From Streptacidiphilus melanogenes (GTDB taxonomy: Bacteria > Actinomycetota > Actinomycetes > Streptomycetales > Streptomycetaceae), in NCBI RefSeq assembly GCF_000787835.1, contig NZ_BBPP01000005.1, positions 135,315 to 199,314 on the forward strand: DNA of 64,000 nt, read 5' to 3'. The notes beneath the pieces were generated by a model. That model searched no databases, was not told the origin of the DNA, and saw only the letters and a program-made list of their open reading frames with translations. This document shows positions 1 to 64,000 of the stretch, in pieces. The translations under genes were made by a program, and so were the position numbers. Every line of letters starts with the position of its first letter. Within the stretch, counting starts at the first letter, position 1.

Positions 1-582
1 GGCGGCCTCCAGGGCCGCGCAGCGGGTCAGCGCCATCACGCCGGCCTTGGCCGCCGCGTAGTGGGACTGTCCGGCCTGGGCGCGCCAGCCGATCACGGAG
101 GCGTTGTTGACGACGACCCCGCCCCGGCCGCCCGCCCTCATCGCGCGAAGCGCGGCCCGGGTGCAGCGGAAGGTGCCGCCGAGGGTCACGTCGATGACGC
201 GGTCCCACTGGTCGTCGGTCATGTCGACGAGTTCCGCGGTGCCCCCGAGCCCGGCGTTGTTGACCACGATGTCGAGCCGTCCGTGCGTGCGTTCGGCGGC
301 GGCGAACAGCTCCCGCACCTGGGCCTCGTCGGTGACGTCGCAGGGCAGCGCGGCGACGCGCTCCGCGCCGAACTCGGCGGTCAGCGCCTCGGCGGACTCC
401 TTGAGCCGGCGCGCATGCGCGTCGCTGACCAGCACCTTGGCCCCCTCCTCGAGGAAGCGCCGGGCCGTCGCGCCGCCGATCCCGGCACCCGCGGCGGCGG
501 TCACCACCGCGCTGCGTCCGGCGAGCAGGCCGTGCCCGGGCAGGTAGGGAGGAGGTGTGCGGAGACCGTCGACGTCACCCAT
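1..582 (-). CDS. SDR family oxidoreductase (3' end outside window)
   Basis: NAD(P)-dependent short-chain dehydrogenase, cut by the window edge: 194 codons are visible with no stop. Reading from ATG at 582 shows the Rossmann glycine motif in the variant form TAAAGAGIGG, the NNAG motif, and the YAAAK catalytic Tyr/Lys pair. The N-terminal phrase HGLLAGRSAVVTAAAGAGIG resembles, from memory, actinobacterial SDRs of the steroid ring C/D pathway such as IpdF. It is divergent from the enoyl-CoA hydratase and acyl-CoA dehydrogenase genes, and both share one operator-like palindrome. Acting on a hydroxyacyl-CoA of the same pathway is an inference. Family is certain; substrate is not. Confidence 0.85.
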   Translation of the reverse strand, partial: MGDVDGLRTPPPYLPGHGLLAGRSAVVTAAAGAGIGGATARRFLEEGAKVLVSDAHARRLKESAEALTAEFGAERVAALPCDVTDEAQVRELFAAAERTHGRLDIVVNNAGLGGTAELVDMTDDQWDRVIDVTLGGTFRCTRAALRAMRAGGRGGVVVNNASVIGWRAQAGQSHYAAAKAGVMALTRCAALEAA

Positions 583-595
583 GCGGGTACGTTAA

Positions 596-615
596 CCTAC
601 CAAACACTTGTTAGG
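596..615. promoter_or_regulatory. TetR-type palindromic operator, KstR2-like
   Basis: The sequence CCTACCAAACACTTGTTAGG is an inverted repeat with arms CCTAnCAA and TTGnTAGG around four bases. Its core ACCAAACACTTGTT matches the reported KstR2 motif AnCAAGnnCTTGnT at nine of ten defined positions. It lies 14 bp from one divergent start and overlaps the ribosome-binding region of the other, so a bound repressor would shut both. Which regulator binds is inferred; no TetR gene is in the window. Confidence 0.6.
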
Positions 616-626
616 GAAGGAGTCCC

Positions 627-1505
627 ATGATGAGTGCCGCCCCCGAGTCCTCCGACGCCGCCGACGGCGAGCCGCCGGTGCTCTACGAGCGGCGCGGCGC
701 GGTCGCGTGGGTGACCATGAACCGCCCGCGCTACCGCAACGCCCAGAACTCGGCGATGACCTACGCCCTCGACGCCGCCTTCTACCGCGCCGCGGCGGAC
801 GACGACGTCAGGGTCGTCGTCCTCGCGGGAGCGGGACAGCACTTCTCCGCCGGGCACGACATCGGCACACCGGGCCGCGACGCGCACCTGCCCTTCGAGC
901 GGCGCGCCGGCCTGTGGTGGGACCACTCCGACAAGCAGGGCGCGGAGAGCCGCTACGCGCGCGAGTCCGAGGTCTACCTCGGCATGTGCCGACGCTGGCG
1001 GGAGCTGCCGAAACCGGTCCTGGCCTGCGTCCAGGGCGCTTGCGTGGCCGGGGGGTTGATGCTCGCCTGGGTCTGCGACCTGATCGTCGCGGCCGAGGAC
1101 GCCTTCTTCGCCGACCCCGTCGTCCGGATGGGCATCCCGGGCGTCGAGTACTTCGCCCACCCCTGGGTGATGCCACCGCGCATCGCCAAGGAGTTCCTCT
1201 TCACCGGCGACCGGATCGACGCACGCCGCGCCTACGAGGTCGGCATGGTCAACCGGGTGGTCCCGCGCACCGAGTTGGAGACGCAGACCCTCGAACTCGC
1301 GGAGCGCATCGCCCAGATGCCGCGCCTGGGTCTCGCCCTCACCAAGCGCGCCGTCAACCAGGCCGAGGACCTGCAGGGCCTGCACGCTGGGATGGACTCC
1401 GTCTTCGGCCTGCACCACCTCGCCCACGCCCACAACGCGGAGGTCGCCGCCGACTCCCTCGGGGGCATGGACGTCGCCGCGATGAAGAAGCAGGCGGGTG
1501 CCTAG
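627..1505 (+). CDS. enoyl-CoA hydratase/isomerase family protein
   Basis: Crotonase-fold protein of 292 residues. Typical segments are visible: a first-strand segment ending VAWVTMNRPRYRNAQN, the oxyanion-hole region FSAGHDIG, and a second oxyanion segment around CVAGGLMLAW. It would hydrate or isomerise a 2-enoyl-CoA during beta-oxidation. A GGAAGGAG ribosome site precedes two in-frame ATGs (627 and 630), either of which could be used. The next gene starts 3 bp after its stop, so hydratase and both dehydrogenases form one operon, divergent from the SDR. It is longer than usual for short enoyl-CoA hydratases (about 260), with extra residues around an aromatic stretch (LWWDHSDKQGAESRYARES). 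Confidence 0.9.
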   Translation: MMSAAPESSDAADGEPPVLYERRGAVAWVTMNRPRYRNAQNSAMTYALDAAFYRAAADDDVRVVVLAGAGQHFSAGHDIGTPGRDAHLPFERRAGLWWDHSDKQGAESRYARESEVYLGMCRRWRELPKPVLACVQGACVAGGLMLAWVCDLIVAAEDAFFADPVVRMGIPGVEYFAHPWVMPPRIAKEFLFTGDRIDARRAYEVGMVNRVVPRTELETQTLELAERIAQMPRLGLALTKRAVNQAEDLQGLHAGMDSVFGLHHLAHAHNAEVAADSLGGMDVAAMKKQAGA

Positions 1506-1508
1506 ACC

Positions 1509-2648
1509 GTGGACCTCACCCACGACGCGGAGACCGAGGCCTTCCGCGGCGAGGCCCGTGCCTGGCTGGCCGCCCATGTCCCGTCCGCGCCGCTCCCCTC
1601 GCTGGAGACCCGTGAGGGCTTCGCCGCCCACCGCGCCTGGGAGGCCGAACTGGCCGCCGACCGCTGGTCGGTGGTCTCCTGGCCGGAGCCCTACGGTGGC
1701 CGTGGCGCGGACATCATGCGCTGGCTCGCCTTCGAGGAGGAGTACTACGCGGCGGGCGCGCCCGGCCGGGTCTCCCAGAACGGCATCAACCTGCTCGCAC
1801 CCACCCTCTTCGACCACGGCACGCAGGAGCAGCGCGCCCGCGTGCTGCCCCCGATGGCCCGCGGCGAGGTGATCTGGGCACAGGCCTGGTCCGAGCCGGA
1901 GTCCGGCTCCGACCTCGCCTCGCTCCGTTCCCGTGCGGTCCGCACGAATGGCGGCTGGCTGCTCAGCGGCCAGAAGACCTGGTCGTCCCGGGCCGCCTTC
2001 GCGGACCGGGCCTTCGGCCTCTTCCGCAGCGAACCCGGCCTGCCCAGACCGCACCTGGGCCTCACCTACCTGATGTTCGACCTGCGCGCTCCGGGCGTGA
2101 CGGTCCGGCCGATCGGCCGGCTCGACGGCAAGCCCGCCTTCGCGGAGCTCTTCCTCGACGAGGTGTTCGTGCCGGACGAGGACGTCATCGGCGCCCCCGG
2201 AGAGGGCTGGCGCGTCGCGATGAGCACGGCGGGCAACGAACGCGGTCTGACGCTGCGCTCACCCGGCCGCTTCCTCGCCTCCGCGCGCCGACTGGCCGCC
2301 CTGTGGGGCTCCACCGGCCGCGACCCGGCCGTCGGCGACCGCGTCGCGGACGCGTTGATCGGCGCGCGCGCCTACCAGCTGTTCACCTACGCGGGCGCCT
2401 CGCGCTTCGCGGCCGGCGCGACCATCGGCGCGGAGTCGAGCCTGAACAAGGTCTTCTGGTCCGAGTACGACATCGCCCTCCACGAGACCGCGCTCGACCT
2501 GCTCGGCCCCGAGGCGGAGCGCGCGGACGGCCCGTGGGCGGAGGGCTGGGTCTTCTCCCTGGCCGGCCCGGTCTACGCCGGCACCAACGAGATCCAACGC
2601 GACATCATCGCCGAGCGGCTGCTCGGCCTGCCCAAGGGACGGCGGTAA
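1509..2648 (+). CDS. acyl-CoA dehydrogenase, subunit 1 of a tandem pair
   Basis: FAD-dependent acyl-CoA dehydrogenase of 379 residues, started at GTG 1509 just after the hydratase stop. Family hallmarks are the WAQAWSEPESGSDLAS flavin-binding segment, the beta-domain segment around GWLLSGQKTWSS, and a C-terminal GTNEIQRDIIAERLLGLP motif. It is followed 2 bp later by a second, divergent dehydrogenase of similar size. Adjacent unequal dehydrogenases in actinobacterial steroid and branched acyl-CoA pathways often form alpha2-beta2 enzymes in which only one subunit carries complete FAD and catalytic residues. This one has the canonical C-terminus, so it is the likelier catalytic subunit (inference). 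Confidence 0.93.
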   Translation: MDLTHDAETEAFRGEARAWLAAHVPSAPLPSLETREGFAAHRAWEAELAADRWSVVSWPEPYGGRGADIMRWLAFEEEYYAAGAPGRVSQNGINLLAPTLFDHGTQEQRARVLPPMARGEVIWAQAWSEPESGSDLASLRSRAVRTNGGWLLSGQKTWSSRAAFADRAFGLFRSEPGLPRPHLGLTYLMFDLRAPGVTVRPIGRLDGKPAFAELFLDEVFVPDEDVIGAPGEGWRVAMSTAGNERGLTLRSPGRFLASARRLAALWGSTGRDPAVGDRVADALIGARAYQLFTYAGASRFAAGATIGAESSLNKVFWSEYDIALHETALDLLGPEAERADGPWAEGWVFSLAGPVYAGTNEIQRDIIAERLLGLPKGRR

Positions 2649-2650
2649 CG

Positions 2651-3784
2651 GTGCGCTTCCTCCTCGACGCCGAGCAGCGGGACTTCGCCCGCACCCTGGA
2701 CTCCCTGCTCGCCGCCGCCGACAGCCCGTCGGCCGCCCGCGCCTGGGCCCGTGGCGACCACGCCCTTGGCCGCGCCCTGTGGGACCGCCTCGCGAAGGCG
2801 GGCGTCTTCGCCCTCGCCGTCCCTGAGGCCTTCGACGGCGCGGGCCGGCTGCCGCTGGAACTGACGCTCGGCTTCGAGGCCCTCGGACGCCACGCCGTCC
2901 CGGGCCCTGCGGTCGAGACGGTCGCAGCTGCCGTCCTGCTCTCCGAGCTGGTCGACGCGGGCCCCGACGCCGTGGGGTTCCACGACGGCGGGCTCGACGG
3001 CCTGGGACTCGGCGACGCGGGCCCCGACGGCCCGGGGCCCGGCGGGGCGGAGCTCGGCGACACGCGGGGCGGCGGCCCGGGGTCTGAGGCCGGGGCGGCC
3101 GCCGGAGACGGCGCCGGGTATGCCCGGGGCCTGCTGTCGCGGTTCGCGTCAGGGGACGCGCTGGCCACGCTTCGCGTGGACGGCGGCTACGCGCTCGACG
3201 CCGACGTCGCGGACGTCGTCCTCGTCGTCGCGGGGCAGACGGGCGAGGAGCTCTGGCTGGCCGCTGAGCCCGGCCCGGCCGCGCCGTCGCACGACCCCGC
3301 CCGGCGCCTCTTCACCCCGGCCGCGGCCGGCCGGCTGCTCGCCCGGGGCCCGGGCGTCGCCGCAGGCGTCGAGCGGGCGCGGGCGTGGGGCGCGCTGGCG
3401 ACGGCCGCGCAGGCGGTCGGCGTCGGCCGGGCGCTGCTCGAACAGACCGTCGGCTACGTGCGGGAGCGGCGGCAGTTCGGGGTCGCCGTCGGCTCCTTCC
3501 AGGCGGTCAAGCACCGCCTCGCGGACGTGCTGCTCGCGCTGGAGTTCGCGCGGCCGCTGGTCCACGCGGCGGCCCTGTCGCTCGACCCGGTCGACATCGC
3601 CATGGCCAAGGTCACCGCCGGAGAGGCGGCCTGCACGGCGGCGCGGGCGGCCCTCCAACTGCACGGGGCGATCGGCTACACGGAGGAGCTCGACCTGTCC
3701 CTGTGGCTGCGCAAGGCCCGTCCGCTCCGAGACGCCTGGGGGACGCCGGCGTCCTGCCGGGCCCGCATCGTCGGCGTGGGCTGA
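2651..3784 (+). CDS. acyl-CoA dehydrogenase, subunit 2 of a tandem pair
   Basis: Second dehydrogenase of 377 residues, started at GTG 2651. The C-terminal domain is recognisable (YVRERRQFGVAVGSFQAVKHRLAD, then LHGAIGYTEELDLSLWLRKA), while the N-terminal half is less conserved. Residues about 105-155 are an unusual Gly/Asp/Pro-rich insertion with repeated LGDAGPDGPGPG-like units, apparently grown by slippage in the middle domain. It probably pairs with the upstream dehydrogenase as an alpha2-beta2 enzyme; the spacing suggests translational coupling. Whether the insertion harms flavin binding is unknown. Confidence 0.88.
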   Translation: MRFLLDAEQRDFARTLDSLLAAADSPSAARAWARGDHALGRALWDRLAKAGVFALAVPEAFDGAGRLPLELTLGFEALGRHAVPGPAVETVAAAVLLSELVDAGPDAVGFHDGGLDGLGLGDAGPDGPGPGGAELGDTRGGGPGSEAGAAAGDGAGYARGLLSRFASGDALATLRVDGGYALDADVADVVLVVAGQTGEELWLAAEPGPAAPSHDPARRLFTPAAAGRLLARGPGVAAGVERARAWGALATAAQAVGVGRALLEQTVGYVRERRQFGVAVGSFQAVKHRLADVLLALEFARPLVHAAALSLDPVDIAMAKVTAGEAACTAARAALQLHGAIGYTEELDLSLWLRKARPLRDAWGTPASCRARIVGVG

Positions 3785-3808
3785 TCCGCGCTCAGTTCCA
3801 GGCGGAGC

Positions 3809-4243
3809 TCAGTTCCAGGCGGAGGGGTGCTTCCGCTCCGGCATCTCCGGCTCGAACCACTCCAACGACGCCTGCCGGAACCGCGTCCGCGCCGTCCAGA
3901 CCCCGTGCACCCCGCGTGCGAGCAGCGGCAGCAGCGCCGCCCCGAGCAGCGCGGTCAGCCGCCAGACCTCCGTCCAGCCGTCCCACCCGAGGACGCCGTC
4001 CCGGTGCTCGACGAACCCGTCGAAGCAGAGCCAGAAGACCGGCGCGACGACCAATGCCGCCCGCAGGTCCTTGCCCCGCCGCGCGACGCCGACACAGACG
4101 GCGCCGACCATCACCAGCCCCACCACGGCGTGCTTGGGCGTGGTCACCGCGCCCACGAAGACCGACGCCGCCAACGCGACGCCGAAGGCGACCACGAACA
4201 GCAGGGGCGTCGGCATCGACGCGGGAGCGGAATCCTCGAACAC
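3809..4243 (-). CDS. small integral membrane protein, unknown function
   Basis: Predicted protein of 144 residues from GTG 4243. Three or four hydrophobic stretches are visible: PLLFVVAFGVALAASVFVGA, HAVVGLVMVGAVCVGVA, ALVVAPVFWLCFDGFV and LTALLGAALLPLLA. The cytoplasmic-looking tail is basic and ends WFEPEMPERKHPSAWN. An upstream in-frame ATG at 4315 would add 24 residues, so the start is uncertain. It faces the acyl-CoA dehydrogenase tail-to-tail. An imperfect direct repeat, CTCAGTTCCAGGCGGAG-like, covers its stop region (about 3791-3826). Family not recognised. Confidence 0.65.
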   Translation of the reverse strand: MFEDSAPASMPTPLLFVVAFGVALAASVFVGAVTTPKHAVVGLVMVGAVCVGVARRGKDLRAALVVAPVFWLCFDGFVEHRDGVLGWDGWTEVWRLTALLGAALLPLLARGVHGVWTARTRFRQASLEWFEPEMPERKHPSAWN

Positions 4244-4399
4244 CCTGCCATCACACCCGCGTCGGGCGGGTGCGTTGTGCAATCTTGACGGGTTCCATAC
4301 GCGAGGTACGCGCATCCATACGGCGCCCTAGCGCGGCGACGCCCCAGGGGCGGGAGACCCGCGACCCTGGGGCACCCGTGCTCGCGCACGCGCTCCGGC

Positions 4400-7300
4400 T
4401 CAGCTCAGCTGGGCGTAGCGCTCCCAGTTGTTGCCGCCGACCGCGCCGCCTGCGGTGAAGCCGCCGGCGCCGTTGGAGGTGTAGAGGTAGCACTGGCCGT
4501 TGGGCAGGCGGGCGATCAGCTGCTGGTGCCCCTGCCCGTTCAGGTCGCCGCCGAGGACGACGGCGTTGTACTGGCCCCAGCCCGAGCCGACGTAGACGTG
4601 GTGCGCCTCGAACCCGCCGTGGCCGTTGCCCACGAAGGTCCACAGGTGGCCGCCGGAGTCCCGTGCGACCAGGTCGGCGATGCCGTCGCCGGTGAGGTCA
4701 CCGTGCCCGGCGACGAGGTTGAAGGAGTTCCACCCGCTGCCGACGCGGACCCGGCTGCCCAGGCCACCGTTCGCGGTGCCGGGGTGGAGCCACATCACCC
4801 CGGAGCGGTCGATGCCCACCACGTCGGTGATCCCGTCGCCGGTCAGGTCGCCCGGGGCGAGGATGCGGGTGTACTGGTTCCATCCGGTGCCGAGCAGTGT
4901 CTTCTTGCTGCTGTTCAGCTCGACGACGCCCACGCCGAGGCCCCAGAACCGGTACAGGGCACCGGACTTGCTGCGGATGAGCAGGTCCGGGCTGCCGTCC
5001 CCGTTCATGTCCCCGGCCGCGAGCACGAGGTTGAACTGCTGGTCGATGTCGCTGATGGAGCCCACGCCGCCGTTGAAGCAGCCGTGCATGTCACTCGAGC
5101 AGAAGGCCGTGATGACGTGGTCGGAGCCCTGCGCCGTGATGCCGCCGAAGCTCGTGCCGATGCCCCACGTGCCCAGGTCGCGGCTCCAGCCGCGCTCCAG
5201 CGCGATCTTCGGTGCCGTCGCGGTGTAGACGCGGACCGAGGCGGACGCGCACGAGCCCGCCGGGGTGGCCGACGTGCCGATCAGCTTGCCGCCCGCGACG
5301 AGTGCGCCGCCCGCGTCGCCGACGCACTGGTCCTGCGGGGCTGCCCAGGCCGCGCCCGGGGCCGGCGCCGTGCAGAGGGAACCGGACGGCAGCGCGTGGC
5401 CGAGCAGCTGCGCGCAGGTCGCGGCGGACTGCACCTGCACGGTCTCGGCGTGCGGGGTGCGGAAGTCGACGCCGTCCCAGCCCAGCGTGGACCAGGAGTA
5501 GAAGACCGCGGTGGTACCCGGTCGGTAGAGCGCGCTGTCAGCGGCCCCCGCCAGCACGGCGACGTTGCTCGACGCGGCGTCGTAGGAGCGGCTCACGCTC
5601 AGGTCGTCCTGACCGGACGACGCGTTGTAGCGCTGGTCGAGCAGGTACGGCGGGTTGCTGCCGCCGCCCTGGATCTCGCCGGTGGAGCGGTTGTAACCCC
5701 AGCCGCTGCTGGTGCTGCCGTGGCCGGTGTAGCAGTCGGCCGTGGCCAGGATGCGGGTCGGCGCGATCCGGACGCCTGTGCACGCGCGGACGTTCGACAG
5801 ACCCGCGCCGTAGCTGAACGCCATCGGTGTCACCCAGGCGGGAACGCTGGGCGCCTTGCTGGCCGGGGTCCAGGCAGCCGAGGCGGGGATGCCGACGACG
5901 GGCGCGACGTGGAAGACGTTGCCGGCGTCGTGCCAGCCGAGCTCGGCGCTGTAGCGGTCCACGGTCCAGGACAGGTCGCGGTCGGGCGCGGCCGTCCCGC
6001 CGCCCAGCGAGGCCACCGTCGTGGTCGAGGCGTCCGCGTCGGTGTGGACGTCGTCGAGCACCAGCTGCCCGGCCGTCGCGTCGTGGTGGACGACGAAGCC
6101 GTCGCCGAGGAGGGCGTCGTCGTAACCGCTGCCGCTCGCGGGCAGGCGGTAGCGGGCCCCGTCGGCCATGTCGAGGATGCCCGCCGTGTGGGTGTCGCAG
6201 GTCCAGTACAGCCAGCGGCCGACGACCTGCACCTCGGGAGCGACGCACGGCGCGCCGCTGTCCACGACCCCGGCCACGCGATGGTTGGCCAGGTCCTCGA
6301 TGGTGACCGCGCCCGTCCGGCCGGAGCCGACGTAGGCGAAGCCGCCCCATACCGCTCCGGGGCGGCCGCCGGGCTTGGCCGGAGCCCCGACGGGCCCGAG
6401 GACGGACCCGGTCCGGTAGTCCGAGGCGGTCAACGCGCCGCTGTCGGAGAGCACGTAGCGTCCGTCGGCGTCGACGACGAGCCCGGTCGACTGACTGATC
6501 CAGGCCGTCGGGCCGGAGCTGCCCGCCTTCGTGAGCTCCCCGTTGAAGTCGAACGCCACCTGGCCGTCACCGGTCGCGACGAGCGGCCCGGACGGCGAGC
6601 CGGTGGTCGCGATGTGCGTCAGCGCGCCGAAGGCTCCGCCCGTGAGGGTACGGCTCCAGATCGTGCTGCTGTCGGCGCTCCACACGGTGGCCGTGCCCCG
6701 CTCCAGCGCGAAGCCCGCGACGGGCGACGGCGCCCGGTACAGCGGTGTGATCTCGGTGGCGGTCGGTCCGGAGGAGCCGGGGGCCACCCGGTAGAAGCCC
6801 CACTCACCGCCCTGGAGGGTGCCTGCGATGACCGCGCCGCCGTCCGGGGTAGGGACCAACGCGTCGTCGGTCGCCGTGAGCAGCGAGGTGGCGGTCCCGC
6901 CCGCTTCCGGCGTCGCCGTCAGCGCGCCGCCGTTCGCAGCGGCCGCCCGCGGGTTCTGCACCGTCAGGACGGCCCCGGAGACCTCGGCGACGGAGGGTGA
7001 AGGCTGGCTCAACGAGTTCGCCGGCGTCTGCACGGTGGAGGGGGCGGCCGAGGGGTTCGCGCGGGAGAAGACCTGGACGGCACCGTTGCCGCGGGCCGTG
7101 AAAAGGACCGAGGTGGGTGAGAGGGCCACCTGGACGGGGGAGACGGACGAGGCGGGGGCGTTGAGACTGATCGGGGTGGCCACGCCCGAGGCCAGGTCGA
7201 CCAGGGCCTGGTGGTAGCCGGCGGTGTCCATGTACTGCAGCACGACTGACGTGGCGTCGCCCGCCAGCACGTGGGTCAGCCGCCCGGCGGCATCGGCCGG

Positions 7301-7903
7301 AAGGCCGGTGACCAGGACGTCCTTCGTCCCGCCCGAGCCGTCCGGGGTGAGCAGATGGACACCCGGCACGGCGGCGGTGCCGAGGGCGCCCGTCGCCACC
7401 ACGGTGCGGCCGTAGGTGCCGTCGTAGGTCAGCCCGTTGAGCGACACGACGCTCGGGGCGCCGCCCGCGCCCATGTCGTAGAGGGTGACCGCGGCCTTGC
7501 CGCTCCAGTCGAACGCGGCGACGACGTCGGAGCCGGTGCCGAACTCCCCGGGGATCGTCAGCCGGAGGTTCGACGTGGTGACGTTCTGGGGCAGCGTGAA
7601 CGCCGTCACCGTCGCGCCGGTGTCGTACCGGGTCCACAACAGGTCGTTGCTGCCCGCGCGCTGGTGCAGGAACCCGGTGGTCCCCGCGCTGATCAGGGTC
7701 TCCGCGGCCGGCGTGGACGCGGTGGTGCCGGGGAAGTCGACCGGCGTGCCGACACCCGCGGCGCCGCTGCTCGCCGGGGTGGCCCCGGTGGCGGCGGCGG
7801 CCGTGGCGACGGCACTGCCGGTCACGGTCAGGGCGACGGCGACGGCTGCCGCGGTGAAGGCCGCGGCGGCCGCGCTCAGTGCCCGGGAACGGTCGGACAG
7901 CAC
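4400..7903 (-). CDS. secreted FG-GAP protein with a degenerate trypsin-like domain
   Basis: Exported protein of about 1167 residues. GTG 7903 follows a GGGAG ribosome site and opens an alanine-rich signal peptide ending near ATAAAAT. Residues about 50-650 are Gly/Ser/Thr-rich and look like beta-propeller strands. A trypsin-like domain follows (about 690-910): ACTGVRIAPTRIL, paired cysteines and the substrate-pocket segment are recognisable. The catalytic His is Asp723 (ATADCY where TAAHC is expected) and the nucleophile Ser is Ala864 (GDAGGA where GDSGGP is expected), while a DLSV Asp near residue 780 remains. The C-terminus carries FG-GAP/VCBS repeats of the GDMNGDGSPDLLIR, GDLTGDGITDVVGI and GDLTGDGIADLVA type. 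A non-catalytic secreted binding protein is likely; the ligand is unknown. Confidence 0.88.
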   Translation of the reverse strand: MLSDRSRALSAAAAAFTAAAVAVALTVTGSAVATAAAATGATPASSGAAGVGTPVDFPGTTASTPAAETLISAGTTGFLHQRAGSNDLLWTRYDTGATVTAFTLPQNVTTSNLRLTIPGEFGTGSDVVAAFDWSGKAAVTLYDMGAGGAPSVVSLNGLTYDGTYGRTVVATGALGTAAVPGVHLLTPDGSGGTKDVLVTGLPADAAGRLTHVLAGDATSVVLQYMDTAGYHQALVDLASGVATPISLNAPASSVSPVQVALSPTSVLFTARGNGAVQVFSRANPSAAPSTVQTPANSLSQPSPSVAEVSGAVLTVQNPRAAAANGGALTATPEAGGTATSLLTATDDALVPTPDGGAVIAGTLQGGEWGFYRVAPGSSGPTATEITPLYRAPSPVAGFALERGTATVWSADSSTIWSRTLTGGAFGALTHIATTGSPSGPLVATGDGQVAFDFNGELTKAGSSGPTAWISQSTGLVVDADGRYVLSDSGALTASDYRTGSVLGPVGAPAKPGGRPGAVWGGFAYVGSGRTGAVTIEDLANHRVAGVVDSGAPCVAPEVQVVGRWLYWTCDTHTAGILDMADGARYRLPASGSGYDDALLGDGFVVHHDATAGQLVLDDVHTDADASTTTVASLGGGTAAPDRDLSWTVDRYSAELGWHDAGNVFHVAPVVGIPASAAWTPASKAPSVPAWVTPMAFSYGAGLSNVRACTGVRIAPTRILATADCYTGHGSTSSGWGYNRSTGEIQGGGSNPPYLLDQRYNASSGQDDLSVSRSYDAASSNVAVLAGAADSALYRPGTTAVFYSWSTLGWDGVDFRTPHAETVQVQSAATCAQLLGHALPSGSLCTAPAPGAAWAAPQDQCVGDAGGALVAGGKLIGTSATPAGSCASASVRVYTATAPKIALERGWSRDLGTWGIGTSFGGITAQGSDHVITAFCSSDMHGCFNGGVGSISDIDQQFNLVLAAGDMNGDGSPDLLIRSKSGALYRFWGLGVGVVELNSSKKTLLGTGWNQYTRILAPGDLTGDGITDVVGIDRSGVMWLHPGTANGGLGSRVRVGSGWNSFNLVAGHGDLTGDGIADLVARDSGGHLWTFVGNGHGGFEAHHVYVGSGWGQYNAVVLGGDLNGQGHQQLIARLPNGQCYLYTSNGAGGFTAGGAVGGNNWERYAQLS

Positions 7904-8140
7904 ATGCTCTCCCTCGGGAGGAACGTCGAAAGACGCGCACAGACGGTCCAACCGATGCCCCCGCGCGGTGCGTACCGGGCTCGAGCCCTGGCGGGCGAGC
8001 CTGCGGCGGTCTCGGGCTCCCCCCATGGCGCAGGCGGAGCCTAGCAGTCGCCACTGACCTGCGGTGAGGGCCTTTCTGAGCATGCGCCACTTGCACCGAA
8101 GGGTCAGATTTCGGTGTCACATCCCCTCTTGGACGGTCAT

Positions 8141-10003
8141 CTACCCGTTCAGTCGCAACCGCAGTCGGCAGACCGTCGCGTCCGTGCCCCGCCGCACCGC
8201 CCGGCTGATCAGCGCGCCACGCTGGTTGTGGAGGGGCCAGGTCCACCAGTGCTCCGGTTCGACCTCCGGCACCAGGACCGTCACCCGGTCGTAGGCGTGC
8301 CCGCCGTCCTCCGCGCGCAGCTCGCGCAGGTACCGCACCAGCGGTCGTGCCAGCTCGCGGCGGGCCGAGGGGAGCTCGACCAGCGGGACTCCGGGCTGCC
8401 ACAGCTCCCAGTCGCGGCGCAGGGACTCCGCCGCCGCGCGTTCCTCCTCGTCCGCCTCGCCGGGGACGACGGTGACGGCGAGGACCTCGTCGCCCAGCGA
8501 GACCGCCGCGGACAGCGCCTCGCGCGTCAGGCGGGACAGCGCGCCCACGGGGACGACGACCAGGGAGTGCCTCGGCTCCGGCGCGGCCGGGACGACGCCC
8601 AGCTCCAGCTGCTCGCCGATCCGGGTGTACCCGCGCCGGACGGCGGTGAAGAGCAGGACCAGCAGCGGCAGCAGGGTGACGACGAGCCAGGCGCCCTCGG
8701 TGAACTTGGTCAGCGTCTCGACCACCGCTGCCGCCGTGGTCAGCAGCGCGCCGAAGCCGTTGGTCGCCGCCTTGCCACGCCAGCCGGGGCAGCGCGAGAG
8801 CCACCAGTGCCGGACCATGCCGACCTGGGCGATGGTGAAGCCGACGAAGACGCCGATGGCGAAGAGCGGGACGAGGCTGTCCACGTCGCCGCCGGAGGCG
8901 ACCAGCAGCACCGCCGAGGCGCCGGCCAGCGCGAGCACGCCGTGACGGTAGACCTGGTGGTCGGCGCGGAGCGCGAAGACGTGCGGGAGGTGGTGGTCGC
9001 GGGCCAGCAGCCGCAGCAGCACCGGCAGGCCGCCGAAGGAGGTGTTGGCGGCGAGCGCCAGGAGCACCATGGTGGCGAACTGGACCAGGTAGAAGAGGAA
9101 GCCGTGCCCGAACGAGGCGTCGGTCAGCTGCGCCAGCACGGTGACGCCCTCGACCGGCTGCAGGTGGAAGCGGCCGATGAGGACCGCCAGCCCGATCAGC
9201 ATCACGCCGAGCAGCCCGCCCAACGCGATCTCGGTGTGCTGGGCGCGCTTGACGCGCGGCACCCGGAACGACGGGACCGCGTTGGCGATCGCCTCGACGC
9301 CGGTCAGCGCGGAGCAGCCGGAGGCGAACGCGCGCAGCAGCAGCAGGACGCCGACGGACGTGGCGTTGGAGGCGACGTCGGAGGTGTGCCCGGCGGCCAG
9401 CAGCGCGACCGGGTGGTCACGGAAGAGGCCGACGACCACCACGCCCAGGATGGACGCCACGAAGAGCACCGTCGGGATCATGAAGACGCGGGCCGATTCG
9501 GCGATGCCGCGCAGGTTGATTCCGGTGATCAGCGCCAGCACGGCCAGGCAGATCCACACGCGCTGCCCGTACAGGGAGGGGAACGCCGAGGTCAGCGCGG
9601 CGACGCCGGCCGTCACGGAGACGGCGACGTTCAGCACGTAGTCGACGACCAGGGACGCCGCCGCGACCAGCGCGGTGCGCCGGCCGAGGTGGGTCCTGGC
9701 GACGGCGTAGGAGCCGCCGCCGTCCGGGAAGGCGGCGATGACCTGGCGGTAGGAGAAGGTCAGCACGGCCAGCAGCGCGGCGATCGCGAGCGTGACCGGA
9801 AGGGTGAAGCCGAGCCCGTGCGCACCGGCGGTGGCCAGCACCAGCACGATGGCCTCGGGTCCGTACGCCACGGACGCCATGGCGTCCAGGGAGAGCGCGG
9901 CCAGGCCGCCGAGCGCGGAGAGGCGGTGCCTCTCCGCGGGGTCGGCGGCCGCGGGTATCGGATGCGGTGTGGACTCTTCGGTGGCGGCGGTGGCTGCCGA
10001 CAT
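8141..10003 (-). CDS. KimA-like APC-superfamily permease
   Basis: Integral membrane transporter of 620 residues, started at ATG 10003 behind a GGGAG site. The N-terminal half has about twelve hydrophobic segments with APC signatures: SLDAMASVAYGPEAI, FSYRQVIAAFPDGGGSYAVA and the FASGCSALTGVEAIANAVP loop. The last ~150 residues are soluble, resemble a universal-stress-like domain and end near EHWWTWPLHNQRG. Layout and motifs resemble Bacillus KimA (YdaO), a proton-coupled potassium importer; generic annotation would be amino acid permease. It is divergent from a paralogue at 10212, so both probably answer to signals in the shared 208-bp gap. Potassium specificity is inferred. Confidence 0.88.
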   Translation of the reverse strand: MSAATAATEESTPHPIPAAADPAERHRLSALGGLAALSLDAMASVAYGPEAIVLVLATAGAHGLGFTLPVTLAIAALLAVLTFSYRQVIAAFPDGGGSYAVARTHLGRRTALVAAASLVVDYVLNVAVSVTAGVAALTSAFPSLYGQRVWICLAVLALITGINLRGIAESARVFMIPTVLFVASILGVVVVGLFRDHPVALLAAGHTSDVASNATSVGVLLLLRAFASGCSALTGVEAIANAVPSFRVPRVKRAQHTEIALGGLLGVMLIGLAVLIGRFHLQPVEGVTVLAQLTDASFGHGFLFYLVQFATMVLLALAANTSFGGLPVLLRLLARDHHLPHVFALRADHQVYRHGVLALAGASAVLLVASGGDVDSLVPLFAIGVFVGFTIAQVGMVRHWWLSRCPGWRGKAATNGFGALLTTAAAVVETLTKFTEGAWLVVTLLPLLVLLFTAVRRGYTRIGEQLELGVVPAAPEPRHSLVVVPVGALSRLTREALSAAVSLGDEVLAVTVVPGEADEEERAAAESLRRDWELWQPGVPLVELPSARRELARPLVRYLRELRAEDGGHAYDRVTVLVPEVEPEHWWTWPLHNQRGALISRAVRRGTDATVCRLRLRLNG

Positions 10004-10070
10004 GACCCCTCCCCGGGGACGTGCTGCGTCGTGGTGGTCGTCGCTCGGACGAGTCCCCATGCTGGCGTTT

Positions 10071-10142
10071 CCTGACGCGGCCGGGGGAACGTTCTGACGA
10101 TCTCCTGACGTCGTCGGGCGGCTCCGCTACGCGATCCTGACG
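10071..10142. promoter_or_regulatory. phased YCTGACG direct repeats between the two permeases
   Basis: Four copies of YCTGACG begin at 10071, 10093, 10104 and 10136. The spacings of 22, 11 and 32 bp are near multiples of one DNA turn, as expected for a tandemly bound OmpR/PhoB-type response regulator. They occupy the middle of the divergent promoter region. The binding protein is not identifiable from this window. Confidence 0.45.
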
Positions 10143-10211
10143 CTGACCCCGGCAGCCCCGCGCCGCGCGCCGAAATCGGCCAAAATGCCGGGTTTCGCCT
10201 AGTCTCGGTTC

Positions 10212-12230
10212 GTGGTGAACATCCCTCAGGTGGTGAAGCGGCTGCTCATCGGCCGGGCGATGAGCAGCGAGGAGCTCGGCGAGACGCTGCTGCCGAAACG
10301 CGTGGCCCTGCCGATCTTCGCCTCCGACCCGCTCTCCTCGGTCGCCTACGCCACCCAGGAGATCCTGCTGGTCCTGACCGTCGGCGGCACGGCCTTCCTC
10401 TACCTGACCCCGTGGATCGGCCTCGGGGTCGTGCTGCTGATGGCGGTGGTGGTGCTGTCCTACCGTCAGGTCGTCTACGCCTACCCGAGCGGCGGCGGCT
10501 CCTACGAGGTGGTCTCCACGAACCTGGGGGCCAACTCCGGTCTGGTCGTCGCGGCCGCGCTGCTCGTCGACTACGTGATGACCGTCGCCGTCTCGGTGGC
10601 CTCCGGCGTCGACAACATCATCTCGGCCTTCACCGCGCTGGCGTCCTACCGCGTGCTGATGGCCGTGCTCTTCGTGGTGCTGCTGGCGGCGGTGAACCTG
10701 CGCGGCGTGCGCGAGTCCGGCAAGGCCTTCGCCACCCCGACCTACCTGTTCATCGCCGGCATCCTCATCATGATCATCACCGGCTTCGTCAAGATGGCCT
10801 TCGGTCACAGCCCGGTGGCCTCCAGCGCGAAGTACCCGATCACGCCGACGGACCACAACAACACGCTCACCGGCTTCGCCCTGCTGATGCTCGCGCTGCG
10901 GGCCTTCGCCTCCGGCTGTACCGCGCTGACCGGCGTCGAGGCGATCTCCAACGGCGTTCCGGCCTTCCGCAGGCCCAAGAGCCGCAACGCCGCGCAGACC
11001 ATGGCGGCCATGGGCATCACGGCCGTGGTGATGTTCGCCGGCATCACGGTGCTGTCGCTGACCTCGAAGATCCACATCACCAACGACGGCTGCCAGCTCG
11101 TCGGCTTCCCCAACTGCTCGACCGCGCCACAACAGACCGTCATCGCCCAGCTCGCCGCGGCGATCTTCGGCGGCGACCACAGCGTGCTCTTCTACTACAT
11201 CCAGGCCGCGACCGCCCTGGTCCTGGTCCTGGCCGCGAACACGGCCTTCAACGGCTTCCCGCTGCTGGCCTCGATCCTCGCCCAGCACCGCTACCTGCCG
11301 CGCCAGCTGCACACCCGCGGCGACCGGCTCGCCTTCTCCAACGGCATCCTGGCACTGGCCCTGGTGAACGTCGCCCTGCTGGTCGCCTACAAGGCGAACG
11401 TCACCAACCTGATCCACCTCTACATCCTCGGCGTCTTCACCTCGTTCACGCTCTCCCAGATCGGTATGGTCCGGCACTGGAACGAACTGCTGCGCACCGA
11501 GACGGACCAGCGGGCGCGCGCGGCGGCGAAGCGCTCCCGGATCATCAACGGCTTCGGCGCGTGCGTCACCGCGCTGGTCCTGGTCATCGTGATGGCCACC
11601 AAGTTCACGCAGGGCGCCTGGCTGGCCGTGGTCGCCGCGATCTTCCTCTTCGTCAACATGAAGGCCATCCACCGCCACTACGACGAGGTCGCGGACGAGC
11701 TCGCCGTCGACGCACCGGCGGAGGTGTTCACCCGGCCCGGCCGGGTCCACGGCGTGGTCCTGGTGTCCAAGCTGCACAAGGCCACCCTGCGCGCCATCGG
11801 CTACGCGGAGGCGCTCCGCCCCGACGTGCTGGAAGCCGTCACCGCGGCCGTCGACCGCGACGAGGCGAGCGAGCTGGAGCGGCAGTGGGACGAGTTCGAC
11901 ATCGACATCCCGCTCAAGGTCCTCGACTCGCCCTTCCGGGAGATCACCAAGCCCGTCGTGACGTACGTGCGCGGCCTGCGCAAGGAGTCACCGAGGGACG
12001 CGGTGGCGGTCTTCATCCCCGAGTACGTCGTCGGCCACTGGTGGGAGCAGCCGCTGCACAACCAGTCGGCACTGTGGCTCAAGAGCCGGCTGCTGTTCAT
12101 GCCGGGCGTGATGGTCATCAGCGTCCCGTGGCAGCTCGCGTCCTCCCGCAGGGCGGGCGGACCCGCCCGCCGCGCGCCGGGCGCCGTCCGGCGCGGTGAG
12201 CCCAGCCCGCTCACTCCTCCCCGGCGCTGA
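10212..12230 (+). CDS. KimA-like APC-superfamily permease
   Basis: Transporter of 672 residues, started at GTG 10212 (GTG 10215 also possible). The opening IPQVVKRLLIGRAMSSEE and the first helix ASDPLSSVAYATQEILL match KimA/YdaO-type potassium importers as I remember them. So do the VVYAYPSGGGSYEVV loop and the FASGCTALTGVEAISNGVP segment. A soluble universal-stress-like tail (from about residue 510) carries GHWWEQPLHNQS, the same signature as the divergent paralogue. The last 20 bp overlap the convergent ArsR gene. Extra residues at the C-terminus are low-complexity (RRAGGPARRAPG). Transport role is firm; potassium as substrate is inferred. Confidence 0.88.
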   Translation: MVNIPQVVKRLLIGRAMSSEELGETLLPKRVALPIFASDPLSSVAYATQEILLVLTVGGTAFLYLTPWIGLGVVLLMAVVVLSYRQVVYAYPSGGGSYEVVSTNLGANSGLVVAAALLVDYVMTVAVSVASGVDNIISAFTALASYRVLMAVLFVVLLAAVNLRGVRESGKAFATPTYLFIAGILIMIITGFVKMAFGHSPVASSAKYPITPTDHNNTLTGFALLMLALRAFASGCTALTGVEAISNGVPAFRRPKSRNAAQTMAAMGITAVVMFAGITVLSLTSKIHITNDGCQLVGFPNCSTAPQQTVIAQLAAAIFGGDHSVLFYYIQAATALVLVLAANTAFNGFPLLASILAQHRYLPRQLHTRGDRLAFSNGILALALVNVALLVAYKANVTNLIHLYILGVFTSFTLSQIGMVRHWNELLRTETDQRARAAAKRSRIINGFGACVTALVLVIVMATKFTQGAWLAVVAAIFLFVNMKAIHRHYDEVADELAVDAPAEVFTRPGRVHGVVLVSKLHKATLRAIGYAEALRPDVLEAVTAAVDRDEASELERQWDEFDIDIPLKVLDSPFREITKPVVTYVRGLRKESPRDAVAVFIPEYVVGHWWEQPLHNQSALWLKSRLLFMPGVMVISVPWQLASSRRAGGPARRAPGAVRRGEPSPLTPPRR

Positions 12231-12603
12231 CCCCGCCGACGCCGCCGATGCCGCCGACGCGCAGGTGCGCGACGTGGTAGACGGCCTGGTCCAGCAGCGC
12301 GGAGACGTGGTCGTCGTACAGCGCGTACACCACCGACCGCCCCTGTCGCTCTCGCACCACCAGCCCCAGGTTGCGCAGCAACCTCAGCTGGTGGGAGCAG
12401 GACGACTGCTCCATGTCCACGTCGGCGGCAAGCTCACCGGCCGTGCAGGGGCCCTGCCGCAGCCGCGACAGGATCCGCAGCCGCGACGGCGTCGCGAGGG
12501 CCTGCAGTGTCCCGGCCACCCGCTCGGCCTCCACCGCGTCGAGCGCGGGCGCGGCAGGTGCGTCGTGCGCGGACGCGGCGGCTCTGGAGACCATGGTTTT
12601 CAT
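12211..12603 (-). CDS. ArsR/SmtB-family metal-sensing repressor
   Basis: Winged-helix regulator of 130 residues from ATG 12603 (ATG 12594 also possible). The DNA-recognition helix is SSCSHQLRLLRNLGLV, followed by the wing VRERQGRSVVYALY. Helix 5 contains DDHVSALLDQAVYHVAH, an exact D-x-H-(x)10-H-x2-H arrangement known as the alpha-5 zinc, nickel or cobalt site of SmtB/CzrA/NmtR proteins. The alpha-3 CxC arsenic/cadmium box is absent. It should leave DNA when the metal binds. No metal exporter is adjacent; the nearest transporter is the convergent permease, whose end it overlaps. Confidence 0.92.
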   Translation of the reverse strand: MKTMVSRAAASAHDAPAAPALDAVEAERVAGTLQALATPSRLRILSRLRQGPCTAGELAADVDMEQSSCSHQLRLLRNLGLVVRERQGRSVVYALYDDHVSALLDQAVYHVAHLRVGGIGGVGGVSAGEE

Positions 12604-12639
12604 CGTACTCAGGACACCCCCGCCCGCCTGTTCGCTCCC

Positions 12640-12900
12640 ACGTGCGGTTGCACCTCCAGGGACGGGACCAGCCCGCACACTCGCTCCCGCAGGTGGGTGC
12701 ACTCCCCGAGGGCGCGGGGCTGTGCCGACTTGCGGCTCCGCCGCGTGGGTGCGACCCGGGCGCACGTTCGCCCCAGCGCGACGGCGCACCGCTCAGGGGT
12801 GCGAGGAACTGCGCGACAAGCCACCGGCGTGCGGATGGTCCTCAACGCGCAGGGCAGTCAGCACAGCGTGGTTCTCGCGCAGTTCCCCGCGGCCCCGGGC
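12640..12900. repeat. Streptomyces-type intergenic repetitive element
   Basis: The 342-bp gap between the ArsR and peptidase genes holds phrases that, from memory, recur between Streptomyces genes (GGCGCGGGGCTGTG, GGCTCCGCCGCGTGGG, AGGAACTGCGCGAC). A perfect 12-bp inverted repeat GGAACTGCGCGA / TCGCGCAGTTCC lies at 12805-12816 and 12875-12886, spaced 58 bp apart, able to form a long hairpin. No gene is seen here. Confidence 0.6.
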
Positions 12901-12945
12901 AGCGTGCAACTGCCCGTGAGCGGGAAGGGATGCCAAGCTGACGGC

Positions 12946-13980
12946 ATGGCAGATGAGACCGCGCTGACCAACACCCTCACCGACGTCCCCGGGTTCCGGG
13001 TCGGGCACGCCCACCGCGTAGGCGGCGGCGCGCTGACCGGGGTGACCGTCGTGCTCGCGCCGGAGGGCGGGGCCGTGGCGGCCGTGGACGTGCGGGGCGG
13101 GGGCCCCGGGACGCGGGAGACGGACGCGCTGGACCCGCGGAACCTCGTGCAGCGCGTGGACGCGATCCTGCTGACCGGCGGCAGCGCCTTCGGACTGGAC
13201 GCCGCCGGAGGCGTCGTCGCGTGGCTGGAGGAGCGGGGCCGCGGATTCCGCGTCGGCGCGGAACCCACGCAGGTCGTGCCGGTCGTGCCGACCGCCGCGC
13301 TGTTCGACCTCGGGCGCGGTGGCGACTGGCGGGCCCGGCCCGACGCCGCGCTGGGCCGTGCCGCCGCGGACGCGGCAGCCGACGGGCCCGTCGCGCAGGG
13401 CAACGTCGGCGCGGGGACGGGCGCGGTCGTGGGCGGGCTGAAGGGCGGGATCGGCTCGGCCTCGGTCCGGCTGCCGTCGGGAGTGACCCTCGGCGCGGTC
13501 GTGGCCGTCAACGCCGTCGGGTCAGCGGTCGACCCCGCGACGGGCGAGCTCTACGCCGCCCGCTTCGGGCGGCCGGGCGAGTTCCCCGAGCTCCGCGCGG
13601 AGCCGTCCGCGCCTGCGGAGGGGCCGTCCCTGAACACCACCCTCGTCGTCGTGGCCACCGACACGACCCTCACCAAGGCTCAGGCCCACAAGCTCGCCGG
13701 CACCGCCCACGACGGCCTGGCCCGCGCACTGCGCCCGGTGCACCTGCTCTCGGACGGCGACACCGTGTTCGTTCTGGCCTCCGGCGCCCGCCCGCTGCCC
13801 GTCCCGGAGGGCGACCCGGCCTTCGCGGTCCACGTGGAGGCGGGCGCACTCAACGAGCTCTACGCGGCCGCCGCCGACACCGTCACCCGCGCCGTCGGGC
13901 ATGCCGTGCTCGCGGCGGAGTCGGTGGGAGAGTTCAGCAGCTTTCGGGACAAGTGTACGAACAAGCCGAATTGTGGGTGA
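12946..13980 (+). CDS. P1 family (DmpA/ThnT-like) self-processing aminopeptidase
   Basis: Protein of 344 residues from ATG 12946. N-terminal nucleophile hydrolases of this family are made as one chain, cleave themselves, and then remove N-terminal residues from peptides, D-amino acid peptides or beta-peptides. The family N-terminus (TDVPGFRVGHAH) and substrate segment (ILLTGGSAFGLDAAGGVV) are present. The expected cleavage site lies in GPSLNTTLVVVATD, where Thr after Asn would become the nucleophile, as reported for ThnT. No signal peptide is seen, so it should be cytoplasmic. The C-terminus carries an extra tail with two cysteines (FRDKCTNKPNCG). Confidence 0.88.
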   Translation: MADETALTNTLTDVPGFRVGHAHRVGGGALTGVTVVLAPEGGAVAAVDVRGGGPGTRETDALDPRNLVQRVDAILLTGGSAFGLDAAGGVVAWLEERGRGFRVGAEPTQVVPVVPTAALFDLGRGGDWRARPDAALGRAAADAAADGPVAQGNVGAGTGAVVGGLKGGIGSASVRLPSGVTLGAVVAVNAVGSAVDPATGELYAARFGRPGEFPELRAEPSAPAEGPSLNTTLVVVATDTTLTKAQAHKLAGTAHDGLARALRPVHLLSDGDTVFVLASGARPLPVPEGDPAFAVHVEAGALNELYAAAADTVTRAVGHAVLAAESVGEFSSFRDKCTNKPNCG

Positions 13981-14031
13981 TGGTACGTCAAACGACTGCC
14001 ATTGCCCGGCGTGCCGTCTCACACTGACTGC

Positions 14032-14853
14032 ATGCGCGTGGAGATAGCGGGGGAACCGCAACGGGGCGACCGCCCCTCGGAGGACTTCGTGGCCAGCAGC
14101 GGCGACGCGTTCGTGCTGCTGGACGGCTGCAGCTCGCCCGTCGCGATGGAGAACGGCTGCGAGCACGGCACGGCCTGGTTCGTCCGGCGGCTGGGCGTGC
14201 ACCTGCTGGCCCGTCTGGTCGACCGCCCGGACCGGTCGATGGCGCAGTGTCTGAGCGACGCCATCGCCGAGACCGCGTCCCTGCACGGCGCCCGCTGCGA
14301 CCTCGGGCATCCGAACACGCCCGCGGCCATGGTGGTGGCGGCCCGCGCGCACGGGCCGAGCCTGCAGTACCTGGTGCTCGGCGACTCCCAGCTGGTGCTG
14401 GACCGGGAGGGCACCTACGCGGTCGTGGGGGACAACCAGCCCTTCCCGGCGGGCGAGGGGCTGCGGCGCCAGGTCCACGCGGCGGCGCACGGCAGTCCGG
14501 AGCGGGCCTCCCTGCACATGCGCTACGCGTTGGCCGTGCGGGCCGCGCGCAACACGGGCCACGGCCCGTGGGTCGCCTCCGCGCTGCCGCGCGCCGCGGA
14601 GCACGCGGAGACGGGCGCCGCCCCGCTCGGCGAGCTCCGCGCGTTCGCGGCGCTCACCGACGGGGCGGCGAGGTTCGTCGACCGGTTCGACCTGGGCGGC
14701 TGGCCCGACGCGATGCGTCTGATGGACCAGCGCGGCCCGGCCGAGCTGCTCCGCCGGGTCCGCGAGACCGAGGCCTCGGATCCGGCGTGCGCGCGCTGGC
14801 CGCGTGGCAAGGCCAAGGACGACGCCACGGCCCTGTACGCGACCCTGCGCTGA
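14032..14853 (+). CDS. PP2C-like phosphatase domain protein
   Basis: Cytoplasmic protein of 273 residues from ATG 14032. The N-terminal EDFVASSGDAFVLLDGCSSP and the later YLVLGDSQLVL and AALTDGAARFVD segments resemble the metal-binding strands of PP2C-type serine/threonine phosphatases. Spacing is irregular and the usual DGMGG is DGCSS, so catalysis is uncertain. Such proteins are frequent in Streptomyces with no assigned partner. It starts 52 bp after the peptidase and may share its transcript. Confidence 0.65.
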   Translation: MRVEIAGEPQRGDRPSEDFVASSGDAFVLLDGCSSPVAMENGCEHGTAWFVRRLGVHLLARLVDRPDRSMAQCLSDAIAETASLHGARCDLGHPNTPAAMVVAARAHGPSLQYLVLGDSQLVLDREGTYAVVGDNQPFPAGEGLRRQVHAAAHGSPERASLHMRYALAVRAARNTGHGPWVASALPRAAEHAETGAAPLGELRAFAALTDGAARFVDRFDLGGWPDAMRLMDQRGPAELLRRVRETEASDPACARWPRGKAKDDATALYATLR

Positions 14854-14868
14854 GCCCGGCCTGACGGA

Positions 14869-15582
14869 CTACTTCACGGTCTTGACGTACACCCAGTGGT
14901 AGCCCGAGCCGGTGTTCAGCGAGTCACCGTTGTAGGTGGTCGCGAAGCGCAGGGTGATCCCGGCCGGGATCGACTTCCAGCCGAACCAGGTGGAGCTGTT
15001 TGCGTCGAGCGTGGCCGAGGAGTACTGCAGCCCGACGTTGTGCCAGGCGCCGCTGTAGTACTGCTGAACGTGGAAGTAGACCGTCTTCCCGGCCTTGCTC
15101 GGGTACACCTGGGACTGCTCGATGACCGGCTGGGTGCTGTGGAAGTAGTTCCATCCGGAGTTGATGTACGCGGGCTTCTGCATGCTCTGCTTGATCACGG
15201 CGGCGTCGTGGACGTAGACGCTGCGGCTGGCCGCGTTGTCGCCGGAGTCGCCCGCGAACTTGACGGTGAAGCCGGTGTTGCGGCCCATCCAGACGGAGAC
15301 GCGCAGGTTGCCGGAGCTGTCGACCTTGCCGGCCTTGACGAGCTGGTTGGCGGCCTCGGCCGCCGGGCTGCGGTAGATGGAGACGGTGCGGTTGGACGCC
15401 GTCTTGCCCAGGTGGGCGGTCAGGGTGATGGTCTGGCCGTCGACCGCGTTCAGCGTGCTGGCGGTGAGGCTCAGCTGCGGGTTGACCTTCGCGGCGGTGG
15501 CCGCGTTGGCCGGGGCGGCGCCGACGGCGAGGACGGCGGCGGTGGCGGCCACGGCGGTGGCCACAGCGGTGCGGAACTTCAC
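14869..15582 (-). CDS. secreted protein with Ig-like domains
   Basis: Exported protein of 237 residues. A classical signal peptide (MKFRTAVATAVAATAAVLAVGAA, cleavage near ANAA) precedes two beta-rich halves. The first (about 35-130) reads like a bacterial Ig-like fold (LTASTLNAVDGQTITLTAHL). The second (about 140-237) repeats the pattern VYPSKAGKTVYFHVQQYYSGAWHNV. Both resemble the SbsA/Ig domains of Streptomyces secreted proteins of unknown role. A lone gene read leftward, tail-to-tail with the PP2C-like gene at a gap of only 15 bp. Confidence 0.75.
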   Translation of the reverse strand: MKFRTAVATAVAATAAVLAVGAAPANAATAAKVNPQLSLTASTLNAVDGQTITLTAHLGKTASNRTVSIYRSPAAEAANQLVKAGKVDSSGNLRVSVWMGRNTGFTVKFAGDSGDNAASRSVYVHDAAVIKQSMQKPAYINSGWNYFHSTQPVIEQSQVYPSKAGKTVYFHVQQYYSGAWHNVGLQYSSATLDANSSTWFGWKSIPAGITLRFATTYNGDSLNTGSGYHWVYVKTVK

Positions 15583-15788
15583 GGAAGAACTACCCCCAGA
15601 GAAAGCACGCGCATGATGGAGCGCATGCCGAAGAATGTGCGATCACGGGCAGAGCGCTGCAGTCGCTCCACACACCGTGGTGCTGTGTGAATGACGTGAA
15701 CGTTAGTGCATGCCTGTGACAGCCAAGTGAGAACCCCGTCCACTCACTTCGTGAACGGGGTCCTCCCGGGGGCTCGGTCGCGGGGCGA

Positions 15789-16748
15789 CTAATCCCTGGT
15801 CACGGGGATCTGCCCGAATCGTCCGGCGTTGAAGTCCTCGATCGCCTGCTGCAGCTCGCGGTGACTGTTCATCACGAAGGGCCCGTAGTGCGCCACCGGC
15901 TCCTTGATCGGCTCGCCGCCGAGGATGATGACGTCCATGTTCGGCGAGCGCGACTCCTGCATCGCGGAGGCCTGCAGCGCGATGCTGTCGCCGTCGCCGA
16001 AGACCGCCGCCTGGCCCATGTGGATCGGACGGTTCTCCCCGCCGATCGTGCCCTCGCCGTTGAGGACGTAGACCAGCGCGTTGAAGTCCGCCCGCCAGGG
16101 CAGGGTGATCCGCGCGCCGGGGCTGATCGTGGCGTGCAGCATCGTGATCGGGGTGAAGGTCGTGCCGGGGCCCTGGTGGCCGCCGACGTCGCCGGCGATC
16201 AGCCGGAGGACCGCGCCGCCGTCCGCAGTGGTGAGCAGCTTGACCTCGCCGCCGTGGATGTCCTGGTACTTCGGCTGGATCATCTTGTCCGAGGCCGGCA
16301 GGTTCACCCAGAGCTGGATCCCGTGGAACAGGCCGCCGGTCATGACCAGCGACTCCGGCGGGGTCTCGATGTGGAGGATGCCGGAGCCGGCCGTCATCCA
16401 CTGGGTGTCGCCGCCGCCCAGGTGGCCGCCGCCGCCCGTCGAGTCCTGGTGCACGAACTCGCCGTCGATCAGGTACGTCACCGTCTCGAAGCCGCGGTGC
16501 GGGTGCCACGGGGTGCCCTTGGGCTCACCGGCCGCGTACTCCACCTCGCCCATCTGGTCCATCATGATGAACGGGTCGAGGTACTTGGTGTTGATCTTCG
16601 CGAAGGCGCGACGGACCGGAAAGCCCTCGCCCTCGAAGCCCTCGGGAGCCGTGACCACGCCCAGGACCGGGCGCGCCGTCGTCGCGGCCGGGTCCGGCGT
16701 CTCCACACGCGGCAGGACCAGGGGGTTCTCTACGGTCACAGCGGGCAT
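15789..16748 (-). CDS. pirin family protein
   Basis: Bicupin protein of 319 residues with an excellent AAGGAGG ribosome site before ATG 16748. The pirin metal motif is present as HPHRGFETVTYLIDG, with a further His in GILHIETPP. A short C-terminal tail follows the second cupin (AGRFGQIPVTRD). Bacterial pirins have quercetin dioxygenase or redox-regulatory roles; which applies here cannot be read from sequence. An inverted repeat 62 bp upstream suggests MarR-type control. Confidence 0.92.
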   Translation of the reverse strand: MPAVTVENPLVLPRVETPDPAATTARPVLGVVTAPEGFEGEGFPVRRAFAKINTKYLDPFIMMDQMGEVEYAAGEPKGTPWHPHRGFETVTYLIDGEFVHQDSTGGGGHLGGGDTQWMTAGSGILHIETPPESLVMTGGLFHGIQLWVNLPASDKMIQPKYQDIHGGEVKLLTTADGGAVLRLIAGDVGGHQGPGTTFTPITMLHATISPGARITLPWRADFNALVYVLNGEGTIGGENRPIHMGQAAVFGDGDSIALQASAMQESRSPNMDVIILGGEPIKEPVAHYGPFVMNSHRELQQAIEDFNAGRFGQIPVTRD

Positions 16749-16809
16749 GGCTGCCTCCTTGCTCTTGCTTCGACACGTCCAAGATAGTTGAACGTTGAAT
16801 CTCTAAGCA

Positions 16810-16825
16810 AGTTGAAGCGTCAACT
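16810..16825. promoter_or_regulatory. palindromic operator upstream of pirin
   Basis: AGTTGA-AGCG-TCAACT is a perfect 6+6 inverted repeat between the pirin and SseB genes. A related half-site AGTTGAACGTTGAA lies at about 16787-16800. TTGA..TCAA symmetry is typical of MarR-family operators, and MarR regulators often accompany pirin genes; no MarR gene is visible here. Confidence 0.5.
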
Positions 16826-16851
16826 AATTCCCACCCTGGTGGCGAGCTCCC

Positions 16852-17277
16852 CTACCCGTACATCCTGCGCATGGTGAAATCGACCATCTGTTCGACGGCC
16901 TTCGCGTCGAAGACCATCCGGTGCTCGCCCTCCATGTCCATCGCGAAGCCGTAGCCGGTGGGGAGGAGATCCAGCACCTCGGCGCCGGTCACGGTGAAGA
17001 ACTTCGAGTCCTTGCCCGCGTAGCGGCGCAGCTCCTTGAGGGAGCTGAACATCGGGATCACCGGCTGGGGCGTGTTGTGCAGGGCGAGGAAGCCGGGGCG
17101 GTCCCCGCGCGGGCAGTAGATCTTCGAGGTGATGAAGATCGACTGGAAGTCCTCGACCGTCATGGCGCCCGAGGTGAAGGCCCGGATCGCATCCGCCAGC
17201 GAGGGCGGAGTGGGCTCCGGGTAGGGCTGCTGATAGCCGGGGTTCGGCCCCTGCTGGGGCTGCTCGTAGCCGTACAC
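16852..17277 (-). CDS. SseB family protein
   Basis: Protein of 141 residues from GTG 17277. A Pro/Gln/Tyr-rich head (YEQPQQGPNPGYQQPYPEP) precedes the SseB-type domain, with IYCPRGDRPGFLALHNTPQPVIPMFSSLKELRRYAG and LLPTGYGFAMDMEGEH. SseB domains occur in many actinobacterial proteins of unknown biochemical role. Divergent from the acyl-CoA dehydrogenase at 17438. Confidence 0.75.
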   Translation of the reverse strand: MYGYEQPQQGPNPGYQQPYPEPTPPSLADAIRAFTSGAMTVEDFQSIFITSKIYCPRGDRPGFLALHNTPQPVIPMFSSLKELRRYAGKDSKFFTVTGAEVLDLLPTGYGFAMDMEGEHRMVFDAKAVEQMVDFTMRRMYG

Positions 17278-17360
17278 AGGTCAAGGCTAGCGAGCGATGT
17301 GACCTACGCCAGGGCCGCAGGGGGTTGATCTAAGTTACCCTTGGGTAGCATCATGGCAGC

Positions 17361-17379
17361 TACTTGCTGGTAGCAGGTA
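17361..17379. promoter_or_regulatory. inverted repeat upstream of the large acyl-CoA dehydrogenase
   Basis: TACTTGCT-GGT-AGCAGGTA is an 8+8 inverted repeat with one G-T position, 58 bp before the start at 17438. Related TAGCA and GGTAG half-sites flank it (about 17345-17395). Position and symmetry fit a TetR-type operator for a fatty-acid gene; the regulator is unknown. Confidence 0.4.
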
Positions 17380-17437
17380 GAAGGTCTCACTGGTAGATCG
17401 CTGTAGATCTCGTCGATCGAGTTGAGGGTTCACGACT

Positions 17438-19267
17438 ATGGGTCACTACAAGTCCAACCTCCGCGACCTGGAGTTCAACCTCTTCGAGGTGCTCGGTCGT
17501 GACGAGGTCTACGGCACCGGGCCGTTCGCCGAGATGGACGTCGAGACGGCGAAGTCCATCCTGTCCGAGATCGCGCGTCTCGCCGAGAACGACCTCGCCG
17601 CGTCCTTCGCCGACGCCGACCGCAACCCGCCGGTCTTCGACCCGGAGACCAACACCGCCCCGATACCGGCGACCTTCAAGAAGAGCTACCAGGCCTTCAT
17701 GGACTCCGAGTACTGGCGTCTCGGCATCCCGGAGGCGATCGGCGGCACGCCCACCCCGAACTCCCTGGTCTGGGCCTACGCCGAGCTGATCCTGGGCTCG
17801 AACCCGGCCATCTGGATGTACTCCTCCGGCCCGGCCTTCGCCGGCGTCATCCACGAGGAGGGCACCGAGGAGCAGTCCAAGGTCGCCCAGCTCATGGTCG
17901 ACAAGGGCTGGGGCGCCACCATGGTGCTGACCGAGCCCGACGCGGGCTCCGACGTCGGCGCCGGCCGCACCAAGGCGATCCAGCAGCCCGACGGCTCCTG
18001 GCACATCGAGGGTGTCAAGCGCTTCATCACCTCGGGCGAGCACGACATGTCCGAGAACATCATCCACCTGGTGCTGGCCCGCCCCGAGGGCGCGGGCCCC
18101 GGCACCAAGGGCCTGTCGCTCTTCATCGTGCCGAAGTACGACTTCGACTGGGAGACCGGCGAGCTGGGCGAGCGCAACGGCGCCTACGCCACCAACGTCG
18201 AGCACAAGATGGGCCTCAAGGCCTCCAACACCTGCGAGATGACCTTCGGCGCCAAGCACCCCGCCAAGGGCTGGCTGGTCGGCGAGAAGCACGACGGCAT
18301 CCGCCAGATGTTCCGCATCATCGAGTTCGCCCGCATGATGGTCGGCACGAAGGCCATCGCCACCCTCTCCACCGGCTACCTGAACGCGCTGGAGTACGCC
18401 AAGGAGCGCGTGCAGGGCCCGGACCTGGCCCAGTTCCTGGACAAGACCGCGCCGCGTGTCACCATCACGCACCACCCGGACGTGCGCCGCTCGCTGCTGA
18501 CCCAGAAGGCCTACGCCGAGGGCATGCGCGCGCTGGTGCTGTTCACCGCGTCCGTCCAGGACGAGGTGCAGCTGCTCAAGGCCCGCGGTGAGGACGCCTC
18601 CGCCGCCGAGCGCCTGAACGACCTGCTGCTGCCGATCGTCAAGGGCTACGGCTCGGAGAAGTCCTACGAGCAGCTTGCGCAGTCGCTGCAGACCTTCGGC
18701 GGCTCCGGCTTCCTGCAGGAGTACCCGATCGAGCAGTACATCCGGGACGCCAAGATCGACACCCTCTACGAGGGCACGACCGCCATCCAGGGCCAGGACT
18801 TCTTCTTCCGGAAGATCGTCAAGGACCAGGGCCAGGCGCTGACCGCCCTGTCGGAGCAGATCCTCAAGTCGATCGCCGCAGGCGTCGGCGGCGACGAGCT
18901 GGCCGCCGAGCGCGACGCGCTGGCCGCCGCCGCGGGCGACCTGGAGGCCCTGGTCGGCACCATGCTGGCCCAGCTCGGCACCGTCGAGCAGGACCTCCGC
19001 AACATGTACAAGGTCGGCCAGAACACCACCCGCCTGCTGCTCGCCTCCGGCGACGTGGTCCTCGGCTGGCTGCTGCTGCGCGCCGCGGCCGTCGCCCAGG
19101 CCAAGCTGGCGGAGGGCGCCTCCGAGAAGGACGTGGCGTTCTACCAGGGCAAGATCGCCGCCGCGCGCTTCTTCGCCCGCAACGTGCTGCCGGCCGTGCA
19201 CACGCAGCGCCTGATCGCCGAGGGCATCGACAACTCGATCATGGACCTCGCGGAGGAGGCGTTCTGA
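17438..19267 (+). CDS. large acyl-CoA dehydrogenase (FadE5/AcdB type)
   Basis: FAD enzyme of 609 residues, longer than the usual ~380 because of an N-terminal extension ([20 protein letters not shown]) and a C-terminal helical domain. Core motifs are [19 protein letters not shown], the [21 protein letters not shown] segment, and [20 protein letters not shown]. The architecture matches the broad chain-length FadE5-type dehydrogenases of actinobacteria, which start fatty-acid beta-oxidation. It is monocistronic: a palindrome lies before it and a strong terminator after it. Codons are the strongly biased kind seen in well-expressed Streptomyces genes. Confidence 0.95.
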
Positions 19268-19360
19268 TCGGCGCCCGAGCCGATCGGCCGCGTGCCGGGA
19301 ACCGTCTGAGCACTGCCTGAACACCGTCTGAGCACATGCCCGAGCACCGTCTCGGCGCAG

Positions 19361-19391
19361 AGGGCCCGGACCCGTAAAGGGTCCGGGCCCT
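19361..19391 (+). terminator. strong hairpin terminator
   Basis: Perfect 13-bp stem AGGGCCCGGACCC / GGGTCCGGGCCCT around a GTAAA loop, 94 bp after the dehydrogenase stop. Just upstream (19301-19352) a short repeat of the form ACCGTCTGAGCAC occurs about three times. Confidence 0.85.
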
Positions 19392-19554
19392 CGTGCGTTC
19401 CGCGCGCCGCAGGGGTGGCCGTCGCCGAGGTCGCTCGCCACCCTTCGCCATGGTGAACGAAGGCGCGATCAACGCGCGCCCCTCGGCGTCGGCCCTATGC
19501 TCGACCGCAGAGATCGGCCACCCTCAGCAATTCTCAGCACGTCTGGAGCCCGCT

Positions 19555-20871
19555 TTGACCCCCGCTGCCGCCTCCACGCACACCGCCACGCCTGCGTTCG
19601 ACCGCAGTCACACCGATGACCTCATCGCCTACCTGCAGTCGAGCCCGTCACCCTTCCACGCGGTGGCCGAGGCGGCGGCACGGCTGGAGAAGGCGGGCTT
19701 CCGGCAGGTGGAGGAGACGGCGGCCTGGGACGCGACCCCCGGCGGTCGCTACCTGATCCGCGGCGGGGCGCTCGTCGCCTGGTACGTGCCCGAGGGGGCC
19801 ACCCCGGCCACCGGGTTCCGCATCGTCGGCGCCCACACCGACTCGCCCAACCTGCGGGTCAAGCCCGTCCCCGACACCGGGGCCGACGGCTGGCGGCAGG
19901 TCGCCGTCGAGATCTACGGCGGGGTCCCGCTCAACACCTGGCTCGACCGCGACCTCGGCCTCTCCGGCCGGCTCGCGCTGCGCGACGGCCGCGTCGTCCT
20001 GGTCCGCATCGACGAGGCGCTGCTGCGCGTCCCGCAGCTGGCCATCCACCTGGACCGCAGCGTCAACGAGGCGCTGACGCTCGACCGGCAGAAGCACCTC
20101 ACCCCGATCTGGGGCCTCGGCGAGGTCGACGAGGGCTCGCTCATCTCCTACGTCTCCGCCGCGGCGGGCGTCGCCGCGAACGACGTGGTCGGCTGGGACC
20201 TGATGGTCCACGACGTGCAGCCGCCGTCCTACCTGGGCCGCGACCGCGAGCTGCTGGCCGCGCCGCGCCTGGACAACCTGCTCTCCGTGCACGCCGGGAC
20301 CGCGGCGCTCGCGGCCGTCGCCGCCGCCGGCACCGAGCCGGACCACATCCCGGTGCTGGCCGCCTTCGACCACGAGGAGAACGGCAGCGAGTCCGACACC
20401 GGCGCCCAGGGCCCGCTGCTCGGCAACGTCATGGACCGCTCCGTCTACGCCCGCGGCGGCACCCACGAGGACCGAGCCCGGGCCCTGGCCGCCACCATCT
20501 GCCTCTCCTCGGACATGGGGCACGCCGTCCACCCCAACTACAGCGAGCGCCACGAGCCGGGCCACCACCCGATGCCGAACGGCGGCCCGATCCTCAAGGT
20601 CAACGTCAACAACCGCTACGCCACCAACGCCACCGGCCGCGCCGTTTTCGCCGCCGCCTGCGAGAAGGCCGGCGTGCCCTGGCAGAGCTTCGTCTCCAAC
20701 AACTCGGTCCCCTGCGGCACGACCATCGGCCCGATCACGGCCGCCCGCCTCGGCATCGCGACGGTGGACTGCGGCGTCGCCGCCCTGTCCATGCACTCCG
20801 CGCGCGAGCTGTGCGGGGCTGACGACCCGTTCCTGCTGGCCTCGGCTCTCAAGGCGTTCCTCGAGAGCTGA
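19555..20871 (+). CDS. M18 family aminopeptidase
   Basis: Zinc aminopeptidase of 438 residues that removes N-terminal, often acidic, residues from peptides in the cytoplasm. Metal-site segments are GAHTDSPNLRVKP, LDNLLSVHAG, AFDHEENGSESDTGAQG and SSDMGHAVHPNY. The domain begins at FDRSHTDDLIAYLQSSPSPFHAV. TTG 19555 is preferred because a GGAG lies six bases before it and the protein then starts just ahead of the conserved region; longer starts in the same frame (for example ATG 19450) would add low-quality sequence. It is read toward the thioredoxin-NHL gene, with only 3 bp between stops. Confidence 0.92.
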   Translation: MTPAAASTHTATPAFDRSHTDDLIAYLQSSPSPFHAVAEAAARLEKAGFRQVEETAAWDATPGGRYLIRGGALVAWYVPEGATPATGFRIVGAHTDSPNLRVKPVPDTGADGWRQVAVEIYGGVPLNTWLDRDLGLSGRLALRDGRVVLVRIDEALLRVPQLAIHLDRSVNEALTLDRQKHLTPIWGLGEVDEGSLISYVSAAAGVAANDVVGWDLMVHDVQPPSYLGRDRELLAAPRLDNLLSVHAGTAALAAVAAAGTEPDHIPVLAAFDHEENGSESDTGAQGPLLGNVMDRSVYARGGTHEDRARALAATICLSSDMGHAVHPNYSERHEPGHHPMPNGGPILKVNVNNRYATNATGRAVFAAACEKAGVPWQSFVSNNSVPCGTTIGPITAARLGIATVDCGVAALSMHSARELCGADDPFLLASALKAFLES

Positions 20872-20874
20872 GCC

Positions 20875-22710
20875 CTACCGGTCGTCCATCCCGGCCAGCA
20901 CCAGGGCGAGCCGGTCCGTCCCCTGCGCGGTGACCCGGACCGGCACGCCCCAGTCCTGCTGGTGCACGTGGCAGGTCGGGAACTCGATCGCCGGGTCCGC
21001 GTCGCAGGACGCGGCCATGGCCGAGACGTGCAGCACGCCCTCGGTCACGTCCGGGTTCAGGGTCAGCTCGCGCCGCAGCGCGGTGTCCGCGCCGCCGCCC
21101 GCGAGGATCAGCTCCGGCGGCGTGGAGCTGACCAGCAGACGGGTGGCCGGGCCGTAGGTCTCGTCCAGCTTCTGCCCGGTGGGCGCGGTGAACACGACGT
21201 CCAGGGCGAGCGTGCCGCCCGCGATCTCGGTTGCGGGCCGCTGCGTCCGGTGCGCGGCGGCCTCCACCTGCACCGCCTCCTCCGGCAGCCGCAGCCGGGT
21301 CAGCCGGTGCCGCGCGGACTCGATCACCACGATCTCGTCCCCGTCGACCACCGCCCCGGACGGCTCCCGCAGGTCGGTGGCGAGCGTGCTCACCTCGCCC
21401 GTCTCCGGATCGAACCGGCGCAGCGCGTGGTTGTACGTGTCCGCGATCGCGACCGACCCGTCCGGCAGGACGGTGACCCCGAGCGGGTGCTGCAGCAGCG
21501 CCTGCGCGGCGTCGCCGTCCCGGTGCCCGAAGTCGAACAGCCCCGTGCCGACGGCGGTCCGCACCTCGTGCGTCCCGGCCTCGACGTACCGCACGGCGGA
21601 CGTCTCCGAGTCGGCCACCCACATCCGGCCCCCGTCCGCGGCGACCGCCAGCCCGGACGGCTGCGCGAACCACGCCTCGGCGGCGGGCCCGTCGACCAGG
21701 CCCTCGTTCGTCGTCCCGGCCTCGACCTGGACCGTGTCGGCGTCCGGGTCGTAGCTCCACAGCTGGTGCGTCCCGGCCATGGCGATCCACACCCGGCCGT
21801 CGAACCAGGCCACGTCCCACGGCGACGACAGGTCCACGGCCCTGGCCGGACCGCTCGTCGCCGAGTTCTGCCACCACTGCCGCCCGGTCCCGGCGAGCGT
21901 CGTCACCTCACCGGTGCTGAGGTTCACTCCGCGCAGCGCGTGGTTGACCGTGTCGGCCACCACGACGTCGTACGGCCGACCCCCGCTCTCGCCCTCGACC
22001 AGGGCCACCCCTTGAGGCTCGCTGAACCGCGCGGCCTCGGCCTTCCCGTCCGTGAACCCGCGCTCACCGCTGCCGATCCGGCGCACGACGGTCTCCCCGT
22101 CCGCGGCCAGCTCGACCAGGCTGTGATGGCCCGAGTCCGCCACCAGGTACCCGCCCCCGGGCAGCCGGACCGCCTTGCCGGGGAACTTCAGCGCCCCGGG
22201 CACGGCCTCCGGCGCCACGTACGGCCCGTCCCCGCGCCGCAGCGTCCCCTTCGCCTCGTGCTCCGCCTCCAGCTCCGCCACCAGCGCGGCGATCGCATGC
22301 GCATGCCCCTCCCCGGCATGCTGCGCGACGACGTACCCCTCGGGATCGATCACCACGAGCGTCGGCCACGCCCGCACGGCGTACTGCTTCCACGTCGCGA
22401 GCTCCGGGTCGTCCAGCACGGGGTGTTCCACCTCGTACCGCGCCACGGCATCCACCACGGCCTGGTGCTCCGCCTCGTGCACGAACTTCGGCGAGTGCAC
22501 CCCGACGATCACCAACGTCTCCCGATGCGCCTCCTCGAGCTCCCTGAGCTCGTCGAGGACATGCAGACAGTTGATGCAGCAGAAGGTCCAGAAGTCTACA
22601 ACGACGCACTTACCTCGCAGGTCCGCGAGGGTGAGGTCCTTGCCGCCGGTGTTGATCCATCCGCCCTTGCCGACCAGTTCGGGGGCGCGAACGCGTGCAC
22701 GTGATGCCAT
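20875..22710 (-). CDS. thioredoxin-NHL repeat protein, 5' end supplied by the integrated element
   Basis: Protein of 611 residues from ATG 22710. A thioredoxin-like domain (about 1-150, redox motif in FWTFCCINCLH) is followed by NHL beta-propeller repeats (DGPYVAPEAVPGALKFPGKAV, GVALVEGE, VADTVNHALRGVNL and similar). A thiol-disulfide role is likely. The first ~41 codons belong to the AICE: they form half of the 123-bp end repeat, and the displaced original copy remains at 39675-39818. The two versions differ at only three residues (Ile19/Leu, Cys35/Ile, Val38/Leu), so the reading frame is restored with conservative changes. An in-frame ATG at 22728 exists, but homology is strongest from 22710. 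Confidence 0.92.
   Translation of the reverse strand: MASRARVRAPELVGKGGWINTGGKDLTLADLRGKCVVVDFWTFCCINCLHVLDELRELEEAHRETLVIVGVHSPKFVHEAEHQAVVDAVARYEVEHPVLDDPELATWKQYAVRAWPTLVVIDPEGYVVAQHAGEGHAHAIAALVAELEAEHEAKGTLRRGDGPYVAPEAVPGALKFPGKAVRLPGGGYLVADSGHHSLVELAADGETVVRRIGSGERGFTDGKAEAARFSEPQGVALVEGESGGRPYDVVVADTVNHALRGVNLSTGEVTTLAGTGRQWWQNSATSGPARAVDLSSPWDVAWFDGRVWIAMAGTHQLWSYDPDADTVQVEAGTTNEGLVDGPAAEAWFAQPSGLAVAADGGRMWVADSETSAVRYVEAGTHEVRTAVGTGLFDFGHRDGDAAQALLQHPLGVTVLPDGSVAIADTYNHALRRFDPETGEVSTLATDLREPSGAVVDGDEIVVIESARHRLTRLRLPEEAVQVEAAAHRTQRPATEIAGGTLALDVVFTAPTGQKLDETYGPATRLLVSSTPPELILAGGGADTALRRELTLNPDVTEGVLHVSAMAASCDADPAIEFPTCHVHQQDWGVPVRVTAQGTDRLALVLAGMDDR
22588..22710. repeat. left end repeat (attL) with element-donated gene 5' end
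   Basis: This 123-bp stretch aligns with 39696-39818 at 111 of 123 positions. CCAGAAGT (22588-22595) is the likely crossover core: leftward is the host gene body, rightward the element's replacement for codons 1-41. Differences cluster near the core (7 within the first 35 bases) and are mostly silent, as expected if the element captured another strain's gene start. Confidence 0.88.
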
Positions 22711-22890
22711 GCACCAATCCAACAGCATCCGCGTGCCGAAACCTTCCCTGGCTCTGGCGCGGGGCGAGAGGGCTAACTAGGATTCGAGTAAACGTTCGAT
22801 TATGAGCAAGGGGTTCAGTTGCTCGCGGCTAGGTGGTGTCTGTGGTTCATTTCCATGCGCAAATTACTGGAGTGGAGTAGGCTTCCGCGC

Positions 22891-23697
22891 ATGAGTGAAG
22901 AAGAGGACGCCGTAGGCGATCTTGAGGACGGCGGAGCCCTAGCAGGGATCCGGTGGGCAGGGGAGTCCGCTTATGGGCGCCTCCTTGAGGACTATGACCC
23001 GGCCACGGGCCATGATCAGGGCTGGATCGGCTACACAGCCCACAAGCTGCTGTTGGATCGCTTGAACCGCGTCTTCTCGTGTGGGCCCTATGCCGTCGGT
23101 GGCGGGGATGCACAGGCCGGCTTGGATGTCGTTGCTGCGGGCCTGGGCGACACCTACCTGACTATGCCCAGGATTCCTGCCGGGGCGGTCGCCCTGGCGG
23201 ACCTCAACAAGTCGCCTGGCTGGCAGTCGAGCACGTGGCGGTGGCTCATGGCCTCGTATCCGCACGGTACTGTGGACAAGATCCGTTGGCAGCAGAAGAG
23301 TCCGACGAAGCGCCGCGTTGCGGCTCAGCCGAGCCCCGATGCACCCACCTTGCCGTTCGAGGAGTTGGAGGCGTTCGAGGACTTCTCCTCGCTGATTGAG
23401 CCCGAGGGGCCGGGCGCTGCCGATCTGATCGCGCGGACTCTCGTCTTGGCGCACAGCGTGCACCCGGAGTTCCGCGTGCGGGAGTTCTTCATCGGTCGGC
23501 CGCGGATGAACTCTGACGGTGGCAAGGCATGGTGGTGGAGGTATGACCTGTTGAGCAGTGCGCCTGGGGCTGGTGGTTTCGCCCCTGTCTCACCCCAGCC
23601 CGCACCTCTCGCTCCTTCTCCCCACGTTGTTCCCGATGCACCGGTGCGCAGGCGTCAGAAGCCGCAGGAAGCCACCGGCCCTGAGGCGATTGGATAG
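22891..23697 (+). CDS. unknown AICE cargo protein, coupled to an XRE/ImmA-IrrE gene
   Basis: Protein of 268 residues from ATG 22891, behind a purine-rich stretch; longer in-frame starts back to 22819 exist. It is acidic at the N-terminus (MSEEEDAVGDLEDGG) and Trp-rich in the middle (SPGWQSSTWRWLMASYP, GGKAWWWRYDLL), with a Pro/Ala-rich tail. No signal peptide, membrane segment or family was recognised. The stop lies 2 bp before the next ATG with no room for a ribosome site, so the two proteins should be made in fixed ratio. As first gene inside attL, divergent from the hijacked host gene, it could be a toxin, defence effector or peptidase target (inference). Confidence 0.7.
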   Translation: MSEEEDAVGDLEDGGALAGIRWAGESAYGRLLEDYDPATGHDQGWIGYTAHKLLLDRLNRVFSCGPYAVGGGDAQAGLDVVAAGLGDTYLTMPRIPAGAVALADLNKSPGWQSSTWRWLMASYPHGTVDKIRWQQKSPTKRRVAAQPSPDAPTLPFEELEAFEDFSSLIEPEGPGAADLIARTLVLAHSVHPEFRVREFFIGRPRMNSDGGKAWWWRYDLLSSAPGAGGFAPVSPQPAPLAPSPHVVPDAPVRRRQKPQEATGPEAIG

Positions 23698-23699
23698 TC

Positions 23700-24893
23700 A
23701 TGCACCTCGTTCACCGTCCCGCACCTCAGGTCGGTGATGTAGCGCGCCTGTTCGATGGCAGGCGTCTTCGGTTGGCCCGTCAGTTGGCGGGCCTCCGCAA
23801 GAATGCTCTCGCCGCGATGATCGGGAAGACTCCCACGGCTGTTGCCTCCTATGAGAATGGCACCAAGCGACCAGCTGCCGCGACAGTGGCTCAGCTCTGT
23901 CTCTCACTTGGGGTGGAGCCTGCATTTTTTCTCTCCGGTCCCGGAGAAATTGATTTCTCCGAGCGGTCCCCGCACTTTCGCTCGCTAAGGTCCACAACGC
24001 AGATCTCTCGGGATCAGGCAGCCGCCTATGGGCTGGCGACGATTGATGCAGCTGCTTCACTGGAAAGGCATGTGGAATTTCCCGAAGTTAATGTATTGCC
24101 ATTTCCGGTAGACGTGGATTTGGAAATTATCCAGCTTCCAGAGCGTGCCGCGCGTGAGCTTCGTTTTCACTGGAAGATCCCTGACGGGCCGGTGGGGCAC
24201 TTGGTGAGAATTGCCGAGAATCAAGGAATCTTGGTGGTCTTCAGTCCTGTTCAAGCCGCCTCCGTGGACGCCTACTCGTTTGATAGTCGTGTGCGCCCGG
24301 TGATTGTGCTGAATCCGGTCAAGCAAGACTACTTCCGCCAGCGCTTTGATGTGGCTCACGAGATCGGCCATCTGGTGATGCATGCGGACTCGGAGCCAGG
24401 GGGGCGAAAAATTGAAGATCAGGCGCAGGCCTTTGCGGCAGAATTCTTGATGCCTGCGGAGCAGATGAGGGACATTTTGCCGTCATCTGCGGACTGGCCA
24501 CGGCTCTCTCAGATCAAACAAACATGGGGTGTTAGTCTCCAGGCGCTCCTATATCGCTCCCGAAGCCTAGGCGTTATGAGTGAGGTTACGTACCGCAACG
24601 CCATCACTTACCTTTCGGCGAAGGGGTGGAGGCGACAGGAGCCAGGGGTGATGCCCGCGCTTGAGCAGCCGTCCCTAATGGCCCAAGCGGTCAGCTTGCT
24701 TGAAGAGGATGGCGTAAAGCTGGGCGATATTGCGTATGAGGCGAGGGTCCCGCTTTCGTTGCTTGAAACGATTGTTGCCCGTACGCCTCAATTCCCCGTA
24801 GGCGGTTCATGGGGCAACGGTTCGGACGCCGCGTCACTTCCTCATGGTGTCAGCTCCATCCTGTCGGCAAGCCGGTTTGGCAAGGAAGGATAG
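23700..24893 (+). CDS. XRE-HTH and ImmA/IrrE metallopeptidase fusion
   Basis: Protein of 397 residues. An XRE helix-turn-helix lies at about 13-70 (ARQLAGLRKNALAAMIGKTPTAVASYENGTKRPAAATVAQL). A gluzincin domain of the COG2856 type follows, with the zinc motif HEIGH in FDVAHEIGHLVMH (about 217-223) and a downstream glutamate in QAQAFAAEFLMP. Such proteins cleave repressors to switch mobile elements on, or act as antitoxins or defence regulators. Coupling to the upstream unknown gene suggests the two act together. Codons and GC content are clearly below the window average, pointing to separate acquisition. Confidence 0.88.
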   Translation: MHLVHRPAPQVGDVARLFDGRRLRLARQLAGLRKNALAAMIGKTPTAVASYENGTKRPAAATVAQLCLSLGVEPAFFLSGPGEIDFSERSPHFRSLRSTTQISRDQAAAYGLATIDAAASLERHVEFPEVNVLPFPVDVDLEIIQLPERAARELRFHWKIPDGPVGHLVRIAENQGILVVFSPVQAASVDAYSFDSRVRPVIVLNPVKQDYFRQRFDVAHEIGHLVMHADSEPGGRKIEDQAQAFAAEFLMPAEQMRDILPSSADWPRLSQIKQTWGVSLQALLYRSRSLGVMSEVTYRNAITYLSAKGWRRQEPGVMPALEQPSLMAQAVSLLEEDGVKLGDIAYEARVPLSLLETIVARTPQFPVGGSWGNGSDAASLPHGVSSILSASRFGKEG

Positions 24894-24948
24894 CTGCGCG
24901 TGTTGCGGCCGACACCGTGACCTTCCCAGGCGCGGCGAGCGCAGCAGC

Positions 24949-26118
24949 CTAATCAACGGAGTCAGGGGTTGCGCTTAGCTCAGCTTCAACCTCCGCCACT
25001 ACTTGCTCGCTCTGCGCAGTGTCCCCAGCCAGCCGAAGCAGGTCCGCAGACATCATGCGGAAAGTGACGCCGTAGGTTTCGTGACTCCAGAATTTCCGGA
25101 GCACGTTCAATGCCTCGTCGTATTTCCCCATGGCGCTGAGCACTCTGGAAAATTCCCCCGCTTCAATGTCGTTTGGCTGCCCTATTGAGCGGCACAGGCT
25201 CTCTGCTTCTTCAAGTTTTCCCTGAAGGCTAAGCGCTCTGATTAGGTGGATTCTAATATCGGAGTCATTTACTAGCGGTGATGCCTTTGCGAATGACTCT
25301 GCAGTTTGAAACTTCCCAGACCCGATGAGCATCTCCAGATATGATTCCGAGCAATTCTTGTGACTGGGATCGATTTCGGTTGCACGCCGGTGGTAGATCT
25401 CGGCCTCGTCGTAGAGTGCAAGTTCCTCCAGATAGAGGCCGACGAACCACGCGTATGTCGCATTGTTCGGGTCGAGCCTAAGGGCGCGCTTTTGGTGTTG
25501 AATCGCGCCGTCCCAGTCTTCCAGTAGGTTGGCAAGCATGTCTGCGATGTAATTTGCCGAGCGCGCCGTCCCCATCTCCAAATCCCTAAGATCTTCGAGA
25601 ATCTCGACCATTTCCCCCCGGCGTCCTAGTTCATTCAGCGCGTCTAGATATGGCTCGATGAGCCCGGTGCGCCGTCGACTTTTTATTCGTGGGGCCAAAT
25701 ATTCGAGAATCTCCTCGTGCTTGCCTTCCTGTCGCAGCTTCCTGGCTGCATGAAAAGCAAGCATGTCTGCTCCGAGGTTTGGATCGTAGCTCGAAAGCAT
25801 CTTGTATCGGCCGGCATGCCCGTCGGGCGTGGCGCGATCAGGATCCATCTCACCCGTGTTCAACTCGCGCGAGGACTCCAAGAGCGCACGCTTCCACAGC
25901 GTCCGTATCTCCTCGATGTCCCCGTTGATCGCCTCAACGATGAGTTCGATCGCCCCCCAGCGAGGAAGACGCTTGCCAGACAACGCCTGATGTACGGTGC
26001 TGTGGCTGATGACCAGGGTCTTGGAGGCGATGTCGCGGACGCTCGGTTGCCCCGCATCCAAGCGGAGCTCTCTGAGTCGAGCGGCCAAGGCCTGCCTTGA
26101 TGCGTCATTTCCTGCCAC
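24949..26118 (-). CDS. HTH-TPR regulatory protein
   Basis: Protein of 389 residues, read from GTG 26118 because GGGGGG lies five bases upstream; in-frame starts back to 26217 would lengthen it. The N-terminus is an XRE-like helix-turn-helix (RLRELRLDAGQPSVRDIASKTLVISHSTVHQALSGKRLPRWG). The rest is tetratricopeptide-like helices, including QHQKRALRLDPNNATYAWFVGLYLEELALYDEAEIYHRRATEIDP. This is the layout of peptide- or ligand-sensing regulators, or of signalling scaffolds in actinobacteria. It is AT-richer than neighbours. It converges on the XRE/ImmA gene with a 55-bp gap. Confidence 0.8.
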   Translation of the reverse strand: MAGNDASRQALAARLRELRLDAGQPSVRDIASKTLVISHSTVHQALSGKRLPRWGAIELIVEAINGDIEEIRTLWKRALLESSRELNTGEMDPDRATPDGHAGRYKMLSSYDPNLGADMLAFHAARKLRQEGKHEEILEYLAPRIKSRRRTGLIEPYLDALNELGRRGEMVEILEDLRDLEMGTARSANYIADMLANLLEDWDGAIQHQKRALRLDPNNATYAWFVGLYLEELALYDEAEIYHRRATEIDPSHKNCSESYLEMLIGSGKFQTAESFAKASPLVNDSDIRIHLIRALSLQGKLEEAESLCRSIGQPNDIEAGEFSRVLSAMGKYDEALNVLRKFWSHETYGVTFRMMSADLLRLAGDTAQSEQVVAEVEAELSATPDSVD

Positions 26119-26150
26119 TTGTGCCCCCCAGCGTTGGTGTCTCATTTTGT

Positions 26151-26175
26151 AAAACGTTACAGTCGCGGACGTTTT
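26151..26175. promoter_or_regulatory. inverted repeat in the HTH-TPR promoter region
   Basis: AAAACGT-(N11)-ACGTTTT lies 33 bp before the GTG at 26118. It is also part of a GTAAAACG/GTAAACG motif that recurs upstream of other cargo genes. Autoregulation by the HTH protein is a reasonable guess. Confidence 0.45.
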
Positions 26176-26255
26176 GCGCCGTCGCTGCTTGTATTGCTTT
26201 CTGTAAGGTTGCTCCATAATGTAAACGAGACGAGCAGGGCCGCGACGATTGAATC

Positions 26256-26399
26256 ATGTCAAAGAAGCGGCAGCGCAAGATTGTCAAGAAGAATCACCGG
26301 CGCGCAAATGCACAGAATGCATTTCCTCTGGCCTGTTCCATTCTCACGTTGCTTGATCTGGTTCTTGAGATTGCTGCAAGAATTTCAGGAATCAAGTGA
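26256..26399 (+). CDS. small basic protein with hydrophobic C-terminal helix
   Basis: A 47-residue frame: Lys/Arg-rich head (MSKKRQRKIVKKNHRRANAQ), then a hydrophobic helix (AFPLACSILTLLDLVLEIAA). The ribosome site is weak (GCAGGG about 19 bases before the ATG). It is divergent from the HTH-TPR gene and converges on the NUDIX gene. The amphipathic design resembles small membrane toxins or transmembrane peptides; without homologues it stays tentative. Confidence 0.4.
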   Translation: MSKKRQRKIVKKNHRRANAQNAFPLACSILTLLDLVLEIAARISGIK

Positions 26400-26424
26400 C
26401 TGTGGCGATGCCCAGGGAGCGGAC

Positions 26425-26922
26425 TTACCCCCATGAATCCAGAGAGACGCTTGGCCCGTCGCTGAGGTAGCTGAGCAAGGCAGCATCAGTCGTAGACACA
26501 AAATTGCGAGGGATGCGATCGGTGTTGATCCACGCTACCTCGGAGTGCTTGTCCGGTTCCCCGTTGGTCAGGTCACCCGACCAGCGGTGCGCCGCGAACA
26601 CAATGGTGAGAAAGCCGTTGGGAGCTTCGACGCCCCGGGCTCCATGGATCACGTGGACGAGTCGAAGATCTTCAGGGGAGACGACGAGACCGGTCTCTTC
26701 CTTCAGTTCGCGGACTGCGGTCTCCGTGATCGGTTCTCCCGGCTCGCTCTTGCCGACGGGGAGGTCCCACATGCCCTGGGCGAACTTCGCCTTCTGGCTG
26801 CGGCGGAGTAGTGCCACGCGCTGAGCTTCGACGTCGTGGACGATGACGGCGGCGACCAGCAGGGTCATCGACTCCGTGGCGGGCGGGAGCTGGGTGGGCT
26901 GGTCTGTGGTCTGCTGGGCCAC
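26425..26922 (-). CDS. NUDIX hydrolase
   Basis: Protein of 165 residues from GTG 26922, with AGGAAGGA about nine bases upstream. The complete Nudix box is present as GKSEPGEPITETAVRELKEETGL, fitting GX5EX7REUXEEXGU exactly, so it should hydrolyse a nucleoside-diphosphate-linked substrate with Mg2+ in the cytoplasm. Flanking WDLPVG and HRWSGDLTNGEPDKHSEVAWI are typical of MutT/ADP-ribose-type members. It lies 29 bp downstream of the HTH-TPR regulator on the same strand and is probably cotranscribed. NUDIX genes are common AICE cargo; substrate unknown. Confidence 0.92.
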   Translation of the reverse strand: MAQQTTDQPTQLPPATESMTLLVAAVIVHDVEAQRVALLRRSQKAKFAQGMWDLPVGKSEPGEPITETAVRELKEETGLVVSPEDLRLVHVIHGARGVEAPNGFLTIVFAAHRWSGDLTNGEPDKHSEVAWINTDRIPRNFVSTTDAALLSYLSDGPSVSLDSWG

Positions 26923-26951
26923 GTCGGTGGGTCCTTCCTGCGGTGAGGGTG

Positions 26952-28304
26952 TTAGATCAGTGCCTCGCGTGCGCGGCGTTCCAGATCGGTGGCTCCTGGG
27001 ACTCCGCGTCTACGGTAGGTGGCCAGGTGAGGACGGATCGAGGAGATCGCCTTTCTGGTGCGATCGGATGACATGCCGTCCATGAGGTCGAGCGCGCGAC
27101 CCCAAGTCGCGATCGCTTCGTCAGCTCGGGCCTGAGCGGCCAAGCTGTCGCCGAGATCGGCGTAGGTGAGCGCGTGGACGCGCTTGTACTTCTCGGCGTC
27201 CCAGCGGATCAGTGCGGCCCGGTGCTGCTGCTCGGTGCCCCGGTGGTCACCGAGGTCCGTCAGGGTCCTGGCGGTGTGGCTGGCGACAGTGCCGGCCGCT
27301 GGGCCGGTCACGAGTGAGAACGTGGGCTGCTCGTCCGTGGTGCGGGTGAGGGCGTTCTCGGCGGCCAGTAGGGCGTGGGCTGCGGCGGCCTTGTCGGAGG
27401 TGGCCGCGAATGCACGTGCGTGGGTGATGTGGAGTAGGGCCTCGGTCTGGCCATCCACGTGACCGAGGCTGCGGCTGAGCGCGTTCTCGATCAGGTCCAC
27501 GCAGTGGCGCGGCTGCTTGAGGCTCAGCGCCTGGTGGGCCAGAGCCCGCATCATCCACCCGGCGTGACCCTTGGGGTCCGCCTCGACGGCCAGCTGATAT
27601 CCGACCTGGTAGTAGTGCTGCGCAGCGCCCTCTTGCCCGAGGTCGTGGTGCTTCCAACCGGCGAGGTAGGCGAGCTCGGCCACGGTCCCGAACGCCTCGC
27701 GCCGTGTGGCCTCGTCGCAGAAGCGTCCGGTGAGCATTGGTGCGGCAGTGTCGGCCAGGTAGGCGGTGACCGTGGTCAAGCCGTGCCCTCCGCCGAGTCG
27801 TTCGTCCGCCGCGCTGAACACAGCGGTGATCTGGCGGATGACTTCGACTTCTGCGCGCCCGACCGCGGCGGTCCCGGTGCGGGCCCGCATGAGTCGGGAG
27901 GCTGGCTCGGGGTCGTACAGCAGCGGCATTGCCACGCCAGCGGCAGTGAAGGCGGCCACAGCGAGGAAGGTGCGGCGTTCAACATCAGCGCGGCCGAGGT
28001 TCGCGGCGGCCTCGATCGGGTCAGCGCTCGCAGCGAGCGACGCTTCCGGCGTGGCAAAGCCGAGCTCTGCCAGAGTGATCGGGCGACGGGCCCGCCTCGA
28101 CATCGCCTCAGAGATGTACTGGCCGGTCTGACCGGTGGGCTCGGCTCCCCTGACCCAGTGGGCGACTGCCGACTTGTTCGTCAGCAGACTCTCGCCGTTC
28201 TCGGCCGCGATTCGCTGGACGGCCCTGGCTAACGACTCATACGTCCATCCACCGTCTGAAATCGCCTGCCTGAAACGGTGATTGGGCTCCTTGCGTGTGG
28301 CCAC
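26952..28304 (-). CDS. HTH transcriptional regulator with TPR-like domain
   Basis: Protein of 450 residues from GTG 28304, six bases after a GGGGGA site. The N-terminus (about 10-75) is a helix-turn-helix (SDGGWTYESLARAVQRIAAENGESLLTNKSAVAHWVRGAEP). A long helical region of TPR type follows (YYQVGYQLAVEADPKGHAGWMMRALAHQALSL, LTYADLGDSLAAQARADEAIATWGRALDLMDGM). This family accompanies AICEs and methyltransferase cassettes in Streptomyces. It is divergent from the peptide-methyltransferase operon and shares a 192-bp promoter region, so it is the likely regulator of that operon and of the NUDIX gene. Two GTAAACC direct repeats (28328-28334, 28337-28343) lie 24 bp upstream. Confidence 0.85.
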   Translation of the reverse strand: MATRKEPNHRFRQAISDGGWTYESLARAVQRIAAENGESLLTNKSAVAHWVRGAEPTGQTGQYISEAMSRRARRPITLAELGFATPEASLAASADPIEAAANLGRADVERRTFLAVAAFTAAGVAMPLLYDPEPASRLMRARTGTAAVGRAEVEVIRQITAVFSAADERLGGGHGLTTVTAYLADTAAPMLTGRFCDEATRREAFGTVAELAYLAGWKHHDLGQEGAAQHYYQVGYQLAVEADPKGHAGWMMRALAHQALSLKQPRHCVDLIENALSRSLGHVDGQTEALLHITHARAFAATSDKAAAAHALLAAENALTRTTDEQPTFSLVTGPAAGTVASHTARTLTDLGDHRGTEQQHRAALIRWDAEKYKRVHALTYADLGDSLAAQARADEAIATWGRALDLMDGMSSDRTRKAISSIRPHLATYRRRGVPGATDLERRAREALI

Positions 28305-28496
28305 GATCGATCCCCCGAGCTGGAGCTGTAAACCGCGTAAACCACTGTACGTGGCGGGAAGTGTACCCGCCGTGGCTTCAGCTGGGTTCACTGAATAGCA
28401 GCGGCTCCGACCTGCGGCGCTGCGGCTCTCTGGCGGCCTCGGACTCGGGGACACCAAAGGCAACATCCGATGTCCGATCAGAATTGGTGGTGAGGC

Positions 28497-28757
28497 ATGG
28501 CAGTGAAGACCGCACGTATCGAGGCGCATCCGTGGTCGGTGCCTCCGGTGCCTGGTGCGCACCTGTACGACTGCGAAGCCGGCCGGGTGGGCGTCTTCCA
28601 AGGCAAGACGCCGCACGATGGCCGGTACTGGCTGCGGCCGGTCGGGGGCGGGGTCGAGTGGGACGCGCGACTGGCGGACCTGTATCCGGCCGACCGGGAA
28701 GAGGAGTTGCGGGCGAAGGTCGAAGCGGCCAACCGTCGCAGTCGGCGGGGTTGGTGA
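28497..28757 (+). CDS. small conserved-looking protein, first gene of the peptide-methyltransferase operon
   Basis: Protein of 86 residues from ATG 28497 with GGTGAGG close upstream. The compact sequence contains HLYDCEAGRVGVFQGKTPHDGRYWLRPVGGGVEWDA and a charged helical C-terminus (REEELRAKVEAANRRSRRGW). No signal peptide or membrane segment. Its stop overlaps the next start (TGATG), so the genes are translationally coupled. I recognise similar short proteins beside methyltransferase cassettes in Streptomyces but no function. Confidence 0.7.
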   Translation: MAVKTARIEAHPWSVPPVPGAHLYDCEAGRVGVFQGKTPHDGRYWLRPVGGGVEWDARLADLYPADREEELRAKVEAANRRSRRGW

Positions 28758-29008
28758 TGGGGACGACGACCCGCTACCGCTTCCGTGAGTACAGCGTGCG
28801 TGCTGTGGCCGACCCGTGCAGCCTGCCGACGCTCAGCGCCGTGTGCGTGACCGGGGAAGAGGCCGACTGCGGTGCCTCCTCCGGTGAGGTGCACAGCGCT
28901 GAGGAACTGGTGCGCTGGATCGCGGAGCACTGTGCGCAGACCCAGCATGAGCTGTTCGAGCGCCAGGAGCGCGCCACCGTTCGCGCTGAGGCGGGCGTGT
29001 GGTTGTGA
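28757..29008 (+). CDS. small protein of the DUF7848 type
   Basis: Protein of 83 residues from ATG 28757, coupled at both ends by overlapping start and stop codons. RYRFREYSVRAVADP, then CVTGEEADCGASSGEVHSAEELVRWIAEHCAQTQHELFER, matches my memory of a Streptomyces family now called DUF7848; the two cysteines and the terminal histidines could bind a metal. The function of the family is unknown. Its constant place before peptide and methyltransferase genes suggests an accessory role in the same system. Confidence 0.7.
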   Translation: MGTTTRYRFREYSVRAVADPCSLPTLSAVCVTGEEADCGASSGEVHSAEELVRWIAEHCAQTQHELFERQERATVRAEAGVWL

Positions 29009-29532
29009 TCGCGACCACGCAGCAGCGGCGGCGACAGCTCTGGGAGCGTGCGGAACGCATGCGGATCGGGGTCATGACCGTGCGGCAGAGCCGGGAGGCC
29101 TTGCGTCTGATCCGGGCGGAGGCGGCTCGGCGGCTGCCCGCGGAAGCCCTGGAGTGGTTCGACCCCGGCGACTACCTGGTTCATGAGCGGCCGGGTGTGT
29201 CGCCGCTGCCAGCGCGCGTCCCGCGTGTGCCTGACGTCCGCTTCGCCGCCGTGGGGTGGCCGACCCAACGACACCCGCTCCGGCCATGTGTTCCCCCACC
29301 GTGGACCGGAGCGGGCCGCAAGAACCGCCGGGCAAGCCTCCCGGTGGCATCGTGTAAGGCGACTGAACAGGAGGTGCCAGCATGCGTGTTGGCCCGATCT
29401 CGCAGAACGGGGGCGACGGCGGCGACAGCCTTCCCGGCACCCCGTGGACCCCGCCGCCGGACCCGCCTTCCCCTGACGGCGGCCCGCCTCCCGGAGACGG
29501 GGACCACCGCAAGGGATGAGCACCGTACCTGA
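29005..29532 (+). CDS. hypothetical protein, 3' part overlapping the peptide gene
   Basis: Frame of 175 residues from GTG 29005, overlapping the previous stop (GTGA). Residues 1-65 look genuine: helical and charged (RRRQLWERAERMRIGVMTVRQSREALRLIRAEAARRLPAEALEWFDPGDYLVHERPG). Beyond about residue 85 the composition becomes Arg/Pro/Ala-rich like non-coding GC-rich DNA, and the frame runs across the whole peptide gene. A frameshift or decayed 3' end is likely, with the true product near 90 residues. Family not recognised. Confidence 0.5.
   Translation: MIATTQQRRRQLWERAERMRIGVMTVRQSREALRLIRAEAARRLPAEALEWFDPGDYLVHERPGVSPLPARVPRVPDVRFAAVGWPTQRHPLRPCVPPPWTGAGRKNRRASLPVASCKATEQEVPACVLARSRRTGATAATAFPAPRGPRRRTRLPLTAARLPETGTTARDEHRT
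29274..29315 (+). other. 10-bp intercistronic hairpin before the peptide gene
   Basis: CCCGCTCCGG (29274-29283) and CCGGAGCGGG (29306-29315) form a perfect stem with a 22-base loop, 66 bp before the peptide start. No T-run follows, so it may be a processing or attenuation element that raises peptide mRNA over the upstream genes, as in many peptide operons. Confidence 0.5.
29382..29519 (+). CDS. candidate RiPP precursor peptide, Asp/Gly/Pro-rich, 45 residues
   Basis: A short gene with an ideal GGAGGTG ribosome site (29370-29376) and a stop overlapping the methyltransferase start (ATGA). The N-terminus MRVGPISQNGGDGGDS precedes a Pro-rich core with PDPPSPDGG and a GDGDHRKG tail. Seven of 45 residues are Asp: 12, 15, 27, 32, 39, 41 and one more ambiguous only by counting convention is absent, so six are clear; three precede Gly (12, 32, 39). 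Asp-Gly is the pair most prone to aspartimide formation once methylated. There is no Cys, so thioether chemistry is excluded. Calling it the substrate of the adjacent methyltransferase is inference from operon structure and known precursor-PIMT pairs. Confidence 0.6.
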   Translation: MRVGPISQNGGDGGDSLPGTPWTPPPDPPSPDGGPPPGDGDHRKG

Positions 29533-30700
29533 GCAGGAGGGCCGCGCCAGTGACGAGCTGGTGCGGTCCCTTCTCAACGCTGGCTCCCTGACGCCCGACT
29601 GGGCCGAGAGCTTCCACGCGGTGCCGCGCTCGTGGTTTCTGCCCGATCGGTACTGGAGCCACGACATGACGACCGGCCGCAACGTCGCGGTGAGCCGGGA
29701 GGAGGACCCGGAGGAGTGGGCCCGCCAGGCGTTCGCCGACGTGCCGATCGTGACCCAGTGGGACGACGGCCGGCACTCTGGCACCGAGCCGGGCACCGTG
29801 CCGACGAGTTCCGCGTCCATGCCGTCCGTGGTCGCTTCCATGCTCCGGGACCTGGGCGTGCACTCCGGCATGCGGGTGTTGGAGATCGGCACCGGTACCG
29901 GTTGGAACGCGGGCCTGCTGACCCACCGCCTTGGCAGCGAGAACGTCGTCAGCCTGGAGATCGACGCGGCCGTCACGGTGAGGGCCCGCACCGCGCTCAC
30001 CCGCGCGGGTCTGCATCCGACCGTTGTGTGCGCGGACGGCGCGCTCGGCTACCCGGACGCGGCGCCCTACAACCGGGTGATTGCCACGGCCGGAGTCCGC
30101 ACGATTCCCCGCGCGTGGCTGGAGCAGTCCGACTCCGGAGGGCTCATCCTCGCCCCGTTCGGCACGCACTACAGCAACGAGGACGCGCTCGTGAATCTCA
30201 CGGTGGGAAACGACGGCTCCGCGTCGGGCCCTTTCCTGCGGCCGGTGGAGTTCATGAAGCTGCGGGCCCAACGGCTGGACTGGGACCGCTTCAAGGACCA
30301 CGTCACCCTGCCCTACCCCGGCAATGCGGCAAGATCCTCGACACACCTGCGGCTGGCCGATCTCGGCGACCGATGGTCGGCGCAGCGCTTCGCCGTGGGC
30401 CTGGCCGTGCCCCATGTCGCGCACGTGGTCAACCGCGCCCCGGCAGGTGACGGCTCCTCGGTGTGGCTCTTCAGCACGACCGAACGTGCCTGGGCCTGCG
30501 CCGAGTTCCCCGACGATGGAGAACCGGTCGTCTACCAGGATGGTCCGAGACGGTTGTGGGATGAGGTGGAACGCGCGCTCGGCTGGTGGGCCGACCAGCA
30601 GCGCCCGCCGTTGGACTGCTTCGGGCTCTCGGTGTCGTCCGAGGGCGAGTTGCGGCCCTGGCTAGCCGACCGGAGCAACCCTGTGCCGTCGTTCGCCTGA
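29516..30700 (+). CDS. PIMT-like O-methyltransferase with C-terminal extension
   Basis: SAM-dependent methyltransferase of 394 residues. The N-terminal half follows L-isoaspartate methyltransferases: VPRSWFLPDRYW, TSSASMPSVVASML, and SAM motif I VLEIGTGTGWNAGLL (about 122-136). Housekeeping PIMTs have about 215 residues; this one has some 170 more (from about 225), as in RiPP-linked enzymes that methylate an Asp side chain so that it collapses to aspartimide. It overlaps the stop of a 45-residue Asp/Gly-rich peptide gene. A double hairpin follows its stop. Methyltransferase: firm. Peptide aspartimidylation: inferred. A protein-repair role is the alternative. Confidence 0.88.
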   Translation: MSTVPEQEGRASDELVRSLLNAGSLTPDWAESFHAVPRSWFLPDRYWSHDMTTGRNVAVSREEDPEEWARQAFADVPIVTQWDDGRHSGTEPGTVPTSSASMPSVVASMLRDLGVHSGMRVLEIGTGTGWNAGLLTHRLGSENVVSLEIDAAVTVRARTALTRAGLHPTVVCADGALGYPDAAPYNRVIATAGVRTIPRAWLEQSDSGGLILAPFGTHYSNEDALVNLTVGNDGSASGPFLRPVEFMKLRAQRLDWDRFKDHVTLPYPGNAARSSTHLRLADLGDRWSAQRFAVGLAVPHVAHVVNRAPAGDGSSVWLFSTTERAWACAEFPDDGEPVVYQDGPRRLWDEVERALGWWADQQRPPLDCFGLSVSSEGELRPWLADRSNPVPSFA

Positions 30701-30745
30701 CGGCCTCCCGGTCCCGCCTCGGCGGGCAGGGCTATGGACCCGCCT

Positions 30746-30823
30746 CCCCTCCTGCTGGTAGGAGGGGCCGGGCCGTGGACGACCCCGATGACCCGCTTCC
30801 CGTGGCGGGTGGTCGGGGTCGTC
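30746..30823 (+). terminator. tandem hairpin terminators closing the methyltransferase operon
   Basis: First hairpin: CCCCTCCT / AGGAGGGG with a 6-base loop (30746-30767). Second: arms 30778-30796 and 30805-30823, 19 bp with one two-base mismatch and an 8-base loop, beginning GACGACCCCGA and ending TCGGGGTCGTC. They isolate the operon from the downstream gene-free region. Confidence 0.8.
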
Positions 30824-31640
30824 GACGTGCCACCACTCCGGGCGGGCCCCCCGATAGCTGCCGGTGTGTAGGGGCGGGCGGGTTCGGTCAAGGCCGCGCG
30901 TACGGCGGTGAGGGTGCGGCGGTGGTGGGCGGCGCGGGCTTGACGGGTTCCGTTCGCCCCGGATCATCGGGCAGCGGGGGGCCTGGCCGTACGGAGAGTA
31001 ACCATCGTCTGTGACGGTTCGCCAAGACTTGGGCAGCGTATTCGGGTCTCTGCTGGGCCTGCTGGCCCGCAGGAACGTTTCTGCGCCGCCAGTCTGGGGG
31101 CCGCCCCGAGCGGGGCGCTAGACAGGAGCGGGGGGCGGTCCTCGGGCGGCGGCGCGCGGCCCGCCTCTGGCGGGCCGCCTTGATCCAGTAGAGAAACTCT
31201 GAACACCGCTGCTCTGCCCCTGGCCGATCCGGAGCGGGCGACTGCTGCTCGACCTGACGCCTTGATCGTTCGCTTCGCTCGGATGCTCCGCTGGCGACCG
31301 GCACCGATCCACGCCACGGCAACGCTGAATGTCGCCCGTCTGCCGGTTGCCCGCGTGCTGGTCTGTCCTTCGATCGAGGGTTCTCGATCACGGTCGTGTT
31401 CGGATCGCCCCAAAAAATCGGTTTCTTCTAGTAGAGGCTGCTTTGCGCGCCGACAGCAAAGCCTCTGTCCACAGGCTGTTGATGCTCGAATGTTGTTCGA
31501 CCGCTTCGAAGGTGGTTTGCCCTGAAAGATGCGAGTTGGGGGTTCCTATGCCCATGCGCCAAAAGATCTTGAAGAACGTTCGTCCCTGGGCACGCGCGCT
31601 GTCCGCTCCGTGATCTCCGTCACAGCTAAGGGGGTCTCAC

Positions 31641-31680
31641 GGTGTCCATCGGTGTCCATCGGTGTTCATCCGTGTTCATC
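31641..31680. repeat. four 10-bp iterons, candidate TraB/clt or Rep binding array
   Basis: Consecutive units GGTGTCCATC, GGTGTCCATC, GGTGTTCATC and CGTGTTCATC with no spacer, flanked on both sides by GTCTCAC. Streptomyces TraB translocases recognise short direct repeats at the clt locus, and iterons also mark plasmid origins. Either role is possible here; the sequence differs from the published pSVH1 repeat as I recall it. Confidence 0.65.
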
Positions 31681-32242
31681 GTGTCTCACCTGCGGATTCG
31701 CCTGCGAAATAGGGGTGTTGGCGGGTGGCGTTCAGCCGTGCAGGATGACTTTCCCGGCCCGCCGGCCAGCTCTCGGCGGCGGGTTCGAGGCGTCGTGTGG
31801 GCGGGATCGTGCCACGGATTTCCGGCCGGTCCAAGCCGCGGTTCGCCTGCACCATGACCGGACCGTCGTCGGGCGAGAGAGGAGCGAGAGCGATGCAGAT
31901 GAGCCGGAAGCGGGCGCGCGCTATACCGCAAGATCTCGAAACGGCCGTTTCCAGCTCCTCCGCAAAGCTGCTGATGACACAGACCACGAAGAAGGGGGCC
32001 CGGATGGGCGACGCCACTACCACGCCTGCGGCCGGATGCATCCGGCCGACGAGTGCCCATCGTGGTCATGCGGGGGCGGCATCGGACCGTCCTTCCGGAC
32101 GCGGCCAGGAAGGGGACGGCATGAGTGGAGCACGTAGCACAGTCTCGGCGATTTTTCTCGCGGCCGGTCCTCGGCAGGCTCCTTCCAAGAGACACCGGCG
32201 AGGACTGGCAGGGGGCGGGATGGCAACGGCAGCCGAGCGGCC

Positions 32243-32424
32243 TGGTGACTTTCACAGAGCTGCTGGTGACCCTGCTGGTTACCTTCGCCGGGGGACTGGT
32301 GACCTTGCTGGTTACCTTCGCCGTTGCGCTGGTGACCTGCGGAAAGTAACCAGTGGTGACGCTATTTCAGGTGTTGCCGAAATGCGATGCCAACCGAGTG
32401 AATCCGGTGACCGTAGCGGTGACC
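32243..32424. repeat. GGTNACC heptamer array with 33-bp period
   Basis: A 33-bp unit starting CTGGTGACC and containing GGTTACC recurs at 32263-32295, 32296-32328 and partly 32329-32342. Heptamers GGTGACC or GGTTACC start at 32265, 32277, 32298, 32310, 32331, 32406 and 32418, giving spacings 12, 21, 12, 21, 75 and 12. GGTNACC is self-complementary, so each is a potential dimer site. Looks like an operator or replication array. Confidence 0.6.
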
Positions 32425-32489
32425 GGTGCGGGGTTGATTGCAGCGACAACGATCAAGCACGCGGCTGCAACGCCGGAACGGGGAAGTAG

Positions 32490-32687
32490 ATGAACGGCAC
32501 TCAGTGGATGGACCGCCTCCTGGCTCAGGCGGCGCGCAACGGGGGCCTGCTGGCGGACCTGGAGGAGCGGATGACCCGCTTGGAGCGCTCTACCGGCGGG
32601 GCTTGCCCGACTGTCGCTCTTCCAGCGCGTCGATACGCTGCAACGCCTGCTGGATCTGCTCCTGCTGGCTCTCAAGCAGCGTCATGA
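32490..32687 (+). CDS. possible small helical protein overlapping the GntR gene end
   Basis: A 65-residue frame from ATG 32490 with GGGGAAG six bases upstream. The first 35 residues read as a sensible helix (MNGTQWMDRLLAQAARNGG, LLADLEERMTRLERS); the remainder is antisense to the GntR 3' end and low quality. It lies directly after the heptamer array. Real translation is uncertain. Confidence 0.35.
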   Translation: MNGTQWMDRLLAQAARNGGLLADLEERMTRLERSTGGACPTVALPARRYAATPAGSAPAGSQAAS

Positions 32688-32994
32688 GCCGTTCGAGGTC
32701 GGCGGCGGGAACCTGCACCATCTCGCCGCCGGCCTCCGGGCCCGCACCCTGGGCCTGCTTCGGGGTCTGGCGCACGAACGTGCCGCGCCCCTGGACGGCG
32801 TAGATCAAGCCCTCTTCCCGCAGCACACGCATCGCGTTGCGCAGGGTCATCGGGGCGACGCCGAAGCGCTTCTCCAGCTCCGGCGCTCCCGGTAGCTGGT
32901 CGCCGACCTTGTAGCGGCCCCTGGCGATGTCCGCCCGTAGCTCGTCGGCGGCCCGCAGGTAAGGGGGGCGCTCGTCGGCGGGGGGCACAGTCAT
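32590..32994 (-). CDS. GntR family repressor of the AICE
   Basis: Protein of 134 residues from ATG 32994. The GntR winged helix covers about 12-75: YLRAADELRADIARGRYKVGDQLPG, ELEKRFGVAPMTLRNAMRVL, REEGLIYAVQGRGTFVR. A short C-terminal coiled coil follows (ADLERLMTLLESQQEQIQQALQRIDALEE) instead of a ligand domain. Compact GntR proteins such as KorSA of pSAM2 repress AICE replication and transfer genes. It is divergent from the rep/tra operon and faces a CTAG-centred palindrome, its probable operator. Confidence 0.9.
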   Translation of the reverse strand: MTVPPADERPPYLRAADELRADIARGRYKVGDQLPGAPELEKRFGVAPMTLRNAMRVLREEGLIYAVQGRGTFVRQTPKQAQGAGPEAGGEMVQVPAADLERLMTLLESQQEQIQQALQRIDALEERQSGKPRR

Positions 32995-33067
32995 AGCACC
33001 AGGGTAGCCCCCTCTAACCCCCATAGCCCAGTAGTCCGCGACACGCCAACGAAAAACCCCTCTTGCT

Positions 33068-33086
33068 CCTCTAGCTCCCCTAGAGG
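33068..33086. promoter_or_regulatory. palindromic operator before the transfer-replication operon
   Basis: CCTCTAG-CTCCC-CTAGAGG is a perfect 7+7 inverted repeat, 58 bp before the SCO3933-family start and 74 bp before the GntR start. A half-site CCTCTAA lies nearby at about 33012-33018. Position in the divergent promoter makes it the best candidate GntR operator. Confidence 0.6.
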
Positions 33087-33144
33087 TACTGTTCTCGGCG
33101 TCGGCACTCCCGCCGACGTCACGGCCCAACCCTTTGGAGTCCTC

Positions 33145-33519
33145 ATGGCTCGCATCACCGTCCGCCCCGACCTGACCGGCGTGACCCACATCGTCGCCGT
33201 GCCCCCGACCGTCAAGGTCAAGGACATGGAGACCGGCGAGATCGCCGTTGACCGGGACGGCAAGACCCGCCTGTTCACCGTCCAGCTGATGGAGACCTTC
33301 GGCCTCCAGGCCCAGGTCATCAAGGTCACCGTCCCCGAGACGGGCCTGATCGACGGCCTGGCCCTCGGCGCGATCGTCCGCCCCGTCGGCCTGATCGCCT
33401 CCCCGTGGGGCAACGCGTTCGGCGGTCAGGTCACCGTGGGTCTCGCCTACCGCGCCGAGTCCCTGGAACTGGCCAACCCCACGGCGGCCCCGGCCAAGGC
33501 CGAAGCCGCCGCGAAGTGA
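33145..33519 (+). CDS. SCO3933-family AICE regulatory protein
   Basis: Protein of 124 residues from ATG 33145. The segments VPPTVKVKDMETGEIAVDRDGKTRLFTVQL and VIKVTVPETGLIDGLALGAIVRPVGL match a family named for SCO3933 of the SLP1 element, found at the head of AICE transfer operons. A plasmid-regulatory or single-strand-binding-like role has been suggested; none can be proven from sequence. First gene of the operon running through TraSA, DUF2637 and Rep, and the likeliest target of the GntR repressor. Confidence 0.85.
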   Translation: MARITVRPDLTGVTHIVAVPPTVKVKDMETGEIAVDRDGKTRLFTVQLMETFGLQAQVIKVTVPETGLIDGLALGAIVRPVGLIASPWGNAFGGQVTVGLAYRAESLELANPTAAPAKAEAAAK

Positions 33520-33619
33520 GACCGCCGAGCTGCCCTCGCCTCATCGCTGACGCGGGCCCGGCTCCGGCCCCCACCGCCCCGCACCACCCCCGACCCGAGA
33601 TCCGATCGGATGTGACCGC

Positions 33620-35074
33620 ATGACGCCCGCCGTGGCCCCCTCGCCGTCCCCGAGCCCGACCGGCACCCCGCTGCCCTCGCTCGACCCCTCGAACCTGGTC
33701 CCCTCCTGGCTGCCACTCCTCGGCGTCGCCGTGGCCCTGGTCCTCCTGGTCTGGCTGACCGTCAAGACCGTGACCTACATCCGCGCCGACACCGAGACCC
33801 GCGCCAGCATCCGCCAGGCCTTCCGCATCCGCCGGACCTGGCCCCGCCTGGCCCGCAACCTCGGCCTGACCACCACCGACCGGACCCCGACCCTGGCACA
33901 GCAACTCCGCACCTCCCCCGAGCGTCCCAAGCCGGAACCGCGCATCCTGTTCCCGAAGGTCACCACCACGGCGGACCGCTTCGGAGTCCAGATCCGCATG
34001 CGCACCATTGCGAAGGTGGGCCTGGCCGAAGTCCAGCGCGAAGCCGACCACCTGGCCGAAGCCTGGGGCTGCACCCGCGTCTCCGTCGACGTCGACAAGC
34101 CCGGACAGCTCCTGCTCCGCGCCGTGCGCAACGAACCCCTGCACACCCCGATCCACTACACGCCCACCGGCAAGCCCACCAAGGACCTGGGCGTGTGGGA
34201 CCTCGGCGTGGACGAGTACGCCCAGGCCGTCGCCCTGCGCATGGCCAACGTCCCCGGCGCGGCCGTCGCCGGCCTCCCCGGCTACGGGAAAAGCTCCCTC
34301 ATCAACGCCCTGATCGCGCGTCTGGCCCCCTCGGCGGCCGTCCAGTTCATCGTCCTGGACGGCAAGGTCAGCCGCGCCGACGAGGGCGACTACGCCGACG
34401 TCATCGACCGCATCGCCGAATTCGTGGGCGACGACCTGGACGCGGCCAACCAGCTGTTCAAGCGCCTCGTGCAGCTGCGCCGCGACCGCTCCTCGGCCAT
34501 CCGCCGCGTGCTGGGCACCACGAACATGTGGGACAAGGGCCCCACCCCCGCATGGCCACTGCTGGTCGTCATCGTGGACGAGGCCCACACCTACTTCCGC
34601 GACTACAAGGGCAACGACCCCGAGACCAAGCGCCTCGCCGCCCTGTCCGCCGAGAACGCGCGCCTGGTCGAAGACCTGGTCAAGAAGGGCCGCAGCGTCG
34701 GCATCACAACCCTCCTGGCCACCCAGAAGGCCACCGGCGACGCCATCCCCACGTTCATCCGCGACGTGTGCTCGGTCGCCCTGTCCTTCGCCCAGAAGAC
34801 CACCGACGCCGCCGTCGCCGCGCTGGGCGAGGACATCCGCAACTGGCCCGACGCCTCCCCGATCAACCTCCTGGACGACCGCTTCGTCGGCGTCGCCGTC
34901 ATGGTCCGCCAGGGAAAGCCCGGCTTCCTGCGCGTCCGCATCCCCTACATCAACCCCGACCGGTGCGCCCAGGTCGCCCAGAACTGCGGACACCTCACCG
35001 CCGACCCCTTCCAGCTCCTCACCAAGCTCACTGGGCCGCGCCTGGTCACCGACGCCCTGGACGACGCGGCCTGA
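33620..35074 (+). CDS. FtsK/SpoIIIE-type conjugal translocase (TraSA-like)
   Basis: Membrane-anchored DNA pump of 484 residues. One transmembrane helix lies at about 29-52 (WLPLLGVAVALVLLVWLTV). The motor domain has Walker A GLPGYGKSS (about 218-226) and Walker B LLVVIVDEAH (about 314-323), plus a sensor-like TLLATQKATGD. In Streptomyces conjugation a single such protein moves double-stranded plasmid DNA between hyphae after binding repeats at clt. Slightly shorter than FtsK chromosome pumps, as expected for AICE versions. The C-terminal DNA-recognition helix would decide whether the 31.6-kb iterons are its target. Confidence 0.92.
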   Translation: MTPAVAPSPSPSPTGTPLPSLDPSNLVPSWLPLLGVAVALVLLVWLTVKTVTYIRADTETRASIRQAFRIRRTWPRLARNLGLTTTDRTPTLAQQLRTSPERPKPEPRILFPKVTTTADRFGVQIRMRTIAKVGLAEVQREADHLAEAWGCTRVSVDVDKPGQLLLRAVRNEPLHTPIHYTPTGKPTKDLGVWDLGVDEYAQAVALRMANVPGAAVAGLPGYGKSSLINALIARLAPSAAVQFIVLDGKVSRADEGDYADVIDRIAEFVGDDLDAANQLFKRLVQLRRDRSSAIRRVLGTTNMWDKGPTPAWPLLVVIVDEAHTYFRDYKGNDPETKRLAALSAENARLVEDLVKKGRSVGITTLLATQKATGDAIPTFIRDVCSVALSFAQKTTDAAVAALGEDIRNWPDASPINLLDDRFVGVAVMVRQGKPGFLRVRIPYINPDRCAQVAQNCGHLTADPFQLLTKLTGPRLVTDALDDAA

Positions 35075-35107
35075 CCACCCTGCCGCTAAGGAAGGAGACC
35101 CCGGCTC

Positions 35108-35836
35108 ATGCCGAACCCGCACGTCACCCGCGTCACCGTGACCGCCGTCATGGGCCTGATCGCCGCCCTGGCCTTCACGTTCAGCTTCGGCAACGTCTGG
35201 GCCCTCGCCCTGCGCCTCGGCATCCCGCACCCCATCGCCCCACTCATCGCACCGATGGTGGACCTGTCCGTCGTCGGCCTCCTCGCCGCCCTGCGCCACC
35301 TGTCCCTGACCGGCATCGACCGCCGCGAACTGCGACCCGCGATCCGGCTCATGCACACCTCCGGCCTGCTCACCCTCGCCCTGAACACCGCCGAACCCCT
35401 GATCCTCCACCACTGGGGCCGCGCCGCCCTCGACGCCGTCGCCCCGCTCCTCCTGCTCGGCTGGGGCGCCGTCGGCCCCCTCCTCCTTCGCCATCTCCAC
35501 ACACCTCTAACCCCCCTCGCGCCTATGACGGGGCCTGTTGGTCCGGAAACCCACAGCCCTTCACCAGTCGAGACCTCCACGGCCCTGCCGCACCCCACCA
35601 GCCCCGACCCGACGCCCGCACCCGAACCCGTCACCGAACCCCCGGCCCCCGAACCCAACCCGGCCCCGGCCGCGCCGCTTCCAGTCCCGGCCGGACTGCT
35701 GGTCACCGCCCGTCAGCTCGACCAGCAACACCGCGCGCAGCACGGCCACCCCATGACCGCCACCCAACTCGGCACCCGCATGGGACTGCCCAGCCCCATG
35801 GCCAACGCCGTCCACGCCGAGCTGATCACCGCCTGA
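35108..35836 (+). CDS. DUF2637/Spd-like membrane protein
   Basis: Protein of 242 residues. Four hydrophobic helices occupy about 1-125 (VTAVMGLIAALAFTFSFGNVWALA, PLIAPMVDLSVVGLLAAL, SGLLTLALNTAEPLIL, VAPLLLLGWGAVGPLLL). A Pro-rich linker follows (about 140-200), then a short helix-turn-helix-like tail (TARQLDQQHRAQHG, TATQLGTRMGLPSPMANAVHAEL). DUF2637 proteins lie between tra and rep in AICEs and are thought to help plasmid spread within mycelium. A GAAGGAGA ribosome site precedes ATG 35108. Confidence 0.85.
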   Translation: MPNPHVTRVTVTAVMGLIAALAFTFSFGNVWALALRLGIPHPIAPLIAPMVDLSVVGLLAALRHLSLTGIDRRELRPAIRLMHTSGLLTLALNTAEPLILHHWGRAALDAVAPLLLLGWGAVGPLLLRHLHTPLTPLAPMTGPVGPETHSPSPVETSTALPHPTSPDPTPAPEPVTEPPAPEPNPAPAAPLPVPAGLLVTARQLDQQHRAQHGHPMTATQLGTRMGLPSPMANAVHAELITA

Positions 35837-35987
35837 TCCTCACCCGCCGCGCGCCGACCGGCGCACTCCCGCTCGCACCGGTCGGCGCACGGCAGCACCC
35901 CATCCCACCGGCCCCGGAGCAACCACGCCCACCGCGCCCGAACCCCGCCCCGTCCCCGACACCTCCGCCAGGAAGGAGCACCCGCCC

Positions 35988-37430
35988 ATGACCGCTGACC
36001 TGAGCCCCGCCGCACGGGAACTGCTCCACCTCGCCCAGCACCCGCGCTTCGACCGCATCACCGCGTCCGTGGAAGCGGTCCGCGGCTGCACCCGGCCCAT
36101 CCAGCTCTTCGGACACGCCACCACCCACGACGCCGCGACCGGCGAGGTGCTGCACCACTTCGACACCCGCGACGAACCCTTCGGGCGGCTCCTGGTCCCC
36201 TGTGGCAACCGCCGCGAAAGCCGCTGCCCGTCCTGCTCTCGCCTCTACTCCGCTGACACCTTCCACCTGATCCGCGCCGGACTCGCGGGCGGCAAGAACG
36301 TCCCCGACACCGTCACCACTCACCCGCGCGTCTTCGCCACCCTCACGGCGCCCAGCTTCGGCCCCGTCCACAACCAGCCCACCACCCGAAGCGGCAAGCG
36401 ACGCCCCTGCGCCTGCGGCATCCACCACCTCGACACCGACCCCGCCATCGGTATCCCGATCACTCCCGCCGCCTACGACTACGCCGGGGCCGTGCTCTTC
36501 AACGCCCACGCCGGAATGCTCTGGGCCCGCTTCACCACCTACCTGCGCCGCGCCGTCGCCAAGGCCGCCGGGCTCAAGGTCAAGGAACTGCCCGACCACG
36601 CCCGGCTCTCGTTCGCCAAGGTCGCCGAGTTCCAAAAGCGCGGCCTGGTCCACTTCCACGCCATCGTCCGCATCGACGGACCCGACGGCCCGACCACCAC
36701 CCCGCCGACCTGGGCCACCACCGAACTCCTCGACGCCGCGATCCGCGAAGCCCACGAGCGCACCGCCCTCACCGTGATCTCCAACAGGGTCGGCGAACGC
36801 GAGATGCGCTGGGGTGCTCAGCTCGACGTGCGCCCCATCACCACCAGCGGCGCGCATGACGACCGCGAGCTGACCGAACAGGCCGTCGCCGCCTACGTGG
36901 CCAAGTACGCCACCAAGAGCGCCGAATCCTCCGGCACCGTGGACCGCTCCCTCCACTGCAATCCCTGCAACGGGCGCGGCCACGTAGCCGACCCCGCCGG
37001 ACACGTCCGCCAGTGCAAGCACTGCCACGGCACCGGACAGGCCGAACCCATCCGCGACCTTCGCGTCGCCACCCACGTCCGCGCCATGATCCGAACCTGC
37101 TGGGACCTCGGAGCGCTCCCAGAGTTCGCCGACCTCAAGCTCTGGAAGTGGGCCCACATGCTCGGCTTCAAGGGCCACTTCTCCACCAAGTCCCGCCGCT
37201 ACTCCACCACCCTGGGCCAGCTCCGCGACGCCCGCCGCAGTTGGCGCGCCGAGACCAACCGCAGCCACCACGGTCTGCCCCCGATCGACGAGACCACCAC
37301 CCTCGTCGTCAGCAGTTGGCAGTTCCTCGGCACCGGCTACACCCCCGCCGAACAGCTCATCGCCGACACCGTCCGCCACAACCTCGCCGTACTTCAACAG
37401 CACAAACGAGAAGGGGGTGAGACCGCATGA
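35988..37430 (+). CDS. RepSA-like rolling-circle replication initiator
   Basis: Protein of 480 residues behind GGAAGGAG. An N-terminal CPSC zinc knuckle lies near residue 82. The HUH metal motif is LVHFHAIVR (about 219-227), and the catalytic tyrosine region is AYVAKYATKS (about 301-310). A second zinc ribbon CNPCNGRGH...CKHCHGTG follows (about 323-345). RepSA proteins nick one strand and start rolling-circle copying of the excised AICE before transfer. The 151 bp before it contain no gene. Its stop overlaps the next start (ATGA), linking replication and excision functions. Confidence 0.93.
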   Translation: MTADLSPAARELLHLAQHPRFDRITASVEAVRGCTRPIQLFGHATTHDAATGEVLHHFDTRDEPFGRLLVPCGNRRESRCPSCSRLYSADTFHLIRAGLAGGKNVPDTVTTHPRVFATLTAPSFGPVHNQPTTRSGKRRPCACGIHHLDTDPAIGIPITPAAYDYAGAVLFNAHAGMLWARFTTYLRRAVAKAAGLKVKELPDHARLSFAKVAEFQKRGLVHFHAIVRIDGPDGPTTTPPTWATTELLDAAIREAHERTALTVISNRVGEREMRWGAQLDVRPITTSGAHDDRELTEQAVAAYVAKYATKSAESSGTVDRSLHCNPCNGRGHVADPAGHVRQCKHCHGTGQAEPIRDLRVATHVRAMIRTCWDLGALPEFADLKLWKWAHMLGFKGHFSTKSRRYSTTLGQLRDARRSWRAETNRSHHGLPPIDETTTLVVSSWQFLGTGYTPAEQLIADTVRHNLAVLQQHKREGGETA

Positions 37431-38110
37431 CAATCGTTCCCAAGTCGCCGGGTGACGTCGTCGGAGCGTTCCACTTCGGCCGGCTTGTTGCGGGCCTTCC
37501 CCAGACGCTCTCCACCTGGTGCTTCACCACCCGCGATCAGGGGGCGGCGGAAGCTGTTGCTGAGCTTCTCGGCGGGGAGAGCATCGCCTCGCCCCGTGGG
37601 TACTTCGAGGTGGACACACCATGCGCCGCACTTCCGGTCACGCTGGACAGTGATGCTGCTGTAACCGTCGAGATGGAGCATTGGAAGGCACGTGCAGCCG
37701 CACGGCGGTGCAACGGCGCGTTCTTCCAGTCCGAAGGGCAGGCATCCGAGGGGGAGCCGTGCGGATGCCCGCAGGCCATCGAAGACCGTAGGGCCATGGC
37801 CACACGAGGGACGGGGGCAAGCCCTGTGACCACGGTGCGGTTCACGCTGGCCGACGCGCCCGAGCTGGGCGTTTTCGCCTTCGAGTCCCGCGCGTGGGAC
37901 ATGGCCGAGCACGCGGAAGACCTGGTTGCTCAGCTCGTCGGCTCGGAGGGCGCACGCAAGGCTGAACTCGTGTTGAGCGAAAGTGAGTTCACTTCCACGG
38001 ACGGTCTCCGGGTGATGTACCGCCGTCCGCTGGTGCAGCTCGCGGCGCTTAGCGGGAAGGTTGCCTCGTTCCCATCCCGCAGTGCAACCGAACTGAGTCA
38101 AGCAGCCTGA
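37427..38110 (+). CDS. Gp3-like recombination directionality factor
   Basis: Protein of 227 residues, coupled to rep by overlapping codons. Its pattern fits the phiC31/phiBT1 Gp3 family as I remember it: an opening GAFHFGRLVAGLPQTLSTWCFTTRD, then AEAVAELLGGE, a cysteine pair in ARRCNGAFF and CGCPQA, and a closing VRFTLADAPELGVFAFESRAWDMAEHAEDL. Gp3 binds the large serine integrase and flips it from attP x attB integration to attL x attR excision. Its place between rep and the convergent integrase (1 bp between stops) is right for that. Coexpression with Rep would tie excision to replication (inference). Confidence 0.75.
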   Translation: MTIVPKSPGDVVGAFHFGRLVAGLPQTLSTWCFTTRDQGAAEAVAELLGGESIASPRGYFEVDTPCAALPVTLDSDAAVTVEMEHWKARAAARRCNGAFFQSEGQASEGEPCGCPQAIEDRRAMATRGTGASPVTTVRFTLADAPELGVFAFESRAWDMAEHAEDLVAQLVGSEGARKAELVLSESEFTSTDGLRVMYRRPLVQLAALSGKVASFPSRSATELSQAA

Positions 38111-38111
38111 C

Positions 38112-39653
38112 TCACGGCTGTGGCGTCGGCTCCGCCCACCTGATCGACACGCGCTCGTCGGGCACGAAGCGCTTCCCGCGCTGGCCCTTCGTGACCTCGA
38201 TCCGGTCGATGGCCAGCGTCAGGCGGTCCCGGCGGAGATCGTCGGTGGCGCCATCCCAGGCGGCCCGTAGCTGCCCGGCGTCCAGCATCGGCCGAATGTC
38301 GATCGAGGGCGCGGGCAGCTTCGCCAGGTCCGCTCGAAGACCCTCAATGCGGCCCCGCAGCCGTCCTGCCAGTCGGTCGTACCGAGTGACGGCGTCCTGG
38401 CCCTTGAACTCACCTCGCACGTATCGCGCGTCTTCCAGGTCGGCCAACCGGGCCTCTTCTTCCTGGATTTCAGCAGTGATCGCGTCGCGCTTCGCGAAGC
38501 TCTCCGGGTCCGCACGCTGAACCCACCGCTGGGCGATGGCGATGAGCAGAGGGTCTGTCGGAGCAAGCGCGGGCAGGCGCGTCAGGAACATCTGGGTGAC
38601 GTGCTTGTCCACGCTCTCGGCCATGGCCGACGCACCCGCACAGAGATTCCCAGAACGCTTCGCCATGCACTGGTAGCTGTTGCCCACCTTGTGCATCCGT
38701 CGGCCGCACCCTGGCACGGCACAGTAGATCAACCCCGTAAGCAGGGCAGTTCCGCTCGGCTTCGCGTGGCGCTTCCCAGCGTGCTCGAAAGTCCTGGACT
38801 CCAACTGCCGGATGATGAGCTCACGCTCTCCGACGGTGATGATGCCCTCGCCGATGCTGACCGTCTCCAGCGTCTCCGGATCGCGATACGGGAACACCCG
38901 AGCTGTGTACTTGCGCTCGCCGTCGTCCGTCTCGACGGTTTCCGTCTCGGGCATGAGCCCTGCGAACGCGGGGGAGCGCAGCAACTGCATGATGCTCGCG
39001 GCGTTCCACTGGCCACCGCGCGGCGACGGGATCTCGTGCTCGTTCAGGAACCGGGCGATCTTGGTCAGGGACTTGCCCGCCAGTGCCTCGTCTGCGATCA
39101 GCCGGGCGTATGTGCAGGTGTCCGGGTTGTGCACCAGCTTCTTCGTCTCGGGGTCCAGCAACAGACCATAGGGCGGCTGGCCTCCGATCCACTGACCCCG
39201 CCGCCGAAGGAACTGCTTGGCGTGCCCGACACGCGTGCCCAGGTTCTTGGACTCGGACCGAGCCAGCTCCGCGAGCATGGCGACGATCATTCGGGCTGAG
39301 TCGTTCGACGTGTCCAGACCGTCGATCACGGAGACCAGCCGCCCGCCGGCCTTCTCGATGCCGTCCAGCACCTTGCCGACCTGGCCGATGCCCTTGCGGC
39401 TGAGCCGGTCCAGCTTCCAGACGATGAGGGTCCCGACGACCCCGGCGGTCACGGCGTGGAGTGCGGCGTCGAAGCCCTTGCGCTCGACGGACTTGTATCC
39501 GGAGCGGCCTCGGTCGATGTGGATCTTTCGGACGTGCAGTCCGTTGCGCTCAGCCCAGGCTCGGCAGTCGGCTTCCTGGCGCTCGATGGCGGTCTTGCCG
39601 TCGCGGTCCAGCGAAAGTCGCAGGTAGAGGTCACACAGGCCGTGGTGGTGCAT
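38112..39653 (-). CDS. int: large serine integrase
   Basis: Site-specific recombinase of 513 residues from ATG 39653. The resolvase-type catalytic domain has nucleophile Ser14 in YLRLSLDRD, then IVWKLDRLSRKG and the arginine-rich MLAELARSESKNLGTRVGHAK. A recombinase domain (about 165-290) and zinc ribbon (CAVPGCGRRM...YQCMAKRSGNLC, about 305-335) follow, then a coiled coil (EIQEEEARLADLEDA) near 400-460, the region directionality factors usually engage. It reads away from attR with 42 bp to the core, the normal layout. It would integrate the element into the thioredoxin-NHL gene. Confidence 0.95.
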   Translation of the reverse strand: MHHHGLCDLYLRLSLDRDGKTAIERQEADCRAWAERNGLHVRKIHIDRGRSGYKSVERKGFDAALHAVTAGVVGTLIVWKLDRLSRKGIGQVGKVLDGIEKAGGRLVSVIDGLDTSNDSARMIVAMLAELARSESKNLGTRVGHAKQFLRRRGQWIGGQPPYGLLLDPETKKLVHNPDTCTYARLIADEALAGKSLTKIARFLNEHEIPSPRGGQWNAASIMQLLRSPAFAGLMPETETVETDDGERKYTARVFPYRDPETLETVSIGEGIITVGERELIIRQLESRTFEHAGKRHAKPSGTALLTGLIYCAVPGCGRRMHKVGNSYQCMAKRSGNLCAGASAMAESVDKHVTQMFLTRLPALAPTDPLLIAIAQRWVQRADPESFAKRDAITAEIQEEEARLADLEDARYVRGEFKGQDAVTRYDRLAGRLRGRIEGLRADLAKLPAPSIDIRPMLDAGQLRAAWDGATDDLRRDRLTLAIDRIEVTKGQRGKRFVPDERVSIRWAEPTPQP

Positions 39654-39674
39654 GGCGTCGATTCTCCCGGAAGT

Positions 39675-39818
39675 TCAGTGCATCGTTGTGAACTTCCAGA
39701 AGTCGAGTACGACGATCTTCCCCCGCAGATCCGCGAGGGTCAGATCCTTGCCGCCGGTGTTGAGCCATCCGCCCTTGCCGACCAGCTCGGGGGCGCGAAC
39801 GCGTGCACGTGATGCCAT
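39675..39818 (-). pseudogene. displaced original 5' end of the thioredoxin-NHL gene
   Basis: From ATG 39818 the frame reads as the first 41 residues of the thioredoxin-NHL protein (MASRARVRAPELVGKGG...VVLDFW). It then enters element DNA and stops after six foreign residues (KFTTMH). The redox CCINC motif is lost, so this 47-residue remnant cannot work. It probably keeps the gene's native promoter, now idle or driving toward the integrase. Confidence 0.88.
39696..39818. repeat. right end repeat (attR) with displaced host gene start
   Basis: Pairs with 22588-22710 (111 of 123 identical). CCAGAAGT at 39696-39703 is the shared core. Rightward to 39818 is the original host 5' end, complete to its ATG; leftward is element DNA. 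Excision at the cores would rejoin codons 1-41 here with the gene body at 22588 in frame. Confidence 0.88.
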
Positions 39819-40146
39819 ACCTTCATCCAACCCCATCGGGCTGTCGGTGCATTCCAGTCAGTCCCTGGACGTTGCTTGGCCAGGTAGTTCGCTCGGTGGT
39901 ACGCCTTCGCAGTCCCCGGTCGGCGTTCGACCTCCACGACCGCGGCCCAGTGGGCAACGAACGCCTGGACGGGGAAAGCTGCCCCCGGGCTCTGCTTCGC
40001 GGGCTCCGGGGCGGCGGTCACGGTCGTCGGCGCGGTCACGATTGCGGGCAGCATCCGAAGAACACGGGCGGTCGAGTAGCGGCCTGCTGCGAGGCTTTTC
40101 ATCCGGATCGACAGCGATGAGCAACGCTCCGTATTACAGTTGGAAT
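39819..40146. other. host DNA upstream of the displaced gene start
   Basis: 328 bp with no firm gene. A leftward frame of about 100 residues (40102 inward) contains VERRPGTAKAYHRANYLAKQRPGTDW, has no recognised family, and runs out of frame into the attR remnant, so it may be a truncated old gene. The native thioredoxin-NHL promoter should lie here. Confidence 0.45.
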
Positions 40147-40425
40147 ATGAGCGACAAGGCCAAGCTGAGCATCAGCATCGACGAAGAGCTCAGCGCCACG
40201 CTTCGAGCGATCGCGGCGCAGCGCCAGGAGCAGATCTCCACGGTGGTCACGCACGCCCTGGTCGACTACTTCGCCCACGAGCAGCGGCGGCTCGACGGCC
40301 TCGCCGCCATGGCGGAGTACCAGCACGAGCACGGCGCCTTCACCGCCGACGAGCGGAGGGCGGCGTCGGAGCGGGTCGACGAGCTGATGGGCTGGACGTC
40401 CGGTGCCGGACGGCAGAGCGCGTGA
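40147..40425 (+). CDS. ribbon-helix-helix antitoxin
   Basis: Protein of 92 residues from ATG 40147. The N-terminus forms a ribbon-helix-helix DNA-binding fold (KAKLSISIDEELSATLRAIAAQRQEQISTVVTHALVDYF). The C-terminal part (EHEHGAFTADERRAASERVDELMGW-like region) should wrap the toxin. A TATT-(N8)-AATA inverted repeat just upstream (about 40132-40147) may be the autoregulatory site. Four-base overlap with the PIN gene is classic for type II toxin-antitoxin pairs. It lies outside attR, in the chromosome. Confidence 0.85.
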   Translation: MSDKAKLSISIDEELSATLRAIAAQRQEQISTVVTHALVDYFAHEQRRLDGLAAMAEYQHEHGAFTADERRAASERVDELMGWTSGAGRQSA

Positions 40426-40811
40426 ACGCGATCGTCTACGACACCGGTGCCCTGATCGCAGCCGAGAAGAACGACCGCGCGTTCGTCGCGCAGCACGAGA
40501 CGCTGCTCGCCGCAAGGGTTCGCCCAGTGGTGCCGGCGGGAGTGCTGGCACAGGCGTGGAGCACGCGTCCCTCGGCGGCCGTTCTGCATCGGGTCCTGCG
40601 CGGCTGCGAGATCCTGCCCCTGACGGAGGAACGCGCCAAGGCGGCCTCCGAGCTCTGCCGCCGAGCGGGCAGCCACGACGTGGTGGACGCGAGCGTCGTC
40701 CTCGCGGCCGTCGAGAATCTCGACGCGCCCATCCTCACCGACGACCTCGGCGACATCGGCAAGCTTGTGGAGGCGTCAGGGCGCCCGCAGATCAAGGTCG
40801 CCCGTCCGTAG
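40422..40811 (+). CDS. PIN domain ribonuclease toxin (VapC-like)
   Basis: Protein of 129 residues from GTG 40422, overlapping the antitoxin stop. The PIN acidic residues are in place: Asp7 in VYDTGALIAAEK, DVVDASVVLAA (about 86-96), and ILTDDLGDIGKL (about 106-117). VapC toxins cut tRNA or rRNA when freed from antitoxin. The pair lies 330 bp from the AICE right end, so it could be left by an older element, but it is not within the present one. Confidence 0.85.
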   Translation: MNAIVYDTGALIAAEKNDRAFVAQHETLLAARVRPVVPAGVLAQAWSTRPSAAVLHRVLRGCEILPLTEERAKAASELCRRAGSHDVVDASVVLAAVENLDAPILTDDLGDIGKLVEASGRPQIKVARP

Positions 40812-40909
40812 CCTGGGCTGGACGGTCCACGCGACGGGCGGCAGACCGGGCTGTCCGTGCTCATCGCGTCGGTGTTCCCGTTGCGCAGCGCGCACCATGC
40901 GGATCCGTT

Positions 40910-41045
40910 CCATGTCGGGCAGTACGCCCGCGCTCTGCCTCTCGGCGGAGCGAGATCTTGTGGCCGAAGGCAGTACAGGAATCGAGCCCGACCCGGAGCG
41001 GATCGGCTACTACCGACCGCTCTGGGATCTCAGTCAGCCCCGTGC
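40910..41045 (+). pseudogene. possible fragment of an aminoglycoside/APH-type phosphotransferase
   Basis: The frame reads SAERDLVAEGSTGIEPDPERIGYYRPLWDLSQ. The DPERIxYYRxLWDL phrase resembles the C-terminal region of APH-fold kinases as I remember it. No start, N-lobe or HGD catalytic loop is present, so at most this is a relic. It precedes the convergent PNPOx gene. Confidence 0.3.
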
Positions 41046-41648
41046 CTACGCTGTGGCGGGCAGGGGCGGCAGGGGCGGCAGGGGGAGCGGGAGGCCCGGC
41101 AGGCCGTCGATGCTCTGCTCGATGTGCTCCTTCTTGTGGAAGTACGCGTCGAGGCTCTCGTCCGTCTCGCGTTCGAAGCGGGACCGGTGCAGCGGGCGGT
41201 CCTCGTCGTAGGTCATGAACGGCACGGCGTACCCGCAGGTGTCGCGGACCAGCTCCGCGGTCACCACGATGATCGCGCGCGGGCCGTGCGGGGCGGGGTC
41301 GATCGCGGGGAAGTGGGCGACCAGCGCGGGCCAGCGCGGGTCGTCACGGAAGACGGGCTCGCCGCGCCCGTGCACGCGCACGATGTTCGGCGGGCCGTCG
41401 AAGGCGCACCACATCAGCGTGATGCGGCCGTTCTCCCGCAGGTGGGCGATGGTCTCGGCGTTGCTGCCGGCGAAGTCGAGGTAGGCCACGGTCCGCTCGT
41501 CGATCACCGCGAAGGAGCCGCTGAGGCCCTTGGGGGAGAGGTTCACGGTACCGTCGCCGGAGAGCGGTGCGGTGGCGGTGAAGAACATGTGCTGCGCCTC
41601 GATGAACTCCCGCAGCCGACCGTCGATGCGTTCATACGTCTTTCCCAT
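41046..41648 (-). CDS. pyridoxamine 5'-phosphate oxidase-fold protein
   Basis: Protein of 200 residues from ATG 41648. A split-barrel flavin-binding fold is suggested by MFFTATAPLSGDGTVNLSPKG, VAYLDFAGSNAETIAHLRENGRITLMWCAF and GPPNIVRVHGRGEPVF. Such proteins bind FMN, F420 or heme and reduce small molecules, so true pyridoxamine oxidation is not implied. The C-terminus is a Pro/Leu repeat (LPGLPLPLPPLPPLP), encoded by slippage-prone GGC/GGG repeats. Confidence 0.88.
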   Translation of the reverse strand: MGKTYERIDGRLREFIEAQHMFFTATAPLSGDGTVNLSPKGLSGSFAVIDERTVAYLDFAGSNAETIAHLRENGRITLMWCAFDGPPNIVRVHGRGEPVFRDDPRWPALVAHFPAIDPAPHGPRAIIVVTAELVRDTCGYAVPFMTYDEDRPLHRSRFERETDESLDAYFHKKEHIEQSIDGLPGLPLPLPPLPPLPATA

Positions 41649-41732
41649 GGGGTCATGATGCGCAGGGCAGGGCTCTTTCGTCCGGGCTTTTCGGCCGGGG
41701 AACCGGGATGCCCGCGCGGACATCAAAGGGAC

Positions 41733-42158
41733 ATGGGACGTGAGCGAGCGGTGCGTGTCGCGGGGTTCGTCCTCGCGGGCCTGCTGTTGACATCCTGCGG
41801 TTCCGGCTCGGGTCCGGGTCCGGGTTCAACCCCCGGGACCGGCTCGCCGACGCCGGTGCGCCCTCCGACGGTGAGCGCGCCCGCAGCGGTGCACCTCCCG
41901 ATCGAGGCCGTCGCGGTGACGGACGGCGGACGGAGGCTCGGCGTCCAGGCCCTCGGCGGCGGCTGCCGCCGGCTCGCCCTCCAGGCCCAGGAGTCGTCCA
42001 CGGAGGTCCGGTTGACCCTGACGATGTCCCGCCCGCCGGGGATCTGCCCGCCCTACGTGACCCTCGTCGAAGTGACCACGACCCTCCACACCCCGCTCGG
42101 CGGCCGCCGCCTCTTCGACACCACCACCGGCCGGCCGGTCACCCCGCGTTCGCGCTGA
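41733..42158 (+). CDS. small lipoprotein
   Basis: Protein of 141 residues. Signal and lipobox are clear (VRVAGFVLAGLLLTSC), followed by a Gly/Ser/Pro-rich spacer (GSGSGPGPGSTPGTGSPTP) and a compact beta-rich domain with two cysteines (GGGCRRLALQAQES, MSRPPGICPPYVTLVEV). Family not recognised; a cell-surface role is inferred from the lipobox. Confidence 0.7.
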   Translation: MGRERAVRVAGFVLAGLLLTSCGSGSGPGPGSTPGTGSPTPVRPPTVSAPAAVHLPIEAVAVTDGGRRLGVQALGGGCRRLALQAQESSTEVRLTLTMSRPPGICPPYVTLVEVTTTLHTPLGGRRLFDTTTGRPVTPRSR

Positions 42159-42245
42159 CGTCGTGCCGTCGCGCATGGGCTGGGCCCGCCGCGGGTGGCA
42201 GCATGTGCGATGACGCCCCGGCACATGCGAGAGAGGGAAAGCACG

Positions 42246-42752
42246 ATGAAGTTTCTGATGCGCGAGCGGGTCTTCGGTATCGGCGACGACCACTGGATCA
42301 CCACCGAGCACGGCGACAAGGCGTTCCTCGTCGACGGAAAGGCCCTGCGCATCCGGGAGACGTTCGAGCTCAAGGACCACCACACCGGCGAGATCGTCGC
42401 CGTGATCAAGAAGAAGATGATCGCGGTCCGCGACACGATGATGGTCGAGCGGGACGACGAGCGCATCGCCACGGTGAAGAAGAAGCTGATCACCGTCTTC
42501 CGCGACAAGTACCTGGCCGAGCTGGGGGACGCCGTCGGCGGCGGCGAGATCGAGATCCACGGCAACTTCACCGACCACGAGTTCACCATGGAGCAGGACG
42601 GGCGCCGGATCGCCCAGGTCAGCAAGAAGTGGTTCTCGATCCGCGACACCTACGCGATCGACGTGGCCGACGACGAGGACGTGCCGCTGCTGCTCTCGAT
42701 CGCGGTGTGCGTGGACCACATGCACGCGGAGGAGCACCCGCACGAGGTGTGA
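42246..42752 (+). CDS. LURP-one-related (tubby-fold) protein
   Basis: Protein of 168 residues with GAGAGGGAAA just upstream of ATG 42246. The twelve-stranded barrel is evident from repeating strands: MRERVFGIGDDHWITTEHG, AFLVDGKALRIRETFELKDHHTGEIVAVIKKKM and the near copy MMVERDDERIATVKKKL. It matches the bacterial LOR/tubby-C family, believed to bind phospholipid or membranes. Function in actinobacteria is unknown. It ends 30 bp before the clpB heat-shock operator. Confidence 0.88.
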   Translation: MKFLMRERVFGIGDDHWITTEHGDKAFLVDGKALRIRETFELKDHHTGEIVAVIKKKMIAVRDTMMVERDDERIATVKKKLITVFRDKYLAELGDAVGGGEIEIHGNFTDHEFTMEQDGRRIAQVSKKWFSIRDTYAIDVADDEDVPLLLSIAVCVDHMHAEEHPHEV

Positions 42753-42782
42753 GCCGATGCGTACCGACGCCTGCGCGAAAGG

Positions 42783-42801
42783 TTGAGTGGAATAGACTCA
42801 A
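42783..42801. promoter_or_regulatory. HAIR element (HspR operator) of clpB
   Basis: TTGAGT-(N7)-ACTCAA is the core of the HspR-associated inverted repeat CTTGAGT-N7-ACTCAAG; only the outermost bases differ. It lies 78 bp before the clpB start. HspR, with DnaK as corepressor, holds clpB off until heat shock in Streptomyces. Confidence 0.93.
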
Positions 42802-42879
42802 CTTATGTCATGCTTGACGGAGCAGACATAGCGCAGGCACAGGCGAGCCCGGGTGCGACCGGAGGAGGACCGAACACAC

Positions 42880-45477
<2,598 letters not shown>

Positions 45478-45516
45478 GGTCCCTGGGCCTGGGACCGACG
45501 TCCCGACCGACGCCTG

Positions 45517-45550
45517 AACGGGCCCGGCACGCACGCGTGCCGGGCCCGTT
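45517..45550 (+). terminator. clpB terminator
   Basis: Perfect 14-bp stem AACGGGCCCGGCAC / GTGCCGGGCCCGTT with a 6-base loop, 40 bp after the clpB stop. The rest of the 352-bp gap to the next gene shows no gene. Confidence 0.88.
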
Positions 45551-45829
45551 CGCCGTGTTCGCCGTCGTCCCGGGCCCAGTCGTTCCGTGTTCGGCGGCGT
45601 CCCGTTGTCCCGGCCCTTCCGTCCGCGCGGAGTATGGGGCAGCCGGGCCGCTGATGCATGGTCATCTCCCGTTCTCTTGTGGCGGGTGGGGTCCTCCGGA
45701 ATCCTGTTGCCCGGCGGCGTCGCCGGGGGTCGGGGGCCCGTCGGCGCCCGCAGCATGCCGCACCGCCGAGGTCCCAGGGCTCCGACCGGTGCCCGCCGTG
45801 GCGGGCGCGCCGAGGGGGGAGTCCTCTTC

Positions 45830-47578
45830 ATGTCCTCGTCGTATCCCTTGCTGCCGCCCTCCGGCCCTGCCGCGCGGGCGTTATCCGCACCGGGGCCGCT
45901 CCGGAGGCGGACCGGGCCCGTGCCGACGGGCCATCGCAGGACCGTCGCGCTGTCGGCGGTCGTCGGCCTGGCACTGGCCGGAGCGCTCGGCGGCAACGTG
46001 GCGGCCGCGCAGGCCGCGAGCGCGTCCCCGTCCACGCCGGGCGGCGTGACCACCGCCTTCGTGGCCGACGCGGGGAGCAACTCCGTCTCGGTGGTCGACG
46101 TCGCCACGGGCGCGCTCAAGGCCACCGTCGCCGACGTGGGTTACGGCCCGCAGGGCGTGGCCGCGGCGCCGGACGGCGGGCACGTCTACGTGCCGAACAT
46201 CGGCTCCAACAACGTCGCCGTCATCGACACCGAGACCGACACCCTGGCGGCCGACGTCGCCGTCGGCGCGAGCCCCACCGCCGCCGTCGTGAGTCCCGAC
46301 GGCTCGCGGGTCTACGTGGCGAACCAGGGGACCGACACGGTCTCCGTGATCGACACCACGAGCGACGCCGTGGTGGGCACGGTCACCGTCGGCGCCGGTC
46401 CGGACGCCCTCGCGGTCAGCCCGGACGGGAGCCGGGTCTTCGTCGCGGACAGCGGCGGAGGCGGCGCGCTGTCGGTGATCGACACGGCCACGGACGCGGT
46501 GACCGGGACGCTGCCGTTGGGCGGCGTCCCGGTGGCCGTCGCGCCGACCCCGGACGGCTCCCGCCTGTACGTGGCGGAGCAGGGAGCGGCCTCGCTCTCC
46601 GTGGTCGACACCGGGGCCGCCGTCGTCGTCGACACCGTCGCCGTCCCCGCCGCACCGTACGCCCTCGCGCTGTCTCCGGACGGATCCCGGCTCTACCTCG
46701 CGGACGGTCCGGCGAACAGCGTGGCCGTGCTGGACACCGCGTCCGGGACGACCACGACGATCCCCGTGGGCGGCGATCCGCAGGGCATCGCGGTGACCCC
46801 GGACGGCTCTCGGGTGCTGGTCACCGACCTCGGCGCGGCCTCGGTCTCCACCATCGACGCCGGCGACGACCAGGTGGTGGGCGCCACCCCGGTCGGAGCG
46901 GACCCGGCCGGTGTGGCCGTCGCCCTGACCGTGCCCGCGCCCGTGGTGACCGGGGTCAGCCCGGCCTCGGGCCCGCCCGGAGGCGGCACCGCCGTCACCG
47001 TCGCGGGCAGCCACCTCTCCGGTGCGACCGGGATCGACTTCGGTCCGGGCAAGCCCGCCGCCTCCTTCTCCTGCGGTGACCAGAGCTGCACGGCTGTCTC
47101 CCCGCCCGGCGCGGTGGGGACCGTGGACGTCCGGGTCACCACCCCCGGCGGGACCAGCGCCACCAGCCAGGCGGACCAGTTCGCCTACACCGCCGCCGAC
47201 GTGGGTGTCACCCTGGCGGCCACCCCCCGTCCCGCCCTCCTCGGCGGCTCGATCGTCTACACGGTCACGGTCACCGACCACGGTCCCTCCGCGCTGACCT
47301 CGGGCACGGTCAGCGCGCTGCTGCCCACGCCGATGGCGGGCAGCTCCGGCGACTGCGCGGTCAGCGGTCGCGGCGTCAGCTGCTCCGTCGGCCCCCTGGC
47401 CGTGGGTGCGAGCGCGACCCGGCAGTTCACCGTGCCGGTCGGCCTGCTCACTTTGGGGCTCCCCTACACGGTGACGGTCGGCCGCTCGGCCAGCAGCCCG
47501 GTCGACCTGAACCCGGCGAACGACTCGGCGAGCCGCAGCTGCACCGTGATCACCTCGCTGCTGATCAACTGCTCGTAG
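45830..47578 (+). CDS. secreted YVTN beta-propeller protein with IPT/TIG and DUF11 domains
   Basis: Exported protein of 582 residues, with a strong GAGGGGGGAG site eight bases before ATG 45830. A long N-region with basic residues precedes the signal core (TVALSAVVGLALAGALGGNVAAAQAAS). About eight YVTN-type propeller blades follow, each with SPDGSRVYVANQGTDTVSVID-like strands and a VVGTVTVGAGP-like turn. Then come an IPT/TIG domain (VTGVSPASGPPGGGTAVTVAG) and a DUF11 domain (VTLAATPRPALLGGSIVYTVTVTDHGPS). A surface binding or adhesion role is likely. The internal repeats make DNA-level misassembly possible. Confidence 0.88.
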   Translation: MSSSYPLLPPSGPAARALSAPGPLRRRTGPVPTGHRRTVALSAVVGLALAGALGGNVAAAQAASASPSTPGGVTTAFVADAGSNSVSVVDVATGALKATVADVGYGPQGVAAAPDGGHVYVPNIGSNNVAVIDTETDTLAADVAVGASPTAAVVSPDGSRVYVANQGTDTVSVIDTTSDAVVGTVTVGAGPDALAVSPDGSRVFVADSGGGGALSVIDTATDAVTGTLPLGGVPVAVAPTPDGSRLYVAEQGAASLSVVDTGAAVVVDTVAVPAAPYALALSPDGSRLYLADGPANSVAVLDTASGTTTTIPVGGDPQGIAVTPDGSRVLVTDLGAASVSTIDAGDDQVVGATPVGADPAGVAVALTVPAPVVTGVSPASGPPGGGTAVTVAGSHLSGATGIDFGPGKPAASFSCGDQSCTAVSPPGAVGTVDVRVTTPGGTSATSQADQFAYTAADVGVTLAATPRPALLGGSIVYTVTVTDHGPSALTSGTVSALLPTPMAGSSGDCAVSGRGVSCSVGPLAVGASATRQFTVPVGLLTLGLPYTVTVGRSASSPVDLNPANDSASRSCTVITSLLINCS

Positions 47579-47620
47579 TCGGTGCGGCCCCGGGGCGGCC
47601 CGCGGAACGGCTCCCGGCAC

Positions 47621-47656
47621 GGCTTCCGGGGCGGCGCGGCAGCCGTCCCGGAAGCC
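47621..47656 (+). terminator. hairpin after the beta-propeller gene
   Basis: GGCTTCCGGG (47621-47630) pairs perfectly with CCCGGAAGCC (47647-47656) around a 16-base GC-rich loop, 42 bp after the stop. Confidence 0.65.
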
Positions 47657-47804
47657 GGTCGCGTCGCCTCGTCGCCGCCCGGCCCGACCCGTGCGGCGCG
47701 CGGCCCGTGAGTGCACGCCCGAGGGCGGCGACACTGGGCGCGGCACCCCCGGGTGAGGCAGGATGAGAGGTGGCAAGCCGTAATCCCCGAAGGGAACCCC
47801 TGTC

Positions 47805-48368
47805 GTGAGCATCGACCCGTCCGCCATCCCCAACTTCGGCGGGCAGTCCCCGCAGCCTCCGCAGCCGCAGGGGCCGCCGCCGGTGATCGTTCCGGACGCG
47901 GAGCTGGTGAAGCAGCTGCTGGACCAGATGCAGCTGAAGCACGGCGTGGACGCCGAGGGCGACATCGTCGCGCCCTGGGAGGAGTTCCAGGTCTACTTCA
48001 TGTTCCGTGGGGAGCAGAAGGAGCTCTTCGCGGTCCGTGCCTTCTACCAGCACGCGCACGAGCTCGCCGCGAAGACCGCGCTGCTCGAGGCGCTGGACGA
48101 GTGGAACCGCGAGACCCTGTGGCCGAAGGTCTACACGCAGACCACCGACGAGGGTGAGCTGCGCATCGTCGGCGAGACGCAGATGATCGTCGGCATGGGC
48201 GTGAACATCAACTACTTCGCGGCCATGGTCGTGAACTGGGTTCAGGCTGCCGTCACCTTCAACCAGTGGATCAACGAGCGCCTCGGCCTGGTCAAGGACG
48301 TGGACGACAAGCAGGCCGGCGACGAGGCCGACGGCGGCGCCGAGGACGGCGACTCCGCCGAGTCCTAA
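47805..48368 (+). CDS. YbjN domain-containing protein
   Basis: Protein of 187 residues from GTG 47805. A Pro/Gln-rich head precedes a type III secretion chaperone-like fold of the YbjN family (FQVYFMFRGEQKELFAVRAFYQHAHELAAKTALLEALDEWNRETLWPKVYTQ). The tail is acidic (DVDDKQAGDEADGGAEDGDSAES). YbjN proteins influence motility and stress in enterobacteria; actinobacterial roles are unknown. Confidence 0.8.
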   Translation: MSIDPSAIPNFGGQSPQPPQPQGPPPVIVPDAELVKQLLDQMQLKHGVDAEGDIVAPWEEFQVYFMFRGEQKELFAVRAFYQHAHELAAKTALLEALDEWNRETLWPKVYTQTTDEGELRIVGETQMIVGMGVNINYFAAMVVNWVQAAVTFNQWINERLGLVKDVDDKQAGDEADGGAEDGDSAES

Positions 48369-48479
48369 TCTTGACCTTGCCTTTACATGACGCCTGCAAC
48401 CGCTTGCGTAGGGTTCGGACTCTCTGGACTTGTTGAAAACGTCCAGTGATGACGAAGTGACGCGAGCGGAGCAGGTGGC

Positions 48480-49499
48480 GTGGGGCGCGTGGGGCGGATC
48501 AGGAACGGCATTGGCATAGCACTGCTGGCAGGTGCGGTCGCTTTCGGTGCGAGCGGCTGCGGGGGCACGGCCTCAGCGACGGCCGCCAAGGGATCGGACT
48601 CGTCGCCGGTCGCGAACGGCGGCGACCCGTCGGTGGGCGCGAAGGCGAGCCCGTCAGCGAGCCCCTCGCCGACCCACCCGGCGGGCCCCCCGGTCCAGCT
48701 GGACTCGATCTACCCCCTCAGCGGTGAGACCGTGGGCGTGGCGCAGCCCATATCCATCGTCTTCACCCACTCCGTCGCCGCCTCGGCTCGCAAGGCCGTC
48801 GAGCAGGCCCTGAAGGTGACCACCTCCGTGCCGATGACCGGTGCGTGGCACTGGTTCGGGGACCGCCGCGTCGACTGGCGTCCGCAGAACTACTGGGCGT
48901 CCGGGACCAAGGTCTCCGTCGACGCCGACCTGAACAACGTCACCGACGGCAACGGCCGCTGGGGCACGCACGACTACCACCACAGCTTCACCATCGGCGC
49001 CGACATCGAGACCAAGGTCAGCGTTCCCGGCCACTGGATGAAGGTCTACCGCAACGGCTCGCTGATCAAGACGATGCCGATCGACGCGGGCAGCCCGACC
49101 TTCCCGTCCTGGAACGGCACCATGGCCGTGATGGACAAGCAGCCCGAGGTCCGCATGACCTCCTGCAGCGTCGGCATCAGCTGCGACAAGAGCAGCCCCA
49201 ACTACTACGACATCACCCTGCCCTGGGATGTCCACCTGACCCAGTCGGGCACCTACGTGCACTACTCCACCGGCGACCCGTACCCGGGCCACAGCTACGG
49301 CTCGCACGGCTGCGTGCACCTGTCGCTGGCCGACTCGAAGTGGTTCTACAACCTCACGCAGCCCGGCGACCCGGTCACCATCAGCGGCTCCTCGCGGGCC
49401 ACCGTCGACGGTGACAACGGCTACGCCGCCTTCACGCTGAGCTGGTCCTCCTGGCTGTCGGGCAGCGCGGCGGGCGCGCTGCCGACGACGGTCGGCTGA
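48480..49499 (+). CDS. lipoprotein L,D-transpeptidase
   Basis: Cell-wall enzyme of 339 residues. The signal ends in the lipobox FGASGC, followed by a Ser/Pro-rich linker. An Ig-like domain (about 75-170, LDSIYPLSGETVGVAQPISIVF) precedes the YkuD domain, whose catalytic motif is SHGCVHLSLADSKWFY (nucleophile Cys near residue 279). It forms 3-3 peptidoglycan crosslinks. Domain order matches mycobacterial LdtMt2-type enzymes. GTG 48480 is the likely start. Confidence 0.94.
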   Translation: MGRVGRIRNGIGIALLAGAVAFGASGCGGTASATAAKGSDSSPVANGGDPSVGAKASPSASPSPTHPAGPPVQLDSIYPLSGETVGVAQPISIVFTHSVAASARKAVEQALKVTTSVPMTGAWHWFGDRRVDWRPQNYWASGTKVSVDADLNNVTDGNGRWGTHDYHHSFTIGADIETKVSVPGHWMKVYRNGSLIKTMPIDAGSPTFPSWNGTMAVMDKQPEVRMTSCSVGISCDKSSPNYYDITLPWDVHLTQSGTYVHYSTGDPYPGHSYGSHGCVHLSLADSKWFYNLTQPGDPVTISGSSRATVDGDNGYAAFTLSWSSWLSGSAAGALPTTVG

Positions 49500-49544
49500 G
49501 CCACCAACCGGAACCGGGCCTGAGCGCGGATCTCGGGCGGCAGG

Positions 49545-50912
49545 TCACGACGGCCGGTGCGGACTCGCACCGGCCGTTCCGTGTGCCTGGGCGTGCGGCT
49601 GGAGTGCCGCGTACTGGCGGCGCAGCGCGGCGGCGACCGGCGAGTCGGCGCCGTGCCGTGCCTCCGCCGTGCGCAGCGCGCTGCCGAGCAGCCCGAGCGC
49701 CTGGCTGATCCGCCCGGCGGCGAGCAGACGGCGGGCCTCGTCCACCGTCGCGGCGAGCAGGTCGGCCTCGGGACCGGGGAGCGGCGCACCGGCCGCGGGC
49801 CCGGCGATGGGCCCGGATGCGGAACCAGGGGCAGGACGGGGCGGAGGCGGCGGAGCTGCGAACGCCGGTGCCGAGTGCGGCGGCGCGTGTGGTGCCCAGT
49901 GCGGCGTCGACGCCGGTGCCGGCCGCGGTGGGACTGCGGCTGTGGTCGGCGACGCGGTCCGGTCCGGCCAGGGCGCGAAGGGCAGCCGGAAGGGCCGCGT
50001 CGGATCGCACGGGCCCTGCCCGGTGGGCGAGTTCCCCGGTGGTAGCTGGAGCAGCGGCGCCAGCGCCCGGTAGACGGCGTGCGCGTCGGCGGGCCGCTGC
50101 GCCGGATCCTTCTCCAGCAGCCGCAGCACCAGCGACTCCAGCGCCGTCGGCGTCTCCGGCCGCAGCCGACCCAGCGGGGTCGGCGGCTCGTACAGATGCC
50201 GGTGGAGCGTGCCGAGCGCCGACGAGCCCTCGAACGGGACGGTGCCGCTGAGCAGTTCGTGCAGTACGACGCCGAGTGAGTAGAGGTCGCTGGCCGGCCC
50301 GACCGCGTTGCCCATGGCCTGTTCCGGCGACATGTAGGCCGGGCTGCCGACCGGGGAGCCGGTCGCCGTGACGCGGGTCGTGTCCGCGCCCAGCACCGTG
50401 GCGACCCCGAGGTCGAGCACGACCAGCGTGCCGTCATGGCGCAGCATCAGGTTGCGCGGCTTCAGGTCCCGGTGGACGACCCCCGCCTCGTGCACGGCGG
50501 CCAGGACAGAGCACAGCTGCGCCGCCACGGCCACCGCCCACGGCCACGGATACGGGTCGTTCTCGGCGAGGTGGTCGGCCAGGTCGGTGCCACGGACGTA
50601 CTGCATGACCAGGTAGAGCTCGTCCGCGTCCGTTCCGGCGTCGTGCACGGTGACCAGCCCGGGGTGGTCCACGCGCGCGGTGACCCGCGACTCGCGCTCG
50701 AACCGGCGGCGCAGCTCGTCGGTGTGCGTCCCGCCGGGCGTGGCGGCGCGCAGCAGCTTGACCGCGACCTCCCGGCCGAGCAGCCGGTCCTGGGCCGTCC
50801 AGACCTGGCCCATGCCGCCCTGGCCCACGAGCGCGGTCAGCTCGTACCGTCGGCCGAGGGTGCGGGCACCGGTGCCGGGTCGGGGGGTCGGGAAGGGGGC
50901 CGGTGCGGTCAC
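49545..50912 (-). CDS. serine/threonine protein kinase without membrane anchor
   Basis: Hanks-type kinase of 455 residues from GTG 50912. Kinase motifs are in order: glycine loop GQGGMGQVWTA (about 30), VAVKLLR, HRDLKPRNLML (about 150), DLG in place of DFG, SPEQ, and DLYSLGVVLHELLSG. A long Pro/Ala-rich linker follows (about 300-385), then a helical C-terminal region (EARRLLAAGRISQALGLLGSALRTAEARHG) that looks TPR-like. No transmembrane or PASTA segment is visible, so it should be cytoplasmic unless the coupled membrane protein tethers it. It overlaps that upstream gene by four bases. Confidence 0.92.
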   Translation of the reverse strand: MTAPAPFPTPRPGTGARTLGRRYELTALVGQGGMGQVWTAQDRLLGREVAVKLLRAATPGGTHTDELRRRFERESRVTARVDHPGLVTVHDAGTDADELYLVMQYVRGTDLADHLAENDPYPWPWAVAVAAQLCSVLAAVHEAGVVHRDLKPRNLMLRHDGTLVVLDLGVATVLGADTTRVTATGSPVGSPAYMSPEQAMGNAVGPASDLYSLGVVLHELLSGTVPFEGSSALGTLHRHLYEPPTPLGRLRPETPTALESLVLRLLEKDPAQRPADAHAVYRALAPLLQLPPGNSPTGQGPCDPTRPFRLPFAPWPDRTASPTTAAVPPRPAPASTPHWAPHAPPHSAPAFAAPPPPPRPAPGSASGPIAGPAAGAPLPGPEADLLAATVDEARRLLAAGRISQALGLLGSALRTAEARHGADSPVAAALRRQYAALQPHAQAHGTAGASPHRPS

Positions 50913-51586
50913 GGGGCGGGCCGCTCGTGCCGGTGGAGCAGCGCGCTCAGTTCGTCGAGCTCCGCCTGGACCTGGCCGAGCGGGACGAGCGGCCCGAGCT
51001 GCGCCGCGGGCTCTGCCGGGGTCGCCGAGCCAGCCGAACCCGCCAGGGCCGAGGGACCCGAGGGACCCGCCGGATCCGAGGTGGGCCAGTGCGGGGCGGG
51101 GGACGCGTACGCCACCGGCTGCCGGTGCTCGGCCACGAGGTAGTAGACGGTGGAGGTCACGGTCAGCAGCATCAGGATCAGGATCCCGGCGTCGGACTCG
51201 CCGGTGTCGACGTTGTCCGGCGTCGAGATGACCATGTAGGCGCCCAGGGCCCACAGCAGCACCGTCGCCACCAGGACGACCCAGTCGACCGGTCGCCGTC
51301 GGACCAACGCGGCACGCACCAGCGGCACCCAGAGCAGCATGCCGATCGAGACGGTCGGGAGGCAGGTGAGGAAGACCCTGAGCAGGAAGAGGCCGACGCG
51401 GGCCGCGGTGGACCGCTCCGGCGGTACCACGGGGTGCCCGTAGGCGATCCAGCCCCCGGGCGGGGGAGGGTAGGCGTTCGGCTGGGCGGCGGCGTGGGGG
51501 CCGGGCCCCGGGTACCCGTACGCGTAGGGCTGCGGTGTGGCGGGCGGCGTGTACGGCGGCGTCGGGCCGGTGGCGGGGCCGTACAT
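50909..51586 (-). CDS. membrane protein coupled to the kinase
   Basis: Protein of 225 residues from ATG 51586 behind AGGAG. A Pro/Tyr/Gly-rich head (TPPYTPPATPQPYAYGYPGPGPHAAAQPN) precedes three hydrophobic helices (GLFLLRVFLTCLPTVSIGMLLWV, WVVLVATVLLWALGAYMVIS, DAGILILMLLTVTSTVYYLVA). A cytoplasmic tail ends in a coiled coil (GQVQAELDELSALLHRHERPAP). Overlap with the kinase start implies a fixed ratio; it may anchor or regulate the kinase. Confidence 0.8.
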   Translation of the reverse strand: MYGPATGPTPPYTPPATPQPYAYGYPGPGPHAAAQPNAYPPPPGGWIAYGHPVVPPERSTAARVGLFLLRVFLTCLPTVSIGMLLWVPLVRAALVRRRPVDWVVLVATVLLWALGAYMVISTPDNVDTGESDAGILILMLLTVTSTVYYLVAEHRQPVAYASPAPHWPTSDPAGPSGPSALAGSAGSATPAEPAAQLGPLVPLGQVQAELDELSALLHRHERPAP

Positions 51587-51715
51587 GTGCAGCTCCTGTG
51601 ATCGGGCGCGGGTCGTCGGTAGCGTACCGTCGCCCGGGCCCGGCCCGGCAGGCCTCTCCGGTGGCTCTCCTGGCCACGTCACGTGGCCGGTTCCGCCTCG
51701 TCGGGCGCTGCTACT

Positions 51716-51804
51716 CACGCCTGGCCCACGCCTGGCCCAGGCCCACGCCTGGCCCACGCCTGGCCCAGGCCCACGCCTGGCCCACGCCTGGCCCACGCCT
51801 GGCC
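51716..51804. repeat. 11-bp tandem repeat array
   Basis: Seven copies of CACGCCTGGCC are interrupted twice by a 6-bp partial unit CAGGCC, giving the order 11-11-6-11-11-6-11-11-11. The 28-bp super-unit (11-11-6) is itself duplicated. It ends about 10 bp from the DNA methylase stop codon, in the gap before the kinase operon. Variable-number repeat by slippage; function unknown. Confidence 0.92.
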
Positions 51805-51814
51805 CACGCCGCGT

Positions 51815-53983
51815 TCACGCCCCGCCCGGACCGCCCTCCGCCAGGCCGTCGTAGAGGCCCTGGGCGAACTGCTCTCCCAGCCGCGCGGCTTGGTGCAGCG
51901 CCTGCTCGAACTCGGCGACGGCGCGGAAGCGCGCGCCGTAGCGTCGCTGCTCGGACAGCGGCAGGCGCGGCAGCTGGAGCCGGCGGGCGTCGAGGCGGGT
52001 GGACGTGCCCGTGAAGGTCGACGCCTGGCGGCTGTTCGCGGTGGAACGCAGGAAGCCGGCGAGGAACCACGGGTCGACCACGTCGGGTGCCGGGCGCAGC
52101 AGTTGGTGGCCGCGCTCCAAGGGCACCCCGGCTTCGGCCTCGGCCACGACGCGGATGCCGCCGCCCTCCTGGCCGTGCACCGGCACGACCACGTCCCCCG
52201 CGCGGGTCAGCGGCGCGTTGCCGGCGGCGGTGCCGGAGGTGCCGCCTCCGGCGGTGAGCAGGGAGAGCGCGCCCGCGCGGGCGAGCTCGCCGACGCTGGT
52301 AGCGGGCCACCCGCCGGGGCGCGCACCGCCGACGGCGGCCTCGACGACCTCACCGGTGGCGGGCAGCAGCGACGCCCGCCCGAGCGCGTCGACGAGCTGC
52401 TCGCGCAGCCCGTCGAGCCCGACGGCCCCGCCGTCCACGGCGGTCGGCGGCAGATGACGGGCCGGCGTGAGGTCGACCTCGTCGTCCAGCAGCTCGACGA
52501 CGGGCACCACCCGGCTCACGCCGGGCCGCTCGACGCCCGGTCGTTCGGCACCTGCGCCTGCCCCGACCCCGGGTGCGGCCCCCATCGTCTCGGTCGGCTC
52601 CGTCCCCTGCACCTGTGCCCGGCGGCCCCGGGCCTGCGTCGCGCCCTGGGCCTGCGCCGCGTCCTGAGCGCGCGTCGCGCCCTGGGTCTGCGCCGTGCCC
52701 CCGGTTTGTGCCGCCCCTCCGGCCGCCTGCGCCACCGCCTGGGCGACGGAGCCGCCGGTCGGTGCAGCCTGCCCCGTGTGGGTCGTGCCCCCGGCATCGG
52801 CCGCCTGCTCCGCCGCGTGCCAGGCTGTCAGCGCGGCGTGGCGGGCCTCCGGCCAGGAGAGAGCGGCTGTTTCGACGAGCAGCAGGCCTTGCCCGGTGGG
52901 GGTGCCTGCGGCGGTCGGGCGACGCAGGATCCAGACGTGCAACGGGATCCCGTACGGCGGGGCGGCTCCGGCCGGGAGGGCGATGACGGCCCGTAGTGTG
53001 CCGCGGCGCAGCAGGTCGGCACGGATGCGGCGGCCGGACCGCCGGGATGCGGCGGCCGGAGGCATCAGCACCACGACGGTGCCGCCCTCGCGGGCATGCG
53101 CCAGCGCGTGCTGCACCCAGGCGAGTTCGGACTCGGTGCGCGGCGGCAGGCCGTACTCCCAGCGGGAGTCGTAGGCGAGCTCCTCGTGGCCCCAGTTCCG
53201 CTCGTTGAACGGCGGGTGGCACAGTACGACGTCGGCCCCTGGCGCGTGCGGCGGACGGCCGAAGGCGTCCGCCCGCAGGCTGTCGCCGGTCCGCACGTCC
53301 ACCGATCCGCGCGGAACCGCCATGCCCCCGAGGCCCTGCGCGGCAAGCGTCAGGCGGAGTTCGGCGAGAGCCGCGAGCTCCGGCTCGGCGTCCTGGCCGC
53401 AGAGACGGGCGTCTGGGTTCCGCGTGCGGGCCGCTTCGAGGAGGCCGCCGAAGCCGCACGCCGGGTCGAGGACCTCGGTCGCCGAGCCGCCCAGATCGGC
53501 CATGAGCGCCGACAGTTCGGGCGGCGTCGAGGCGTACTGGCGTGAGACGGACTCGAGTTGACGGCCCAGCAGGAAGGCGAACGCCTCGGCGGGGCCGGCC
53601 TCCTCCGCCAGTTCGAGCCCCCTCGTCAACAGCGGGGTGCCCGCCGCCCCCGGATCGGGGCCCAGAGTGAGCGCGGAGCCGAGCCGGATCAGGGCGGCGG
53701 AGGGGCCGATCGGGTACTGCTCGACCTCCTGCCAGGCCCGTTCGCGCAGGGGGACCTGCGTGAGCTTGCCCTGGGCGCGCAGCCAGCCCTCCACCTCGGC
53801 GAGGTCGAACGTCGGGCTGCTGGGCGTGCCGCCGACGGGTTTGGGGAAGTCGGCGTGACGCCGGCGCCAGTTGCTGACCGCGGCCGGGCCGACCCCCGCC
53901 AGGCGGGCGATCGCCGTGGCGGTCACCTCGGCCTGTCGCGGCGGCTGCTGTGCGGGCTGACGGGCCTTGCGCGGCTGGGCCAT
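51815..53983 (-). CDS. orphan N6-adenine DNA methylase fused to HTH and specificity-like domains
   Basis: Protein of 722 residues from ATG 53983. A DNA-binding head (VTATAIARLAGVGPAAVSNWRRRHADFPKPVGGTP) is followed by a type I-style methylase: motif I VLDPACGFGGLLEA (about 190), and motif IV as CHPPF where NPPF is usual. An Ala/Gly/Gln/Thr low-complexity linker (about 410-510) leads to a target-recognition-like half (GVPLERGHQLLRPAPDVVDPWFLAGFLRSTANSRQ). No restriction subunit is adjacent. The His substitution, which I recall in related Streptomyces proteins, makes catalysis uncertain; a regulatory DNA-binding role is possible. Confidence 0.85.
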   Translation of the reverse strand: MAQPRKARQPAQQPPRQAEVTATAIARLAGVGPAAVSNWRRRHADFPKPVGGTPSSPTFDLAEVEGWLRAQGKLTQVPLRERAWQEVEQYPIGPSAALIRLGSALTLGPDPGAAGTPLLTRGLELAEEAGPAEAFAFLLGRQLESVSRQYASTPPELSALMADLGGSATEVLDPACGFGGLLEAARTRNPDARLCGQDAEPELAALAELRLTLAAQGLGGMAVPRGSVDVRTGDSLRADAFGRPPHAPGADVVLCHPPFNERNWGHEELAYDSRWEYGLPPRTESELAWVQHALAHAREGGTVVVLMPPAAASRRSGRRIRADLLRRGTLRAVIALPAGAAPPYGIPLHVWILRRPTAAGTPTGQGLLLVETAALSWPEARHAALTAWHAAEQAADAGGTTHTGQAAPTGGSVAQAVAQAAGGAAQTGGTAQTQGATRAQDAAQAQGATQARGRRAQVQGTEPTETMGAAPGVGAGAGAERPGVERPGVSRVVPVVELLDDEVDLTPARHLPPTAVDGGAVGLDGLREQLVDALGRASLLPATGEVVEAAVGGARPGGWPATSVGELARAGALSLLTAGGGTSGTAAGNAPLTRAGDVVVPVHGQEGGGIRVVAEAEAGVPLERGHQLLRPAPDVVDPWFLAGFLRSTANSRQASTFTGTSTRLDARRLQLPRLPLSEQRRYGARFRAVAEFEQALHQAARLGEQFAQGLYDGLAEGGPGGA

Positions 53984-54118
53984 CTCACGCCTCCTTCGGG
54001 ATCCCCCCGTGGATCCGCGGCGATCATACACACCGAACCTTGATTTCACGCTTCACACACATGACCCGTGTTGACTGACTTAACAGCTCATGCTGTGATT
54101 CTCTCGCTGCACACGAGA

Positions 54119-54137
54119 AGCGCTCGATGCGAGCGCT
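54119..54137. promoter_or_regulatory. inverted repeat before the lipoprotein gene
   Basis: AGCGCTCG-ATG-CGAGCGCT is a perfect 8+8 inverted repeat, 59 bp before the lipoprotein start. Upstream, TTGACT (54071-54076) and TGTGAT (54094-54099) at 17-bp spacing form a plausible vegetative promoter. Confidence 0.45.
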
Positions 54138-54196
54138 CACGGCGTGTGTTCTGCGCCCTCACCTGCCATCCCCCAGCTCGGAAGAGGCGTCCCGCC

Positions 54197-54940
54197 ATGA
54201 CCCCCCACGTTCGTCGCGTGCTCGCCGCCGCTCTGTGCGCCGGAGCCGCCCTGGCCCTGACGGCCTGCTCCTCCGCCGGCGGCACGGCGACCGCCGGCAC
54301 GGCCGCTCCGGCTGCCGCCACGTCGTCGCCCACCGCCACGGCGGACCCCGACGCGGGCCTGCCCGACGGCACCAAGATGACCGGCTGGCTGCTGCCCGCG
54401 AGTGCGGTCCCGACCCTCAAGGCCGACAGTCAGGCCGCGGAGAACTCCGCCGACACCTACGTGAAGCCGACCGACACGACGATCCCCAGGGCGAAGGCCT
54501 GCGACCAGCTGGGCGCGACGAACTGGATGGAGGCGGGCGGAATCGGCCCTTCGTCCACCGCGGGCGACGACTTCGCCGACGAGTACGGCAACGAGTACTA
54601 CCAGCAGCTCAACGCCTATCGGACGACCCGTGCCGCACAGGAGTTCGCCGCCCTGACGAAGGTCTTCGCCGAGTGCAAGGCCTTCCCTGCCAAGGTCGCC
54701 GGCAACTCCTACACGATGCACCTCAAGACCAGGACCCTCACCGGCCTCGGCGACGAGGCCGTCGAGGCGGTCATGTCCTCGCCCGACATCCAGGGCGGTA
54801 CGACGCTGGTCGTGATCCGCTCGGGCAAGATCCTGGTCACGACGATGTACGACGACCAGAACGGCAGCGGCGCCAAGGCGCTGACCCTGGCGCGCCGCCT
54901 GCTGAAGAACGTCCCCGCGGCACCGGCCGACGCCGGCTGA
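54197..54940 (+). CDS. lipoprotein, unknown function
   Basis: Protein of 247 residues. Signal peptide and lipobox are clear (VLAAALCAGAALALTAC), then a Ser/Ala/Thr linker. The mature domain (about 60-240) contains SAVPTLKADSQAAENSADTYVKPTD, two cysteines (CDQLG, ECKAFP) and a final VVIRSGKILVTTMYDDQN strand, resembling PknH-like extracellular sensor folds of actinobacteria. Function unknown. It ends in a bidirectional terminator. Confidence 0.75.
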   Translation: MTPHVRRVLAAALCAGAALALTACSSAGGTATAGTAAPAAATSSPTATADPDAGLPDGTKMTGWLLPASAVPTLKADSQAAENSADTYVKPTDTTIPRAKACDQLGATNWMEAGGIGPSSTAGDDFADEYGNEYYQQLNAYRTTRAAQEFAALTKVFAECKAFPAKVAGNSYTMHLKTRTLTGLGDEAVEAVMSSPDIQGGTTLVVIRSGKILVTTMYDDQNGSGAKALTLARRLLKNVPAAPADAG

Positions 54941-54952
54941 CGGCTCGGTCGA

Positions 54953-54987
54953 CCGTCCTGAGCGCACGGGGGTAGCGCTCAGGACGG
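54953..54987. terminator. bidirectional terminator
   Basis: Perfect 13-bp stem CCGTCCTGAGCGC / GCGCTCAGGACGG with a 9-base loop between two convergent genes, serving both. Confidence 0.85.
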
Positions 54988-55021
54988 TTGCCGCCGCGGG
55001 GGCTCGTCGGCCCCGCGCGGG

Positions 55022-55999
55022 CTACGGCAGCAGCACCGTCTTGCCGACGGTCTCGCGTCGCTCGATCGCCCGGTGTGCGGCGTCGGCGTCCGGGAGCGGG
55101 AACGTCGCGCCGACGAACGGCCGCAGCCTGCCCGCCGCCGCCAGGCCGAGCGCCGTACGCGTCTGCCGCAGCTGCGCCTCGGGGCCGCGCGGCCCGACCG
55201 GCGGGCCCCAGTAGGAGAGCACCTCGACGCCCCGCCCCGCCGCCTCCTCCGCGCCCAGCTCGGTGACCGCCCCGGAGGCGAAGCCGAAGGTCACGAACCG
55301 CCCACCCGGACCCAGCAGTTCGAAGGCCTCCCGCCCCACGCTGCCGCCCACGCCGTCGAAGACCACGCTCACCTTCGCGGCCCCCAGCGCGGCCGACCAA
55401 CCGGGAGCACCGTAGTCCAGCACCGTGTCCGCCCCGAACTCCTCGGCCAGGCGCAGCTTCCGCGAGCCACGGGCCAGCCCGATCACCCGGGACGCCCCCG
55501 CCGCGCGGGCCAGTTGGAGCAGCAGCACCCCCACCGCCCCAGCCGCCGACTCCACCAACACCACGTCGTCCGGGCCGACGCCCGCGAGTTCGTCCAGCGC
55601 CACCGCGGTCCGCCCGGTGCCCAGCAGCGAGACGGCCTCGGCCGCGCTCAGGCCGTCGGGGACGGGATGAGCCGCCGCCGCGTCCAGCACGGCGAGCTCC
55701 GCGTAGCCGCCCGCCCGAGGAGTCTGCCCAGCGACCAGGCTCCCGAGCAGAGCCGGGTCCGCGCCCGTTCCGACGGCCACCACCTCGCCTGACACCTCCC
55801 GGCCCGGCGTCCAGGGCAGCGCGGCGGGCGCGAGCGGCGTTCCCGCCAGCGCTCCGGAGCGGACCTGTGTCTCGACGAACTGCACCCCGGCGGCCGCGAC
55901 CCGCACCAGCACCTGCCCGTCCCCGGGCTCCGGATCCGTCACGGCCTCCAGCCGCAGCACCTCCGGCCCGCCGTACTCCCGCAGCACGCTCGCCCGCAC
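55022..55999 (-). CDS. zinc-independent quinone oxidoreductase (MDR superfamily)
   Basis: NADPH-dependent medium-chain reductase of 325 residues from GTG 55999. Landmarks are LREYGGPEVLRLE, GREVSGEVVAVG, the VLVESAAGAVGVLLLQLARAAGA nucleotide-binding turn and DTVLDY. Structural-zinc cysteines are absent, placing it with QOR-type quinone reductases. Substrate not determinable. Confidence 0.9.
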   Translation of the reverse strand: MRASVLREYGGPEVLRLEAVTDPEPGDGQVLVRVAAAGVQFVETQVRSGALAGTPLAPAALPWTPGREVSGEVVAVGTGADPALLGSLVAGQTPRAGGYAELAVLDAAAAHPVPDGLSAAEAVSLLGTGRTAVALDELAGVGPDDVVLVESAAGAVGVLLLQLARAAGASRVIGLARGSRKLRLAEEFGADTVLDYGAPGWSAALGAAKVSVVFDGVGGSVGREAFELLGPGGRFVTFGFASGAVTELGAEEAAGRGVEVLSYWGPPVGPRGPEAQLRQTRTALGLAAAGRLRPFVGATFPLPDADAAHRAIERRETVGKTVLLP

Positions 56000-56233
56000 G
56001 GTCCACTCCCTCGACTCGAATCGTCCTCGTCCCGCTACCGATGCCCGAGGCTAGGCGGGACCGCGCGGCTGCCGCCTCGGTCCGCGGTCGCAGTCCGCCT
56101 CCGCCTTTGCGCCTCCGCCGCTGCACGTTCGCGTCTGCGCCTCCGCCTTTGCGCCTCCCCTGTCGGTCCCGCCGTTCCGGCCACGTCCACGGAATCCGAT
56201 CACCGGCGTGAACCGACCGCCTATGCTGCGGTC

Positions 56234-57400
56234 ATGAGCGACAGGCCGCTGCTGAACCGCCGACTGGCGGGCATGGGGACGACGATCTTCGCGGAGATGT
56301 CCGCGCTCGCCACCGCCACGGGCTCGATCAATCTGGGCCAGGGCTTCCCGGACACCGACGGTCCGCGCGAGATCGCCCAGGCCGCGGCCGACGCGGTGCT
56401 GGCGGGGCGGGGCAACCAGTACCCGCCGGGGCCCGGCATCCCGGAGCTGCGCGCCGCGATCGCCGAACACCAGCGGCGCTTCCACGGCCTCGGCTACGAC
56501 CCCGACACCGAGGTGCTGGTGACCGCCGGCGCGACCGAGGCCCTCGCCGCCGCGCTGCTGGCCCTGCTGGAGCCGGGCGACGAGGTGATCGCCTTCGAGC
56601 CGTTCTACGACTCCTACGCCGCCTGCATCGCCATGGCCGGGGCCACCCGCGTGCCCCTGACGCTGCGCGCGCCGTCCTTCCGTCCGGACCTGGACCGGCT
56701 CCGTGCGCTGATCACGCCGCGCACCCGGCTGCTGCTGCTCAACTCCCCGCACAACCCGACCGGCATGGTGCTGACCGGCGACGAGCTCGCCGCCATCGCC
56801 GCACTTGCCGTCGAGCACGACCTGCTGGTCGTCACGGACGAGGTCTACGAGCACCTGGTCTTCGCCCCGGCCGCGCACCGGCCGCTCGCCTCGTTCCCTG
56901 GCATGCGCGAGCGGACGGTCTCCATCTCCTCGGCCGGCAAGACCTTCTCCTTCACGGGCTGGAAGGTCGGCTGGGTCACCGGCACGCCCGAGCTCGTCGC
57001 CGCGGTCCGCACCGCCAAGCAGTACCTGACGTACGTCAGCGCCGGCCCCTTCCAGTACGCCGTCGCGGACGCGCTCCGCCTGCCGGACTCCTACTTCACC
57101 ACCCTCCGCGCCGACCTCACGCGCAAGCGCGACCTCCTCGCGGACGGCCTGCGCGCAGCGGGTTTCGAGGTCTACGAACCCCAGGGCACGTACTTCATCA
57201 CCACCGACATCGCCCCCTTCGGGGAGAAGGACGCCTACGCCTTCTGCCGCGAACTCCCGGCCCGCTGCGGCGTGGTGGCCATCCCCAACTCCGTCTTCTA
57301 CGACGACCCCGACGCGGGCCGCTCCCAGGTGCGCTTCACCTTCTGCAAGCAGGACCACGTCCTGGAGGACGCCGCCTCCCGCCTCGCCGCGCTGCATTGA
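56234..57400 (+). CDS. class I/II pyridoxal-phosphate aminotransferase
   Basis: Enzyme of 388 residues from ATG 56234. Fold I motifs are all present: NLGQGFPDTDGP, GNQYPPGPGIPELR, TAGATEALAAALL, LLNSPHNPTGMVL, VTDEVYEHL, and the PLP lysine in SISSAGKTFSFTGWKVGW (about residue 237). The set resembles kynurenine/methionine aminotransferases (YbdL type) and N-succinyl-DAP aminotransferase DapC of actinobacteria. It is alone, tail-to-tail with the MFS gene at a 30-bp gap. In the 234 bp upstream, TCCGCCTTTGCGCCTCC occurs twice as a direct repeat (about 56100-56160). Confidence 0.93.
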   Translation: MSDRPLLNRRLAGMGTTIFAEMSALATATGSINLGQGFPDTDGPREIAQAAADAVLAGRGNQYPPGPGIPELRAAIAEHQRRFHGLGYDPDTEVLVTAGATEALAAALLALLEPGDEVIAFEPFYDSYAACIAMAGATRVPLTLRAPSFRPDLDRLRALITPRTRLLLLNSPHNPTGMVLTGDELAAIAALAVEHDLLVVTDEVYEHLVFAPAAHRPLASFPGMRERTVSISSAGKTFSFTGWKVGWVTGTPELVAAVRTAKQYLTYVSAGPFQYAVADALRLPDSYFTTLRADLTRKRDLLADGLRAAGFEVYEPQGTYFITTDIAPFGEKDAYAFCRELPARCGVVAIPNSVFYDDPDAGRSQVRFTFCKQDHVLEDAASRLAALH

Positions 57401-57430
57401 GACCGGCCACTGAGACCGGCCCGCGCTGCG

Positions 57431-58864
57431 TCAGCGGGCGATGTTGTCCGCGGGCGCACCGGCCACCTCGGAGGTGGCCACCGGGGTGGCCGGGGCGGTG
57501 CTGTGGGGGCGGCGAACGGCGAGGAGGACGAGCAGGCCGGCGACGAGGCCGGTGATGCCCGCCGTCAGGAAGACGGGGTGGAGGCCGGCGGCGAAGGCCG
57601 AGCGCGCGGAGTGGCCGTGGGCGTGCTGCTGGAAGATCGTGCCGAGGACGGCGATGCCGAGGGCGTAGCCGAGCTGCCGGGAGGTGTTGAGGGCGCCGGA
57701 GGCCATGCCCGCGCGCTGCGGCGCGACGGAGCCCAGGGCGGTCGCCATCAGCGTCGGGGTGGACAGGCCGACGCCGACGCCGGTGACGAGCATGCCGGGC
57801 AGCAGCGCGGACCAGCCGGAGGTCGCGGAGACGGCGGTGAGCAGCAGCGTGCCGGTACCGATGAACAGCAGGCCCACACCGATGGGGAGTTGCGGCGGGA
57901 ACCGGTGCAGGGAACGGCCGGTGGCCAGGGCGACGACGAAGGCGGTCGCGGCCATCGGCGAGACGGCCAGACCCGCGTCCAGGGGTGAGAGGCCAAGGGC
58001 CTGCTGGAGCCAGAGCGAGGTGTAGGTCAGCTCGGCGAACGCCGCCGCGTTCATCAGCAGGCCGCCGACCAGCAGGCCCGTGAAGCTGCGGTTGCGCAGC
58101 AGCGACAGGTCCAGCAACGGGCGGCGGACCCGCAGTTCGACCACGGTGAAGACGATCAGCGCGGCGGCGGCGCCGCTCAGGGAGACCTGGACGACCGTGC
58201 TGCCCCAGCCGTGGCTTCCGCTCTCGATCAGTCCGTAGGTCAGCGCTGCGGCGAAGACGGTGAAGGCGAGTGCCCCGGCCGCGTCCACGCGGCCCTCGAC
58301 GGCCTGCGGACGCGGCAGCCTCAGGCCCTTGCCCAGCGTCATGGTGAGCGCGACGGCCGCGATCGGCAGGTTGACCAGGAAGATGGAACGCCAGCCGAAC
58401 TGGTCGGTGAGCAGCCCGCCGAGGACGGGGCCGACGGCGGCGGCCGCGCCGTTGACGGCGCCCCAGACGCCGAACGCGGCGCCCCGGTCGCGCCCCTGGT
58501 AGGCGCCGGCTATCAGGGCCGTGGTGGAGGTCATCATGGCGGCCCCGCCGACGCCCTGGACGGCGCGGGCGGTGATGAGCGTGGCCGCGTCCGGGGCGAG
58601 CGCGCACACGAGTGAGGCGGCCGCGAAGAGCACCAGGCCGGAGAGGTAGAGCCGGCGGTGGCCGAGCCGGTCCCCGAACGAGCCGCAGACCATCAGCAGC
58701 GCGGCCAGCGTCAGCGCGTAGATGTCCACCACCCACTGCAGGGAGGTGAACGACGAGTTCAGGTCGGCGGACATCTTGGGAAGGGCGACGTTCACGATGC
58801 TGACGTCGACGAGCAGCATGAAGGCGCCGAGGCAGATGGCTGTGAGCGGTATCCACTTACGCAC
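57431..58864 (-). CDS. MFS drug:proton antiporter, DHA2 family
   Basis: Exporter of 477 residues with fourteen hydrophobic segments from GTG 58864. The first helix IPLTAICLGAFMLLVDVSIVNVALP and the motif GDRLGHRRLYLSG between helices 2 and 3 are typical of DHA2 proteins, as is GVGGAAMMTSTTALIAGAY. It would expel drugs or metabolites. Divergent from the Lrp regulator, its probable controller, across 222 bp. Confidence 0.92.
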   Translation of the reverse strand: MRKWIPLTAICLGAFMLLVDVSIVNVALPKMSADLNSSFTSLQWVVDIYALTLAALLMVCGSFGDRLGHRRLYLSGLVLFAAASLVCALAPDAATLITARAVQGVGGAAMMTSTTALIAGAYQGRDRGAAFGVWGAVNGAAAAVGPVLGGLLTDQFGWRSIFLVNLPIAAVALTMTLGKGLRLPRPQAVEGRVDAAGALAFTVFAAALTYGLIESGSHGWGSTVVQVSLSGAAAALIVFTVVELRVRRPLLDLSLLRNRSFTGLLVGGLLMNAAAFAELTYTSLWLQQALGLSPLDAGLAVSPMAATAFVVALATGRSLHRFPPQLPIGVGLLFIGTGTLLLTAVSATSGWSALLPGMLVTGVGVGLSTPTLMATALGSVAPQRAGMASGALNTSRQLGYALGIAVLGTIFQQHAHGHSARSAFAAGLHPVFLTAGITGLVAGLLVLLAVRRPHSTAPATPVATSEVAGAPADNIAR

Positions 58865-59086
58865 GGTGGGCTCCGGTTGAAAGGACTGGGCTTGGGTCGG
58901 TCACGGGATCGGGTCGGGCCCGCGGCGCCGGGTGAGGCGCCCCACGGGCGTGCCCCTGCGTGCCGCGGGGCTGACCGGTCTGATCCACAGGACCGGCCCT
59001 GGGTCTCAGCGTGCGCCCGGTCGGGGTCACAGGCCCCGCCATCACCCGCTGCTGCGGTGGATCTCGACATTCCGTAGCCTGGGAGG

Positions 59087-60169
59087 GTGGAATCCGACAT
59101 CGCCACCACGGTACGCGGCGGCGCCTTCGACCCGCTCGACCGCCAGTTGATCCAGGCGCTGCAGCTCGACGCGCGGGCGCCCTTCAGTCGTCTCGCCGAG
59201 CTGCTCGGCGTCTCCGACCAGACCGTCGCCCGGCGCTACGCCCGACTGCGGTCCACCGGGCTCCGCGTGCTGGGCCTCAGTTCGCCGGAGGCCCTCGGCG
59301 AGGTGCGCTGGATGGTGCGGGTGCAGTGCGCGCCCGCGGCGGCCATGGACCTGGCCGAGGCGCTGGCCCGGCGCCCGGACACGGCCTGGGTCAACGTCTG
59401 TTCCGGTGGCGCGGAGATCAACTGCTCCACCCGGGCGCACCCGGACCGCCACGACGACCTGCTGCTGCAGCGCCTGCCGCGGACGTCGGCCGTGGTGGGC
59501 ATCGTCGCGCACTGCGTGCTGCACACCTACTTCGGCGGGGCGCAGAGCCTCGCGCTCAAGTCCGGTGCGCTGGACGCCGAGCAGGTCGCGTGGCTGCGCG
59601 CGCAGTCCGGTGCGCCGGAGGTCGCGCCGGGCTCGTCCACGCCGGGACTGCCGATGGCGCTGGACGACGGCGACCGGCGGCTGTTCGCCGCGCTGGGCGC
59701 CGACGGCCGCGCCGGCTTCCCCGAACTCGCCGCCGCCACGGGCTGGTCGGCCAGCACGGTGCGCCGCCGGATGGACGAGCTGTACCGCTGCGGGGCGCTC
59801 TACTTCGACCTCGACCTCGACTGGCGGCGCTTCGGCGTGCAGGCGGTCACGGAGCTCTGGCTCGACGTGGCTCCGGCCGAACTGGCGGCCACGGGCGAGG
59901 CGTTGGCCACGCACCCGGAGATCGGCTACGTCGCGGCCGTCACCGGGCCGAGCAATCTCAACGCCGTCGTGCTCGGCGCTGACGTGTCGGCCCTCTACAC
60001 CTATCTGACCACCAGGATCGCCGCGTTGCCCGCGGTGCGGCGGATCGAGTCGGCGCCGGTGATGCGCACCGTGAAGGGCCCGGGGCCCTTGGTCACGCCG
60101 GTGCGGCCGAGCCGTCCGCGAACGGTGCGCCCGCGCGCGGCACGCCCGTCACGGCGAGCCGAAAGCTGA
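59087..60169 (+). CDS. Lrp/AsnC-family regulator with two HTH domains
   Basis: Protein of 360 residues from GTG 59087, about twice the usual Lrp length. Two AsnC-type helix-turn-helices are visible: LDRQLIQALQLDARAPFSRLAELLGVSDQTVARRYARLR (about 11-50) and LAAATGWSASTVRRRMDELYRCG (about 215-245). Each is followed by a ligand-binding-like region. The tail is Arg/Pro-rich (PSRPRTVRPRAARPSRRAES), and its last 77 bp overlap the convergent FHA gene. It likely regulates the divergent exporter. Confidence 0.9.
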   Translation: MESDIATTVRGGAFDPLDRQLIQALQLDARAPFSRLAELLGVSDQTVARRYARLRSTGLRVLGLSSPEALGEVRWMVRVQCAPAAAMDLAEALARRPDTAWVNVCSGGAEINCSTRAHPDRHDDLLLQRLPRTSAVVGIVAHCVLHTYFGGAQSLALKSGALDAEQVAWLRAQSGAPEVAPGSSTPGLPMALDDGDRRLFAALGADGRAGFPELAAATGWSASTVRRRMDELYRCGALYFDLDLDWRRFGVQAVTELWLDVAPAELAATGEALATHPEIGYVAAVTGPSNLNAVVLGADVSALYTYLTTRIAALPAVRRIESAPVMRTVKGPGPLVTPVRPSRPRTVRPRAARPSRRAES

Positions 60170-60761
60170 CGGAGCCGAAGCTCACCCGGTCGCCCGCACG
60201 CACGGGAACCGTGCCGATCACCCGCCAGCCGTTGACCTGGGTCCCGTTGGTCGAGCCCAGGTCGCGCAGCAGCCAGATGCCGCCTTCGAGCCGCAGTTCG
60301 GCGTGGACGCGGGAGACCGACTCGTCGCCGAGCTTGAGATCGCAACCGGGCAGCCGTCCGATCTTCACCGGCCCGGCCGGGTTGCGCGGCAGCGGCAATG
60401 CGGGCAACTGCGGCGTGCGCCAGGCGTTGTCGAGGCGCACCTTGAGGGTGGCGACAGCCTCGACGGCCCGGGTCAGGGCGCGGGTGAACGGCCCGTCGCT
60501 GGGCAGGTCCGCGGTGAGGGCGTCGAGTTCGTGCCGGGCGCGGGCGGCGAAGGCCAGCTCCATCCGGCGCAGGAAGGTGTCGTGGGAGAGCCGCCCCTGC
60601 ACGGCGTGCTCGCGCAGGCGGTCGACCACCCGCTCCCGGTCCGAATCGGAGAGGCGCTCGCCGGGCAGGTGCTCCTCCGGTGGGCTGTCCGGAAGGAGTT
60701 CGTCCATGCGGAGTACGGCGGTACGCGGTTCCGGTTGCGGTCGCGCGGCGGGGTTGCTCAT
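60093..60761 (-). CDS. DUF1707-FHA domain protein
   Basis: Protein of 222 residues from ATG 60761. A DUF1707 region (LSDSDRERVVDRLREHAVQGRLSHDTFLRRMELAFAARARHELDAL) precedes an FHA domain (about 130-210) with the phosphothreonine-site motifs GRLPGCDLKL, SVSRVHAEL and STNGTQVNG. FHA domains read Ser/Thr kinase output, so it may serve a kinase such as that at 49.5 kb. Its 3' end overlaps the convergent Lrp gene by 77 bp. Confidence 0.9.
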   Translation of the reverse strand: MSNPAARPQPEPRTAVLRMDELLPDSPPEEHLPGERLSDSDRERVVDRLREHAVQGRLSHDTFLRRMELAFAARARHELDALTADLPSDGPFTRALTRAVEAVATLKVRLDNAWRTPQLPALPLPRNPAGPVKIGRLPGCDLKLGDESVSRVHAELRLEGGIWLLRDLGSTNGTQVNGWRVIGTVPVRAGDRVSFGSVSFRLAVTGVPRAGAPFADGSAAPA

Positions 60762-61169
60762 GGAGCAGATTGTCATCTCTGCCGCCGGGCCCGTCCAGAT
60801 CCGTCGAAGGAGGGAGCGGGCGCGGTCGGGCTGACGACCCATGGCTCCGTTCGGGTGGCACACGGACGGGTGATCCTGAGGGTCCGAAAAATGCCGGATA
60901 TGCCCACAGAATGATCGCCCGGCACATGTCACCGAGATCGCAGGTGAGTTCACCGGGAATCGCGGCACGTCAAAGCCGTCTTCGCCAGGATGCCAGGAAA
61001 CTCGTTCCATTTGCGGGTCGGATGGGGGACCGGTGGCGAAAATGGGTAAATCCCCTACGGACACGGAGCATTCGTGCTTCGCTGCTCCCTGAGTCCCCGA
61101 ATGTCTCTCCGCCGCGGTGCCCCTTCGGTCCGTTCATGCCATTCATGCCGTTGACATGTCACTTCTTTG

Positions 61170-61190
61170 CCGTGTCGCGCCGTGACACGG
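61170..61190. promoter_or_regulatory. inverted repeat before the DUF2617 gene
   Basis: CCGTGTC-(N7)-GACACGG is a perfect 7+7 repeat, 55 bp before the start at 61246. Just upstream lie TTGACA (61151-61156) and two TTCATGCC copies (about 61134-61149). The 484-bp gap from the FHA gene shows no other feature. Confidence 0.5.
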
Positions 61191-61245
61191 CATGCCGGGG
61201 CCGCGCCCCGGCGTTGTCGAGTGACCCGAGTACGCGGAGCCGAGA

Positions 61246-61764
61246 ATGCTCACCACTCTCAATACGACCTACACCGACACCCGTGCCGGAGATCTGGCTT
61301 GGTGCCTGGGGAGCGGCCTGCTCCCTGCGCTCGCCGTGCTCGACCTCGAACTCGGCCCGGGCGGCCTTCAGCTGCGCCTTCTCGGCGCCTCCCACCAGGT
61401 CGTCCTGGACCAGAGCGAGCAGGGGCAGGACGCCTGTGTGGAGACGGTCGCCTGCATGCCGGGCCGCCGCACGCCGCTCCCGGCCCGCGCCGCGGAGCAC
61501 GTGCGGGGCTGGGAGTACGAATTCGCTGCACGCATCGAAAAACTGACGAAACATGATTTCGACTGCCGGGCCCAGGAGTTGCTGGCCCTGGTCGAGAACC
61601 ACCCGCACGGGCTGGCCGGTGTCTTCCCCGGCGACCCGAATGCGTTCACCGCGCTGCTCGCCGGCGGTGACGAGGAGGGCATCCTGTGGCGCACCTGGCA
61701 CGCCTATCCGCAGGAGGGTCGCTTGGTGTGCACGCGATCGACTTTGCGGCGCCGGGACTGGTAG
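61246..61764 (+). CDS. DUF2617 family protein
   Basis: Protein of 172 residues from ATG 61246. The family pattern is clear: TRAGDLAWCLGSGLLPALAVLDLELGPGGLQLRLLGASHQVVL, then WEYEFAARIEKL and GVFPGDPNAFTALLAGGDEEGILWRTWHAYPQEGRLV. DUF2617 genes lie beside membrane spermidine-synthase-like genes in Streptomyces, as here. Function unknown. Confidence 0.88.
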   Translation: MLTTLNTTYTDTRAGDLAWCLGSGLLPALAVLDLELGPGGLQLRLLGASHQVVLDQSEQGQDACVETVACMPGRRTPLPARAAEHVRGWEYEFAARIEKLTKHDFDCRAQELLALVENHPHGLAGVFPGDPNAFTALLAGGDEEGILWRTWHAYPQEGRLVCTRSTLRRRDW

Positions 61765-61828
61765 CCCGGACAACTCGTCGGATGATTGGGTCAGGTGTCC
61801 GCAACGTCAATGTGACGATGTGCGGATC

Positions 61829-61857
61829 ACCCGTCCGGGCGCAGAACCCGGACGGGT
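61829..61857 (+). terminator. hairpin between DUF2617 and the spermidine-synthase-like gene
   Basis: Perfect 11-bp stem ACCCGTCCGGG / CCCGGACGGGT with a 7-base loop, only 20 bp before the next start codon. It terminates the first gene and could also shield or attenuate the second. Confidence 0.75.
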
Positions 61858-61877
61858 CCGTCGCCTAGCGTTTCTGC

Positions 61878-63368
61878 GTGATCAACCCCACCCCTCGAGC
61901 CGCCCGTTTGCTGGTGCTGCTTGCGGCCTTCGTGTGCGCCGCCTGCGGGTTGGTCTACGAGCTGGAACTGGTCGCCCTCGGCAGCTACCTGTTGGGCGAC
62001 TCCGTCACCGAGGCCTCCGTCGTCCTCTCCGTCATGGTCTGCGCCATGGGCGTCGGCTCCCTGCTGGCCAAACGGTTCACTCTGCGGCCGGCCGCCTCCT
62101 TCGCCGTGGTGGAGAGCCTGCTCGCGCTCGTCGGCGGCCTCTCCGTGATCGGCCTCTACGGCTGCTATGTCTGGCTCGGCCACTACCAGGCCGCCCTGGT
62201 CGGCTTCGCCTCCCTCATCGGTCTGCTGATCGGCGCCGAGATCCCGCTGCTGATGACGCTGATGCAGCGCATCCGCCGGCAGGAGGCGGGCCGCGCGGTC
62301 GCCGACCTGTTCGCCGCCGACTACGTCGGCGCGCTCGTCGGCGGGCTCGCCTTCCCGTTCCTGCTGCTGCCCACCCTCGGCCAGCTGACCGGAGCGCTGC
62401 TGACCGGCGTCGTCAACACCGTCTCCGGCGGGCTGATCGCCTTCTGGCTGTTCCGTGCCGAGCCGGCGCGGCGGGAGCGGCTGCTGCTCGGACTCTGCAG
62501 CGGGGCGGTGGTCCTGGTGCTCGGCGTCGCCTGGGCCGGCAGCGGCGCGTTCGAGCGCGCCGCACAGCGACGGCTGTACGGGGCGCCGGTCCGCGTCAGC
62601 GCGCAGAGCAGGTTCCAGCAGATCATCCTCACCGGGGGACCGGGCGGCCCCGGTGGGGGCGAGGACGCGGCCCGTCTCTACCTCGGCGGCCGCCTCGCCG
62701 TCTGCGGCCGCGACCAGGCCGCCTACCACGCGGCCCTCACCGACCCGGCACTGAGCGGCGGCCGCCGGGCGCGGGTCCTCGTCCTCGGCGGCGGCGACGG
62801 CCTGGCGGCCCGTCACATCCTCGACACGCCAGGCGTCGCCCGGGTCACCGTCGTCGACCAGGACCCGGTCCTGCTGCGCCTCGCCACCGAGGATCCGGTG
62901 CTGCACTCCCTGAACGGCGGCGCGTTGGACGATCCGCGGGTGCAGACCGTGACCGCGGACGCCTTCGGCTGGCTCCGCACCGCGCCGCTTCAGGAGCACC
63001 CCTACGACGTCATCGTCGCCGATCTGCCCTCGGCCGGGCTCGACGCGGCGGACAAGCTCTACACCCGCGAGTTCTACGGCCTGGTCCGCCGGATGCTCGC
63101 GCCCGGCGGCCGTCTGGTCGTCCACGCGGGCGACCGCCTCTGGTCCGTCGCGGACACCGTCCGCGCGGTGGGCCTCACCCCGTACGGCTACGAAGCGGTC
63201 GGCCGTGACGCGGCCGCGTGCGGCGAGCCGGCGACGGGAGACGCCTCGTGGCACTTCGTGCTGGCCTCGGCTGCGCCCCTGGCCCCTGGCTCACTGCGCG
63301 GCGTGAAGCGTCTGCGGGAACCCTCGGACGCGCCGCAGCGCGTCGCGACCCTGCTGGGGCCGCTCTGA
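61878..63368 (+). CDS. membrane spermidine-synthase-like protein
   Basis: Protein of 496 residues from GTG 61878. About seven hydrophobic helices occupy 1-225 (LLVLLAAFVCAACGLVYELELVALGSYLLG, then AADYVGALVGGLAFPFLLLP). An aminopropyltransferase domain follows, with the binding loop VLVLGGGDGLAARHIL (about 305) and the later DLPSAG and LYTREFYGLVRRML motifs. Soluble SpeE enzymes make spermidine; membrane forms are of uncertain substrate. A linker with Gly/Pro repeats (TGGPGGPGGGEDAA) separates the halves. Confidence 0.9.
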   Translation: MINPTPRAARLLVLLAAFVCAACGLVYELELVALGSYLLGDSVTEASVVLSVMVCAMGVGSLLAKRFTLRPAASFAVVESLLALVGGLSVIGLYGCYVWLGHYQAALVGFASLIGLLIGAEIPLLMTLMQRIRRQEAGRAVADLFAADYVGALVGGLAFPFLLLPTLGQLTGALLTGVVNTVSGGLIAFWLFRAEPARRERLLLGLCSGAVVLVLGVAWAGSGAFERAAQRRLYGAPVRVSAQSRFQQIILTGGPGGPGGGEDAARLYLGGRLAVCGRDQAAYHAALTDPALSGGRRARVLVLGGGDGLAARHILDTPGVARVTVVDQDPVLLRLATEDPVLHSLNGGALDDPRVQTVTADAFGWLRTAPLQEHPYDVIVADLPSAGLDAADKLYTREFYGLVRRMLAPGGRLVVHAGDRLWSVADTVRAVGLTPYGYEAVGRDAAACGEPATGDASWHFVLASAAPLAPGSLRGVKRLREPSDAPQRVATLLGPL

Positions 63369-63460
63369 GGGGAGGCCGACGGCCGGGGTGCGACATCCCC
63401 GCGTGATCCCCGCGTGCGAATCGGCTCCTACGGGCCGAGGGCTCGGTAGGCTCACCAGGC

Positions 63461-64000
63461 ATGGAGCATGAGGTACTGGTACCACTCTCGCCGCAGGCCT
63501 TCCGGCGGTCCATGGACCGGCCCGAGCTGCTGGGTGTGTGCATGCCCGGCTTCACGTCCGACGAGGGCGGGGAGAACCCGCTCGAAGGGCGGCTGAAGCT
63601 GCGGATCGGCAGCACCTCCATCACCTACCGCGGCGAGCTGCACCGGCTCGACGCGGGCGACGACCCGGACGAGTTCCTCTTCGCGCTCGACGCCCACCAG
63701 GCCGTCGGCGCCGGGGGCGTCGCGGGGACGGTGCGCCTGCGTCTGGACGCCGACACGACCGAGCCGGGGCTGGAGACGCGCATCCTGTTCCTGACGTCCC
63801 TTCAGGGAACGGGCAGGATCGAGGAGCTGTCCGCCGCTGCCGTCCACACGGCGATCCGCCGTCTGCTGGACCGCTTCTGCCTCGAACTCGCCGAGCGCGC
63901 GGAGGAGGACGTCGCGGTGGAGGACGAGACGGAGGACGGCACGGACGGCTCCGACTTCTTCCTCGTCGAGGGCCTGGGCGACCTCAACGACCTCGGCCCG
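63461..64000 (+). CDS. SRPBCC domain protein (3' end outside window)
   Basis: From ATG 63461 an open frame of 180 codons runs off the window. MEHEVLVPLSPQAFRRSMDRPELLGVCMPGF, then LEGRLKLRIGSTSITYRGEL and GTVRLRLDADTTEPGLETRIL, match the SRPBCC/CoxG-like lipid-binding fold. The visible end is acidic (EDVAVEDETEDGTDGSDF). Ligand unknown. It starts 92 bp after the spermidine-synthase-like gene. Confidence 0.75.
   Translation, partial: MEHEVLVPLSPQAFRRSMDRPELLGVCMPGFTSDEGGENPLEGRLKLRIGSTSITYRGELHRLDAGDDPDEFLFALDAHQAVGAGGVAGTVRLRLDADTTEPGLETRILFLTSLQGTGRIEELSAAAVHTAIRRLLDRFCLELAERAEEDVAVEDETEDGTDGSDFFLVEGLGDLNDLGP

Follow-up and report, generated by a model that had tools for sequence, protein, structure and literature searches.

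We found that the window, a stretch of 64,000 nucleotides from Streptacidiphilus melanogenes, carries a 45-residue precursor gene and a 394-residue methyltransferase gene that very probably form a type I pamtide (imiditide) system, in which the enzyme would convert Asp32 of the peptide to an aspartimide, and that this pair lies on an integrated 17.1-kb AICE-like element. Since the two-gene architecture of a precursor and a PIMT homologue is already described as type I pamtides or imiditides (PMC10787088, PMC13001092), the pair is an additional member of that class and not a new class. A preliminary description of this DNA had proposed a minimal RiPP system of this kind on a mobile element; its reading is supported as right on the sequence and largely right on the meaning, and the comparative evidence agrees that precursor and methyltransferase form a minimal pair. 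The additions here are the assignment of a residue, a bounded element and an association with regulators.

The precursor gene (29382..29519, + strand) was recognized from its open reading frame, its ribosome site, the conservation of its motif and a bias to third codon positions. It begins with the ATG at 29382, ends with a TGA at 29519, is preceded by the Shine-Dalgarno sequence AGGAGGT (29369..29375, + strand; 6 bases 5' of the ATG) and overlaps the methyltransferase gene by ATGA, so the small gene, the ideal ribosome site and the overlap all lie where the preliminary description had placed them. By sequence, the peptide is rich in Gly, Pro and Asp and contains no CxxCxGxG motif. Another open reading frame, at 28999-29532, runs across the peptide gene in a different frame.

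Patterns derived from the enzyme were scanned over GTDB species genomes, and this gave 59 loci encoding relatives. Using a motif that demands no Asp (PGxP[WYF], at most 700 nt upstream of the enzyme), we found a match in 51 of the 59 loci, with approximately 3.6 instances expected from the far-flank rate, and, of 52 motif instances, 51 are followed by Pro-Asp-Gly within 22 residues. The sole exception is L031, where PDG lies in another frame, beyond a proline run. The motif is missing upstream in eight of the 59 loci, which are L086-L089, with a partial or truncated enzyme, and L041, L047, L054 and L061, with a full-length one. A search with a DG-requiring pattern found a candidate peptide in 61 of 77 loci (89 minus 12 partial or PCMT-core-only matches, with graspetide-linked loci included) and missed L053; the peptide was also found upstream at each of L003, L006, L010 and L016. 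The preliminary description had suggested looking for the peptide beside orthologous enzymes in other genomes and for a conserved DG, and both are present. Between similar peptide cores, the nucleotide differences at codon positions 1, 2 and 3 number 189, 176 and 968 (968 of 1333), counted over 48 distinct cores at fixed spacing in 166 pairs that are at most 20% apart and are not independent of one another. Hence, the peptide is conserved as a protein.

From its families, its position in the tree and its modelled structure, we annotate the second gene (29516..30700, + strand) as a peptide L-aspartyl O-methyltransferase (PAMT) of 394 residues with a PIMT core and a C-terminal domain. Pfam places the enzyme in PCMT (E 1.1e-29). 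Among NCBIfam models it scores best with TIGR04188, a graspetide methyltransferase model (310.3 bits, under the cut-off of 380); the housekeeping pimt model gives 79.6 bits, under its cut-off of 159. The AlphaFold model (mean pLDDT 91.6, built from 55 aligned sequences) has Thermotoga PIMT, 1DL5, as its best solved match (Z 23.6, 301 aligned, rmsd 5.5), and the alignment spans residues 11-385 of the model; 1DL5 is likewise a two-domain protein with a C-terminal extension. In the predicted fold, the C-terminal domain beyond the PIMT core is real, as in TmPIMT, and the extended PIMT-like methyltransferase of the preliminary description is thereby confirmed. A WXXXGXP site near the C-terminus is reported for most extended imiditide enzymes; in the window enzyme this site reads WADQQRP, with Gln for Gly, and some relatives differ there too, while W358 and P364 are invariant in 55/55 alignment rows.

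The PCMT domain would also suit an ordinary PIMT that repairs proteins or acts on some other protein substrate, with the 45-residue peptide as a leader ORF for translational coupling, and both the ATGA overlap and the four full-length relatives lacking a recognized upstream peptide fit that reading. We consider it very unlikely, since the enzyme scores 310 bits with TIGR04188 against 80 with the housekeeping model, the third-position bias marks the peptide as a conserved protein and the peptide motif recurs at 51 of the 59 loci.

The type I pamtide reading agrees with what is reported for that class. In PMC10787088, which defines pamtides, the enzymes number 1539 and the putative precursors 1183, those of type I are described as approximately 45 residues long and rich in Gly, Pro and Asp, and SpaA with SpaM of Streptomyces sparsogenes is reported to yield +14 and -18 Da species at a conserved Asp, with hydrazine trapping and no cyclase. 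At the window we found two genes, a 45-residue precursor with a high content of Gly, Pro and Asp, a conserved Asp, a C-terminal domain on the enzyme and no other primary maturase (in a scan that runs up to 30700 and resumes at 32590). The window pair thus resembles SpaA-SpaM and NmaA-NmaM (Nonomuraea maritima) in its two genes, its approximately 45-residue precursor with a conserved Asp, its extended PIMT homologue and the lack of another maturase, where SpaA is compared by description; it differs from them in its location on an AICE-like element, near an NsdA-family gene, and in the replaced Gly of WXXXGXP. In the S. sparsogenes assembly there are ten matches to the enzyme, and three of the six inspected adjoin PDG precursors, which are SpaA candidates. 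Cysimiditides (type II pamtides) are known from the literature to undergo primary modification of Asp by a PIMT homologue, as predicted for the window pair; unlike their precursors, the window peptide has no CxxCxGxG motifs.

Because the best curated model for the enzyme is a graspetide methyltransferase, and because the window genome holds a second copy (L002) that is graspetide-linked, with an ATP-grasp gene beside the enzyme and a graspetide-like precursor, the window pair could be what is left of a degraded graspetide cluster that has lost its ATP-grasp. Three results make this extremely improbable: the window enzyme lies on a separate branch of the tree, many species have the same two genes with no adjoining ATP-grasp, and the window precursor is without the graspetide-like core of L002. 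In the tree (78 rows, midpoint-rooted for display only and with several long branches flagged), a 99/96 branch places the seven enzymes linked to an ATP-grasp, together with one further row, apart from the other 70. The window enzyme belongs to a 12-row clade (97/96), and each of the 12 precursors carries a G[DSN]GxHRK-type tail. Among the 59 GTDB loci, an ATP-grasp homologue occurs at one (L042, approximately 4 kb from the enzyme); ATP-grasp genes directly beside the enzyme were found at seven loci of other sets, and an ATP-grasp fragment of 52 residues lies downstream at L018. At the window locus, the scanned neighbouring proteins include neither an ATP-grasp nor a graspetide precursor. Compared with the group 13 graspetide methyltransferases (TIGR04188/TgmC), the window enzyme is alike in matching the model at 310 bits along almost its entire length and unlike in scoring below the cut-off, in lacking an adjacent ATP-grasp or graspetide precursor among the proteins scanned and in its separate branch. 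In agreement with the earlier statement that no thioether, lasso or graspetide enzyme is present, the scanned proteins of the element (8 by NCBIfam, and Pfam; 30700-32590 is outside the scan) match no RiPP maturase family except that of the methyltransferase itself.

We also compared the two classes of precursor tail with the charge of the C-terminal part of the enzyme; the means are -4.2 and -3.45, which gives no clear separation and nothing usable for pairing tail class with enzyme.

The preliminary description had left three residues, Asp12, Asp32 and Asp39, as the site. Conservation favours Asp32 among these three in the sequences compared: its codon (29475..29477, + strand), with Gly33 next, is the Asp of the PDG found in 51 of 52 motif instances. 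A set of 54 distinct peptides was picked with a pattern that requires DG, which by construction fills the Asp32 position; counting Asp-Gly in this set is circular for the main site, and the motif-only figure is therefore used for it. For the other positions, Asp is present at the Asp39 position in 26 of the 54, DG at the Asp12 position in 13, and DG at any offset other than the Asp32 and Asp39 equivalents in at most 16. Hence, the part of the earlier proposal that named Asp32 stands, and Asp39 and Asp12 are disfavoured.

Asp15, a residue that the preliminary description had not named, has an Asp at its position in 47 of the 54 distinct peptides, and with this count conservation by itself does not single out one Asp. 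Modification at Asp39 (in GDG), at Asp15 or at several Asp, rather than at Asp32 alone, would accommodate both this figure and the 26 of 54 at the Asp39 position; we regard it as unlikely. The residue after Asp15 varies, and is Ser in the window peptide, which argues against Asp15 as a site, and in the 20 peptides with a PGVPNPP tail, whose enzymes belong to the same family, the Asp39 position holds Asn. Furthermore, in two divergent types of precursor no Asp occurs other than the one equivalent to Asp32, so that neither the Asp15 nor the Asp39 position is Asp in them: these are the L053 precursor (with the start codon as chosen) and two plasmid precursors (pshk1 and an S. avidinii plasmid), in which Thr stands instead of Gly. 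Taken together, PDG conservation and the single-Asp precursors make Asp32 the predicted site.

The strong ribosome site would drive translation of the 45-residue precursor, coupled to that of the enzyme. By analogy with characterized relatives, the enzyme would transfer a methyl group from SAM to the Asp32 side chain while the peptide is linear. Attack on this ester by the Gly33 backbone nitrogen would then expel methanol and form the aspartimide, which could open to isoaspartate or aspartate. As in those relatives, the basic C-terminal tail of the precursor (DHRK) probably aids recognition.

The pair is carried by a mobile element, as the preliminary description had stated in calling it an AICE with its own regulator. 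A direct repeat of 166 nt (83%) occurs at 22582 and 39690, 17,108 bp apart, and comparison of the two copies gives an identical 32-nt run as the left att core (22679..22710) and the right att core (39787..39818). The repeated sequence forms the beginning of a gene that encodes an NHL-repeat/thioredoxin-like protein and has its body at 20875-22728, and the left core lies in this beginning. In the congeners G006 and G008 the 31-nt search core occurs once and exactly, with aligned flanks that fit an empty site; in G007 and G009 it occurs twice (with one mismatch in G009). ARAGORN found no tRNA in the window.

Between the att cores, the genes for replication, transfer and integration lie downstream of the pair. 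They encode a FtsK/SpoIIIE-like transfer protein (33620..35074, + strand; PF01580 E 4.8e-08), a DUF2637 protein that is Spd-like by position (35108..35836, + strand; PF10935 E 2.2e-05), a RepSA-type replication initiator (35988..37430, + strand; PF20199 E 6.4e-152), a recombination directionality factor-like (RDF-like) protein (37427..38110, + strand; PF18897 E 3.2e-14) and a serine recombinase as integrase (38112..39653, - strand; PF00239 E 1.4e-26, PF07508). The regulators are a GntR regulator (32590..33189, - strand; PF00392 E 7.5e-18), a regulator with HTH and ImmA/IrrE-like peptidase domains (23700..24893, + strand; PF06114, PF01381), an HTH and TPR regulator (24949..26217, - strand; PF13560 and TPR models) and an NsdA-family regulator divergent from the pair (26952..28616, - strand; NF053720 358.5 bits, cut-off 75). 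Since NF053720 matches only from residue 113 onwards, the NsdA-family gene probably has its true start near 28304. A NUDIX hydrolase gene (26425..26922, - strand; PF00293 E 6.5e-20) lies beside it. Judged from its initiator, FtsK-like gene, integrase, att-like repeats and the empty site in relatives, the 17.1-kb integrated AICE-like element is real. It resembles AICEs of the pSAM2 type in the RepSA-type initiator, the FtsK-like gene, the GntR regulator, the NUDIX gene and the direct-repeat ends, and it is unlike them in its serine recombinase with an RDF-like partner and in its integration into the start of a protein gene. We call it 'AICE-like' because of this recombinase and this target.

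A general AICE link of the enzyme relatives was not found in the flanks of L031-L089 and L096-L102, which contain no homologue of the RepSA or transfer protein of the element; one recombinase homologue occurs among them (L076, 33%, approximately 6 kb from the enzyme). The congener G004 carries a pamtide cassette at the NHL site, and its enzyme is 55% identical to that of the window at an NHL protein identity of 92%, which weakens the idea of one resident cassette at this site in several congeners. Matches to the enzyme at 1e-5 were found in 170 plasmid records, some probably ordinary PIMTs, and some relatives lie on Streptomyces plasmids; each of the five plasmid loci inspected has a Gly-rich short ORF directly upstream of the enzyme. 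The case adds a pamtide member on a conjugative-type element.

The related loci are associated with regulators. An XRE-DUF5753 (Scr1/WhiJ-type) gene lies within 3 kb of the enzyme start at 36 of the 59 loci (22 loci with stricter BLAST clustering). We found 48 such genes in 719,163 bp against 2.7 expected, an expectation derived from a non-random choice of 12 host genomes (106.9 Mb with 395 such genes); the two counts use different yardsticks, as the 48 come from a search with a model made of eight proteins from these loci (E 1e-15) and the 395 from Pfam PF19054 (E 1e-3), and a Poisson figure for them is not a probability because the 59 loci are mutually related. DUF6879 genes number 17 near the loci against 0.5 expected (79 in the 12 genomes), and DUF397 is present at 26 of the 59 loci, as a count without a background rate. 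From locus to locus the regulator changes side and orientation, a point against one inherited arrangement.

A single model, PF19054, was then applied to three congener genomes that each consist of one contig: a gene of this family lies within 3 kb of 11 of the 26 enzyme matches, and 0 of 5000 circular shifts reached 11 (mean 0.52, maximum 7). Two of the hits are a duplicated region. By class, a nearby PF19054 gene was found for 3 of 4 HRK-tailed pamtides, 1 of 2 of the NTSDG type, 7 of 19 matches of undetermined class and 0 of 1 graspetide-linked matches. Hence, the link may hold for the enzyme family more widely than for pamtides. No mention of regulators, helix-turn-helix proteins or mobile or integrative elements was found in the main texts of PMC10787088 and PMC13001092, and the regulator association, not found in those texts, is the new part of this analysis.

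The window pair itself has no XRE-DUF5753 gene beside it; six DUF5753 genes occur in the window genome (G000) and none on the window contig (C103), and the divergent NsdA-family gene is present instead. NsdA is a negative regulator of differentiation. For the XRE-DUF5753 and DUF397 families, WhiJ9 of S. venezuelae is reported to control the adjoining sporulation inhibitor iosA, loss of BldB (DUF397) there raises abaA paralogues (PMC10294661), and XRE-DUF397 pairs of S. coelicolor are reported to act on antibiotic production (PMC10364602, PMC6262351). Many related pamtide pairs resemble these WhiJ-BldB(DUF397)-AbaA/IosA loci, a likeness of gene context, in adjoining XRE-DUF5753 genes, some with DUF397 or DUF6879; the window pair is unlike them in its NsdA-family regulator. 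The regulator context suggests, without proving, a role of the pair in differentiation, and the pair may be expressed under differentiation-type regulators.

Beyond this, it is a tentative and rather doubtful proposal that type I pamtides act as effectors or signals in the control of Streptomyces-type differentiation. The pair would then occupy the effector slot, which in S. venezuelae is that of AbaA or IosA, beside WhiJ/BldB-paralogue systems or, on the window element, next to the NsdA-family gene, and conjugative elements and plasmids would spread it to adjust host development or the timing of transfer. The biological role of imiditides/pamtides, a recent RiPP class, is described as open in a review (PMC13001092), and the strong statistical link of the enzyme-family loci to Scr1/WhiJ-type regulators makes pamtide function genetically testable.

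Weak homologues of the window NsdA-family gene occur at L039, L056, L072, L073, L099, L130 and L131. Two further genes lie upstream of the pair in the same direction and have homologues near some other pamtide loci: one encodes an 86-residue protein of unassigned function (28497..28757, + strand; homologues at L099, 62%, L031, 45%, and L039 and L042, both 46%) and the other a DUF7848 protein (28757..29008, + strand; PF25232 E 7.1e-10), whose homologues lie upstream of the enzyme gene at L031 and at L099.

The start of the NHL/thioredoxin-like gene is found as two repeat copies in the window (22582-22747 and 39690-39855). We found the att core doubled in the window's own genome (G000) and in the congeners G007 (L127) and G009 (L128), and the content between the cores differs between the genomes. 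Hence, the start of this gene seems to serve repeatedly as an integration site within the genus.

Counterparts of some genes of the element were also found in other members of the genus. G004 has a cassette (locus L099, 2182-10747) consisting of NUDIX-like, HTH, 86-aa, DUF7848, precursor and methyltransferase genes, and this cassette adjoins the same NHL gene as does the window element; homologues of the element's recombinase, Rep and transfer genes were not found within the 20 kb examined. G007 retains remnants near a ClpB-like gene (locus L102, about 809-1427), namely a 124-residue stretch of the NUDIX gene product (94%) and the C-terminal 87 residues of the methyltransferase (98%), and these remnants lie on a separate contig from the doubled att cores. 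For the close relative G013 (L028/L100), we found the enzyme gene split into three pieces and an interruption in the precursor reading frame as well, and the broken pair adjoins an XRE-DUF5753 gene that looks intact. The G013 pair is a copy in decay.

Other arrangements of precursor and enzyme were found among the compared loci. Streptomyces sp. F63 (L056) has two tandem precursors with unlike tails (from -295 to -14, counted from the enzyme match) ahead of a single methyltransferase, and this locus likewise adjoins the NHL gene, but on its opposite side. In Streptomyces specialis, precursor and enzyme are present twice on the same contig in opposite orientation (L072 and L073), and the two enzymes are identical. 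A second precursor type, which is marked by GGNTSDG and is without the PGxPW motif, adjoins related enzymes at three loci (L006, L016 and L025). Within the window's genome, contig C51 of G000 (L002) carries a separate graspetide-type cluster made up of a precursor, an ATP-grasp gene and a methyltransferase.

XRE-DUF5753 regulators lie at most 3 kb away at 36 of the 59 related loci (positions among L031-L085), and their density near related loci is about 18 times the genome density, with the locus and genome counts coming from different models. Genes for DUF397 and DUF6879 recur as well around loci L031-L085.

Just past the right end of the element lies a small gene pair (40143-40811). We found no match for its first protein, and its second protein matches a PIN domain with 22.7 bits, slightly below the Pfam cut-off of 23.6 bits. 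Hence, based on the PIN-domain match, this pair may be a toxin-antitoxin module.
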